From Rhynochetos jubatus (taxonomy: Eukaryota > Chordata > Aves > Eurypygiformes > Rhynochetidae): DNA of 64,000 nucleotides. Under the pieces are notes generated by a model. The model worked only from the letters and a program-made list of their open reading frames with translations, did no database searches and was not told the DNA's origin. Below are positions 1-64,000 of this stretch, piece by piece; the first letter of the stretch is position 1; every line of letters starts with the position of its first letter. The DNA lies in contig CM050665.1 in assembly GCA_027574665.1 (NCBI GenBank), forward strand, positions 868,001-932,000, in the 5' to 3' direction. A program made the translations under genes and the position numbers.

Positions 1-2314
1 GATGTGCCTGGCTCTGCGCATTAAACCACAGCTGCACAATCCCATGGGCAAGATCTGCGTTGTCACGATTGGAAACGGTGGCAAAAAGGCAGGTTTCAAA
101 GTGATCTTTGGACATGCAGATGAGGGATCCATAGAGCAACCGTTTGGAATTCTGCCATCGTACATATTTCAATGGTTTTATGTCAAACTGGACCTTGTAA
201 ACAATACCAGCTGCGGAACAGAGCGGGGTAATAACCCGTGTGTCGAAGTAGATCCTGATATCATCAAATTTTTTTTTTCTCAGACCTTTGTCCTCAAAGC
301 TCTGCAAAAGCTCCAAGATACCTTCCCTTAAAGGCCTTACGAAGTCTTCTCTCAAAAGCCGGAAATGCGTGTCAAGATAAATACTGGTGCTCTCGTATCT
401 TCCAGAAACAATATTGGGGCGTAGGAAGGGTTTCTCATCACGGTGTAACTCATTGCATGTCGGATAAATGGTCATTGTGCGATAGGTTTCTTCTTGACCA
501 TCAGTGCGAGGCTGCATAAGGGTACAGTTGTCAGCCCTCAGTGTGCCTTCCCGCCTCTTCTCCTGCAGATGCTGCACAAGCATCTGGACTTTATTCAGAT
601 TCTTCTCTGTTTCTTCGGTGATGTCCACACCAGAAGCTCTCAGGGCATTTACGGCGGCTGGCAGGACTGTCAAGAGAATGGAGACTTTCTGCACGGAGCT
701 GGCTGGGAAAATGCTGACCAGGTCCTGAAGAAGCGAGATGATGTTGCTAATGTGCACAGGGTACTGATGCCGTACAGCAGGGACCGCTTCCGTCACCATG
801 TCGGACACGTACTGTGGCAGACAGATCTTGAGAAAGTTGGACTCCTTCACCACTCCAAGAAGCTGTTGGACACTCTGTCTATCCATGCGGGAGCTGCATG
901 CTTTTCGGAGCACCTGACAAACGAGCTGTAGGAAATTGGGTTTCATAGCCATTTGGGAAAGAAGTTCCTTCAAGCCCGAGCTGGAAGCAAGTGTGATGAC
1001 AACTTCTGAAGGGTCTTTCTGGAGGAGACTTTCCAGAAATTTATAGCCAATCCTTTTGACGTGCTGAGGCTGCTCGCTGAGCGTGGCACCCCCTGGGCTA
1101 GGGTTCTGATAGAGATGGGGATTCGCCCGAGGTTGCATCCTCCTTCCCCTACCTTCGTTTTCCTGCCCATCCCAGGGTCCTCTGGCTCTCTCGTGGGCTT
1201 GTCCACCCTGATACCTCCTTCCCCTACCCTCATTTTCCTGTCCATTCCAGGGTCCTCTGGCTCTCTCATGGGCTTGTCCACCCTGATACCTCCTTCCCCT
1301 GCTCTCATTTTCCTGCTCATTCCAGAGTCCCCTGACCCTCTCGTGTGCCTGTCCACCCTGATGCCTCATTCTCCTTCCCTCAGTCTCCCGTTCATTCCAG
1401 TGCTCCGTGGTTCCACCACGGGCTTGTCCACTTTGGTTTCTTGGTTTATTCTTGATTGACTGAGGAACCCTCCAAAACCAACCACCAAATCTCTCCTCTC
1501 CTTGCCCAGGTAGAAGAGTATAATTACTGGCTTGGGGGCTTTCCCCTAACTGAGCTGCCTGGCCGGACACGTTATCTGTTCTGTTTCTGCCTCTTCGTGT
1601 AAAGCCAGCGTCCCAGTGATCTGCGTGCCCTAAAAAAAAATAATCACACAGAAAACACTCCTTAATTATAAGCCAACTACACCAACGTGCCTCCCAACAC
1701 AAAGACAGGAGCGTTTTCTCCTGATAATTGGCATATTTTGGACAACTGGAACCAAGTTAGAAAGCTACCGTTACATTTGCACCCAGGCTTCCAAATGGGC
1801 GTTTCCTTTTTCCAACGGCTACAGAGAGCGCCGTGCCGAGAGGCGCCTCGAGCTGTTAAGCCGCGAAGGCACTAAAACCCCACCAGGCCTTTTCCACAGA
1901 ACAGAAAGCGGAACGAGGAAAGCCCGCAGGTATCGCTTCCTGCACGGGGCAGGATCCCCGGGGGGCGCCACCGTGGAAGCAGCGGCCGCCCGGGACGGAG
2001 GGTCAGCAGGGTCAGGGCAGAGCTGGCACCAGGCCCTGGCGGGCTGCCCGCGGGACCCCCGGCAGCGCCCAGCACCCGCCGGGCAGCGAGGAGGCTGCGG
2101 CGGGGCCCCAGCGCCCCGCCAGTGAGGAAGGAGATTGCGCTGTACACGGCCAGGGAAGGGACCCCCCCGTGCCGGCACCCCCCCAGTGCTGGCATCCCCC
2201 CGCCCCGGGCCGGCATCCCCCCTCCGCCCCCCGCCCCGCAATCGCCGAGCGGCGCTCACCTCTCGCTCCCGCCCGGGGCAGCCGGGGACACGGCTCCCGC
2301 CCGGCCCCCTCCAT
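1..2314 (-). CDS. ZNFX1: ZNFX1, N-terminal part (runs off the left edge)
   Basis: NFX1-type zinc finger and SF1 helicase protein. In vertebrates it is an interferon-induced sensor of viral dsRNA at mitochondria and stress granules. Two coding exons are visible. The first, 2260-2314, starts at ATG 2314-2312 (MEGAGREPC...) and ends at a GAGAG|GTGAGC donor in phase 1. The second starts at 1629 after a T-rich acceptor (AG 1631-1630) and stays open to base 1. Family-typical segments are RIGYKFLESLLQKDPSEV, DRQSVQQLLG, FRLLREDFVRPLREGILELL and FDDIRIYFDTRVITPL, ending at LAHGIVQLWFN. About 561 residues are present: the disordered basic N-terminus and the helical region before the helicase, which lies outside the window. 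The start rests on exact phase agreement between the exons and a human-like ME start. The disordered part contains a 75-bp coding repeat. Identity is very secure; the first exon is a prediction. Confidence 0.93.
1139..1438 (-). repeat. 75-bp tandem repeat inside ZNFX1 coding sequence
   Basis: Four units with an exact 75-bp period can be counted from a conserved gtccaccctgat-like anchor at 1201, 1276, 1351 and 1426 on the plus strand. Read on the minus strand in the ZNFX1 frame, each unit is 25 residues, of the type YQGGQAHERARGP then WNGQENEGRGRR. The two units nearest the C-terminal side are almost identical; the outermost (1364-1438) is diverged. The period is a multiple of three, so the repeat can gain or lose units without breaking the frame. 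It lies in the Arg/Gln/Gly-rich disordered segment. Confidence 0.9.
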
Positions 2315-2434
2315 GCCCGGACTCCGCTCGCCGGCCCAGCGGGGCTGCACCGCTCCTGCAGCCGAACACAGCCCCGTCGCTCCTGCACTGCCCGCCCGGC
2401 CGGGACCGGCCGGGGCCGCCCCGCCACCAGCCAA

Positions 2435-2447
2435 AGTTTCACTTTCC
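2435..2447 (-). promoter_or_regulatory. ISRE (interferon-stimulated response element)
   Basis: The plus strand reads agtttcactttcc; the minus strand gives GAAAGTGAAACT, a perfect match to the ISRE consensus GAAANNGAAACT bound by ISGF3 and IRFs. It lies about 120 bp upstream of the ZNFX1 start codon, where an interferon-induced gene would be expected to carry it. The match is direct; function is inferred from ZNFX1 being a known interferon-stimulated gene. Confidence 0.85.
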
Positions 2448-2717
2448 AGTTCCCGACAAGGCCCGCCCGACCCCGGCCGATCCCGCCCTCCCCCGGCCCC
2501 CTCGGCCGGTACCTCCCGCCCCCTCCCGGCCCCGGGGCCGGCGCTCCTCACCTTTACCCGGCCCGGCCCGGCCCCAGCGAGCAGCGCCCTCCCACGGTCC
2601 CGGCCCGCTCCCGTCCCCACCGAGCAGCGTCCCCCGGCCCGCTCCCGCTGCGGTGCCCTCCCCCAGCACCGACCGTCCCCGGCGCCGCTCCCGGCTCCTG
2701 ACGTACCCGCGCCGCCG

Positions 2718-2729
2718 CTTTCGCTTTCC
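2718..2729 (-). promoter_or_regulatory. Second IRF/ISRE-like element, next to DDX27
   Basis: The plus strand reads ctttcgctttcc, reverse complement GGAAAGCGAAAG, matching the IRF core GAAANNGAAA. It lies about 85-95 bp upstream of the DDX27 start codon and about 400 bp from the ZNFX1 start. It lacks the terminal CT of a full ISRE, so it is weaker evidence than the element at 2435. Confidence 0.6.
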
Positions 2730-2814
2730 CTCCCGCCCGGCGGGGCGGGGCCAGCCATCGCCCCGCCCACAGCGGGGCCGGCCGCACGCACGCGCGGCGC
2801 ACGCGGCTGCCGCC

Positions 2815-5800
2815 ATGCTGCAGGGCCTGGGGCTGGTGGGCACCATCGCGGAGGGGGACGCGGGGCCCGGGGACCCCGAGTCTGGCAGCTCCGAGGATGA
2901 GGAGGTGGGCCCGGGCCGGGCGGGTGCGGGGCCGCGTTTGATCGGGCCGGGGCCGAGGCCGGCGCGGCCCGGTTCGACCGACGCGGTCGGTGCTCACTGG
3001 TGTCCCCGCAGGAGCTGGGCCGGGCGCCGGGCCGCCGGCGGCGGGGCCCCACGGGCGGCGACTTCAGCGCCGCCTTCGTGTTCGGCGAGACGGAGGCTGG
3101 CGGGGAAGGTGCCTGGGCGGCCGCGCTGCGGCAGCTCCGCGGGAAGGTGAGGCCGGGGCTGGAGCCGGGCCCGGGCTGGGCCCGCAGTGCCCGGAGGCTG
3201 CAGCACCCCACGGTCTCCCGGGCGCCTCTTACAGCTCCTCTTGTGTCTTCCTGCCTAGAGAGCAGCTACGACCCTGGATGAGAAGATTGAGAAAGTGAGA
3301 CAGAAAAGGAAATCCCAGGTTCGGAACCTTCTCTCGTTACTGCAGACACGGGTGGGGGTTTGGCCTTGCGCCGCGTTCCCCCCGGAGGCACAGGCCGTGT
3401 CTGCAGCCACACCTGGTGCGCTGCTGAACCGCGGAGGGGCGGAACTGTTAGTGCCAAAGGTCATTTACACCGTCTGTGAATGGGCTCACAAAGGACTGAA
3501 GTTCCGTTTATCCTTTCTTCATGACACTTTTTTTTTTTAATCTTTTTCTAGGAAAGAGAAGCTAAACAAGCGAAGGCAGGAGATGAAGATGATGAGACCG
3601 AGGATCATCAAACCGAAAAAAGGGAGTGTGAAGATTTTGGTAGAGAAGAAGAAGAAGATGTGGAGTCTCAGTGTTCACTGGATGATGAAACGATCTTCAC
3701 AAAAGCTGGTATTAGCAGTGTGCAGGCGGTGGGGGCCGGAATCTGACAGACTGCAGGCTCACCGTAAAGCCGTGCTGGCAGGGGGCGAGAACCTCTTGGG
3801 GTTTGTTGTTTTCTTTGTGGTTCTGGTTGAGCTGATTTTGAGTGGTTGCCGTAGTCCTTTAAGTGAACTTGTCCCTGAGGAATGCTGTTTGCTTGGCATT
3901 TTACTACCTCCCGTGCCTGCACTTGTTCTTCTTCAGTAACTCATTCAGGGCAAAAAGTAGGAGATGACAGCAGCCATCGCATCTCGCGCGTTTAGCTGTG
4001 CTTAGTCGTTCCTGCCACGTGTCTTTCTCTGCAGATACAGTCAGAGTGAAGGGACGGAGGAGACCGAAAAAGGGAGAACTGGTAAGTGTTGGACAGAACG
4101 ACACTGGATCATTTTCCAGCATTTCTTCTGGAGAAATTTGACTTAATTAAGAAACTGTAGCTCAAAAACCAGCTGAGAGCCCTTCGATAACATGCCTTGC
4201 TGCCAGTGTTGTTCCAGTTTTGTTGTTGTTGCTGTTTGTAGGAAGCAGAGAGCTTTTTTGAAGATGCCTCTCAGTATGATGATAACTTGTCATTCCAGGA
4301 CATGAATCTTTCACGACCTTTGCTGAAGGTATTTACCTGGCTTAATTACTACAGAGGTTGCTCTGAAGAGTGCTGTACAGCCTCCCTTCCACCCGTCACA
4401 ATTGTCAAATTCCCATTCTCCTTGCAGCCTCTCTTAAAAGGAAATTATGTGGGAGGTAGTATGGTAGTCCTTTAGGAGCTGCTATTCCCAAATAATGGAA
4501 ACCATTCTTTGATTTGCAATTTGTCAACACCATCTCAAGTGAGACTTGTGAGAGCATCACAGAATGGCTGAGGCCGGACGGGGAGGCTGGAGGTCATCCC
4601 GTCTGACCCCCTGCTCAAGCAGGACCACCTAGAGCTGGTTGCGCAGGAGCACATCCAGGCAGATTTTGAGTATCTCCAGGGATGGAGACTCCAGCCTCTC
4701 TGGGCAGCCTGTGCCAGTGCTCGGTCACCCCCACAGTGAAAAGTGTTTCCTGTGTTCAGAGGGAACGTCCTGTGTCTCAGGTTGTTCCTGGTGCCTCCGG
4801 TCCCGTCTCTGGGCACCACTGGAAAGAGCCCGGCTTTGTGCTCGTTCCACCCTCCCTTCACGTATTTAGATACATGGAGAAGATCCTCCCCAGGTCTTCT
4901 CCGGGCTGACCCGTCCCAGCTCCGTCGGCCTTTCCTCGCGCGTGCGGTGCTCCTGGCCCCTGTGACTCTCCAGTGTGTCCGTGTCTCGTCCTGGGGAGCC
5001 CAGCACTGGGCACTCCAGGGGTGGCCTCAGCAGGGACCGAGTTTAATCGCTCTGTCTCCTTTGCAGGCAATCACAGCTCTGGGCTTCAAGCAACCAACTC
5101 CCATTCAGAAGGCTTGTATCCCGATTGGTCTTCTGGGGAAGGATATTTGTGCCTGTGCTGCCACTGGGACAGGTAGGGGGTTGGGCAGGGCACAGGCAAT
5201 GTGGTGACAGAGCCGCTCGCAGTAAGGGGTCATTCTTAGTAATCCTTTTTTTGTTGTCTTCAGGTAAAACAGCTGCCTTCATCCTGCCTGTCCTCGAGCG
5301 CCTGATTTACAAACCTCGTCAGGCTCCAATAACACGGGTGTTGGTTCTAGTGCCAACACGAGAACTGGGTATTCAGGTGCACGCTGTCACCAAACAGCTG
5401 GCGCAGTTCAGCGCTGTCACGACTTGCCTCGCTGTGGGTGAGTAGGAAGTTGCTTATGTGAACTGTACAGCTCACTGTGAACAGCTGGGAACTGGGTTAC
5501 GAACTGGGAACTGGGTTATGAGCTGGATCATCGCTGTAAACAGCTGCAACTGTGGGCTATGAGCTGGGGGCTGTATGGTTACTGCTCCTAGGAAGTTGCT
5601 GCTTTCCAGTACCGTGCTGTGCTTTTTTTTGATTTTGGAGAAAGAAACGAGTGGTGGGGTCACTAATTACGGATGTGGCATCAGTCTGAGTTGTTTCCCG
5701 TTCCTCAGGCGATGTGGATCTGTGCACTCTGCTGCAACTGGCTCAGGGAGTTAGCAGTCCCTGCTTGCTCTCTTTCAGGTGGCCTAGATGTGAAGACTCA

Positions 5801-8800
5801 GGAAGCAGCTCTGCGCTCTGGGCCTGACATTCTGATCGCCACACCTGGGCGACTCATTGACCATCTCCACAACTGCCCTTCTTTCCACCTGAGCAGTGTG
5901 GAGGTGCTGATTTTGGATGAAGCAGACAGGTAGGCTGCAGGACAGCAGTGAAGACAGAGATGGTCGTTCTCTGCTTCCCTCTTCCCAGGCCGTGGGGCCG
6001 TCTGTTGCCCTGCTGTAAGTAACGTTGCCTAGCTAGAACCGGGTGGAGCTGCCTTACGTGGCTGCTTTGCTCCTGTGTAGGATGCTGGATGAATACTTTG
6101 AGGAACAGATGAAGGAGATAATCAGGTTGTGTTCCAACCACCGTCAGACAATGCTGTTCTCTGCCACCATGACCGAGGAGGTAAGACAGGCTGCGGGGAA
6201 GCACACTGAGGCAGACGGCCGAGCAGAAGTTTGTCTACTCTTTGACCACAGCCAATGTGGAATTTTTTCTCTTACCCTGTTTTTGTAGGTGAAAGATTTG
6301 GCTTCCGTTTCCCTGAAAAATCCCGTCCGCATTTTTGTGAACAGCAACACAGATGTTGCCCCTTTCCTGCGGCAGGAATTTATCCGGATCAGACCCAACC
6401 GAGAGGGGGACCGTGAGGCCATTGTAGCAGGTTAGTGATGAGTTAAGACAAGCTGTAATTGGCAGGTGGCCATGAAGCAGGCTCCTGACAGGACTTTCTT
6501 TCAGCCCTGCTGACACGAACCTTCCCAGACCACGTGATGCTCTTCACCCAGACCAAGAAGCAGGCCCATCGGATGCACATCCTGCTTGGGCTGATGGGTC
6601 TGCGCGCTGGGGAGCTTCACGGGAACCTCTCTCAGGCACAGCGGCTGGAAGCGCTCAGGTATTAGCAGGCTTAGTTGGCAGTCACAGACAAAACAGGAGG
6701 TGGGAGTTGGCAGTGTTAGGGCAGAAGGGGTTTGCTGCGTTCATTGCTCACGCATTGCTGTCCCTGCTCAGGCGCTTTAAGGACGAGCAGATTGATGTTC
6801 TGGTAGCTACAGACGTGGCTGCACGTGGACTCGATATTGAAGGTGTTAAAACAGTGAGTATTTGCAGTGCTGAGCTTTTTCCCGAGCCCTGCACTGCTGT
6901 TTCCCTGCTGACACTGTCTTGCAGGTGATCAACTTTACCATGCCCAACACCACCAAACACTACGTTCACCGAGTGGGGCGGACAGCAAGAGCAGGCAGGG
7001 CTGGGCGCTCGGTTTCACTTGTGGGGGAGGAAGAGCGCAAGATGCTGAAGGATATCGTGAAGAGTGCCAAGACACCTGTGAAAGCCAGAATTCTCCCCCA
7101 GGGTATGCACCTCGCTGGGGTGAAAAGCAGGAGGGCAGCGGGCAGGGAATATCGTGGCACGGATGGACACTGAGAGGTGCTGGAAACAAGATGGGCTTTA
7201 CATGAGCCGCCTTGGGTGGTCACACTTGTTTCCAGATGTCATACTGAAATTTCGAGAGAAGATTGAGAATCTAGAGAAAGATGTGTACGCGGTTCTGTGC
7301 TTGGAGCGCGAGGAGCGCGAGATGCAGCAGTCAGAGGCTCAGGTAAGGGTTTTTCTTGGGGTTTTTAACATTAGTTTTTTAGGATCTGGAGTAGATACAG
7401 TGCACAGGGCAGTTACCCTGATGGACTTCACCTGCCTACTTTAGAAAGGGAAGAGAGATTTCTTTAGCCACCATGAGCTTACTTCTTGTCTGAATTATCT
7501 CAGATCAACAGGGCAAAGAAGCAGCTGGAGACAGGAAAACAGGAGACTGGGGGTGAGGGTTTGGAGCGGAGCTGGTTCCAGACCCGTGAGGAGAGGAAGA
7601 AAGAGAAATGTGAGTCGTGACACTGGTACCGTGGCAAACTCCATCGCTGCTGTGGACTTTACAGGACTCTTTACTCTCTCTTCCCAGTGGCTAAAGCCCT
7701 GCAGGAGTTCGACCTTGCACTACGGGGCAAGAAGAAAAGGAAAAAGTTCATGCAGGACAGACAGAAGAGCGCCCAAATGACAGTGAGTCCAGCTGTGGGA
7801 GCCTGGGTGGGCTGGCCTGGTCTTCCCTCAGCAAAACCTCCCATCACCATCACCTGCATTTTAACCCCTTCCAGCCAGAGGAGAGGTCACAGTTTGAAAT
7901 CCTGAAGTCTCAAATGTACGCCGAGCGGCTGGCAAAAAGGAATCGCCGAGCAAAGCGAGCCAGAGCTGTGCCGGAAGAGGAACCGGCAGTGGTACCAGCA
8001 GGTGGAGACTTGCGTTACCTTTGCTCCGCACTGTCCTGGGAAGGAGTGGCTGTCAGGGCTGGCCAGCGCAGAGCCGTCGCTGCTTTTCCCGGCAGCTGGG
8101 CTACTTGTGGCCAAGGCTCCGGGGCTGTTAAGCAAGACGACGCTGCGGCCTTCTCTGCGCAGGCACTGTGACTCTTGTCTCTCTGTTTAGGCCCCAAGCG
8201 GAAGAAAAAACTGTCGGTGTTTGACGAGGAGCTTACCAACACGAGCAGGAGGGCGCTGAAGCAGTACCGTGCCGGGTAACGCGCGTCAGGGCAGCATTCC
8301 TGCAGGGGTTGTTTTGTGTGTCTCTGGGCTTTGTCAGGGATACTTTGACCGATACTGGGGGAGGGGATTCTGGCAGGATCTACCTGTGCTATTGCTGTAC
8401 TTCGGCGGGTTTTGTCTTACTTCCCCCCTTCCCCTCTCTCAAAAAGCCCATCATTTGAAGATCGAAAACGCTTGGGTATGGCCCAGCACAGGAAAGGAGG
8501 AAACTTCAAATCCAAGTCCAGGTAGAGCTCCCTTTACTTTCTTACTCAAGTGTGTGTGTTCGGGTTTTTCCTGCTTTCTCTTTCCTCCAGTGGTTGTTTA
8601 AAGGCCCCTGCTAAAACGTTTGTGGTTCTGCAGTGGCTTACCCCCTGCAGGTCCTTGCTGGGACCGAGCAAGGATGCTGCCTTTAACAGCACGTTCCTAG
8701 GCCTCTGCGGGCGAAGGTGCTGCCTGGAACACGCTTGGCGCTGCCCTTACCCATCCCTGAGTTGGGCTGACGGAACGTCATTTTGTGTATCTGCTTCTTC

Positions 8801-8818
8801 AGGTACAAGAGGAAGTAA
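2815..8818 (+). CDS. DDX27: DDX27, DEAD-box RNA helicase of ribosome biogenesis
   Basis: Nucleolar ATP-dependent RNA helicase (yeast Drs1 family), acting with the PeBoW complex in 28S/47S rRNA processing. Coding exons: 2815-2904, 3012-3146, 3259-3318, 3552-3708, 4035-4081, 4242-4328, 5067-5172, 5264-5437, 5779-5929, 6081-6180, 6289-6430, 6505-6658, 6772-6853, 6925-7102, 7236-7342, 7504-7609, 7688-7782, 7875-8001, 8191-8275, 8447-8521, 8803-8818. All have GT/AG borders and agreeing phases, giving 757 codons plus stop. Helicase motifs by residue: Q motif GFKQPTPIQ ~198-206, Walker A AATGTGKT 223-230, PTRELG 258-263, TPGR 307-310, DEAD 332-335, SAT 363-365, [11 protein letters not shown] 510-520. 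The N-terminus is acidic; the C-terminus is Lys/Arg-rich and ends in SKSRYKRK. The start is the first ATG after the CpG island, followed by the family's MLxxLGLxGTI. No break seen. Confidence 0.97.
4557..5033 (-). mobile_element. CR1 LINE 3' fragment in DDX27 intron 6 (copy A)
   Basis: 477 bp of antisense CR1. The left end is the CR1 3' terminus (tcacagaatggctgagg), and the run towards ctgctcaagcaggaccacctag is typical of the family. It is 5'-truncated, as is usual for CR1. The right end stops 33 bp before the exon 7 acceptor at 5065-5066, so little more than the polypyrimidine tract separates the insertion from the exon. A near-identical copy of equal length lies at 41606-42082. Confidence 0.85.
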
Positions 8819-9002
8819 GAAGTTGGTAATCCCCAAACTTAGGACAATGCCGACATTCCAGACGTGCTGCCTCCAGGGCCTGCATTTCCTTATGCTGCAC
8901 GGAAACAGCTTCAGTAACCTTGAATAGTTTGGGAATAGCCTTGGGCTGTTCGTAAACAGGTGGCTGCAGCCCCTGTGTGAAAACGCCTGCAGCAGCCCCG
9001 GC

Positions 9003-9008
9003 AATAAA
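9003..9008 (+). terminator. DDX27 polyadenylation signal
   Basis: A canonical AATAAA lies 185 bp after the DDX27 stop codon (8816-8818), followed by a TG-rich downstream element (gtttgctggtttgtggg). The mRNA probably ends near 9025, just before a CR1 fragment. Confidence 0.75.
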
Positions 9009-9085
9009 GGGCAGATCTCTTTGAGGAGTTTGCTGGTTTGTGGGTCAGAGCAGTGGAGAGCTGGGCTCTGCTGCATCTTCTGTCA

Positions 9086-9482
9086 CAGGTCATGGAGCAC
9101 AATCCCAGTAGTTCGGGCTAAAGGAACCTTAAAGCACCCCCAGCCCCACGCCCTGCCATGGGCAGGGACACCTTCCATAGCCCAGGGTGCTCCAAGCCTC
9201 ATCCAGCCTGGCCTTGGACACTCCCAGGGATGGGGCACCCACAGCTTCTCTGGGAACCTGTCCCAGTGCCCCCCACCCTCTCCAGGAAGAATTCCTTCCT
9301 GATGGCCCATCTCCATCTCCCTCTTTCTGTTTAAACCCGTCACCCCTTGTCCTGTCACTCCCTGCCCTTGGGAAAAGCCCCCCCCAGCTTTCTTGTAGCC
9401 ACCCCCAGGCACTGGAAGGGGCTCTGAGGTCTCTCCAGAGCTTTCCCTTCTCCAGGCTGAACCCCCCAACCCCCCCAGCCTG
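9086..9482 (-). mobile_element. CR1 LINE 3' fragment between DDX27 and SNRPB
   Basis: Antisense CR1 with family-typical stretches such as ccatgggcagggacacctt, catccagcctggccttgga and gggatggggcacccacagc, in the order expected of an antisense CR1 3' end. It is older and more diverged than copies A and B, and sits in the spacer between two converging genes. Confidence 0.85.
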
Positions 9483-10190
9483 TCACGCCGTTGGCTTTGG
9501 GGCAGACGCTGGGGAGCGCTTATCACTCTGTTCATGTATTTCCGTGATCCCGGTTAACGTGGCTGAGACCTTCCAAACGAGGGGAACAGGCTGCCTGTCG
9601 CCAGGGTGCCTTCGGAGGTAACAGCCGCAGGAGTTACATCTCCAAAGGCGGCTGCTCTCAGAAGAAAGGATTCTGTCCAGCGGTGGGGAGGGGCGCAGAC
9701 AGCTTCCCCCGAACTGAAAGGGGCAGCTGTGTGCTGAAGCGACCAGAGAAGGCCCCAACCCCAGCGCAGGGTGTTGTACGTTAGCGGATGCAGTTCAGGA
9801 CAGGTTGGCTCATCCCGGTTTTTTTTGGACTAGACGCCATGTGGCTCCGCCTGTACAGATCCAGGAGGTTTCCTGCAGGCTGCACTATCCCAACCCCGGC
9901 ACCACCGTGCTTGTTCCACTGGGAATACAGAGCACAACGTGGCAGCAGTAGCCCGTGCCGAGTTTTTACCATCTCGGCCATCCCAGCGTTTTCCCCACCC
10001 ACCTTGCTGAGCTCCACTGCCACGTCGAGTTCCAGTAAGGAGCACAGACCCTGGAGATCGGAGGGGCCCAGCCCAACCTTAACTCCGGAGCTGTCAGCAA
10101 AACCAGCCCTTTGCTTCGCGACCTGGGGGCGACCACAGAGCAGCCGCGAGGCAGCAGCGCCCCTGAACAGGCCAGAGCAACAGCGACTTG
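9483..10190. other. Convergent spacer, nothing recognised
   Basis: Between the CR1 fragment and the SNRPB 3' end. No open frame, RNA gene or repeat could be supported here. Confidence 0.5.
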
Positions 10191-10209
10191 AAATAACAGG
10201 GTTTCCCAC

Positions 10210-10215
10210 TTTATT
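10210..10215 (-). terminator. SNRPB polyadenylation signal
   Basis: The plus strand reads tttatt, giving AATAAA on the minus strand, about 117 bp after the SNRPB stop codon (10332-10334). It is the only canonical signal near the expected 3' end. Confidence 0.75.
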
Positions 10216-10331
10216 AAAAAGGGCCAACTTGGGGAGCAGTACATACAAAACATACGGAGTTTGGGCACGTGGTGCTGCTTGGTGACCCCCTTCACCAGCC
10301 TTCCCAGTTCCAGGGTACTTTGGAGGGTGTC

Positions 10332-13266
<2,935 letters not shown>

Positions 13267-16200
13267 GTGAGCGGCGGGCGGGGGGTCGCGGCCGCGCGAG
13301 CTCCGCGGGGGGAGGCCGGCGGCACAGCGCTGGCCTCGGGGCTGCCGGGCCCGGTCGCTGGGGCTGCTTCCCAGGGCCCGCTGCGGCGCCGCGCCTGCGG
13401 CCCAGCCCGCCGCGAGGCTCCGCCCTGGGCTCGCCCGCCGCGGGGCCGCTGGGCCCGTTCTGCGCCTCCGGAGCTCCCGTCGTGTTGCGGCGCCCGGTGC
13501 GCGCGGGGCCTGGGAGAGGGGCGGGGGCGGATCGGGCCGAGCCGTGCCGTGCGAGGAGGGCGCAGTTCGCCGCTGCCCTGGGGGCGGGCGGACGCGAGCA
13601 CGGACCGGGCAGCGCTTCGTCGGAGAGAGTTGTTTAGCGCCCTAAACGGGGTTCTGGCCCCGGCTCGGGAGCGGCCGCCCGGCCGTTCTCTGCCCGCCTG
13701 GCCCACTAAACGCAGAAAAAAGCGGTTATTCTGCCGCTGTCGGTGCTAAGAAACGGCTGCAGCCCAGCTGGGGTGCGCGAGAGCCCGCTGTCAGGGGAGG
13801 CCTTTGGAGGAACGTAGGATTCCAGAGACGGCGAAGCCGAGCCCACCCGGCTCTTCGGTTTCTCCAGCGAAGTGTTTCTCTTTGCTTGTTCCAGAAGGTA
13901 TCAGAACCCCACGCAGCCCTTGGCTCTGACTGTGGGCTGCTCCCTGCCCAGCTACCCCCTGCTGCCTCGCTCCCGCCTCTCGCTGGCCTCGCTACCCCCC
14001 ACGCTGCTCTTGCGCACCGACTGCGCTGCTTTGTCACGTTTACAGGTTCCAGAAGCTGCAGCTACTCGCTTGTTGGCTGGGACATTCCACCAGGCAGCTT
14101 TTCTTTTCCATGGAAGGTTCTTTCATCCTCCTCATTTTCATTCTGCGTGCAGCACACTTTGTTCTCTGCAGTGAAAAGAAGCTTGAGTTTGTGAATAGGG
14201 AAGTTCTCTTTAAAATACTCCAGTTGTTTTAGCTTGCAGCGTCTCAGAAGCCTCTTGAATAGTGTTATTAGTGGCGCTGCTGATTTCTCCTTGCCTTGCA
14301 GCTCCCCCTACACCACTGCTTTGTGTGAAGGGACTCACGCCGCAGAAGCGTAGTGAATTCATCTTTGGATTTCAGCCGGGCTGCTGGCTCCCTGTGTCAA
14401 ACCGGGGGAATTGCTTACGCGCTGTTGTTGAGAAGAATGTGCTGGGAGAGACCCGGAGGTGACTGATAATCACAATTAGCAGAATTGCAGTCGGTGCCTA
14501 TTCCCAAGAGCTCCTGAACAGTCGCTGTATCAGATCTATCGCTGGTGCACTGCAAACTGTCCCTCGTAATGTTTAACGTCTGTCCCCGCTCTGGGTGCAG
14601 ACACGGTGGGATCTTTCCGAAGAACACTTTGGAGAGACCACCTCGTGGCGAAAGGCTGATCTGAAGTACCCTTTGTAGTCCAGTCTTCAGTGTCTCTTCC
14701 GAAAGCTGCTTCTGCTGAGCCGCTGGTCTGTGCGGGTCCTTCAGAGGGTTGTTTGACCCAGAACATCTGGAAAGTTCCCCACCTTTTTGGTTTATTTCAT
14801 TTTTCATTCCTGGTTCTCTGGGTTCTGCTCAGCCGTTTCATCTGACATTGGAATCCCTTCCTCGGTGGCTTATGTGTGGCGTCTGTTCCTTGGTGCTGCT
14901 GTGCAGGGAAATTGGCCTTGAGCTCTATTTCTTTCCCTGCTTATTCACTGTGATTTGAATACTGATTGGAACAGGGAACGTGATTCCAGTCACCAGTGGG
15001 TGCTGCTTAATGGAAGCAGTTTGGGGCAGAAACAGCCTAACGTGTCACAGTGAGTTACTTTCAGAGTCTGGGCAGCTGAGAGCTTGTTTTGAGAGCCCAA
15101 GGTAGTGCACTCCAACCTGGTCAGAGTTTTCAGTGGGGAGGGTATGGAGGGAGCTGCAGGCAGAGTGCATTCTTTATGGGAGCAATCTCTGCGGAAGCAG
15201 GAGGCTTTGGTTATGTTTATATGGTGCTCAGGGACAGGGTTTAGTGGTGGACTCAGCAGTGTTGGGTTAACAGTTGGACTCAATGACCTTAAGGGTCTTT
15301 GCCAACCTAAATGATGCTATGATTCTGTGATTCCTGCAGAATTTCCCAAAATATCCCTGATTTTCTTTTAACATGCACTTCCTCTTGCTGAATGATGGAT
15401 GTTCTTTGCAAGGGAGAAGACAAATTAGAGCTTTGCAGAGGCTTTCACCTGTGGCCGTTGGGGCACCTTTGCTGTGGCATGTAGGGTACTGAGTTTCCTT
15501 GTGCCCTCCAGTAGCAACTGGCTGTAAGTCACAGTACAGACACAAGTCTGATTGTACTGCAAGAAGCTGAAGGGAGAAGTGGTCTTAGATGCTAATTACT
15601 CGTTGGTGCATTAGTTAGGAGTTGCAAATTCAGTCCTTAGTGCTGAAGGAAGCGATCTTTGAGCCCTGCCTCCTCACTGTGGATTTGCTGTGCCTTAACA
15701 CTCCATGGATTTTCATGGTTTCGGCTGGTGAGTTGGTTCACTCGTGGGAGCAGCAGTTACGGTTCGTCACTGTGGATGGCATGTGCTTATGCCGTGTCAC
15801 TAAGGTTTCTCAGGCCTTTAGGCCATCATAGGCTGCAGTTACTGGATGGAGAACAGGGAGTGGAAATCACGCACCAGTTGGGAACTGCCTGCTTGTTTCT
15901 AGACTTCGTGGACGGAAACGTGTATGTCCTGCAGATCTGGAGGTGTCCTGCGAAGCGGGCACTCTGGGGAATATGTAGAGAGTTGTGCTGCTGCTGCTTT
16001 TTTACTACTGATTGTCACGGTGTACTTAAAGGTTTGGTTGAGGAGTTATCCCTGTTTTGAGCTATTGCTGCAAAAGCCATTTGGAAGTCTAAATGATTAA
16101 TTAATTATTTATTTGTGTGTAATCCAGGGAGCGCGAGTGAGGAAGAGTGATTCGTGTTGTCATTAGGTTCATCTGTCTCTGGGACAGCAGGACCAGGGAA

Positions 16201-18640
16201 GGCCCAGTGCTCTCTGTGTGTGATGAGCTTAGCTCTGGGGGCTCTGGGGCTTCTTTGAACCCCCAATGTGACTGGGCTCTCACCAGCAGCCTCCTTTGTG
16301 TCACCTCACCCTGTCCAAGCTGGAGGTTTTTCCCTGCTGCGCCTTCTCTGAGCGCTGGCTTCCCTGTCCGTTGTCAGGATGAGAACGGGAACAGTTTCTC
16401 CCAGCATGAATCATGGAGTGGGAGGTGGCTTGGTGGTTTGCCCTGGGGATTAGGTAGTAGAGTATCCCGTGTTGCTAGTGTAACCGCTAGACTCTAACTT
16501 GCAGTGTAGGAATCTTGTCAATGCTTTTCTGTCATCGCCCACGAGACCTGCTCGGCCTGACGGGTGCACCGGGGGGCTGCTTCCGCCAGGCCGGCTCTCT
16601 GGGTGCGTCAGTCTGAGCTGCCGCTGCGCTGCTGCTCTGAGAGGTTGGAGCTGTTGTGGAAAGGAACTGGCGAGGCTGAACCTGGCTGGCACTGTCCTGC
16701 ATGAGATGTGTTTAGTCATACATGAGCTGCTCTGGGGACTGATGCTAAAAAGGAAGAAGGGGGCATGGCGCGCTGGCTGATCCTCCCCGTGAGCTGGGGT
16801 AAGCTGCGCGTTTTCAGAGTATCCCCACATTCCCAGTCTGCCTTGCCAGCTGTTTCCAAGGGGCAGGATGGTAGAGTGGGCAGTTGGGCTGTCACAGGGG
16901 TGGAGGAGGATGGTGTTCCTGTGCACATGCTGTACCAACCCCCCTTTCCGCATGGCTGAAGCCCCAGGAAGCTGTGGAGCTCAAGCTTCCTGGATTCCTG
17001 CAGGAGCTGCAGAGGCTGCAGGCCCTGAGCAGAGGAAGCTGAGCAGGGCAGCTGCAGAAGGGCCCCTTGGGTAACTGGGGCTTGCTTTAACAGGGGAACG
17101 CTGCTTCCTCCCCCAGCAAGTGCCTTTGTGGCAAAGCAGATATCCCTGAACTGGGGGAGACTTGTGGGAGGGCACCGAGCCATTCCAGGAGGTGCCAGGA
17201 AAGAAATGGCAAAAACTCCCACCCCTCATCCTCACTCCCGGCAGGCAGGAGTCCTGGCAGTGTTGGAACTGTCTCAGCAGGCTACAGCAGGAGACCATAG
17301 GATTCAGTTTTCCTAGGAGAGGAAGCTGCCCCGCTGGAGTGAGCCAGAGACTCGCAGGGCACCGAGTGTGTGCGCACGGTGTGCAGAAGCACAGCACGCC
17401 TGGATTCCCACCTCCCCGTGCGGTTGTACCTGTCCCGGCGAGTGAAGGAAGAGGCATATGAGCTTTATTAATTGAGATCGTCAGTGGGTCTCTGGGCCAA
17501 CATCTTACACAGGCCAGGCATACGCTTCGTTGCGGAAGACTTTTGTAGGAGGGAAAAGGAAAGTTGCAAAGACTGTTGTCTTCCCTTCAGCTCTTCGCCC
17601 GTCTTAGCATTTCCTTCCCAGCTTATCAAGGAAGTTGGGAAAGTGTGTTAATCGTGAAACGGTGTCCCTGCTCAGCACTGTCTCAGCGGTGTCCTGGGAT
17701 CGAGGGATTGGGTTGCTCCAGTAGGAGAAATAGGAGCTTCCATAGGAGCTGGGAAATTGTCCTTCGGATGCTTACCACCTCCTTCCAGGTGTGCTGGATG
17801 TGGGCTCTCAGGAGGAGCCCATGAGGATGGGACTACTTCTGTGTCTGGCCAGGGCTCATTTCTGGCAGCTTGAGGCCTTTGAGCGGGGAAGTGCTGGTGG
17901 GGAGGGTTGTCTCTCCCATGTGACCTTTTCCCCAGGGCTCTGTGGGAGAGAGCAGGGCTACTCCCTCCACCCCTGGGAGGATTAAGGAACTGAACAAGTC
18001 CGTTTCTTTACAGCCTCTTACTGCCAGATGGAGCACAAACCAGCATGTCTGACAGCTGTGGGAACCCAGTCCTGAACACAGGCTCATGCTCTAAGGCAGA
18101 TAAAGGCGCGTAAGGTAGAGCTCCAGAACAAACATGGGGTTAACTTTTCTGTGGTGCATATTTGTGTTTTGGATTTATGGTGTTAACAGGAAGGGAATTG
18201 GGATAAAGTCAGCTGCTGCTATGCCTGGGAGCCTGTTTGGGGACCCTGAATGGATCGGGGTATCTGAGAAATGTGATTTGGGCATGAGTAAACAGCAGCC
18301 TGTGGGAGGGAGGCTGCCTGGGCACTGTGGTCCAGTGACAGTAGGTGAGCCCGGGCAGCGACTGTGTTACCAGTCCTGTAAACCAGCCTGGCAGCATGGA
18401 GTGGGGGGCAGCTGGGGTGTTGCTGGTCAGTGCCTTTCCTTACGTGGGTACCCCAACAAGCTCTCAGAGGTGCTGTTTTATTGCAAGGCCGTGCTCTCTG
18501 GTATGCTGGCTGTTTTGTCCCTAGCAGCCACAGCAAACGGTAAGTCTGGGTTTATGTAGTGTTTGGACGCTTGGTGTTGGATGCAGTGTAGCAACAGAAA
18601 TGGGTTTCAGAGAGCTGCTCGCTGTCCTTTCTCTTCACAG
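13267..18640 (+). other. ELMO2 5' intron (long, noncoding)
   Basis: Stretch between the candidate untranslated exon and the acceptor (ctcttcacag, AG 18639-18640) of the exon carrying the start codon. The first ~450 bp continue the CpG island. Apart from a CR1 tail near 15.2-15.3 kb, no exon, RNA gene or repeat was recognised. Additional alternative 5' exons cannot be excluded. Confidence 0.6.
15216..15335 (+). mobile_element. CR1 LINE 3' tail, sense orientation
   Basis: Sense CR1 3' end with ttagtggtggactcagcagt, gttggactcaatgacctta and the terminal atgctatgattctgtgatt octamer-repeat tail. Only about 120 bp remain, a severe 5' truncation. Confidence 0.85.
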
Positions 18641-18687
18641 GCACAGAGTGTGTCCTGTTGTGAAGGCACCCGACAGAGCCTGGAGCA

Positions 18688-21600
18688 ATGCCGCCACCTT
18701 TGGACATTGTGAAAGTAGCTGTGGAGTGGCCAGGAGCCAACGCACAGCTGCTGGAAATCGATCAGGTGAGACCTGGCAAGCCGGGGAGGGAGAAAATGCA
18801 CCACAGCATTGGTGTGGGAACATGGGAAGCATAGAAATGGGCAGCATTCCCTTCGGCTGGGAGGAACGTGGCTACTGAGGACTCTCTCTTTCTGTTCTAG
18901 AAAAGGCCTCTTGCATCCATCATCAAGGAGGTGTGTGATGGGTGAGTAGTTCTCCGGGAACCCCTGTAGAGAAACCCCGTCCACCCGCCAGGTTTGCTGG
19001 GCGCTGTGGAAAGTCTGCTGCCTGTCAGCACTGCCGGTGCGACCTGTGCCGCCAGCTTTGGCCGGCGTTGAAAACAAGAAGAACGTTATCTCCTGGAAAA
19101 CAGGGGCTTTGTGTCTTTATTCCAGTTCTGAGTGTGTGCCCGTAGGGTCAGTGTCTCGGGCGGTTGGCCCATCCTGCTGTCCTGAAATGCAGGCCTCTTC
19201 AGATGTGCCACAGAGCTTGGCTTAGAGTAGGCTCACGTCCTGCATCCCCCTCAAGAGGGAGATGTTTTCTCTCCTCTTCCAGAGGCCTAATTTCCCATGC
19301 TGAAGCTTTGCTTGAGAGTTCTTTTCCACCCTCCTGGGATCAAGCTCCTGTTCCTACTGGAGAGCCAGGAAAAAGAGGAGAAAGAAGCTTACGTATCGTT
19401 CTTCCTCTGCCAGGTGGTCATTGCCCAACCCTGAGTACTACACTCTGCGGTACGCGGATGGTCCTCAGCTCTACATCACGGAGCAGGTCAGTGTCAGAGG
19501 CAGCAATTTGCTGATGTCTTGCCAAGAGTGCAGAAGGCCTTGGACTGGTGTCACGGAACAATCCTGTCACTAATCCTTGAGGGTCAGCATCTTTGCTACC
19601 AAAAACAGTCAGACGTGAACGGTGTCACTGAAGTGCAGCGCCTGGCACATGTCCCCGTGCACGCGTGCAGTGCCAGGACCCAGTGAGGGAGCTCAGCACT
19701 CTCAGTGGGGTTGTGTGGCACAGGAACCCCTTGGCTTCAGCTTACAAATGTGCACTGTAGAGCCAGTTGCACAGTTTACACTTCATGCTTCCTTTCAGAC
19801 TCGCTGTGACATCAAGAACGGAACCATCCTGCAGCTGGCTGTCTCGCCGGTAAGTGCTCCCTCATGCCCGTTTGCTCGGGGCTGGCCTTGTGGGCCAGGC
19901 TGTTCTCGCCTCTCAGCTTCTCCTTCTCCCCAGATGGCGGGGCCTGCCTTTGTTGGGGGCTGTTTGCCTTCCTGGTTGTGGCATGTCTCTCCTTTGCATG
20001 CGCTGCCCTTCTATAGAACCTTCTGGAAGGAAATCCAGCCTGCGGTTCTAGTGCGTCTCCTGGATTAGCATGTTTTAAAGCACCTGGCAGACATTCCCAA
20101 CAGGAGAGCGTTACTATTCTCAGTCAGGAAGCGGCAGTACTGGTGACTTACTGCCAGAATTAAAACGTGATGCAGGGGGGTTGGTCCTGGGGAATTCTTG
20201 CTGCTGTGATGTCGGCAGTTGTCTTGCAGACTTGCTGCAGCTTCCTTTTATTGAAATTCTTAAACTTTGGTTTTGTGCAAGTGGCATGGCGAGTAGCTGC
20301 GAGGGAGTAAAGAAGTAGTGGTTGTTTGGGCAAGAGGTGGTTGAAAGGAGATCACTGAGCCGTGTCCGAGAAGTGTTCCAGAACGTCGTGCGGATACACA
20401 AAATGAGCTTGTGCTTCTCTTGGAATCTGAGATGGTGGCTTTAACACTGCATTTCTTTAATGGTCTCCCTCCATATTTCTGTGTCCATCTCTGCTCACCT
20501 TACCAAGAAGAAAAACAAGCATTTACTCTGACACATAAACCAGCATTTTACTCGCCTCTTGCTTGGCTGTAGCTGTTGTTGAATGCAGCCTTTTTTGGTC
20601 TGTCTCAGACTTGCTGAGTGCTGCTACTTAGCCCATCGTTGCTGGTGTCTCTCTACCCATGCTCTGCTCTGGGCCCACCCGTGGACGTCTGGCAGAACTC
20701 AGTCTGCGGGTGACTGGTTGGTGACTGCCATCGTCCTGCTTCCCTCCCAGTCTAGGGCAGCTCGCCAGCTGATGGAGAGGATCCAGTCACACGGCATGGA
20801 AGGCCGACTGGATGCCATGAAGGAACTGGCTAAACTTTCAGCAGATGTGACCTTTGCCACAGAGTTCATCAACATGGAAGGGATTACGGTGCTGACACGG
20901 CTTGTGGAGAGTGGGACCAAGCTTCTGTCCCAGTAAGTTTCCTGTATTTATTCCAGGACTGTGGGATAGGCCCTCAATAAGGGGCTGTCTTTGCTTGTTG
21001 AAGTGGCATTAAGCAGCTAACCTCACAGCAAATGCCAGTGTATTCATTGAGACAAAGTCTTCACAGTCATTTGCTAAACTTCATGAGGCAAAAGAGGAGA
21101 CATTTATGATGTGTGAAACTTCACTGAAAGGTCACTTTGATCATTTAAACGACTTTCACTACCTTTCTTGTGACCATAATCTCCTCTAGCAGTTATTTGT
21201 CACCTGTCTAAGGGAGGTGTCCTGTGAAACACCCCTGCAGCCGCATACCAGAACGTCCCTCTGGAGCTGGTGGCGTGTACATGCCGGTCAGCAGCGAGTG
21301 TGTTGCTGGCTCCTGTGTATGTGGTCTGCATTTCTTGACCTGCATCGTAGGAAGAATTGCAGTGAAGGCCAAAGGTCTGTTTCTTGCAGGGAATGGAAAG
21401 GGCTAACGAATCTACAGCAGAGAAAGTATCAGTCTTCGGTCGCCACCAGTTTTCAGCTTCTGGGTTTCCTGAGCAGAAATGGTATCACTTTGTTTTAAGA
21501 ACCTTTGAGTGTTTCTTCCATAGATTTTTCTTCTTGATTTTTTTAATCAACTTAAGCATTGCATCATCTACCGCACTGTGTGGAAATAAAGGTCCACAGT

Positions 21601-24600
21601 TGCTTGTCCTGTAAGAAAAAAAATCCTCCCTTTACTTTCAACTCGTCACTTAATATTCATTTGGTTCCCTCTGCATATTTTATTAGGGGAAACTGTAAAT
21701 TCCTGTCTCCTCTGGACAGTCTGTAACCATATAGCCGTCTCTCATGTCACCTCTTTTCTAAGCTGCAGTCTTAGCCCATCAACACCGTAACCATGGCAGC
21801 CATCCCAGAGTGCTGATCATTCTTTCCGCGTTTCCCCTGGCTCTTGGCTGTTTCCAGCGCTGCTGTACTTTTGTGGGGAAGTTTGTGTGTACCTTCTCAG
21901 CACTTTGAAACCTGGCCGTTTGAATTTCTGGTCTTCCAATCCATTACTGGTGCACGAAAGGGCTTTCAGTTGTGCCCTTTAGCAGCTGAGCATCTGGGTG
22001 TTCAGGGTTGTTTAGTGAAGCACCTCATCAAAATAGGCTTCAGAGTGCAGGAGTTGTACTGAGCTGTTCCGGTCCCGACTTACCGATGTGTTCGGAGACC
22101 TTCCGTGCCGCGGCGGGTTAACCTCGCCCAGCTGCCCACCAACCCCCTCTCCCACCCCGCTCAGCAGGACAGGGGGAGAAAACGGGAGGAGAAAGCTTGT
22201 AGGTTGGGCACAACAGACTCCACTGAGGGAAAATGAGTTTTGTTTTGCCCATTAAAAATGGAGTAGGATGGTGAGGACAGAAACCAAAGTAAACCCACCT
22301 TCCTCCACCACCTTCTGTCCAGGCTTAACCCCTTCACTCCCCACTCTTCTGCCCCTGCCCACGTTGAGCGGCACAGGGGGATGGGGAATGGGGCTGTGAT
22401 CAGTCTGTAATGCTTTCTCTGCTGCTCCTTCCTCATCACCCTTTTCCCCTGCTCCAGAGTGGGCTCCCTCCCACGGCGTACAGCCTGCCAGAAAACCTGC
22501 TCCTGCGTGGAGTCCTCTGACAGGCTGCAGCTCCTGCCAGGACCCTGCTCCGGCATGGCCCCCCCGGCTGCAGCAGGAATGTCGGCTCCGCCGTGGTGGT
22601 CTGTGGCAGCAGGGGACAACCTGCCTCAGCGTGGTCTTTCCACAGGCAGCAGGGATGTCTTCACTCTGGCCCCTGGAGCATCTCCTCCCCCTGCTCCTGC
22701 GCTGACCCCAGTGGCTGCAGGGCTGTTTCTCTCGCAGCTGCTGTGCCGTGCTGTTTGCCCTTTAAAGGCGCTGATGGAAATGCCACCAGCTTGGCCTTGA
22801 TTTCACTGGTGGTCATTGTACTGAATGTTCTGGGGATTGCTGGTTTGTGGCTGCGTTTGGGTTTTTCCCCTCAGATGAATTTGCGTGATGATGCTTTGCA
22901 CTGCTCAGGAATAAATACTGTGTTTGTGCTTCCTTCTCCTGGGGTTCCAGGTTCTGATCCATGTGGTCGAGAGTCGCTGGTGGCAGGGCTAGGGTCTTAC
23001 TGTTGGTAGTTTTAATTTGTGCTTGTAATCAGGGGAAAACAAGATACAATAAAATTCTCTTCATGAATGCAAATACCCTATTGCTCCTCCAGCTGCCACA
23101 CTCCAGCCTGTTGTCTTAAGAGACTGAGGTGACATTTCTCTCTTAAGCAGCTTATTCACCTTGGACAGGCTTTTTCCCTGGCTACCAGATCTCTTGTAAC
23201 AGCCTTCTTCATTTTCTCAGCTACAGTGAGATGTTGGCTTTCACCCTGACTGCCTTCTTGGAGCTCATGGACCATGGTATTGTCTCTTGGGACATGGTCT
23301 CCATAACCTTCATCAAACAGGTGAGTTTGGGTCAAGGTGTGAGTGGATGCTGCTTCTTTTTGTGCTTTAATACAGCTTCCAAGAAGAGCAAGATGATTCT
23401 GAGAAGCTGAGCACTCGGGAGCATACGCTGTACCCAGCTTTCAGAGCCCACGCTCCCTCGCTCGTCTCGCTCACCACAAGGTTTTCTGGGTGGGTACGTG
23501 CTGACCTGCTGATCCCTCTGGTTGCAGATCGCAGGGTATGTGAGTCAGCCCATGGTAGACGTCTCCATCCTCCAGCGATCCCTGGCCATTCTGGAAAGCA
23601 TGGTGCTGAACAGCCAGACCCTCTATCAGAAGATCGCAGAAGAGATCACCGTGGGGCAGCTTATTTCCCATCTGCAGGTGTGAGTGTCCACCCTACAGTG
23701 GTGGGATTTAATCTGTTTGATGAATGTCTGCTAATTTGAAAAGACAGCCTTTTGCATTAAAACACTTAACGGTGCTGTTCGTACAGTGTTACTGATAGGG
23801 CAGCCTACTCCAGCTTCAGGGTTTCCGGCATATTTTTAAAAAGATCGTGGGAAAAACACGTTCTGTGTTCTGGAAACGCTGAAGCACGTGAGTGTGTCTT
23901 GAACAAAGACATTTTGCTTTAGCAGCTGCACAAGTGTGGTCAGGGGTGGGACTAGCCCTGCCTTTTACTCAAACAACTTCCCAAAGGTTCTGCATCTGGA
24001 TGTGTCCCCTTCGCCCCTCTTTACATTGCCTCCACCCGAACCCAAGAGCTCATCATCTTCTGGCTTTTGTCCTGCATATCAAGGGAGAAAACAATGGCTT
24101 TTCTTGCTCTTCTTCCCACCTCCCCTTCCTCTCTTTCCAAATGAACTGACAGAGGAGTATCTGGCTTTTCAGGCTGTTTGCCCAGGTCAGTTCTGCTCTT
24201 CCATTAAAAGAAGCACAAGTTTAACTGGGTTGGGTTTTCCCTCAAGCCATTTAATTCTGAAAATGAGGAAAAGCACCATTTGTGAATATGATTAATCAAT
24301 GGACAAAGTGGTTTAACAGAATTACAGTGCAAACGAATCCCTGTGTGCCTGCAGCATTGATACACATGAACTTGGGTAGCAGAGACGCTAACCAAGGGCT
24401 CTGGAACGCTGTGGCACTTCCTTCTGCAAAGAATAGCGCTCTTTCAGCTGTGGGATTGGTGCTGCAGCAGAGCACCGCTTGCTCCCGCCTGCCCACCCTC
24501 CTGCTGCTGTTTAAGCAAAGTGTCTTTGTTCAGGACGTGCTCCAGCGCATCCAGAACACAGGAGGTGGCTGAAGAAAGTAGCCGTGCCAGGAGTATTGTA

Positions 24601-27600
24601 GAGAGGGAGCTGGAGAGTGTGTCAGAATTGGCTGGTGTTTGGGGGGAACAACCTGTACCAGAGAGGATGAGCGCTGGAAGAACAGGAACATGGAAACAGG
24701 TCTGAAAGAAATGAGTGAGGAGTGGAGAAACTCACTTTAAAACTGTTCTGCTGTGTCAGAATGCGAGCAGTGTAGTGAAAACTACAACAAAGCCTGGAAA
24801 GGAGGGGAAGTGGCAGGGTTCAGAGACCTGCAAGGCCTGGAAAGGAGGGGAAGCGGCAGGGTTCAGAGACCTGCAAGGCCTGGAGGCCCACGAAAACCTG
24901 GGGTGATGCACAACCATTTGCATGTTTGAAGTAGGCTAGGTTGACCCAAAGGAAGATTTGGAAGGTATGCCGGGGTAGGTGCCAAAGGGGGGAAATAGCT
25001 ATTTAAGCTAAAGGATGCTATAGTTTTAGATGTTTTGTACAAGTTTAATTTTATACAGATATAAATAAATACATTTTTATAAAAGTTACACGCGTGAATT
25101 CATGCAGTGATGCACTGGGGCTTCGGTAATCAGAAGAGCCGCAGGTTCCACAGAAGCCTCTGCAGAGTAATAGTACAGCAAGAGCCAAAACTGCATTTGA
25201 TAGAGTGTCAGGACGGGGTGGAAGAGCGTGCTGGGCGTTTGGAAGCTTATTCAAAGCACCCCGGGTGAAAGCGCGTGCCGTGCGTGCCGTAGGAGCAGAC
25301 TAGGCAGCCTTCGCCTGAGGAAGCTCTTCCGTGAAAATAAGGAGAAGGCACGTGGGCTGGGACGGCTGTTGGGGTGGGACGGCAGTGCCGTAGAGAGAGG
25401 GATGCTGCCCCTTCACTGCGTGTCGCGGACTGCAGCGTAACAGGGCACGGCAGGGAGGAGCACGCAGTGGTGCTGAGCTGAGCTCTGCTGGGCAGCAGGC
25501 TGCTCTGCCCACTGAGGCACGCTCCCTCAGCTTTTGCAGGCCCTGTGAGGAGTTGGATGGTGTGAAAGTGGATGACCTGAACCCTCCCTGTCCGTTGAGA
25601 TGCAGGGTAGCTGTAGGAAACGCGCTTTGAGTGCAGGCAGAGAGCAAGCCGTGCTGTTCGGTGCTGCCTGTTCTCGTGTGATCCTCCCCTTTTTGTTCGC
25701 GCAGCTCAAACCAGGAGATTCAGACGTACGCCATTGCCCTGATCAACGCCCTCTTCCTGAAGGCACCTGAGGACAAGAGACAGGTTTGTTCTTGCTTTTT
25801 GGCTGTAAACGTGACTAACGGTTCCTGGCTGGCTCTTTGTGCCTCAGGAGTTGCATTGTCTGGGCAAGGCAGACCTCCAGCCTTGCCAAGAACTTGTGTA
25901 GCTCTGGCAGTGTGGCAACACAGGGGAAGAGTACTGTTCCATGACAGATGTGTTCTGGAGCAGCACATCAGTGCTTAGGAGATGCTCGGGAAGGAATCTG
26001 ACAGGCCTTGAGAGAGCAAGTAACCCTGTGTACAGCATGGAAAACCTTTTCGGAGTTAATTCCGTATGGGAGAGGTAGGCTGGGTAGCATCCTTGGGTTG
26101 TATGTACTTAGTGCACAAACGCCCCCTTCCCCCGAGAAGGAATCTTTCTGAAGTCATAGGGGGATATTCCCACTGGCAAATGTGAGGAATGAACACCCGT
26201 CCTGCTCTGAGGAGCCCCCAGGATCTCGGCTGTGTCGAAGATGTGCATATGTCTGTATTGTGTAGCTTTGCTGTGTTAAGCCTTTCTCCTCTAGTGCCCC
26301 ATTTGTGCCTTATTTCTGGACTCTGAGCTAAATCCTGTCTGCTTCTTTTTGTGCCTTTTTTTGCTTTCTGCCAGCAGGACAAGCTGCTTAACCCTCTAGA
26401 CCTGCCCATCACTGTAAGTAACTCAAGCCTGGGGGCTGGTCATGTGGAACTGTAGGCATGTAGCTGCTCTCCAGTTATGCCTCCTCTCTCTCGGAAATGG
26501 TGCATACAGGCTCTGGATGAGCCTAGGGAGAAGGGCGGGAGGAGGCCTGGGGAGGTGCTCGGATTGTGAGGGGGTGAGGAATCAGTAGCAGGAGAAATCT
26601 TGAATGACTCGTGCACACAAGACAATATAGATGATGGTGAAAGGAAACTGGTGCTACGAGTCTGACCAGGAGAACCAATTGTAAAACTGGTGCCGGTTCT
26701 TGAGCAGTCTGGGTCTCCTTAAACTTACTGCAGCCCGAGTTTGTACCCCAAATCTGCCCTGTGCTAGTGATGGTTGCGCATCCAGCTCCGGCCTTCGGAA
26801 CGTAGAGCTGTTGGTCTGTGAGGAGCAGTCACAAAACGTAGTGCTGACTGGGGCTAGAGCACACGTTCTGCTAATCTGTGACTTCTCCCTTTGGGAATTG
26901 TACTGGAAGAAAGTGTTTTTCCCCGTGCTATCTCCAGGGGCCTCGCCACACTCGGCAATAGGGTGATTTGGAACCTTCTTTATCTTGAGAGTCTGGTACC
27001 TGTTTTTAATTTTCCGGGTGGCACAGAGAATGCTCAGCTTCTGCCGAGGATGCAGGGTCCCCGGAGGAAACGGTGGTCTCAGCACATGTTAGGTTATTTC
27101 TAAAGTAGTGGATATGCTTGACACGTGAAAATATGGAAGAATACCCCCCTCTGTTGGTAATTTGGCTGAGATACTAAACTTCAAAGTGAAAGATCCCTTG
27201 GAATTTTGTTTGCCTCTTTCTTTCCCCTTGAACACAATCCACATGACTACAAAAGGCCATGGAGATAAGGGACTGGAGTTTCTTTATCTGAGAGATTTGG
27301 GATTGCTCAGCCTGGAGAAGAGAAGGCTCGGGGGTCTTCTCAGTGTGTGTAACTCTCTGATGGAAGGGAATAAAGAAAAGGAGGCCCGACTGCTCAGTGG
27401 TGCCCACTGACAGGGTGAGAGGCAATGGGCACAGCTTAAACCCTGGGAGATTCCACCTGGACTCACAAACAGTGAAAAAATGGGGGTGGTCAAACACTGG
27501 GGCAGGTTACCCGGAGAGACTGTGGAGATATTAAAAACCTGCCTGGACACAGTCCTGTGCAACCTGCCTGTCTGAGGTTGCTTGAACCAGGGGGAGTTGG

Positions 27601-30600
27601 GCTAGGTGATCTTGAAGTCTCTTCCACCAGAAATGATTCTGTGATTCCTTGACCCCACCAAGCGGTGAAGTGGGCATCAGAGCGCTCTCATGAATCCTTA
27701 GCAGTGGTTAGGCTGTGTGTGCTCACGCTTCTTACTATGCTGTTGAGAACTGTTTAGTTGTCTTTGTCCTTCCCGCTGCTTATCTGCTTCAGTCACCTGT
27801 TAATTCGTCCCAAGTACAAATTCCTTCGGAGGAAGGATTCTGTGTCGCGTGCGTGAGCAAACCCAACAGCCAACCTTGTTCTATTCTCAGTGCTACATCT
27901 CACAAATCATAGTTAAAAATAATGGCTCAGAGGGCGGTGTGTTACCTCTGAAACCACTTCCTACTTCATCTAGATGCTTCTTCGACACCTTCCGCTCAGG
28001 CACTGACGTCGTTTGTACCGTGGGCGCTGCTGAACTTGCAGCCATGATGGCTTGGCTGTCAGCCAGTAGATCTAACTTCTTTGGTATAGGTTTCTGTCTA
28101 GAGCAGAAGTGACGGTAGGGGCTTGAAATGAGGCTAATAGATGTATTTTACCAGACTCCTCATAAAGCCTGTCAAGAGCAGGGTTGATATGAGCAGCTGG
28201 AACAGCCTCAGGGTGCTCAGAATGTGCAGCTGGCTGAGTGCAGTTGTCTCACGCTGCACATCTGCTCCCAGTTCTCCATCTGCACCATGCAGGAACAGGA
28301 CAGGACCTTAGACTGACACTTCTTTTGGACTTCTTCCAGGTGATGTATTGCCCAACAGGTTTTTTCTTACCCAAAGATTTTGCTTATAACAGCAAACTTC
28401 TGATAATATTCCATGCTGACATTAGCACTCGTGCCACTCTTCTTGCAGGGGCAGTGAGTCGTCAACTGGCAGGCAAGCACCGGTTGGATTTTGGCAGATG
28501 CATGTGTAACTGGCCCAGACTGGGCTCGCACAGATGCTTGCATCTGCTGTGATGGTTGGGAAGACCTCGTCTGGGGAAGGAAGCCATACCGTGCCGAAGG
28601 GAACTGGCAGCTTTCCTTTAAGCATGGGAATTATTGGCCCTTTATTTTTGTAAACGGAAGTGCTTCTGTATATTGTCCTTAAACTGACTTTTCAACATCT
28701 CCTCAGGAACTGAGGCAAGGGAAATTTCAGAGGGATTGTTTTGAGAGGGAGGAGACCAGAGAACTACATCCTCTAGCCCTTGCCATCTCAGGTGTATCCC
28801 TAGGCACAGGAAGTTGTGACATGCTGATTGAAGGGCCCTCTTGTAGGTGACAGATGTCTCTGGGCAACCCACATTCTGCTACCACGTCCCCTGATCTTGA
28901 AGCATCCTTAGATGTCCAGTGTTTATCTACATTTCCTTCTGTTCTTTGACTGCCCTGGTGCTTTCTCCTCATTGCTGATGTTTTGTGGGGGAGCCATCCA
29001 TGAGTTACGCCACCGTAAAGATGACCCTTGCACCCAGCTTGGTGCTTGCTTTGTGGGGAGGTGCCATGCTAAACCAATGCTCTGTGGTCAAAGCCCTTTG
29101 TTGTGTGCCAGTGCATCTCCAGTTCGTGGGCCTCCTTCTTTGCTCCTTTCTGCACAACACGGGCTTGTTGTTTATATTTCACTCATGTTCTTTCCTCTCT
29201 GGATTCCACGACAGGAAATGGCTAATGCGTTTGCCCAGAAGCACCTGAGGTCTATAATCCTGAATGTAAGTATGTCTGGAATGACAGAGTGCTTCCTAAT
29301 ATTCTCAGTAGGGGTTTCCCTGGTACGGAGTGTGAATTCTGCTGCCCTTGGGGCACTCCCAGAAAAGTGACTCTTTCAGAGGTGAAATTGGAGCCACCTT
29401 TTCAAGAGGGAGTGATCAGGGTGCCTCTTCCTGCTGTCCCAGAGCATTATCATTGTGCTTCTGATGGAATGTGGCTGTTAAACAGCTGAGTCTTCTTATC
29501 CAGAGATGTCCATGCAGCCTGGCCTATGCCTGCAGTTAACACCTCACATCTACCCTGTCCTTTGCTCTGCAGCACGTGATCAGAGGAAACCGCCCGATTA
29601 AAACAGAAATGGCACATCAGCTCTATGTGCTGCAGGTCCTGACCTTTAATCTCCTGGAAGAGAGGATGATGACCAAGATGGATCCCAATGATCAGGTCAC
29701 TATTAGAGCTCAGTAAGATCTGACAGGGTAGGGTGTACAAGGGGCCTTATTCCTCAGCTCCTTAGCTCCACAGAATTTGCAGCAGGCAGTCTCATAAAGT
29801 TTCAAAACCACCTCTCGTGTTGTAGCCCTTGAGATTAGCATACGCTCATGGCTATCCTGCCATGTGCTGTGAGACTTTGCGAGAGATAAGTGGTCACTGG
29901 AAGCCGTGTATTCCCTTCTGGTGTCTGTCAGACTGACTACGCCACCCCTGTGGAGGGCATGCAAGAAAGCTGGGCATCTTTAAGGGGTCTGTTCTCAGAT
30001 GCATCATAGTTGTGAGTGAGAAATGCCTTAGCATTACCTGCCTGCCTAAAAACTGCCTTTACCCAAACTTGGGGCAGTTAAAGGAAAATGCAAACGAGTA
30101 TTTTGCTTTACACAAAATACTGAAACTTGCCATTTTGAAATGGATTATCTCATCAATGATGTTTATCACCTCTGCCATCTCTGTAGTCAGTGCAAGCTCT
30201 GGAGGGGGAGGTGGGGCTGTGCGTTACGTGAAAACACTGCCCTGGCAATTGGTCACATTACTATGTCCCTGCCTTCTGTCCTCCAGGCACAGAGAGACAT
30301 CATATTTGAGTTGAGAAGAATTGCGTTTGATGCCGAGTCTGACAGCAACACCATCCCTGGCGGTGGAACGGAAAAACGCAAAGCCATGTACACCAAGGAC
30401 TACAAGATGCTGGGATTTACTGTATGCATCTAGGGAAAGCACTGGCCGTAAAGCATGGAAAGGCAATCCGAGTGCTCTCCGTCAGAGTTGTGGGGAGATA
30501 AGGAGCAGAAATAGCTGCTCACTGTACCATACCTCTCTGTCTGAGTTGGAGAAGTTCAGCTACACTCAGACTGCCAGGGAGGATTTGTTATGGGCCTGCT

Positions 30601-33600
30601 GATGGGTTAAATGCCAGGGCTCATTAGGCACATTCTCTGGAGACACTCCCTCACCATACACACCTATTCTGTGAAGAACTTGGAATCAGTCTCTTCTAGA
30701 AAGTTTGGGTAGTGTTGTCAGCAGGTGCCCAAGGTGATGTCTTGGATAGCTGTGAGGGAGTGCTTGGTGGACAGGCAGTTGTAAAAGGTTCTCTCACAAT
30801 TTCTTGGAGCTGATTTGTTTGGGTCCTTTCTACACACTCTTTTCACAGAATCACATCAATCCAGCCATGGATTTTACTCAGACTCCTCCAGGGATGCTGG
30901 CATTGGACAACATGCTCTACTTGGCCAAGTTTCACCAGGACACCTATATCCGGGTAAGTGAAGCTGCCTGGTTTTGCAGGTGCCAGCACCCCAGCAGCTC
31001 TTCTTAGTGTGTCCTCTTCTTGCAGATTGTTCTGGAGAACAGCAGTCGGGAAGATAAGCACGAGTGTCCCTTTGGGCGCAGCGCCATTGAACTGACCAGG
31101 ATGCTCTGCGAGATCCTGCAAGTTGGAGAACTCCGTAAGTACCGTTTCCTGCCCCGGCTGTCCAGTCTGCTGGGCTGATGTGCCTGCTCACGGGCTGGCC
31201 AACAATCGTACGTGTTTGCGCCGCGATTTCGCTTCTGCCATGGGAGGGCCGGGGAAGCTTGGAGTGGAGTGTCAGTGTCTCGGTGACTCCAGCATCAAAA
31301 GGAACATAAGAAATTCCATTGTGTATGCTCTGGTTCTCCTGAAAAATTGACACAGGCGGAAGGCATCAACTTCTTGAACCTTCAGCAGGATGCTGTGTGA
31401 AAAACAAACCTCTAGAAACCATTATAAACTTGAGAGATCTCTAGTAGCTCTAACTGTCTCAAAACAGCATTCTGAGACAAGTAACCACCCCAAGAAATCC
31501 TGCCAGAGGAGAGTGGGCCTGGCCGCCAGCGCTCACTTGGGGGCACTAGTATGAAATGGGGCCCTGGGTCGCAGAAGCTTGCACGGTGAAGTGTGGGGGT
31601 AGTCGCCATTCCTGGGACAGACTGTCCGTGGGAAGACAAAGCACTGAGCTGCCCTAATCTCCGAGTCAGTCCGACTGTTCGGCACAGGTTTCTGTCACTG
31701 TTAGTAGCTTTTTGCAGTATGCTCACGTGGTTGTGGTTTCTGTATCTCCCTGAAGCCAACGAAGGCCGGAATGACTATCACCCTATGTTTTTCACCCATG
31801 ACCGTGCATTTGAGGAGCTATTTGCCATCTGCATCCAGCTGTTGAACAAGACCTGGAAAGAAATGAGGGCAACGGCAGAAGATTTTAATAAGGTCAGAGT
31901 GGAGGAGAGGGGTATTTTGTAGACCCTTTTGCAGAACAGCACGCGCTTCCCTAGCCTGTCTGCTTGGCTGAAGGGTAGGGCGCAGAAGGTACGACAGGGC
32001 ATTGATGTGGGCTGCAGAGGAGGATGGTCCAGCTTTTATTTGGTATGACCTGAGGTCATTCTTTGTTCTTCTGGATCTTCAAAGTTGCTAGTATGTTGAC
32101 AGCCCTGGCCCTGGCTGTTCTGTGTCGGTTCTTTGCTGCTGCTGAGCTGTGCCCTGGTGCTCTGCTGCCATTAAGCAGTGAGAATGACTTCCTTTTCTCC
32201 GCCTAACCTCTTCAGGTTATGCAGGTCGTGAGGGAGCAGATCACAAGGGCTCTCCCCTCTAAGCCAAACTCCTTGGACCAGTTCAAGAGCAAACTGCGCA
32301 GCCTGAGCTACTCTGAGATTCTGCGGCTACGCCAGTCTGAGAGAATGAGCCAGGATGACTTCCAGTCGCCACCTATTGTGTAAGTGCTACCAAACCTGGT
32401 TGCCTCCTGTCCTTGCTGTCATCTCCATTTTCTGCAGATCTCTTCCATGTTTGATTGCCAGGGAGCTGAGAGAGAAAATCCAACCCGAGATCTTGGAGCT
32501 GATAAAGCAACAGCGCCTGAACAGGCTTTGTGAGGGAAGTAGCTTCCGAAAAATTGGAAATCGCAGAAGGCAAGGTAAGGTGACGGTGTCCACTGCATTT
32601 CTGTCATGTGAAGAACTGTAGGCAAGTAAGATTCGATGGATTAGTCTGGCAGCAGACGTGTTGCCAGCAAGGAAAGCTGCTTACCTGGGCTGTCTGCACC
32701 AGCCAGTCGCAGGGGATGGGACGGATGTACGTTTTTAGGAATACAGCCATCACCCCATGAGCAGGAAGCAGTGCGGAGGGGCTCGGGGAGGGCAGGGCTC
32801 GGGTGGGGTGGCTGTATGCAAGACCCCTGTGAATGATGTCACTCAGCTCGCTCTCCCCAATGTGTGTTCCAGAAAGGTTTTGGTATTGTCGCCTGGCTCT
32901 GAATCACAAGGTGCTGCACTATGGAGATCTGGAAGATAATGCCCAGGGGGAAGTGACCTTTGAATCTCTACAGGAAAAAAGTAAGTGCCACTTACTGCTC
33001 TGAGCACAGTGTCAGTGTTCTGTGCGCTGCTGTCTAGAGGCTGTTGTGAGCACCGTCCTAGGAACCAAAGAGCGAGCTGTGGCTGAAGCCCTGACTGAGA
33101 GGAGATCAACTCCTGCTCCTTGCCCAAATCCTTTGAGTCTTGGAACTGCTTGGTGTTTGCCGTAACAGCCAGCTGTGAGGATGTGTTACTGGTAGTGTGC
33201 TTTGGAAAACTGCAGTAGAGCTCCAGGAACAGGAACGCTGCTCAGTTGCAAAGACAAAACTAAGTTCTGTCTCTTCGTGGTTAGGATTTCTTATCTGAGT
33301 TGTACGTTTTCGCTGTCAGTTCCAGTTGCAGACATCAAAGCCGTTGTCACGGGGAAGGACTGTCCACACATGAAGGAGAAAAGTGCGCTGAAACAGAACA
33401 AGGTAACTGCTCCCTCTCTGCCTGTAATTAATACCCAGTGTGGTAGTGTTGAGGACTCTGAAAGCCAGCAACAGGAGCAGATGGGCTTCCGTGCTGCAGG
33501 TGTGTGGTTTCCAAACCCACCTCCTGCCCCGGCCTGTTCCCAGTACCCCTTTGTGGTTGCCCAGTCTGGTGGTGCCGTAGGCTGTTCCGTTGCTCGGTGC

Positions 33601-34470
33601 AGCAGCTTCTCCTGCTGGGTTGGCAGGCAGAAGGTGCTGGGATGTTACCTTCGGTCAATGAGATTCTTTTCCATCCAGGAAGTGCTAGAATTGGCCTTCT
33701 CGATATTATACGATCCTGATGAGACCTTGAACTTCATTGCACCTAATAAATACGAGGTAAGAAACATGGCACTTGAGCAGTAGAATATAAAGCAATTGAC
33801 TTCAGAGCTTTTAGAAGGATCAGTTGCTTCTCATTAAAGGCTTGAGCAGGATGTCTCCCGCCAGGTTCATTCTTAGAAAATGCTGCTGATGCTTAGTGCG
33901 GATCTATTTTGGTTGTTATCACCTTTCTCTTAGATAAACTAACCTGCAGTAACTTCCCCTAGTTGGGCCTGCTGCTTCCTTCCCGCCTGCGCAGTCAGTC
34001 ACGCCCTGTTCCCCATTCCCTAAGACGCTGATGCGCAAATGGCTTTGCTTTTCCTGCTCTTACAGCACAACAGAAACTCTTGGCCCTCTCGCGGAGCCGT
34101 GGGGTGACGCTCGGGCTCCTCTGGGCTCCTCGCTTACCCCGGAACACGGGGTGCCGGGTCGGGGTTTGGCCGTAGGGGATGTTTCCCGTTGTGGGGCTGT
34201 GTAGGGGCTCTCGTTGCACGGATGGGAAGATCCCTGGCGCGGAGCTGTGAATGATCGTTTTTCCCGCAGTACTGTATCTGGATCGACGGGCTCAATGCCC
34301 TCCTGGGGAAGGACATGTGCAGCGAGCTGACCAAGAGTGACCTGGACACCCTGCTGAGCATGGAAATGAAGCTGAGGCTCCTGGACCTGGAGAACATCCA
34401 GATCCCCGAGGCGCCGCCCCCCATCCCCAAGGAGCCGAGCAGCTACGACTTCGTGTACCACTACGGCTGA
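18688..34470 (+). CDS. ELMO2: ELMO2, engulfment and cell motility protein
   Basis: Cytoplasmic adaptor that binds DOCK1/2-type exchange factors and activates Rac1 in phagocytosis and migration. Coding exons: 18688-18765, 18901-18941, 19414-19486, 19799-19849, 20751-20932, 23221-23320, 23528-23679, 25705-25783, [26378-26413], 29215-29265, 29573-29695, 30287-30421, 30849-30953, 31026-31134, 31756-31892, 32216-32379, 32462-32574, 32873-32980, 33320-33402, 33679-33756, 34270-34470. Phases agree, giving 732 codons with the bracketed microexon and 720 without, the human length. Order: Ras-binding/ARM-like N-terminus ([16 protein letters not shown]...), ELMO domain (~320-495), PH domain with C-terminal helices (~565-690), and a Pro-rich DOCK-SH3-binding tail ([13 protein letters not shown]) ending [12 protein letters not shown]1 and ELMO3 are excluded by near-identity to remembered ELMO2. 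No canonical poly(A) signal follows the stop. Confidence 0.96.
22117..22780 (+). mobile_element. Avian LTR-type interspersed repeat in ELMO2 intron
   Basis: Begins ggttaacctcgcccagctg and runs through ggacagggggagaaaacggg, gaggagaaagcttgtaggttg, and a series of ctgctccagagtgggctccc / acctgctcctgcgtgg-like units. This arrangement matches my memory of a common avian ERV-related LTR-type repeat that starts near TGTTGTGGTTTAACCCC. Diverged, with no coding capacity. The family name is uncertain. A related copy lies at 45804-46330. Confidence 0.55.
24792..24885. repeat. 43-bp tandem duplication in ELMO2 intron
   Basis: Unit gcctggaaaggagggg... starts at 24792 and 24835, with a partial third start at 24878, giving a 43-bp period and about 2.2 copies that differ at only one or two bases. 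It looks recent. No function is apparent. Confidence 0.9.
26378..26413 (+). other. ELMO2: ELMO2 36-nt cassette microexon
   Basis: Between the exons ending ...EDKRQ (25783) and starting EMANAF (29215) lies a 36-nt in-frame segment encoding [12 protein letters not shown]. It is flanked by a long polypyrimidine tract, a tandem CAGCAG acceptor (AG at 26373-26374 and 26376-26377) and a perfect gtaagt donor at 26414. Skipping or including it keeps the frame and gives 720 or 732 residues. The insertion falls after residue 252, in the helical N-terminal region. It is called because of frame, splice strength and the remembered existence of a longer ELMO2 isoform. The upstream acceptor would add one Gln. 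Confidence 0.8.
27260..27648 (+). mobile_element. CR1 LINE 3' fragment, sense, in ELMO2 intron
   Basis: Sense-strand CR1 with the landmarks cagcctggagaagagaaggc, ctcagtggtgcccactgac, aggcaatgggcacagctt, tacccggagagactgtgga, aaaacctgcctggacacag and the tail gattctgtgattcc. Diverged and 5'-truncated. Confidence 0.88.
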
Positions 34471-34473
34471 GGG

Positions 34474-34492
34474 CCCCCCCCCCCCCCCCCCC
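34474..34492. repeat. Poly(C) run of 19 directly after the ELMO2 stop
   Basis: A stretch of 19 C follows TGA-GGG, only 3 bases after the stop codon. Such runs are mutable and are also typical places for sequencing or assembly error, so the apparent absence of an ordinary ELMO2 3' UTR here should be treated with caution. Confidence 0.95.
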
Positions 34493-35300
34493 GGCGCCGC
34501 CGCTTGTACCGGTCACAATAACAACCAGTGCCGCTCCCCTGGCTGCGCCTCCTTCCGCCGGGCCCCGCCCCGCCCGGCGCGTCACGGCGCGGGCCCCGCC
34601 CGCCGTCTCCCTCCACGGCGCCCCCGGCCCCGCCGCCCCGGCCCGGCCTCCCCGCAGCCCCCCCCGGCCCAGCGGTGCCCCGGCGCTGGCGCCGCTCCAC
34701 CGCGGCTTCTCACTCGGCGCCACCTCCGGGCGGCTCCCGCGGGGGCGGCTGTCGGTGCCGCAGAGCTGCCCCTTCCCGCTGCTCCCGCGCTGCCGCTCCG
34801 CGTCTCCTGGGCCGCTGCCTCCGCCGGCCGCTGCCGCAGGTACGGGCGGGCAGGGCCGGGCGGGCAGGGCCGGGCGGGTGCTCGGTGCTGGCCGGGCCCC
34901 CTGGGACCCGTCGGGGCCGCGCTGCCGCGGGGAGCCCCCGTGTCCGGCGCGAGGGCGGTCCCTGCGTTCCCTCGCCGGGGTCGGGGTCTCGTCAGGCTTC
35001 GGACGCGCCCTCGTTACCGGCCAGAACAAGCACCGGGCGGGCACGAGGGCGGCCAGCGGGAGGCTCGTGGGGCAGCCGCCCGCCCGCCGCGGGGTCGCGT
35101 TTCGCCGGAGCGGCAGAGCCCGGCGTTGGCGCTGTTGCGGAGGTTCTCTGCGTGCGGTTTGGCCCTTGTGACGGGGCCGGGGCCGCACGGGGCCCAGAAG
35201 GCGGCTCCATCAGCCCTTTGGCTGTGCCCCGTGTTGGTTCCATCGCTGGCTCCCGGCGAGCTTTGGCCATTCCCACGTGCCGTGATGTGCCGCGCGGCTT
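34493..35300 (+). promoter_or_regulatory. CpG island, probable promoter and untranslated exon of the gene after ELMO2
   Basis: Very GC- and CpG-rich sequence just after ELMO2. A good donor, gccgcag|gtacgg, at 34839/34840 would close an untranslated first exon. In human, SLC35C2 starts immediately downstream of ELMO2 in the same orientation, so this island is most simply the SLC35C2 promoter, even though the coding exons downstream look decayed. It may equally serve ELMO2 termination or a long 5' exon of a more distant gene. Confidence 0.55.
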
Positions 35301-35786
35301 CTCCAAAACTCTCCCTCCGCACGTGTAGCAGCCGTGCTGCAGCGCAGGTGACCCCTCCTGCGGGGGGGTCTTTCCTACAGGGGGAGCAGGCGGTACCGGA
35401 GCCGTGTGCCGAAGGGGGAAGAGGCACTACCGGAGCTGCCCCGGGACTGCCCGCCTGCTGGAGGTTGCTGCCGGGCCGGCTCTTTGCAGTGCTCCTCGCG
35501 CAGTTGCTGATGTGTTAACGGGCTTTGGGCGGGTCTGGGGTCCCTTCCCCGTCCAGGGGCTGCAGGCGTTGCTGCGGTTTCGCATAGCACGTTCAGCACG
35601 CGGGGCTGAGCCCCCGGGGGGCACGGGGCCACGGGGCAGGAATGCGAGGAGCTGCGTCGGTACCGCAGGGTTAACCCGCGGGACGCGCGCGGGGCTGTGG
35701 GGGTGCCCTGCTCGTGGCCACGCAGCCCGATGTTGTGGGGGTTTATGTAGCGGAAGACAGTTAACGTCGGGATATTTCCTTCGGCT

Positions 35787-38390
35787 CTTCAGCGCTGTCG
35801 GCTTCCTTGGACGTTGGGCTGAGCACCGGGAGCCCTGCGCCTCTGTCTCGCTGCGAGTACGAACGCCCTCTTTCCCTGGGAGCCCTGCGCTAGGGCTGAG
35901 AAAGCGCTGGCCCGGGAGGTTTCCTGAGCGCGGGGCTCGGGCAGCTCGGTTGGAGCAGGTGGTTGGTTCCTGACTGCGCTTGGCTGGGAAGGACTGCGAC
36001 GGAGGAGACCGGCCGTGTATTTTGGTCCTTGCGTGTATTTTGGTCCTTGCAGCTACACGGTGACCAAACCCTCTGCTATTCCCGCATCCTGCCTCTTTCG
36101 CCACTCCTCAGGCTGGAGGGAGCGGTAAGGGCCGCCGGCGGTGCGTCAGAGAGGGGGGTCAAGCCCCTGTAAGTAGAGGAGGAACGGGGTTACCAGGGTG
36201 AAGCTGAAAGGGAGGAGGGGTCTGTTCAACTCCAGGGCTCCATCATGACCTTGTGTTGGCTCCCGCCCGGAGCCCAGCCTCACTGCTGGCGGTTCTGCTC
36301 CCCGCGGGGGCTCTCCATGGCCCCCCACGCAGTCCAGCGCGGGGCTCTGCACCGCTCTCCGGGGCGTATCCGTTGGGCTCGCGCAGGTGGCTGATGTGGG
36401 TGCGTAGGGTGGTAGGGAGGGGGTGCTGGTGCGGGGAGGGGACTCCGGAGGCGGCACCTCTTGCTGCAGAAACAGAACGCCTTGTGCAGGAGACCCTGGA
36501 ACCTGGGGCAGGGTTATTGGGCGGTGGGTGATGGAGGTGGCTTGGCCCCTGCAGCAGCCCGGGCATTACAGATAAGGGGTGTGCCTGGAAACGGTACCGA
36601 TAAAGGCTTCAGGAGCAGTGTTATTCCCGGGCTTGTTGCTGCCTGGCCTGTTACTGCTTCTCCTCTCTCAGGGCTCCAGAACCCCACTGATACCCTGCTT
36701 CATCTGCAGCTGCTCACATTCCCAGGGCTCTTCCCACTCTTTGCGTTGTTTGAGGGTGCGTGAGCTAATTGGGGAAAGCAGGGAGAGCTTTATAGGGTGG
36801 CTGGGGAGATCGCTCAGCGGTTGGTGGTTTGAGGTGGTTCTTTTAGGTAAGTGAACAGCTACGAACTTGGTAAAGTAGCGAGACCTGGAGTTGGGAGGAC
36901 CCAGATGTAACTTGGGCGGACAGAACGTTAAAGCGTGCGTAGGAGTTGTAGCCTGCCACGCTTGTGGAAGTCGGGGCTGTGAAGAGCTGGGTCCCCATCC
37001 TCCTGGTACCAGAGTGTGAGCAGCCCACCCCCATCTTGTGCAGGGTCCTGGGAGTTGGGAATGGTACCCTGCCATGCGTGCCTTGTTCCTAGGCCTGCTT
37101 TGTCCATGCCAGAGGAGCTCCTCCATTTCCATGAAGCAGGAATGCTCTTTGCTCCAGTAGGAAAGCTGTTCTTGGGTGGAATTCTTGCCTTTGGTCTAGG
37201 CTTTTCCAAGTTCCTCTTGGTTTCCAGAACATCTCGCCTCACCCTTCCCATAGCTGGCATCTTTGCGGGAAGGCACGGTTCCCGTGCTAATACGGGAGGG
37301 CAAGTACCGAGTCATCCCTGATGGGCCTCATGCGGTGGGAGCGTCCTTAGCGCCTTAGAAACCATCTCCTGCGGTTTTCGTCCTTCTCGGAAAGGCACGT
37401 GGCGCTTTGCCTGGCAGCCGCTGCGGTGAAGTACCCGGGGCCCTGGCAGCAAGGGGCAGAGACTGGAGGCCGTTCTGTAAAGAGCACTGTGGCCCAAAGT
37501 TGTTTGGGGTCTGGGATAGACTGAAACACGCGGGCCTCAGGAGCGATGGGAGGAGGGGTAAGAAGAGGATGCTCTTGCCTCAGACCTGGATGTGATCAAA
37601 GCGCTGGTTTGGGCCTTCTCGTTCGCCACATCCTTCCCTCCCTGAAGGAACCCAGCACACACACTTCTGCGCTGAGCGCTGACACGTGTGATCTGGTCAC
37701 AGCGCTCCCGTGTAGCCAAGCTGTGCAGACTTAAACCCCCACACCCCAGTTCAACGGGTCGTTCTGTGCCTAGAGCTCTTCTCTGCAGCGTGGTAGATGC
37801 TCCTGCACAGTCTTACCGGCAGAGTGACTGGATTTGGGAATCCCGGGAGGGAATGCTCTGAAGGTTTCTGAATGACGCTTCCCATGCTCTCCGTTCCACC
37901 TTTATCTTTTCATTCCACCCAGTGGATGGCGCTTAAGAGCTTGAGGGGCAGGGACTCTGGGTCAGGACTTTAAATGATGATGTGCTTTAGAACAGTTAAA
38001 ATGTCCACGCGTTTTGCTGGGGGTTTTGTTTATTCCTGAGGATTTTTTCCCTATGATTTTCATAAGAAAGGAGGGAGAACATTCCCTGACAGCCTGATCT
38101 CCCTGTTCTGGATTGAAAGAACGAAAGGCAGCAGCTCGATCCCTCTATTTCTGGGTGCTTTAGCTGTAGTGGGTGATGTTTGCCGATGGGTGGTGTTGGC
38201 TACCAGGGTAATTGCTGGAGGTGGCGATGAGTTCAGTAGGCGATGCTCAGGAAGAACGCGGAAAGGATGGAGAGGAGCCTGCATCCAACACCTTATGAGG
38301 GGTTTCTTGGGTCGTAGCAGGTAGCACATGAGGAACCAGCAGCGAAGAGCTGCTCCTGCGGAACTGGCTGAGATACAGAATTTGGAATTG
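35787..38390 (+). pseudogene. SLC35C2: SLC35C2 remnant: decayed, unprocessed, exon order kept
   Basis: SLC35C2 is a ten-helix Golgi/ERGIC nucleotide-sugar-transporter-family protein that promotes Notch fucosylation. Segments alignable to remembered human SLC35C2 occur in order. 35792-35824: ALSASLDVGLS. 36053-36130: YTVTKPSA, then in another frame RILPLSPLLRLEG. 36362-36376: GRIRW. 36672-36755: [18 protein letters not shown] then LFPLFALFE, with both splice sites kept. 37093-37265: [12 protein letters not shown] then [20 protein letters not shown]. 37923-37973: MALKSLRGRDSG, then a stop. 38335-38364: TSSEELLLRN. Introns survive, so this is not a retrocopy. Defects: a frame change inside the 36053 segment, a phase clash between 36755 and 37093 (the conserved frame is off by one), no donor after IAGIF at ~37260, and the start-codon exon and the exon expected after IAGIF not found. 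A functional copy elsewhere, or local assembly errors, remain possible. Confidence 0.72.
36014..36049. repeat. 18-bp perfect tandem duplication at an SLC35C2 remnant acceptor
   Basis: cgtgtattttggtccttg occurs twice back to back (36014-36031 and 36032-36049), directly before the AG at 36051-36052 of the exon remnant beginning YTVTK. It doubles the pyrimidine tract and looks like a recent slippage event. Confidence 0.95.
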
Positions 38391-41300
38391 GCCTATCCAG
38401 AGGATGGTTGGACTTGTAACTGTTCTGTTTGGGCAATCTGGGCACAGGTATCCTGATGGGGAACCTGAGCAAGTTACACTTTCCTGCAGACCTGTGGGAG
38501 ATTAATTTAACCCACACATGGCTTTTTGGCTGCTTTGAAATTCCTTTGTTGTCTGTTCATGGTGGAACTGCGGCTCCCGTTCAGATGAAATGGCATATTG
38601 ATTAATCACACTCGCTGGGGTAGCGTGTTCCCGCGGGCCAAAGCTCCAGAGTGTTAGAATCGTAAGGTCTGGATCCAGTCAGGGTTGCTGAAATAAGGTG
38701 GGAAGGGGCAGCTGTTTCACAGCATCTGCAGGACTCATTTGGAAACTACTGCATGGTAATTCAGAGAGAAGGCACAAGCCCCTGGATGGGCACAATTGGA
38801 AAATCCAATTTCTTCTTGAGCTCTGGTAGCTTTGGGAGTCTTCAAGTCACCTTGCACATGATTTAGCCACCAAATCTCGGTTCCTTGAGCTCCTGCTTGA
38901 ACAGCTGGTTGTACGGCCAGCCAAGGTCCGTCTGTGTACTAGCCTGGAGTTGGGTCTTGGTGAGGTGAAGGCTCATGGGCTGCAAAGAGGTGGGAATAGA
39001 CAGTGCTCACCCATCAGCACCTCACTTGACAAGTGACGGGCTGAAAAACCAGGTGCCCAGCCGTGCATTGAAGACATGGTCTTGCCCTTTGGTTGAAGAG
39101 GGGATCTTCTTGGAGTTTCCCTGGGAACCTTGCAGCTTGACCAATTTTGAGGGTTTGCTGAGGTCTGCTGCAGCTGGGGGTTCCTTTAGCATCTGCGTGT
39201 GAGCGTGTGTGAGCAACTGTCCTGATGTGAATCGCTCGCTTTAGCCTGGAGCATTCCTGCTGAGCTCCGTGTGTGCCTACCACGCTGCTGCCAGGCACTC
39301 CCAGCCACTTGCGGGGCAGCTCTGGAGCTGCAGTTCAAGATGGAAACGCGCCTCCTTCAGTGGAGTTTCAGAGCTCCAGCTCAGAAGTTGGCATTTACAA
39401 CCAGTGTAGTGTTGGGCCTGGCTGGGGTCTCCAAGCAAGCAGTGCGCAGCTCGGTGTATGTCTTCCTCTTCCTGCCGTTAACTGACCAAACAGTCTAATC
39501 GGTTGTTGAGTGCTTGGTGTTGCCTGGGAAACACAGATGGAAAATGAAAGGATCCTATCGTTCGGGGGTTTATCTGGCTTTTGTAGTATGCAAAAAGTGC
39601 AGGTGAGAGTCTGCACTTCCAGGGCAGGGAGCAGCCTGCGTGTTCCCCGCGCCCCTGTGCCATCATCACTGGTCTTGGTCCAAGTCCTGCTCGTTCGCTG
39701 TAGTTCACCCGCGTCCCCTGTGTCTGCCCTCACCCTGGGCTTCACTTCCTGGGTGAGCCGAGTGCCCGCAGTCTGTTACGTGCTCTGTGGTTGGTGCCGG
39801 GGGAGCGGGGAGCCCAGGGTGCAGATGGCCGGGAGGCTGGTTCCCGCCCAGGCTGGGGCTGTAAAGGGCTCACCTTCATCTGCAGCCTTTGCAGTGGTAG
39901 ATCAATTGCCCCAAACTCTGTATCCTGCTTCTGCACTGCAGCTCTTGTTTTTCATCACTGGGGTGTGTGGGTGGTGATCCCAGCCTTGGCTCTCCAGTCC
40001 CAGGAGCCCTAGTCTGCATCCCGCTCTTGGAAACGGCTTGCTTTTCTGGAGTCATGCTAACCTAAGAGGTTCTGTGTCCTGCGGCTGCCTGGGGTCACCT
40101 TTTGGGGGGTGAACGGTTTGGTGTTGCTTTAGGAAAGGGGGGGCAGCCAAAACTGGGCTGTGCCTGGGATGCAGGAGAGGTGTTGCTTGTGGTGGTGTTT
40201 CCTGCAGCTCCGTGAGGAGTGTGCTCTTCCAACAGGACAGGTAGCGGTGCTACTCACCTCCCTGCTCACACACCCTGCTCTGGGAGCCGGGATGCGTGAA
40301 TGCCTGCCTGGGCCCTTGTTGCCAGCCTGGCCTCCCCCGGGAGCAGGCTGAACCTTGCCAGGAGCAGAGGCTGCTGCCAGGCCCTGGCTGCTTGCCCAGT
40401 GACAAGTGGCAGAATTGACCATGGGATTGTTAATGCAAATCACCAGCAGGAGGATGCAGCCAAGCCCTGTAATTGTGCTAATTGAAGCCATCGTCATGAA
40501 CATGCTAAGAACCACTGTCCTGGTCTCTGCTGAGTTACTCTCCTGATTTTGTGCCTCGGCGCCTCCCGCCCAAGGCTGACCCACCTGCTGGGTGAGCACC
40601 GTTCCGTGTGCTGTGTCCTTTGTCCCGTGGAGCTGCTGCCTTGTCTCTAGAGGTTGGAGCCTTCAGTGGAACTCCCCAGGGAGAGCGAGGTGGAGCTGAT
40701 GCCAGGTTTGGAGACCGTGTTCTGCACAGCACTTTGCTTGCAGCCTTGAATTGTCCCTCTGTTTCGGGAAATGCATCAGTCTTGGCCAAGCAGGAGCTTC
40801 CTGAACTCTGGAAGCACAAGAGTGGGGCAGCGAGTGTTCAGCTGTCCCGGATGGCAGGGTTCATCTTCCATGGCAGGGTGGAGGGCGTGAGGCGGCAGAG
40901 CGGATGGCACCTCTCGAGTGTGCCCCAGTGCCGTGTTCCCTGTCTACACTTGGCCTGACTGCAGGCCCCAGGCTCCTTTAACAAAGTTAAGGAGCTCTTT
41001 CACACCCAGTGCTTTTTCTCTGTGAAGGGCTTATAATCAAACCACCTCTCAGGCTCCCTTTTTGGTGAGATAACAGAGTGAACTCTCTCATTCTGCTCCC
41101 AGCGAGTGTTTTCTCCAGCCTCCAAATCACATTTGTAATTATTCTGTGCATCCTCCAGTTTTTCAGAATCCTCTTAGGGGTGTGGGCACCATCTCCGACT
41201 TGCAGCAGGGTGCAGGGGGAGCCCTGCCAGCCTGCTCCCACTCACTGCTCTCCCTCCATGTCTCCGAGTTCACTGCCAGCACATCCCCTCCTGAAGTAAA

Positions 41301-41605
41301 GAGTAAGGGTGCTCTGTGTGGAGCAGAAAGGACCCTGGTGTGGTCCCGTGAAAGACTGATTTCCCCTCTACTTAATGCTGGCCCAGGGAGGTCAGCCCTC
41401 CTGCTGGCACCCACTGAGGTTCTCCCAAGGCACGCTCCTTCCAGTCACGTGTGTTGTCCTCTCCCCATAGTTGCCATCTTCCCACTGCCACAGAAAGGTA
41501 GACAAAGGGGAGCTTGGAGAAGAAAGGGGGGGAGAGGCAGCTGGCTGAGGAGGGTGGAGAAACCAGGCACAGAAAGCAAGGAATGGGAGAGGTTAGGGAT
41601 CACAG
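38391..41605. other. Noncoding stretch with one homeobox/POU-rich island
   Basis: No exon recognised. A conspicuous AT-rich block at about 40405-40515 contains a perfect POU octamer ATGCAAAT (40433-40440) and two TAATTG-type homeodomain cores (40470-40487). It resembles a conserved noncoding element; conservation itself cannot be seen from one sequence. The rest shows nothing I can name. Confidence 0.45.
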
Positions 41606-42082
41606 TCACAGAATGGCTGAGGCCAGACGGGGAGGCTGGAGGTCATCCCGTCTGACCCCCTGCTCAAGCAGGACCACCTAGAGCTGGTTGCGCAGGAGCA
41701 CATCCAGGCGGATTTTGAGTATCTCCAGGGATGGAGACTCCAGCCTCTCTGGGCAGCCTGTGCCAGTGCTCGGTCACCCCCACAGTGAAAAGTGTTTCCT
41801 GTGTTCAGAGGGAACGTCCTGTGTCTCAGGTTGTTCCCGGTGCCTCCGGTCCCGTCTCTGGGCACCACTGGAAAGAGCCCGGCTTTGTGCTCGTTCCACC
41901 CTCCCTTCACGTATTTAGATACATGGAGAAGATCCTCCCCAGGTCTTCTCCGGGCTGACCCGTCCCAGCTCCGTCGGCCTTTCCTCGCGCGTGCGGTGCT
42001 CCTGGCCCCTGTGACTCTCCAGTGTGTCCGTGTCTCGTCCTGGGGAGCCCAGCACTGGGCACTCCAGGGGTGGCCTCAGCAG
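41606..42082 (-). mobile_element. CR1 LINE 3' fragment (copy B)
   Basis: Same 477-bp antisense CR1 segment as at 4557-5033, with identical end points and, by direct base-by-base reading, only three substitutions. Flanking sequences differ on both sides. The near identity marks it as a young insertion or a product of duplication or conversion. Confidence 0.85.
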
Positions 42083-45000
42083 CGCTGGGCAGAGGGGCAG
42101 GACCCTGCTCGGCTGCTGGCGATGCTTCATCGAACACAGCCCGGATGCCGTTGCCCTGGGCAGCGAGGGCAGGTGGTGTGGGGGTGCAGCCGGGGGATGC
42201 AGGGCAGGATGTGCCCTGTCTGACATTGCTGGGGGTGGGCTGGGGCGCAGCGCTGTCCTGCAGGACCCACGCTGGCATGGGCAGCCCAACCATCCCATCC
42301 CGTGCTGTCCAGCCCAGCGGAGCTGGGCAAGCGCTCTGTCTGTCGGAGCTGCTCGCGTCAGTGGGCCGTGATCGGCGCCTCTGCGAAGCGCCGGGGGTCA
42401 GTTACTGCTGGACGCAGCTCGGGCTCCAGCGCTGGGAGGTGACCGGGGAGGAGCGGTGCTGCCCGCGTTTGCTCTCGGTCTTTCTGCCAGGTGCTCCTCT
42501 TCCCCCAGGGATGAAGCACTTCTTGCGTTCTTGCTTGTGCCTTGAATCTGCAAAACCACAAGCGAGGGCTGCGTGGGAAGCATGCCGGAGGCCGCTCCGG
42601 AGCACATGGAGCACAGGTGCTCCTCACATGGGTGGTTCTTACAGAAGCCTCCACTACAAACCCTACCCCGACTGGTGTGTAGCGGGTTTGGGGGTTGGTC
42701 TCTGTAGATGGTAGCGCTCCCCCAGCCCCGTGCACCAACGGTCCAGGGAGCTTTCCCAGACGCTCCCCTCAGCTGGAAATCTCTGCCCCCAACCACACCA
42801 GCTCTGCCCCGTGCGCGGGGCCCAGCCCCCTTCTGCTGCCTCTCAGCGTTTCTGAGCCCATCGGTTACAGCACCGTTAACGCGCACCGGGAATTGTTCCC
42901 TGTGGCTCAGAGCCCAGCGATTTCCATCTGTGCAGGGGGTGATGAATGGACGGTTGTGGTTGGCGCTGGAGCCGTGCGGAGAACGGGAGAGCTCTGGCTC
43001 CCCACATCGGAGTAGATCCATAGTGCTCCCTCCTGCCAACATTGCCCCAGAGACAGCAGCTGTCTGGGGCTCCCCATTCCAGCAGAATTCCCAGTTTCAT
43101 TACAGCAGGGTCCAGGGATGGGTCCGGAGGAGCCAAGTCAGAACGTTGCGGCTTTGTTCCTGCACCATGGGGAGAGTCTCGTGTCTGGGAGTGAGTGGGA
43201 ACTGGTGTGTGGGATGCCCAGGCAATGGGTTGTGCTACAGAACAGGGCTGGGAGTCTCGGTCCTTCAGCTGCCTGAGGGGCTGATTCGAGTGGTGGGAGG
43301 AGCCCTGGCATCAGGGAATGGGGATAAATGGAGATCCAGCACAGAGCAGGGGCAGTGGAAGGAGGAAGAGGGCTGGGCTTGGGTGGTGGAAACCAGGGCT
43401 GGCCACAGGCATCTGGGGAAAGGCTGTGCTGGCCTCCAGGGAATGCTGTAGTTCAGGGGCATCCCAGTGGTGGGCGACGTCCTGCTTGGTGCTGGAAGCC
43501 GGGTGGCTCTTGGAACAGAGCCATTGTCACTAGCGTCCAAGAGTGCAGGCACCAACCACCCCTGGGGAGGCTGGCCCTGAGCAGGCCCAGCACGTGGGGG
43601 GACACAGCCCCTCGGTGACGGTGGCCACTGCCCAGTGCAGCACCAGGGACAGGGACATTATTTACTGCTGCTCCGTGTGTTTCTGTGCCGGTTGGTCCCT
43701 CGTCACCAGCGTTCCCTGTGTTGCATCTGTGCTGCTTCTGCTTTTTGTCTCCCCAGTAACCTGGAGGCAAAGAGTGCACCTGCACCACAGGCCTTAAACT
43801 GGAGATGGGGGGCGCAGGGGGCACAGCTGTCGCTGCGTGGGTTTGCCTCCGCCTTTCCCTGTGTGCCTGTGGCCGTGCCAGTAGTTCTGAGTCAGTCCTG
43901 CGGCGCTTGGGTTGTGTGATGGGTTTAACCCTGGACGCGAGCTTCGCCGCACGACTTGAGCCCACAGTTCAGTCTGAGTCCGGCCTTGAGCAACGATACA
44001 TTCCTGCTCTGGGCTGCTCTGCCTGCACTGCTGATGCCGTTCAGTTTTCCTCCTCTTCCCTGTCTCTTCAGGCTGTGGGGGGCCCCCAGGTGTGTTTTGT
44101 GGTGGGGCACAGTGCAGCGGCCGTTGCCCTGCCCGGGTGCTCCAGGGCTCATGTCAGTGGCAGGAGTAGGCACAGAAGGAGTTAAACAGTGCTGGGAAAA
44201 TTGGTATTTAATCCATTGCTGTCCCTTCCAGCAAACCTGGACAGGAAAATGCCTCCCTGTTGGAAACAGCGCCTCTTGGAAATGGAAATGCAGGATGGCT
44301 GGGGATTAGGGTGCCTATCACTGGAAATGGATTTCTTATCGTCTCTTTGAGCTGAATTGGTGGGACAGGCTCTGAAAATTGAATTGCCTTCCCTGTTTGT
44401 GTCTCTGCCATCGCATTGCTCCTGTGCTCGAGCGTTGTACCCACCTTCCCAGCCTCCGGCCCCCTGTCCCCACCCTCAGAGCAGGGGCTGCCTCTGAGGG
44501 GAGGGTACGTATGTACAGAGGGACTGGCCCAGCTGAAGGTGGGCAGGACTGGCTGCATCTGGGAAGATTCTCAAGGCAAGGAGGATGTAGTCCCTCTTTC
44601 CAGGCTTCCTTTGGACCTCGCAGGGACAGCCTGGCAGAGCCTGGTGTAGGGCAGCGTGTGCGAAGGCGTGAAAGGGTCAGAAGGCATCAGGCACCACTGG
44701 AAATGAGAGCTGGTGATGAGGAGCTGGGGGAGGCAGAGGAGAGACCAGGCTGAGCACGTCAGAGCAGCGATGAGTCTGCGAGACGAGGAGCAGCCTGTGC
44801 CCCGTGGAGCCATCTCTGCCCCGTCAGTGCTTAGGCTCTGTCCCGGGATGGCCAAGGTGGCTCTCGGTTCCTTCTCCCAGGCTCTGCTCATGGTCTGAAA
44901 CATCCCATGCCACAGGCGCTGGCCCCGGGTGTCCCTGCAGAGCCTGGGGGTTCACCAGGTCCAGGGTGGGATAGGCTGATGCAGATCCCAGGGCTGTGGG

Positions 45001-45803
45001 TGTCCAGGCATAGTGACAGGAATTTCTTTGTAGGGTTTTGTTCCCAGGGTTTGGTTTGGGGATAATTCTGTTGTACTGGACTGTATTTTACCGTAGGTTG
45101 CTAGTGCCTGATTTCATGTCTCTGTCCTGGTATGGTTTTCTGGGGCATCTCCCCTCCCTGTCAGTTCCGTGTGGCTGTGAGTGCAAGGTGCTGCTGCCCA
45201 CGCAAAGGACTGTTCACTGCACCCGCCAGGAGCCACGGTGCTGCTCCGGCACAGAGCTGCTGGCCTCGACCCTGGGTCTGCCAGAACACACTGAGTCAGA
45301 AAACAAAACATACTTAGGGCTACTTGGGAAGGATTTTTGCTGCTTGTGCAGAGCTGCCACCTGTGGTCACTGGGACTCTCAGAACGGCCCCTCCGTGCTG
45401 AGCCAGAACACGTGAATTGCTAGCCATCGGGGCAAAGCCGTAGCCAGGGGCCTGGTTCCTCTGGCGACAGCAGGCTGCGCTCCGGTCGCAGAGGCTTGCT
45501 GTCAGCCTGCGAAAGAGCCCGCCCTTCTGCCAGGGTGCTGTCCTTGCCCTCTGCCAAAGGACTCGCTCACATTGCTGACACCCAACGGGACAAGGGTTTC
45601 CTTCACTCAGGCGAGTGGTTCCTGACGTGCTGAGGGGCAACTGCAGCTGGGTCTGGCCGTGCCAGGGGGTGGGCAGCCTTCAGGTCTGCGGGAAGGGGAA
45701 TCGCGGGCAAAGCGTTAGGCTGGTTGAGGACCCCGTTAAAGAGCTCTGACCCCCGCAGCATCCACACTTGCCTGGGAGGACACACTGGTTGGTTGTGCCC
45801 GAC
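42083..45803. other. GC-rich noncoding stretch
   Basis: Contains several long open frames (for example 42708-43451) that have no recognisable domains, no consistent splice context and no family resemblance, and that overlap open frames on the other strand. Read as composition effects. No RNA gene or clear repeat was recognised. Confidence 0.5.
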
Positions 45804-46330
45804 TGTTGTGGTTTAGGCCCAAACAAAGCACCTCACAGCCGCTCACTCGCTCCTCCGCACGCTGGGACCGGGAGGAGAAAAGCCAAGGGAGGGCTGGTGG
45901 GTTGAGACGAGGACGGGGAGGGATCACTCACCGGTTGTGGGCACGGGCAAACAGACTCGTCTTGGGGTAAAAAATCAATTAGTCACCAATCAAATCAGAG
46001 TGGGATAATGAGAGATAAAACCAGATCTTAAAACCTCTTCCCCCCACCCTCACTTCTTCCCGGGCTCAGCTTTGCTCCCCATCTCCCTCCCTCCTCCTCA
46101 GGGGTGTTGGGGGACTCCCCACATGCTGCTGCTGCTCCAGTGTGGGTCTGTCCCACAGGAGACGGTCCTCCACGAGCTCCTCCGATGTCAGTCCTTCCCA
46201 CGGGCTGCAGTTCCCCATGAACTGCTCCGGCAGGGGTCCCTCCCATGGGGTGCCGCCCTTCAGGAGCAGCCTGTTCCCCATGGGGGAAGGGGGTTGTTTC
46301 TCCAGCTCACGGTCCAGGGCTGAGTTCCGT
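45804..46330 (+). mobile_element. Avian LTR-type interspersed repeat
   Basis: Starts with tgttgtggtttaggccc and continues with agccgctcactcgctcctcc, gggctggtgggttgagacgag, a run of tcaattagtcaccaatcaaa type, then ccttcccacgggctgcagtt, catgaactgctccggcaggg and similar units. It belongs to the same family as the repeat at 22117-22780 and begins with TG like an LTR. No internal retroviral genes are seen. The family name is uncertain. Confidence 0.6.
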
Positions 46331-46494
46331 AGTGTCCAGGTCCGCCTGCAGACTGGCACTGGAGCGGCCCTGGGGGGGCCAGCACAGCTGCCCCGGGTTA
46401 CCCCTTGCTGCGCGGAGCCCGTGGGTCACCCAGCTGGGTCTGGCCTGGCGCTCTGCCCTGTGGGGCCATCACATCCCGGGGTGTGGCCACGTGT

Positions 46495-46690
46495 TCAACA
46501 GTTTATCCGAAGCAACTTCTATTTCGTTTTGGGCTAAAACTGATAAATCAAGGTGACTTTGGGGGGAGAAATAATTCCTTTCGCAGGATTTGCATAATCC
46601 TGGCTGGTGATATGATAATGGTGTTTGTTAAAGACAGAACACAATGAATTAATACTGCGAAGTTGCTGCTGCAAAATGCAAAGCAGGTGA
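46495..46690. other. AT-rich island, candidate conserved noncoding element
   Basis: About 200 bp of sharply lower GC than its surroundings. It contains aggatttgcataatcctgg (octamer-like ATTTGCAT), tgatatgataatgg and atgaattaatactg motifs. No open frame, no repeat signature. Enhancer-like by composition only. Confidence 0.35.
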
Positions 46691-47979
46691 TGTGCTGCAG
46701 GTGCAGGAGGAGCGCGGGGACGGCGGGCATGGTGGGGAGGGTGGGGACGTTGAGGACGGCGGCGGCAGCATCAGGCGCAGGGGGCTGTTGCCACAGGCAC
46801 AGCCAGGGTGTAGCACAGTGTCGGCAGCAGTCCCCATCCCGCTCTGCTGGGCTGTGGCTGGAGGCTGTGCCTGTCCAGGGCAGCGTTACCTGTTCCGTCC
46901 CTTGTCCGGGGGGTCAGGGGCTGCTTTGTCCCCCAGATTGTTCCAGAGAGCCAGCCACGCCGGACCAGAGCCTGCTGGAGGAGGGACAAGGGAGCTGGGG
47001 GTGACCTGCATCCCGCTGGTGCTGAAGGGTCCTCTGGGCACAGAGATGCCGTCGGGGCTCACAGGAAGCCCTGGCAGGGTGCTTCGTGCTCCCTTGGCCA
47101 ACCCCAGCAGCCCAGAGACCTCGATACCAGGCAGCCCCGTGAGAAGAGCCCTGTGGGAGGTAAGCCAGCCTGGAGCCCCAGCTCCAGCCCCAGTCCTCGG
47201 CTTCCATCTGGGGCAGCCGGGCTCAGCTGCGGGAATGGTGCCGTGGGATGAATGGGGAGGAAGAGTTGATATGAGGTAGAGGAGGGGAGAGAGGCTTGGG
47301 AAAGGTGCACCAGTGCCTCACCCATTCCCTGGGCTGGTGCTGCAGCTCCAGAGCCATCCTTGCCTGCCAGACCCCACTGGAATCCTAATGCACCGTTTAT
47401 CTCTGCAGCTCCGCAGCTTTATCGGAGGGAGATGCTGTGCGGGAGCCAGAGCAGGATTTCAGGCTAATTGGATTCTGTGTCTCTGTGGTTTCCCATGTAG
47501 GCAGACGACAGGGATTAGTGCGATGTTTCGGAGGAACAGGGAAGGCCAGGATGACCTGCATGGGGATTTCCTGCTGCGTAGCCCTTGCTGCCAGCGTCAG
47601 CAAAGGGTGTTTTTGGACAGGGTGTCGAGGTGGAGAGGCCCAGAGCAGCGTGTCCCCACACCATGGCAGCATCACTGTCCAAATCGCTTGGGCTCTTCCT
47701 AAATCTTTGAGATAGGTGCAGTGCCCTTCCCAGGGAAGGAGCCAGCTCAAACTCCTCCGGAGCCTGAGCAATCCTGACAATGGTCCGGCCTCTGCTGCTG
47801 GCTCCGTGTAAGGGCAAGCAGACAGAGGAATCAAGGAGCTGGTGGCTCCTGCACCCAGCCAGCTGCCCAGTTCGCTCCAGTCCTGGCGCAGGCCTGGCTG
47901 CTGCCTGGGAGCCGCGCACGTTTCCGCCTTCTCCCTTCCCCCAGGTTCCTTTCCTTGTGTTGGAGCCTGGCAGGGTGGG

Positions 47980-48052
47980 AGCAGGATCCACCTCATTAAC
48001 GCAGATTTATTCCTGTGTAAACATTTCATTCCTTTAATTGCAAAGCGGCCGT
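47980..48052. other. AT-rich island, candidate conserved noncoding element
   Basis: A short block with ctcattaacgcagattta, a forkhead-type TGTAAACA near 48016-48023 and tttaattgcaaag. It stands out from GC-rich flanks. No coding potential. Confidence 0.3.
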
Positions 48053-48924
48053 GCCGCAGGCGGCGGCGGCAACGCTCCGGTTGCAGCGGGTGTCGAGGCC
48101 ATGCGCCAGGTGTGAGCGTGGCACGTGGCTGTGACATGCCATGGTGTCTGCATGTCAGAGGATCAGCCCAGCTGGGCGCGGGGGCCCTGAGCACTGTGCA
48201 ATCCCGGCAGCTCCCGGCAGGGCCAGAGCATTGCCCAGAGGTGCCGAACAGTGGCAGCAAAACATGGAATGGGCCGTGTGCCAGCCGTCCCACTGCCCCG
48301 TGCCCGCACTGTGATGTGCACAGATGCAGTCACCTTGCTGTGCCCCCTGAAAGTTGCCAGGGTGCTGGGTGCCCAGTGTCCCTGCTGTGCCGAGGGGAAG
48401 CCCTTGGGCACCCAGATGGTGTCTTAGGGCAGCGAGAGAGAGGCAAGGTCTTCCCAGGGCCTCACGACCTCTCTGGGGCAGTGGGGTGTGCCTGGGGTCC
48501 CCACTTCATCTCCTGGCACAACAGCAGGTGTCTTGGGCGCACTGCTCTTGGAAAGCCATGTTCGCCAGGGCCTGCTGCCGTGCCAGGTTCGGCACAGACT
48601 GAGCCGTGCAGAAAGCTGGGGGTGGAGAGAGGTTCTGAGCCAAGCCGAGGGGAGATGCTCCCACCACTATGGCCAGGGAGTGATCTCCGGGGGGATCTGG
48701 CATGTGGCCTGTTCCCGCCCTTGTCACTTGCTCCCCACGGCACTGCTAGAATGCCACCATCTCCCAGAAGCTGCCTCGCAGCCCCGTCCTGGCCATAGAG
48801 CAGCTCCAGGTTCCCGCTCAGCCGGGCATCGGTGCAAGAGGATGCGCCCAGTCCAGGGCGTCTGCTGGGCTCAGAACGCGGGCAGCAGGTACTGCCAACC
48901 TGCTGCTGCGCTTCAGGTCTCTAT

Positions 48925-49110
48925 TCTCCCACACACTCATCCAAATGTTAATTTTATGGATGCCTTTATAAATCTCGCGGCTTTCCCCTGTCCATGGGCT
49001 ACATAGATTTCATCTTGTTGAGAGGTGACACTTCTGGCCTTTGGTACCAGGCTATCAATTTAATACTGAGAGTAATAAAAAACATGGGACCATATTAACT
49101 CACCATCACT
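48925..49110. other. AT-rich island, candidate conserved noncoding element
   Basis: Low-GC stretch with ccaaatgttaattttatgg, gcctttataaatc, ggctatcaatttaatactg and agtaataaaaaacatggg. No repeat signature or open frame. Regulatory role is inferred from composition alone. Confidence 0.3.
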
Positions 49111-50984
49111 CTGCTGCTCCTTCCTGCTACCCTTTCCGTACCATCTGAAACGCTTGGATGCTGAATAATGCTGGCAGAGCCACAGGCCTGGGACAGCAGC
49201 AGCCAGAGCCAGCCTCCCAGCTGGAGCACCCGCGTGGTTTCCAGACTGTGAGCTGCTCTTTTTCTGCTTGCCAAGCAAACAGAGGTTCGTGCCCACCTCC
49301 CTGTTAGACGTGGCAATCTGGAGAAATGCTTGTGTCCCACCTCTGAGACCCTTCCATGTGTTCCAGGCAGGGGACCCTGCCAGCCATGCAGCGTGCTGGC
49401 TTGTGGGGTGGCAAGGAAAGCCCTTGCTTGCCGTGAGACAGCCTTGCTGCCCACAAGCCTGGAGGAACATGGTGAGGTCACTCTGTTGATGTAACAGATA
49501 ACAGCTGCAGCTGTTAAAAACAAAGCAGCAGCAAAAGAACTGGATGCCTTGTCGATGCCAGGGTTTAGGACCTGCATCAGGCACTGACCGGGAAAGGCAC
49601 GAGGTGCTTGCTGGCCTCTCAACTCTTCATCACCTCTGGGCACCAACGCAGTGGCTCAGCTTTGCCCCACTGACGACTTTGCAAAACGGATTTTGGGACT
49701 TGTGTTTTCGCCTGGGGATGTTGAAGAAGCACCTGATGTTTCAAAGCATCTCCATAAAGTTTCTGCTCTCTGCTGACCAAGGGGGGAGCTTCTTTCTGTC
49801 ATACCTTTACTTCAGCCACTCAACCTCCATGAGAACGCCAGGGGCCTGCTCTGTTGTTTGAATGCAGGACTTTTGGCGAGTCAATATGACCTGGAAGAGT
49901 CTTTTTTTTTCTATCCTGCACATCTCCTGTTTCTGTAAGTCAATAGCTTTCTCATACCTTTAACCGGTACTGTAAGTTTGTATTGCGTATCCTAAAGCAA
50001 GTCACCTTCAGGGCAGGAGGGCCTGCAGCTTTCGCGGCTTCCTACCGCCTTGCAGTGTGTGTATTACAAAAAAAGAAAAACTAAAACCTTGTTGTGACGC
50101 AACGTGTGTGACAGCCCCGTTGTGACAGCCCCGTAATGCCCCGATTCCCTCTTCCTGTCACATTTGTGGGCATGTCACGGCAACTGTCCTGGTGCCAGGC
50201 CATTGTCTCTGGAGTCCGGGCTCACCCTCGGCCGTCTCGTGCCCAGAGAACCTGCCGAGCCCAGGGCAGACACCAGGAGATGCGGGCAGAGCTCCTGCTG
50301 CACTTGTACCGCTCCCTGTCTCCCTGGCTGCCTTTTCTTCACCCCGTCCCCAGGGCTGGAGCTCATCCTGGCTCCTGCTGCCATGGCCCTTGGTGCTTCG
50401 GCTGGGCCTCTGTCACACCCTGCCAGCCTTCGCTGAGAAGCAGCGGGTTCTCGGGGCCCCCATCCCTGCCCAGCTCTGCTCCGTGCTGGAGGCGGTGGCT
50501 GCCGAGAGCTGCCAAGGGGCTCTGCCCACTAGGTCCAGGTGCTACGGCTGCCAAGGGTGGGAGCTGGCACCCCCCGCGGGGACGGTGCCAGGTGCTGGCA
50601 CTGGTGTTGGGTGTTGGCATGAGGTGCTGGTCTGTGCAAACTGCTCTCTGTACCCTGTCACCCTTTCTCTGTTGGTCTCTGCCCGTCGCTGCCCGTTGGA
50701 TGAACCCGTGATCCACTGCACCCACAGCCGGCCGGCCCCGGCGATGAGAAAAGCACCACAGACTGAGCCCCTGGGACTGCTTCAGAAGGCTCCGTGGGGA
50801 GGAGTCGTGTGACTGCTGGCTCATAAACCAGGCTCGAAGGGGTGCCGTGCCCCTCATCTGCTGGGCATCAGCCCAGCCCCAGGGTGCAGCCGAAGGAGGG
50901 GGCTGTGGGGCCCAGGCCCCCGGTGAGCACCCAGGTCCCGGCTGAGCTGTCACCTGCGGAGCAGCAGCAGATGGATGTGGAAAG

Positions 50985-51535
50985 CCTTTAAATTCAGCAC
51001 ATGATCGATACTAAACTGATCTTCTGGAGTCTCTTATAAGATTACCCCAGCATCATGCATCCAATTGTAAGAAAATCGCTCAGCACACGAGGGAGAAGTG
51101 GGAAACGCTGCAGACCCCGTTTGGGACACACAGCGCCAGGGTAAGTGACTTCGCAGTTGTTCCTTGCAGTAAATAATTCATCCACTTTCCATTTGGGTTT
51201 GTCGCTACCCCCATGCCCTCGCCTCAGCTCCCTCTGCCAGTTGCCCTCCTGTCCCGGAATTCCCGTGCTGGGTAGTTTCTGTGCCTGTACACACACCGGT
51301 CTGTCCAGCTTTCTCCTGCCGTGCCAGGGGGAGCAGTGCTGGGATAGAGAGACGCTGTCCCACTGCTCAGCATGGGCAGGACGGCGCTGGGCTCAGCCCA
51401 CGTCCCGGCCTGGCTTTGCCACCCTGGTCCCTGCTCTAGTGCTGCTTCCACCTGGCGCAACAGGCAGGACCGTAGGGAACACATTAACGATGCCGAGAGT
51501 CTATCTATGGCGATTAGTAATTGAACAAAGGCTGT
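50985..51535. other. Pair of AT-rich islands, candidate conserved noncoding elements
   Basis: Two blocks, 50985-51090 (ctttaaattcagcacatgat, ctcttataagattacccc, catccaattgtaagaaaa) and 51480-51535. The second contains a homeodomain core followed by a SOX-type site: attagtaattgaacaaagg at 51513-51531. Flanks are GC-rich and featureless. Confidence 0.35.
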
Positions 51536-52479
51536 CAGCCAGGCGGGTGGGGGGGGGGGCTGCGGCTGACACGGTGGCACTGAGGGGCTGGGCTGTGGCA
51601 GGCACCCCTCGCCTGCACCCAGCCGGGACTCCTGGGCTTCCCACGCAGCCAGCCAGGAGGGACGGGGCAGCAGCTGGATGCGGCCCAGCGTGTGGGACGT
51701 GCCACCACGGCGTCTGGTGGGCTCTGTGCTGGGCACACGTGCTCATCACTGTGGTGCCGGCAAGATCCCGCGGTCCAGGAAGCGGCAGTGGCTGCTCTGG
51801 GTCCTTTGGCTCTGGACCAGAATCCCTGAAATGCCTCAGGAGCAGCTTCTGGGCCTGGGCTGTGGGGGCTGGAGCACCTCAGGCACAAGCTGCTTGGCCG
51901 GTTCCTGACTCTGCTGCTCCCTGCATGGGAACCTGCCTGTGAATGGGTACCCCCACCATGAGGTGTGAGTCCAAGGCCCCCAGTGCATGGGTGTGCAGAG
52001 CATCACGCTGCCAGCAGTCCCGGACAGACACCCAGTGGCATGGGCAGTGTCCCCTGGGGTGACCCAGCTGTGCAGGGGGTGGCTCCCGCGGCCTTGACTG
52101 AGGTTGGTCCGTCACATCAGGCAGGGCTGGTCCCTGGCCTGCAGGGTGGGTGAGGAGGTGCATGCACAGCCCTGCTGCCGCACCTGCCCACTGGAGGAGT
52201 GCAGGGCAGGCGCCCGGCATCTCTGCTGCCCCTGGAGCAGGGCACTCCAGAGACCCCCTAGATGAGACCTGGGGCAGGGGGTGACACCTCTGGAGCCTCT
52301 GCCAAGGCCCTGAGTTTGCTCAGTTCAAGGAATGTGCCTCGGCTCGACCCCGTGCGCTTCGGGTGGGTTTGGCGGGCAGAGCCCGCGGGCTGGCTGCCTA
52401 CAGTGCACCCGTGCCACTGGGGGGCCACCACCGCGGGCTGGGGCTGCCCAGCCGCCGCGGGCTGACAGGCCAGTGTGGA

Positions 52480-52625
52480 GTGAGATGAATGGGCTCAAGC
52501 TGCTGAAAACGGTTCTAATTTATAGTCGGCTGCTTTGTGGAGCTCCCCAATTAATTCTCTCCAGATACGTAAGTAGGCCACATGTTTGCTCTGCTTCAAA
52601 TGCAATAAACATCACACGCTGTCCC
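52480..52625. other. AT-rich island, candidate conserved noncoding element
   Basis: Complex, non-repetitive low-GC sequence including gttctaatttatagtcggc, ccccaattaattctctcc, agatacgtaagtaggccac and gcaataaacatcacacg. Of all the islands it looks most like a long constrained enhancer. It also contains an AATAAA, which by itself means little. Confidence 0.35.
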
Positions 52626-55494
52626 CTGCTCCTGGCGCTGGTTCCTGTCAGAGCACGAGTCCCTACGGCTAATTCCTCACACCTGTCTCCCAGGCTCCTG
52701 GGACCCAGGCTGAGCACGGGGCGGAAACGCCAGGCTCCAGGAAACTTGTGGCATGGGGAGATAAATTGCTGATCAAAGGGCTGGTGCACGTTGCTCCGAG
52801 TGTTCGGTGGCAGTCGAGGCTGCCCAGCCCACTCGGGACGGGCCTTTGTTTCTGGCAAACTGTTCTGGCTCGGCTCTGCAGCAGCGAGCTGCTGGGGGGG
52901 GGCGGGGTGCGGGGGTCTGTCTGGTCTAACACCACCGGGGGGCTGTTCCCTGCAGCTCTGGATGTTGGCGCAGGGCTGTCGCAGAACCAAGTTGCCGGCT
53001 GGTGCAGGGCAGGGATACTGCCTGCCCCAGCATCCCGCGCTCCTCGCCGCTGCCCTTCTGCCATGGAGCCAGGAGCTGCAGCCCTGCTGCCCAGATCTCC
53101 TGGAAAAGCCAGGAGGAGGTGGGGAAGGGCCCAGCAGGTGGGGGGAGCCTGCCTGGGACACTGGTGGTACCTCCTGAGAGTTTGGGCACTGCTGGCCCAG
53201 GAAGTGCTGGTGCCTTTGCCAGGTGGAAGCAGAGGTGATGGGCAGAGCCTTGGCCTTCGAAGGCCCCCAGTGCCTGTAAAAATAGAAAAGCCGTGCTGGT
53301 CCCTCACCTCCTTCCTCACCTGCAGGGGATGGAGGCTGGTTCCAGATTTGCTGATAACGACGTGCAGAAAGGTTTGCATAAGAAAAAGCCAAGTGCTGGA
53401 CCTTGGGCTTTAGTTTTTGGTTTGGTTGTTTCGTGGCTGATCACAGCTGTCACTCTCTGCCTTGTTTTCTGCCTCCCTCCCCACTGTGGTCTCTTCACCC
53501 CCTAACGAGTCGAGCCCATCTCACAGGCACTGAGTGTGAAAATGGGTTGAAAAGCCCAGGTTTTGTCTTTGCCATCACATCTATCCTGCATCAAAATTCC
53601 AGGACGGATGCAGAAGTTTGCGGAACTAGTGTCCCCCCCCGTTGCCCTGCTGCGTGGCTGGCTTCTTGCTGCCCACAGCACCCAGTTCTCTGCCTGCCCT
53701 GGGCACAAGGAGCCCAGCTCGGCGTCTGCCCGCACCAAGGGTACCACTTCCCACCCTCCCTCGCACCCTGGGGCTGAGCAGTCACGCTGCACACCCCGGG
53801 GGGGCTCTGGCAGGAGGAGCTGTGTTGGGGGCTCTCAAGAACAGAGATGCCAGCCTGTCTTTGTGGCACATGCCCCCCCTTTCCTGGAGCCCCAGACGTG
53901 GCGCTCGTGTGCCCCACGCCAGCCTGCCAGGGAGAGGAGCCAAGAGCAGCTGTTATCAGGCTCGCCCAGGCCTTCCCATCTGGCTGCTCTTCCGAGGAGT
54001 GATCCGTGCTCCCGGCAGGTGCCGGGCAGCCTTCCCTGGGGGTGCAGCCAGGGTGGGAGGTGCGGCTGCTCTGTCTGCAGAGCCTGGGTGGGTAACAGGC
54101 TCAGCCTCCCCCCTCCAGGCCGGCTGCTGCTGCCCCGGCAGCACCGGGATGTGCAGAGGGGGGCTCGTTCGGAATGCGGGACTGCAGTTGGCTCAGGCAG
54201 CTTGGCCAGTGTTGCAAGAGGCCGGAAAGACAAAGCTCAGCCTGGGCCTGGGTCCAGAGCACGGGGGATGGAGAGCTGGTGGGCTGCGATGGGAGGGTGC
54301 TGAGGCCCTTGAGACTTGAAAGCCACCACTTCTCCCGACTGCTGCAAGGAGCAGCCCTCCCTGAGTCCTCGCCACTGCCTGCAGTGGTCTGCCAGGGCCC
54401 CAGGACAGGGATCTGCTAGCAGCCGTGCTCAGCGTCTGCATCGCTGCTCTGTCTGCCCCACAGCTGTATCCCGTGCCCTCTGGCAGCGGGTGACGTGGGA
54501 GCTGCCCTGGATGGATCTCGGACCGCAGAGCCAGCCTGGGCCAGGACATTGCCGTCTCTCCCTCGCCTCCCGAAGCGATCCAGGAAGGGCTGAGGTGGGG
54601 GTACCCAACACCCTGTTGTCAGAGCCCCTTGCTTCTGCGTGGCTGGGCCTGAGGCAGAGGTGTGGGGCTTCGGCTCGCTGTGTGGTGGAGACTGGGCTGG
54701 GCTGCAGCCGTTACCCCGGCTGCAGATGCTTCTGCGTGGCACAGGGCACCCCTGGGTGCAGGCCGCTTGCTCTGCCCCTGGCAGGCGGGGAGGGGGGCCG
54801 GCTCCTGGGGATGTGTTACCAGGCCTGGGATGGGGTGTTTCTCCCTGAGGAGTGCAGTTTGTTCCAGGGGTGATGGAGCACTCCCTGCAGGAGCAGGCGG
54901 AAGCTGGTGGGCACGGAGCAGCCAGGCGGGTGAAGCAAGACATGTTGAACGCTGTTCCTTCGCGCTCCCTGCAGCCTGCGCCTTGCCAGGAGCTGCTGCT
55001 GTCAGCTTGTAACTGCGTGAGATCCCAGGGAACAGCCCTTTCCATCCCAGGGAACAAGCCCTTCCCAAGTACGTTGCAGGAGCCGAGGCGGCTCTGGGCA
55101 TCTTGGTCCTGTCCCTGGGGCCGGGGCTGCTGGGTGCTGCTGGCACTGGGACCCCTTGGCTTCGGGGAACCGCTCGGCGCCTCCTGGGGTGAGCGGCTGC
55201 GGAGGGGGCAAGGGCAGGACCCTGGCTGGGGATGCCGGGCCCTGCTCCCAGCCTGGGCTGGACACAGCACAGCTCAGCCCCCTCCGCTGTGGGCCCTGCT
55301 CCGTCCACAGCACAGAGGGAGGACGGAGGGCCATGAGGCGCTAGAAGAGGTGGCAGAGCTGAGCCCCCAGGGCCACCAAGCCCCACCAGCCTTCCCAGCT
55401 GCGGGTTCCCCCACCATCCGTGGTGTCCCCCTCACTCTCAGAGACCTCAGACCTGGCTTGCACCCCACTTCTCCTCCATGGCCTGGCTCCTGTC

Positions 55495-55665
55495 CTGAAT
55501 ATATTTTCACATTTTATGACTCTCAGAGGTTTTTAAATTTAATGGGCTCTCTTTTTTTAATTCCTTCCTTCCTTCTTATCACCTGAGCTGGATCCTCTCT
55601 GAGCTGCTGCCAGCTCCGGGGATTACAAGTGAATAATTCAGGTCTGATGGTGCGTTTGAAGTTTG
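55495..55665. other. AT-rich island, candidate conserved noncoding element
   Basis: Includes gaatatattttcacatttta, tttttaaatttaatgggc, a short (cctt)n stretch, and ggattacaagtgaataattc. No coding or repeat signature. Confidence 0.3.
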
Positions 55666-56429
55666 GGAAAAGGAAGTGGCATGTGTAGCCCACTCCTCAT
55701 CCCTGCCCCAGAGCCGGAGTGCCGCCTGCTGCTGTTTCTCCAGAGGCAATTTCAAGGATTCCCTAGGGAGCTACTCTGGGAGCATTGTCTGGTCCTGCTT
55801 GGGCATGGCCTGTGGGTCCCAGCAGCCTGGAGCCAGGTGTCCTGGGGCACCCCAGAAGCGAGGGGCACGTTGTGCCCAGCTCCGCGGCATTGGGGGGGTG
55901 GCTGAACCGCGGCGGATGCGGGACACGGGGCCTTGCTGCCAGCCCAGCACGAGGAAGGGTAAGGAGCCTAAGCGGCGCGTGCCTCGGCAGCCCTGATGCG
56001 CAGGCGATGGGCACGAGGCGGGCTGGGGAGCGCCTGCCGGGCTGGCTGCTGCTGGGCGCAGCGAGGGGCCTGGGGTCACCCGGCTCTTGTCGCTGGTACT
56101 AGGGGGCTTGCAGCGTGCTGAGCGATGGCGACGCAGACCCCAGCTGCCTTGCTCACCTCCTCTGGGTGCAGAGCACCCCACTGCCTCACCTCCCAGGTCG
56201 CTCCGGGGGTCGGGAAGCAGACGAGGGTGCCCTCCCATGGTCCGGGGAGGTGCTGCCCTCGGTGGTCTCTGTGGTCTGTGCTTGCACAATGCCACGTGGC
56301 GCGAGTTCCCAGGACAGGGAGCACAGAGAGGTGCTCTGGGAAATGAGCACCCTGGGGTTCGCCGTCCGAAAGGCCAGGGCTGTGCAGGGCCGGCTCAGTC
56401 GCATCTCCCCGCACGTACACTGCTCTGCA

Positions 56430-58125
56430 AAGTGGCTCTGACAACATGTAAGGGTGAACTTCAGCGGTTTCCAGGAGCTCTTGGAAGAACTAACAAGCAT
56501 TCCACAGGGTCCAGTGTTAAATCCTTCCCTGCTGGGGTGCGGTGGAGAACGGAAGCCGTCAGGCAGTCTGAGATCCACTTAGCAGCAGTTAGTGCCAATG
56601 AAAGCAGCTCTAACACCAAGCTCTTGCCCTGGGTGGGAGGAGGAAAGGAATGTGTAAGAGAAAATGTGAACATGACCGAGTGTGACTGTGGATCCCATGA
56701 CACAATGAACCATTTTAGCATTTCCAACCCTTCTCATGCAAGTGGGAACAGTTGGTCAGTATGTGACAGAACCTGCAGTAACGCCCTGGAGCTGAGGACC
56801 CTTGAGAACTGTGAACGGGCTGAGGGGCAGGATTCCGCGTACAGTGGAGAAGGAAAGGCAAGCGTGTGCACAAAAGCCAGAAGCTGCGTCAGCTGGGCGA
56901 GAGGACACTCCTGCCCACCCAGAGGAGCACCCACTGGGGTGCAGAAACCATCACTGGAAACAGATGTGGAGCACCCACAGGAAGTGAAAGCATTTCCCAG
57001 CAAACTCCAAGTTACACCAAACATGGCCCTAAACCGTTTCCCTGTAAGAGCTGGCAAAACCTGATTCCGAACGTGTGTTCATAAAAGCTGCAGCCATCAC
57101 CGTGACTCAGCGGGACTTTCAGCCAGCAAGAGCAGCTCGTAGACCCTACCCCGTGAAGTGGTGACCACAGCCACGAAATGCCATTTGGGACCTGTCCCAC
57201 GGCTGACGTCAAGACAAAGGCAGTGCCAGGGCAGGTTAGCAGGATGGTATCCCTGGGCAAAGGCAAGGCAGGCACACGGCGGCTCGACGGGTGAGTACTT
57301 GGGTGTGTGCCCACAGCGCGCGATGGCCTGTGCTTGCAGCCATTCTACAAACCCCCCTGCTGGGCTGCTTGGATAGTAGGGAAGGGCCAGCCGCAGAGTT
57401 TGGAAACGCCAACATTCTTAGCAAGTTGGGATTGTTCTCTGGATCCTGGTAACTGAGTGGGCAGAGGAGCTCAACACAATGCTCTTAGAACATGTCTTTA
57501 GGGCGGCTCTGGCTCCTGCAGCTGCCTTGGGAAACGCTGCACAATTACCGTGTGCGCAGAGCAGCTGGCCACTGGCATCGGCAGGACGATAAAGGGCCCA
57601 AGGAAGGCAAAACTGTAAAGGGGACTCGGTGCCATGGGCTGCCAGGGGCGAAGGAGGCCAGGACACTGCGGGATAGGCACATACGTTGGCTGTCCACAGC
57701 AGGGATCTAGGAGAGTTGGCTGAGCCGGATCCGAGTCAGAGGGGGCTGCGCAGGGTGAAGGATAAGCCGAGCGGGGTCTGATGCTGCATCTCCCAGACGC
57801 AAGCCCCGGATACGGTTTCCCTTCCCCTCAGTGCAGGAGGGCTTTGCTGGTCCCTCCCAACCACGTTATGGTGGTCTTCCCAACATAGCGCACATATCCT
57901 TCGGAGCGCCGGACTCGGCACTAGTGTACTCCGGGAGTGGTCAGATCACTCTGCCTTGCTGGGATGTGAGGCCAAAGACCGTCCTAGTACCAGAAAGGAT
58001 CAACTGTTTCCCAGCTTACGTCCTCGCCACAGCTATTGGCAGCCAGATTGTGGCTCTCGCTGCAGCACAGTTCCTGTTTTGGGAAGCTGATGCTGCTTTG
58101 AGCCCTGTTTCTCTCTGCTCTTGAC
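56430..58125. other. Unexplained 1.7-kb segment of balanced composition
   Basis: Base composition drops to near balance and stays so for about 1.7 kb, unlike the GC-rich surroundings. An open frame running 56087-57064 (+) covers its first third, but its first half lies in GC-rich DNA and its protein has no motif I recognise. No CR1 or LTR landmark is seen. It may be a degraded mobile element or a unique block; I cannot tell which. Confidence 0.3.
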
Positions 58126-60221
58126 TGGTGTCAGGGCCACAGAGCGTGTGTGAGTGTGAGAGTGAGTGTGCGTGCACGGGGGTTTACCAGGGAGAGGATG
58201 ATGACAGGAGACTGTCATGCTCCTCCTGCCAGTTAGCCCTGTCCTAAGCTCTCCCTCTGGCCGGGACCCTCGGGTGCAGGGGTCTCAGACCTGATAGCCC
58301 AAACCTCAGCCTTTCCTCCACTGGTTTGCTCTGGTTTGTGTTGCACACTGAGGCCATAGCAAAAGGTCCCCCCGCTTTCGGAACGCCTGGGCGGTGAGCC
58401 GTGTGTCCCGCTCAGCCTGGGGCGTGCTGCCTGCCCACCGCCAGAGCCAAAACTCGCCCTTGGGCTTCCTTCCCTTCGTCTGGGGGCGGACCAAATGCTG
58501 AATGACTGCGACAGCCGCCCCAACCGTCGGTTCGTATGGGGGAGCGGCAGCATTTCATGCTGGGCACAGCGGAGGGTGAAGCTGGAAGCCAAGTAGCCAT
58601 CAGAGAGCAGGACAAGTACCGTTTATAAACGCCTGGGTTGCAGGGGAAGCGGAAAGGTGCATCGAGAGGAGCCTTTTTCACCTGTGGGTGAGGAGCACCA
58701 AGGGCTGGGAAGCGAGGGGAGCTGCCAGGGGCAGCAGGGTCCGGGGTGTGCTGGCAGCAGAGAGCACGTGGCTGGGAGCCGAAGGGCAAGTTGTGCTGTT
58801 TCACCTGGAGCCCAAACAGCCAGAGCTGAGCAAAGGAGCTGCCCATGCTGGGCAGCAATGGAGAGCTGCTGGGGAAGAGGGTGTCCCCAGGTCCCCACAC
58901 GTGACTGCTGCTCGTTACTGTGGGCTGTGCAGAGAAATGAGTGCCGGCGCTCCTGTCAGTGGGCCACATTGGGTTTCTGTTCCCTTCAGTGCCGGAGCAG
59001 GGACTCCAGGTTCCACCTCGTGGTCCGGATCTAGTGCCTCAGCTGCTGAGCAGCTCTGAGCAGCCTCCACCCATCCCTTCCCAGGGTGTCAGCACGGCTG
59101 CCCTGTGCCAGGCTCCGAGCCCTCCCTGGGTTCTGGCTAGGAATGCTGGGCAGGGAGCAATGTCGGTGCAGTGTCGTGCTCCTCTTGGCAGCCCTTTGCA
59201 ATCCCAATTATCCCTGCAGCTGTGGGCTTCCTGGTTCCCCGGACCCTAACCCTAAGAGTTGGCAGCCACAGTTCCCAGCCCCAGCCCCCCTGGGTTCTGG
59301 CTCTGAGCCATCCCTCCCCATCACTGCAGGTAGCCCTGCCCCATGCATGGGCGAGTGTCCAGGTACTTGGGGGGGTGGGCACCACACAGGCCACTGTCAC
59401 TGCCTTCTGCAGCACCTCCCTGGCCTCAGGCCTTGCATCCTCCCTTGCTGCTGTCCTGTCACACCAGTCCCTCGGTGGGGGGTACTGTGTGCGTGTGCCT
59501 GCCCCCAGCCCCACTGAGCAGGAATCTGCTGTATTGGGCCGATTTCCAGAGCCCCCCAGGTCAGTCAGCAATTACCTGCACCAGATCTGTGCTTGGAAAG
59601 GAGCCTCTGATCCCCTCAGTGCACTGTTTCCTCTTTCCATTTCAAGTGCTCCTCGCTACAAACAGGCACTTCAGCTTCTTTCACAGACCACGGTAAAAGG
59701 ATTTCGTCCAGTTCGGCCGGTTTTGCTGATACAGATGGTTTTCCCTCCAGAGGCAACGCTATGGCCAATCTGAGATGTCCAGACCCACCCCCATTCCAAC
59801 TCTTCAGCTGAGCCCACAGGAGATGTCACGGCACAAGTGTTTCTGCAGAGGCTGATGGCCTGGGGCATGCTGAGGAGCCCCCCGGGTGGGCACCCCGATG
59901 CCATGGCCCTTGCGATCAATCCAGACTGTGCCCTGTGCTGACGAGCTGCAGCCAGCGATCACAGGCATCCCCTCCCTCACGGAGCAAGCTGCAGTGCGAC
60001 TTTCCCTTCTGCTTACCCCAGGCTTGTCCTAGAAGGAAAAGGGCTGGGAAGAGGGAAAGCCAGCGTCTCTGCATCCATCCTTCTTGTGCTGAAACCTGAC
60101 TGCCAGCAGCGTGTCGTGAGGATGACACACGGTGACGTTTCACGCTGGGCTCTTCCAGCGCAGCACTGACCACGCAGTGGGGATGCTCCTCTGCCAGTGC
60201 CCCAGGACACGCTCCCAAGGG

Positions 60222-60650
60222 AAGGGAGCTGCTCCCAAGGGGGGAGGGGGCTGCTCCCAGAGGGGGAACAGGGCTGCTCCCAAGGGGGGGAGGGGGCTGA
60301 TCCCAAAGGGGGAACAGGGCTGCTCCCAAGGGTGGAGGGGGCTGCTCCCAGAGGGGGAACGGGGCTGCTCCCAAGGGGGGGAGGGGGCTGATCCCAAAGG
60401 GGGAACAGGGCTGCTCCCAAGGGGGGAGGGGGCTGCTCCCAAAGGGGGAACGGGACTGCTCCCAAGGGGGGGAGGGGGCTGCTCCCAAAGGGGGAACGGG
60501 GCTGCTCCCAAGGGGGGAGGGGGCTGCTCCCAAAGGGGGAACGGGGCTGCTCCCAAGGGGGGAGGGGGCTGATCCCAAAGGGGGAACAGGGCTGCTCCCA
60601 AGGGGGGGGCCACTCCCAAGGGGGGAGGGGGCTGCTCCCAAGGTGGGGCG
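60222..60650. repeat. G-rich minisatellite, 22-23-bp unit
   Basis: About 19 monomers. Two forms alternate: gctgctcccaaggggggagg-type, with six to nine consecutive G, and gctgctcccaaagggggaac-type. They build a higher-order unit of about 45-46 bp. The plus strand is rich in runs of five or more G and should form G-quadruplexes. Because the dimer is close to a multiple of three and lacks stops, all three minus-strand frames and one plus-strand frame stay open for 140-300 codons; these are not genes. Confidence 0.93.
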
Positions 60651-61749
60651 GGACTGGACAGCAGCCGGTGCCTCTGCGGCAGCCCCCAGCCCACCCCCCA
60701 GCCCACCCCTCAGGCTGCTGCGGAGGGGGCTCACAGGTGGCTGCTGGCCTCTTCGCAGAGCCCTTGGGCCTTGCTGCGGGCACAACGATGCCCAATCCTG
60801 AACCATCGGTCCGGTGCTCGGAGGCAGAAGCAATTTTACACGAAGTTCAATTAAATATTTGCTTTATAATTGCACAACAAATTATTCATAAAGGCATCGG
60901 GATCTAATCACAGGGCTGACACCGCAGCGTCTGCGAGCGACACGCTGCCTGGGGAGAATGAAGATGGGGGAAGCTGCCTCGCTCTGGCGACAGGCCGTGC
61001 CTAAGCGTGTGGGAGGGGGGCAACGCTCCCAGGAAAAGACTCCAGGCAGCACCGAAGCGCCGCGGCAAGGCAGGGCCCCTCAGCTGGTGGGAGCAAGTGG
61101 GGTGGCCCATGAGAAATGGCTCTGGGCAGTAGACTGGGGGGTCGCCCTTGCGTGCCCAGCAGGCTCAGGGCAGCACTGGGCTGTGCCGCTCCCAGCCGTG
61201 TCCTCATGCACTGTGGGGTGTCCAGGGGGGTCCCCAGCTCTGCAGGCGCTGTGTGAGCCCAGCTGCCACTGCAGCCATGTTCTGCTTTGCCTACCAAGCA
61301 CCCATCCACCCCGGAGCCCGGCCCCTGCCGCCATCCAGGGCTGCAGCAGCAGCTCCCCCATCCCACCAGGGAAAAGCCCAGCTTTTCCACCAGTGCTCGG
61401 TGAGTTCAGAGTGACAGGAGCGCTGGATCCTGGGCAGAGAGCTGGACTGGAGATGGATTGCCTGCCAGCCAAACGTGGACATCAGACAGGGAGTTAGATT
61501 AATGGGAGCTGGCTGTGCCAGCAGAGGTGAGTCACAGAGCTTGTCCTGTGCTGAATCCGCTTCTCCAGCCGGGAAGAAGTAGGAGGATTTAGCGAGATTA
61601 ATCTCCCATAGAGGTGTGGGAATAGCTGGGATTCATGGGCTTCTCAGCAACAAATTTCCAGGTAAGCAGGCAGCGCTTGGAGTTGCTCCATGTGACACCA
61701 CACAGGTCTGTACTGGTAACTCTGGAATTCCCTGCCACTGTCACAGGTG

Positions 61750-62130
61750 AGATCCCAGAATCTCTTCGGTTGGGAAAGACCCTTCAGACCATCAAGTCCA
61801 ATCACTAACCCAATGCTGCTAATTGTACCACTAAACTGCGGTCTCTTAACCCCCTCGCGGGATGGTGACTCCGCCCTCCCCAGGCAGCCCATTCCAAAGC
61901 TCCACAGCCCTTTCTGGGAAGGAATTTCCCTGATGTCCCATCTAAACCTACCCTGGCACAACCTGAGGCCAACCCCCCACCCCTGCCCCCTCATTTCAGG
62001 GGGTTGTAGGGAGCAATAAGGTCTCCCTGAGCCTCCTCCAGACTGAACTCCCTCAGCTGCTCCTCACAGGACTTGTGCTCCAGATCCTCCCCAGCTCCGT
62101 TCTCTCCTCCGGACACGCTCCAGCCCCGCG
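61750..62130 (-). mobile_element. CR1 LINE 3' fragment
   Basis: Antisense CR1 with agaatctcttcggttgggaa, catcaagtccaatcactaac, tttctgggaaggaatttccc, aggtctccctgagcctcctc and ctgctcctcacaggacttg, in family order. Diverged. Confidence 0.87.
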
Positions 62131-62861
62131 GTGTCTTGCCGTGAGGCTGACCACGCTGCCGTGCTCTCCCGTCAGCCCTGCACTGGCACTGCGCAAGCCA
62201 GGGCTCGAATGCCCGTCTCCATGCGTGTTCCCGAAATCTCCGTCTGCAGCTGCTCTGCCCTAGACAGCGCCAGAGCCTGCGCAGGGCACAGGGGAGGATG
62301 GTGGGGAAGAGCTCTTGGCAGCTGCGTGGGGTTGGTGACACACCAGCGGGGGAGCTCGCCAGGTCTCTGCCATCTTTTCACGGAGCAGGAGCAGGACTGG
62401 ACAAGAGCCAGAGCATCTTTCCGGAGTGATCAGCTCTTCCTGCTGCCTACCAGCTCGTGACACAGCGGGAAGGACAAACCTGGTGGGAGCTGTGAGAGGG
62501 GAGGGAGAGCAGGTCAGTCGTGGCTATGCTTTGGCAGGAGGTGAGGGGGGGCTCACGGGCACCCCATGTCTGCCTGTCCCAGCACCAAACTCGCCAGGGA
62601 GCAGGACGAGGGAGTCTGGTCTATGTTGTGTTTACAGGAACTGTGGAGAGGGAACCTCGGTGCGAGTGAACCGGGCAGATTTTCGTGGAGAAGGCACATT
62701 TCCGTCCCACGTCGGGAGTCCTGTTCCTTTCTGATGCTCGTTACTTGTTCATGTCAGGTCTCTTCAGTCTGAGCCGTTTCACAAACGTGTTGTGGAGATG
62801 AAAGCGCCGGGGAAAGCTGCTCGGGATCAAGTTGGAAAAGCTTTTAACTTCAGCTCCTTAC

Positions 62862-63230
62862 AGAGAGAGGCACATGGGGAGGGGGGAGGAAGGGGGGCAG
62901 AAAGCCTAGGAAAAGGAAGAGGAAAGAGCAAAAAGAGATACGGAGAATAGAGGAGTGAAAGGGACAGCAGAGAAGACAAATCATGAGAAAAGCAACAGGT
63001 ACCAGCGGAAAGGGAGAGACAGGGAGAGACAAAGCAAAGGGCACGGAGCTCAGCGGGGTGCGGGGAGGATATCGGAATAGGGAAGAGTGCGGCAGGTAGA
63101 GGAGGGCTAAGAAATACAAAAGAGCGACTTGAATGCTGGGATAAAGCGATGATGGGAGTAAGAGGAAAGGGGAAGCCAGATGATGACTAAGTGGAGATAA
63201 AGGGGATGGCAGCAAAGTCAAAGGATAACC
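62862..63230. repeat. Purine-rich (polypurine-biased) tract
   Basis: About 370 bp in which the plus strand is mostly A and G (ggggaggggggaggaagggg, ggaaaaggaagaggaaagag and similar), interrupted by scattered pyrimidines. It is not a clean short-period repeat. Open frames on the complement are composition effects. Confidence 0.75.
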
Positions 63231-63566
63231 CATCCATCCTTCTGTCACTGCGAATGCAGACATGACGTGAAAGCAACTGCGGGACGGAGCTGTGGAGGCT
63301 GCGGTCAGTGTTCACGTTTCCAGAGGGAGTGATCATGTCAAGGGTGGCCCTTGTCCTCCTGCTCTGCATCCTCCGTCATCCCTTCTCCGCAGTGCAGGGG
63401 CGGCTCCTGGCCTGAGCTGCTGTGTGACCTGGGCACTGCTGGCTCCAGGTCTCACGGCAGCACTGTCCTAACGTGCCTTGTTACGGTGCTCCCCGGGGCT
63501 CATCTGGGACCTGGGCTGGGGCAGGTCTGGCCTTGTCGGCACCCTCAGGGCAGCAGCAAGAGAGTG

Positions 63567-63602
63567 GAATCATGGAATCGTAGAGCAGTTTGGGTCAGCC
63601 TG
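63567..63602 (-). mobile_element. CR1 3'-terminal scrap
   Basis: gaatcatggaatcgtagag followed by cagtttgggt resembles the antisense form of the last ~35 bp of CR1. Too short for more than a tentative call. Confidence 0.5.
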
Positions 63603-64000
63603 CCACTGGATCAGGCGTGATGGCAGGAGGGACAAAGACTCCCTGGCCCCAGGGGAGGAGGTCTTAGCAAAAACAGGCTGGAAAAGGGCAGCACAGCTAC
63701 AGGCAAGTGCTGGGACCCGCCCCACACAGTGTCACACCAGCTGCCTTCCAGGTGGGCTCAGTTCCACCTGGCTGAGAGAGGTGGCCTCTCGGCTGGCCCA
63801 GGGAGCGGATCTGGGTGTCCCAGCACCCGTGTTGGCACAAGAGCCGTGCAGCTGCACAAGGGCCTGGCTGGCACTGAGCAAGGTCTCTGTCTGCAGCGTC
63901 AGCGGTGGAGCAGCCATGCTCCAGGCTTTGCTCCTTTCCCAGGAGCATCAGGCACAAGTGGGATCTCCTTTGGTAGCAGCTTGCAGCTGGGAGGTTTCTC

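Follow-up and report, generated by a model that had tools for sequence, protein, structure and literature searches.

Our results suggest that SLC35C2, which encodes a putative GDP-fucose transporter, is very probably a unitary, unprocessed pseudogene in this neoavian bird, decayed at its ancestral place downstream of ELMO2. This reading, at which the initial annotation had also arrived, is drawn from the retention of introns and ancestral neighbours, from independent lesions, from a DDX27 gene that remains in frame and from the lack of any other SLC35C2 match when the assembled genome was searched with one SLC35C2 protein. In the window (the whole stretch of 64 kb that was analysed, C20:868,001-932,000), the SLC35C2 segments are collinear, contain introns and all lie on the + strand downstream of ELMO2. 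Both homology to a functional gene and disabling lesions were found, in one assembly. GULO in primates is an example of a vertebrate unitary pseudogene. As in those cases, a single-copy gene seems to have decayed in place with its introns, with functional orthologues in the relatives; SLC35C2 is no different in kind.

Eight bird and turtle SLC35C2 proteins, out of 120 listed, were used as tblastn queries on the window. All eight matched both at exon 6 (37,055-37,264; E 8.6e-23 to 9.8e-20) and at exon 5 (36,671-36,757; E 6.8e-9 to 3.9e-8), and the human protein did so with E values of 8e-17 and 7.6e-9, respectively, so that the homology to SLC35C2 noticed in the initial annotation is recovered for these two exons. 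At the DNA level, a nucleotide codon profile built from 12 bird SLC35C2 proteins was aligned exon by exon, with exon limits set by hand from splice motifs and background knowledge of the gene, without an annotated gene as a guide, and with 200 dinucleotide shuffles of a hand-chosen stretch per exon as the null. Exons 2 to 6, recognisable at 35,793-37,264, gave z scores of 7.4, 14.1, 10.8, 30.1 and 46.9, and none of the 200 shuffles equalled any of the five. In this comparison exon 4 reached 39.2 bits, against a shuffle maximum of 24.2. When exons 2 and 4 were realigned in other stretches, 0 of 500 shuffles equalled each. Exon 1 scored 29.0 bits, equalled by 1 of 200 shuffles (2, 0 and 7 of 500 for its three pieces). 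A protein-level alignment that allows frameshifts placed exons 2, 3, 5 and 6 above all 50 control chunks; exons 1, 4, 7 and 8 were equalled by 3, 10, 2 and 38 of the 50 controls. Thus, exons 1 and 4, which are not separable at the protein level, are recognised by their DNA-level codon profiles.

Exon edges were picked at AG or GT motifs near the ends of the alignments, and 9 of the 11 edges examined carry one. AG acceptors are present in all five of exons 2 to 6 and GT donors in four of six (exons 1, 3, 4 and 5), which agrees with the earlier remark that some splice sites are kept; the GT donor of exon 1 is, by reading, in a phase compatible with exon 2. These edges argue that the remnant is unprocessed. 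The spacing between exons 1 to 6 is 153-953 bases, mostly with splice sites, and this is not the structure of a retro (processed) pseudogene. In the SLC35C2 genes of other birds, such as Bucco capensis (P0124) and Grus americana (P0102), which belong to the TPT family (PF03151), exons 1 to 6 have the same order and ELMO2/DDX27 neighbourhood, and the remnant keeps splice sites at most of the exon edges; compared with them, the remnant has no start codon, frameshifts, lost donors, altered near-invariant residues and barely recognisable exons 7 and 8. Note that proteins P0171 and P0172 skip from a point between MLFSL and VGKLF of exon 6 to exon 7. An intron at this point was rejected, since the window reads through, and we infer that both proteins are isoforms using an internal alternative donor in exon 6.

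Table 1. Features of the SLC35C2 remnant and its surroundings (positions in the window)
Feature	Position	Strand	Observation
DDX27	2815..8522	+	exons in frame; sequence-quality control
Last ELMO2 coding exon	34270..34471	+	ends VYHYG-stop; open
Run of 19 C	34474..34492	+	directly past the ELMO2 stop codon; direct reading
CpG island at the former promoter and exon 1 of SLC35C2	34480..35860	.	GC 0.68-0.83; CpG o/e 0.85-0.95
Exon 1 remnant (AAPLVLLYYGFSIGIT, KSFPFPLL, RCRS..SWADCLRR)	34677..34839	+	donor GTACGG at 34,840; middle missing by reading
Exon 2 remnant (ALSASLDVGLSTGS)	35793..35852	+	acceptor CAG present; donor GC, not GT
Exon 3 remnant (YTVTKPSAI..)	36053..36124	+	1-nt deletion; acceptor CAG and donor GTAAGG present
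Exon 4 remnant	36278..36399	+	acceptor CAG and donor GTGCGT present; indels
Exon 5 remnant	36672..36755	+	indel-free; acceptor and donor present
Exon 6 remnant	37093..37264	+	indel-free; acceptor TAG present; donor lost (GCGGGA)
Interspersed repeat in the gap separating exons 6 and 7	41606..42082	+	99.4% identical over 477 bp to 4,557-5,033
Tentative exon 7 remnant	44362..44419	+	top exon 7 match when the two strands of the window are searched (29.7; runner-up 24.7)
Tentative exon 8 remnant (EKALKL..ETPQQH)	44662..44768	+	best exon 8 match (31.6); about 240 bases past exon 7

The lesions affect start, frame and splicing. No ATG is present across the exon 1 region (34,470-34,841), and the aligned part of exon 1 has 22 extra and 7 missing nucleotides; the start codon is therefore absent, as had been claimed, while the exon itself, given as missing, has left a remnant upstream of the interval to which the gene had been assigned. 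The deletion of one nucleotide in exon 3 shifts the frame, and this is the frame change earlier placed within one exon. Exon 4 carries six indels, namely gaps of 2, 8, 15, 1 and 2 nucleotides and one inserted nucleotide. The donor of exon 2 is GC for GT, and exon 6 proves to be the exon with the missing donor. Spliced together, exons 2 to 6 can be read for 23 codons before a stop that lies a little way into exon 3, and the remnant thus holds neither the start codon nor the continuous frame of a functional SLC35C2.

Lost constraint is also visible in exons 5 and 6. Their near-invariant columns (at least 99% conserved) were defined without the window and without three parrots, and 7 of these 36 are altered in the window. 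Among the 124 proteins scored on the same columns, 114 had no change, 7 had one, and the three parrots had 3, 3 and 4; the low counts of the remaining proteins are partly built in, since the columns were defined on them. In a leave-one-out comparison, 14 of 86 window residues were absent from every other non-parrot protein, compared with 0-2 in 112 of the 124 proteins; the highest counts of such never-seen residues elsewhere were 18 of 77 in P0082, 10 in P0203, 7 in P0014, 6 each in P0144, P0089 and P0030, and 5 each in P0167, P0110 and P0099. At a threshold of 97% (47 columns), the window had 9 altered, the bat entry P0082 10 of 43, the parrots 4-5 and P0014 3. P0082, P0014 and P0030, which are bat and pangolin entries, may hold mispredicted exons, and P0089 is an echidna entry. 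Note that the 256 nucleotides of exons 5 and 6 contain no indel; the rate in exons 1 to 4, whose aligned parts hold nine, would predict about 5.5 (Poisson P about 0.004). The GC-rich 5' part may have gained indels faster, as an effect of GC content, or the 3' part may have been kept coding for longer.

The 3' end of the gene is harder to follow. The initial annotation had described seven ordered segments and an early stop after a segment reading MALKSL (about 37,918). Their collinearity and + strand hold, and two of the claimed matches are not supported. In 37,265-38,600 the codon-profile alignment of exon 7 was no better than chance, with 60 of 200 shuffles equal, which leaves the MALKSL segment unsupported. 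The other is a match at 38,343-38,393, guessed from the end coordinate of the interval because no coordinates had been given for the seven segments; it scores 31.6, and the best on the opposite strand scores 31.5. Within 37,265-39,000 the best alignment of exon 8 lies at 37,849-37,946 (2 of 200 shuffles equal); it overlaps the start of MALKSL, aligned in another way, and scores lower than the site at 44.7 kb.

It had also been claimed that the exons for the C-terminal half are missing. Exon 7 is indeed undetected in 37,265-38,600; further downstream, tentative matches place exons 7 and 8 at 44.4-44.8 kb, on the same strand and in the correct order. The exon 7 match there was equalled by 0, 0, 1 and 0 of 100 shuffles of 37,265-50,000 under four settings. 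That of exon 8 was equalled by 0 of 100 in all four; it is rich in composition bias, which makes it weak when taken alone, and a minus-strand site near 39.3 kb scores 31.1 for this GAG-rich exon, against 31.6. A joint alignment of exons 7 and 8 was equalled by 1, 1, 6 and 1 of 100 shuffles, one setting ending at 37,946 instead, and because of this weakness both exons stay tentative. The best places at the protein level (36.7 kb for exon 7 and 35.1 kb for exon 8) were rejected as out of order. Between exons 6 and 7 lies an interspersed repeat with a second copy at 4,557-5,033, which we take to be CR1; given the near identity of its copies, recent activity of this repeat family in the bird is probable. 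Since this repeat is young, the gap between the two exons has probably grown by recent insertion. Tandem repeats are also present in the window: a minisatellite of about 3.5-3.9 copies of a 75-bp unit at 1139-1431, and an array of about 19 copies of a G-rich 23-bp unit at 60219-60652, in which periods of 45 and 91 also scored. The stretch 34.5-64 kb has 312 open frames of at least 60 aa, and in the 20 that were scanned Pfam found no domain. Rfam gave nothing over its gathering scores, and a sequence search of the PDB with human SLC35C2 gave no match at E 0.001.

The gene ending at about 34,470 we take to be ELMO2, as in the initial annotation. Its end is only about 200 bases from the exon 1 remnant, and neither AATAAA nor ATTAAA is present on the + strand from its stop codon to 49,074. 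The CpG island is still present, as had been noted, with GC content up to 0.83. Its observed/expected CpG ratio is 0.94-0.95 over 34.5-35.4 kb, and that of two further GC-rich stretches elsewhere in the window is 0.88 and 1.03. The island has retained its CpGs, as if it were still unmethylated, and since they are kept, a non-coding transcript may still begin there.

On the other side, DDX27, which looks intact, serves as a control of sequence quality. The closest matches to a stitched part of 547 aa come from two cranes and a penguin, at 97% identity, and no within-exon frameshift was seen in the DDX27 tblastn matches, about 28 kb from the remnant. In chicken, one marker on chromosome 20 is listed with ELMO2, SLC35C2 and DDX27 (PMC7810225). 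Furthermore, SLC35C2 and DDX27 entries report an equal longest contig in Pluvianellus (45,594), Halcyon (976,459) and Brachypteracias (319,982), so that SLC35C2 apparently lies on the DDX27 contig in at least three other birds. The remnant therefore sits at the orthologous position, as judged by DDX27, by ELMO2 as named in the initial annotation, by the chicken marker and by the contigs of the three birds. SLC35C2 is annotated in many birds, for example with 354 aa in the puffbird Bucco capensis (P0124), and the functionality of these orthologues is taken from annotation. In a tree of DDX27 made from the window and 70 of 120 listed proteins, hand-chosen for spread and with trogons, hornbills and hoopoes absent, the window was sister to Indicator, Dryobates, Semnornis, Eubucco and Tricholaema (0.859 in FastTree; 84 in UFBoot with 67 sequences); two rare Ser-to-Ala states are common to the window and to four and five of those five genera, respectively. 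By plain identity, Pluvianellus (0.955, 561 sites) and Aptenodytes (0.952) lead, and Indicator is 16th (0.932). The tree would set this bird beside the woodpeckers, honeyguides and barbets, probably on the piciform side but outside that group; if it belongs with the jacamars and puffbirds (Galbulidae and Bucconidae, sister to the remaining Piciformes), the loss does not extend to all of them, given the annotated gene of Bucco capensis.

We also searched the whole genome (1,331,379,947 bases in 148 contigs) with one SLC35C2 protein, that of Bucco capensis, exon by exon, and scored the best candidates in the assembled DNA. Among the seven matches, exon 6 (E 1.1e-19) and exon 5 (E 1.6e-5) are this remnant, the third is exon 2 of SLC35C1 (29%, E 0.02), and the other four have E >1. 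Thus, at the sensitivity of this one query, no second SLC35C2 and no functional copy elsewhere was found in the assembled genome. A search with the Pfam TPT model yielded 10 matches, which lie on contigs C31, C24, C1 and C21, and the remnant is not among them. SLC35C1 lies on contig C1, with both coding exons open and 68% and 79% identical to human SLC35C1; the loci on C24 and C21 matched neither SLC35C1 nor SLC35C2 at E 1e-3. Two further candidates were rejected: a stretch on C8 (L014) that aligns to residues 29-103 of the Bucco protein (35%, E 1e-4) was judged a chance match, and the loci on C31, which align over 34 residues (44%, E 1.8e-4), were judged another SLC35 gene. Several points count against the reading as a unitary pseudogene: the deficit of indels in exons 5 and 6, the weakness of exons 1 and 4 at the protein level, the miss by the TPT model, the outliers other than parrots in the conservation counts, the hand-set exon limits, and a genome search made exon by exon that scored the best candidates of the assembled DNA.

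Alternative explanations have to be weighed against this evidence. The remnant may have been exapted, either because the promoter of the island drives a transcript or because exons 5 and 6 are kept under selection as a short product. The CpG ratio of the island, similar to that of the two other GC-rich stretches, would fit, as would the AG and GT motifs at most exon edges and the indel-free state of exons 5 and 6; yet exon 6 lacks a donor and stays open for only 112 codons, and nearly a fifth of the near-invariant residues (7/36) are altered, so from its sequence we consider exaptation unlikely. It is less likely still that the ancestral gene is dead and a working copy, retaining the function, lies in DNA missing from the assembly, on a microchromosome or in a GC-rich part. 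Bird genes of high GC content are often absent from assemblies, and the assembly record gives no completeness value. However, the search of 1.33 Gb found the decayed exons 5 and 6 and nothing better, and at least three other birds seem to keep SLC35C2 on the contig of DDX27.

That SLC35C2 is intact and its lesions are errors of sequencing or assembly strikes us as highly improbable. Exons 1 to 4 do lie in GC-rich, error-prone DNA, exon 1 beside the run of 19 C, but such errors would have to account for seven near-invariant substitutions in the moderately GC-rich exons 5 and 6, for a lost donor and for the lack of a recognisable exon 7 within 1.3 kb, in an assembly where DDX27 and the final exon of ELMO2 can be read openly through their exons. 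Chance protein-like resemblance, with no relic of a gene behind it, is probably true of the MALKSL segment and of the matches near 38.3 kb; as an account of all the segments it can be virtually dismissed, given E values down to 1e-22, a strand and order that are correct, the splice sites found at most edges and the 0 of 200 shuffles for five exons.

If SLC35C2 is a unitary pseudogene, constraint on it would have lapsed, and substitutions, indels and losses of splice sites and of the start codon would then have accumulated. The supply of GDP-fucose to the Golgi would continue via SLC35C1 and any further vertebrate route, and with GDP-fucose supplied otherwise the loss would be tolerated. SLC35C1, the Golgi GDP-fucose transporter, belongs to the same transporter family and could carry the remaining function; unlike SLC35C2, it is open here. 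According to PMC10709068 (2023), work on cultured cells had reported that SLC35C2 promotes the fucosylation of Notch, yet Slc35c2-null mice are viable and fertile and gave no sign of a defect in Notch signalling. NOTCH1 is still fucosylated in Slc35c1/Slc35c2 double mutants. Since the null mice are viable, a large effect of the loss on Notch in this bird is unlikely, and the weight that the initial annotation put on Notch O-fucosylation is not sustained. Taken with the open SLC35C1, the results in mice make the loss in a bird plausible. The knockout mouse (PMC10709068) is likewise a vertebrate without SLC35C2; it differs in being engineered.

Finally, the parrots deserve attention. The SLC35C2 proteins of Amazona guildingii (P0144), Ara ararauna (P0167) and Amazona collaria (P0203) break 3-4 of the 36 near-invariant positions, compared with 0-1 in the other 121 proteins, and the Ara ararauna entry is labelled LOW QUALITY PROTEIN. 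These are signs of a possible second, independent loss. A parrot as the source of the window was rejected: the parrot changes SPTLS and VVSEG are absent from the window, and the DDX27 tree did not group it with the two parrots sampled. It is conceivable, and we hold it only tentatively and with the greater weight against it, that birds have dropped SLC35C2 at least twice, once in the lineage of this bird and once in parrots, where the loss would still be under way. A gene present from amphibians to mammals would then be repeatedly dispensable in birds.

In titles and opening abstracts, a literature search did not find SLC35C2 loss in a bird in print; the loss in this bird would be a new case of unitary pseudogenisation, a type of event that is familiar in itself, and its lesions could be used as markers of the lineage. 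This bird looks like a natural knockout of a gene that was formerly regarded as important for Notch signalling. A bird lineage that lives without SLC35C2 would add independent evidence for the sufficiency of SLC35C1 together with a still-unknown route. If the repeated loss is true, such birds would be natural tests of the role of SLC35C2 in Notch O-fucosylation in vivo.
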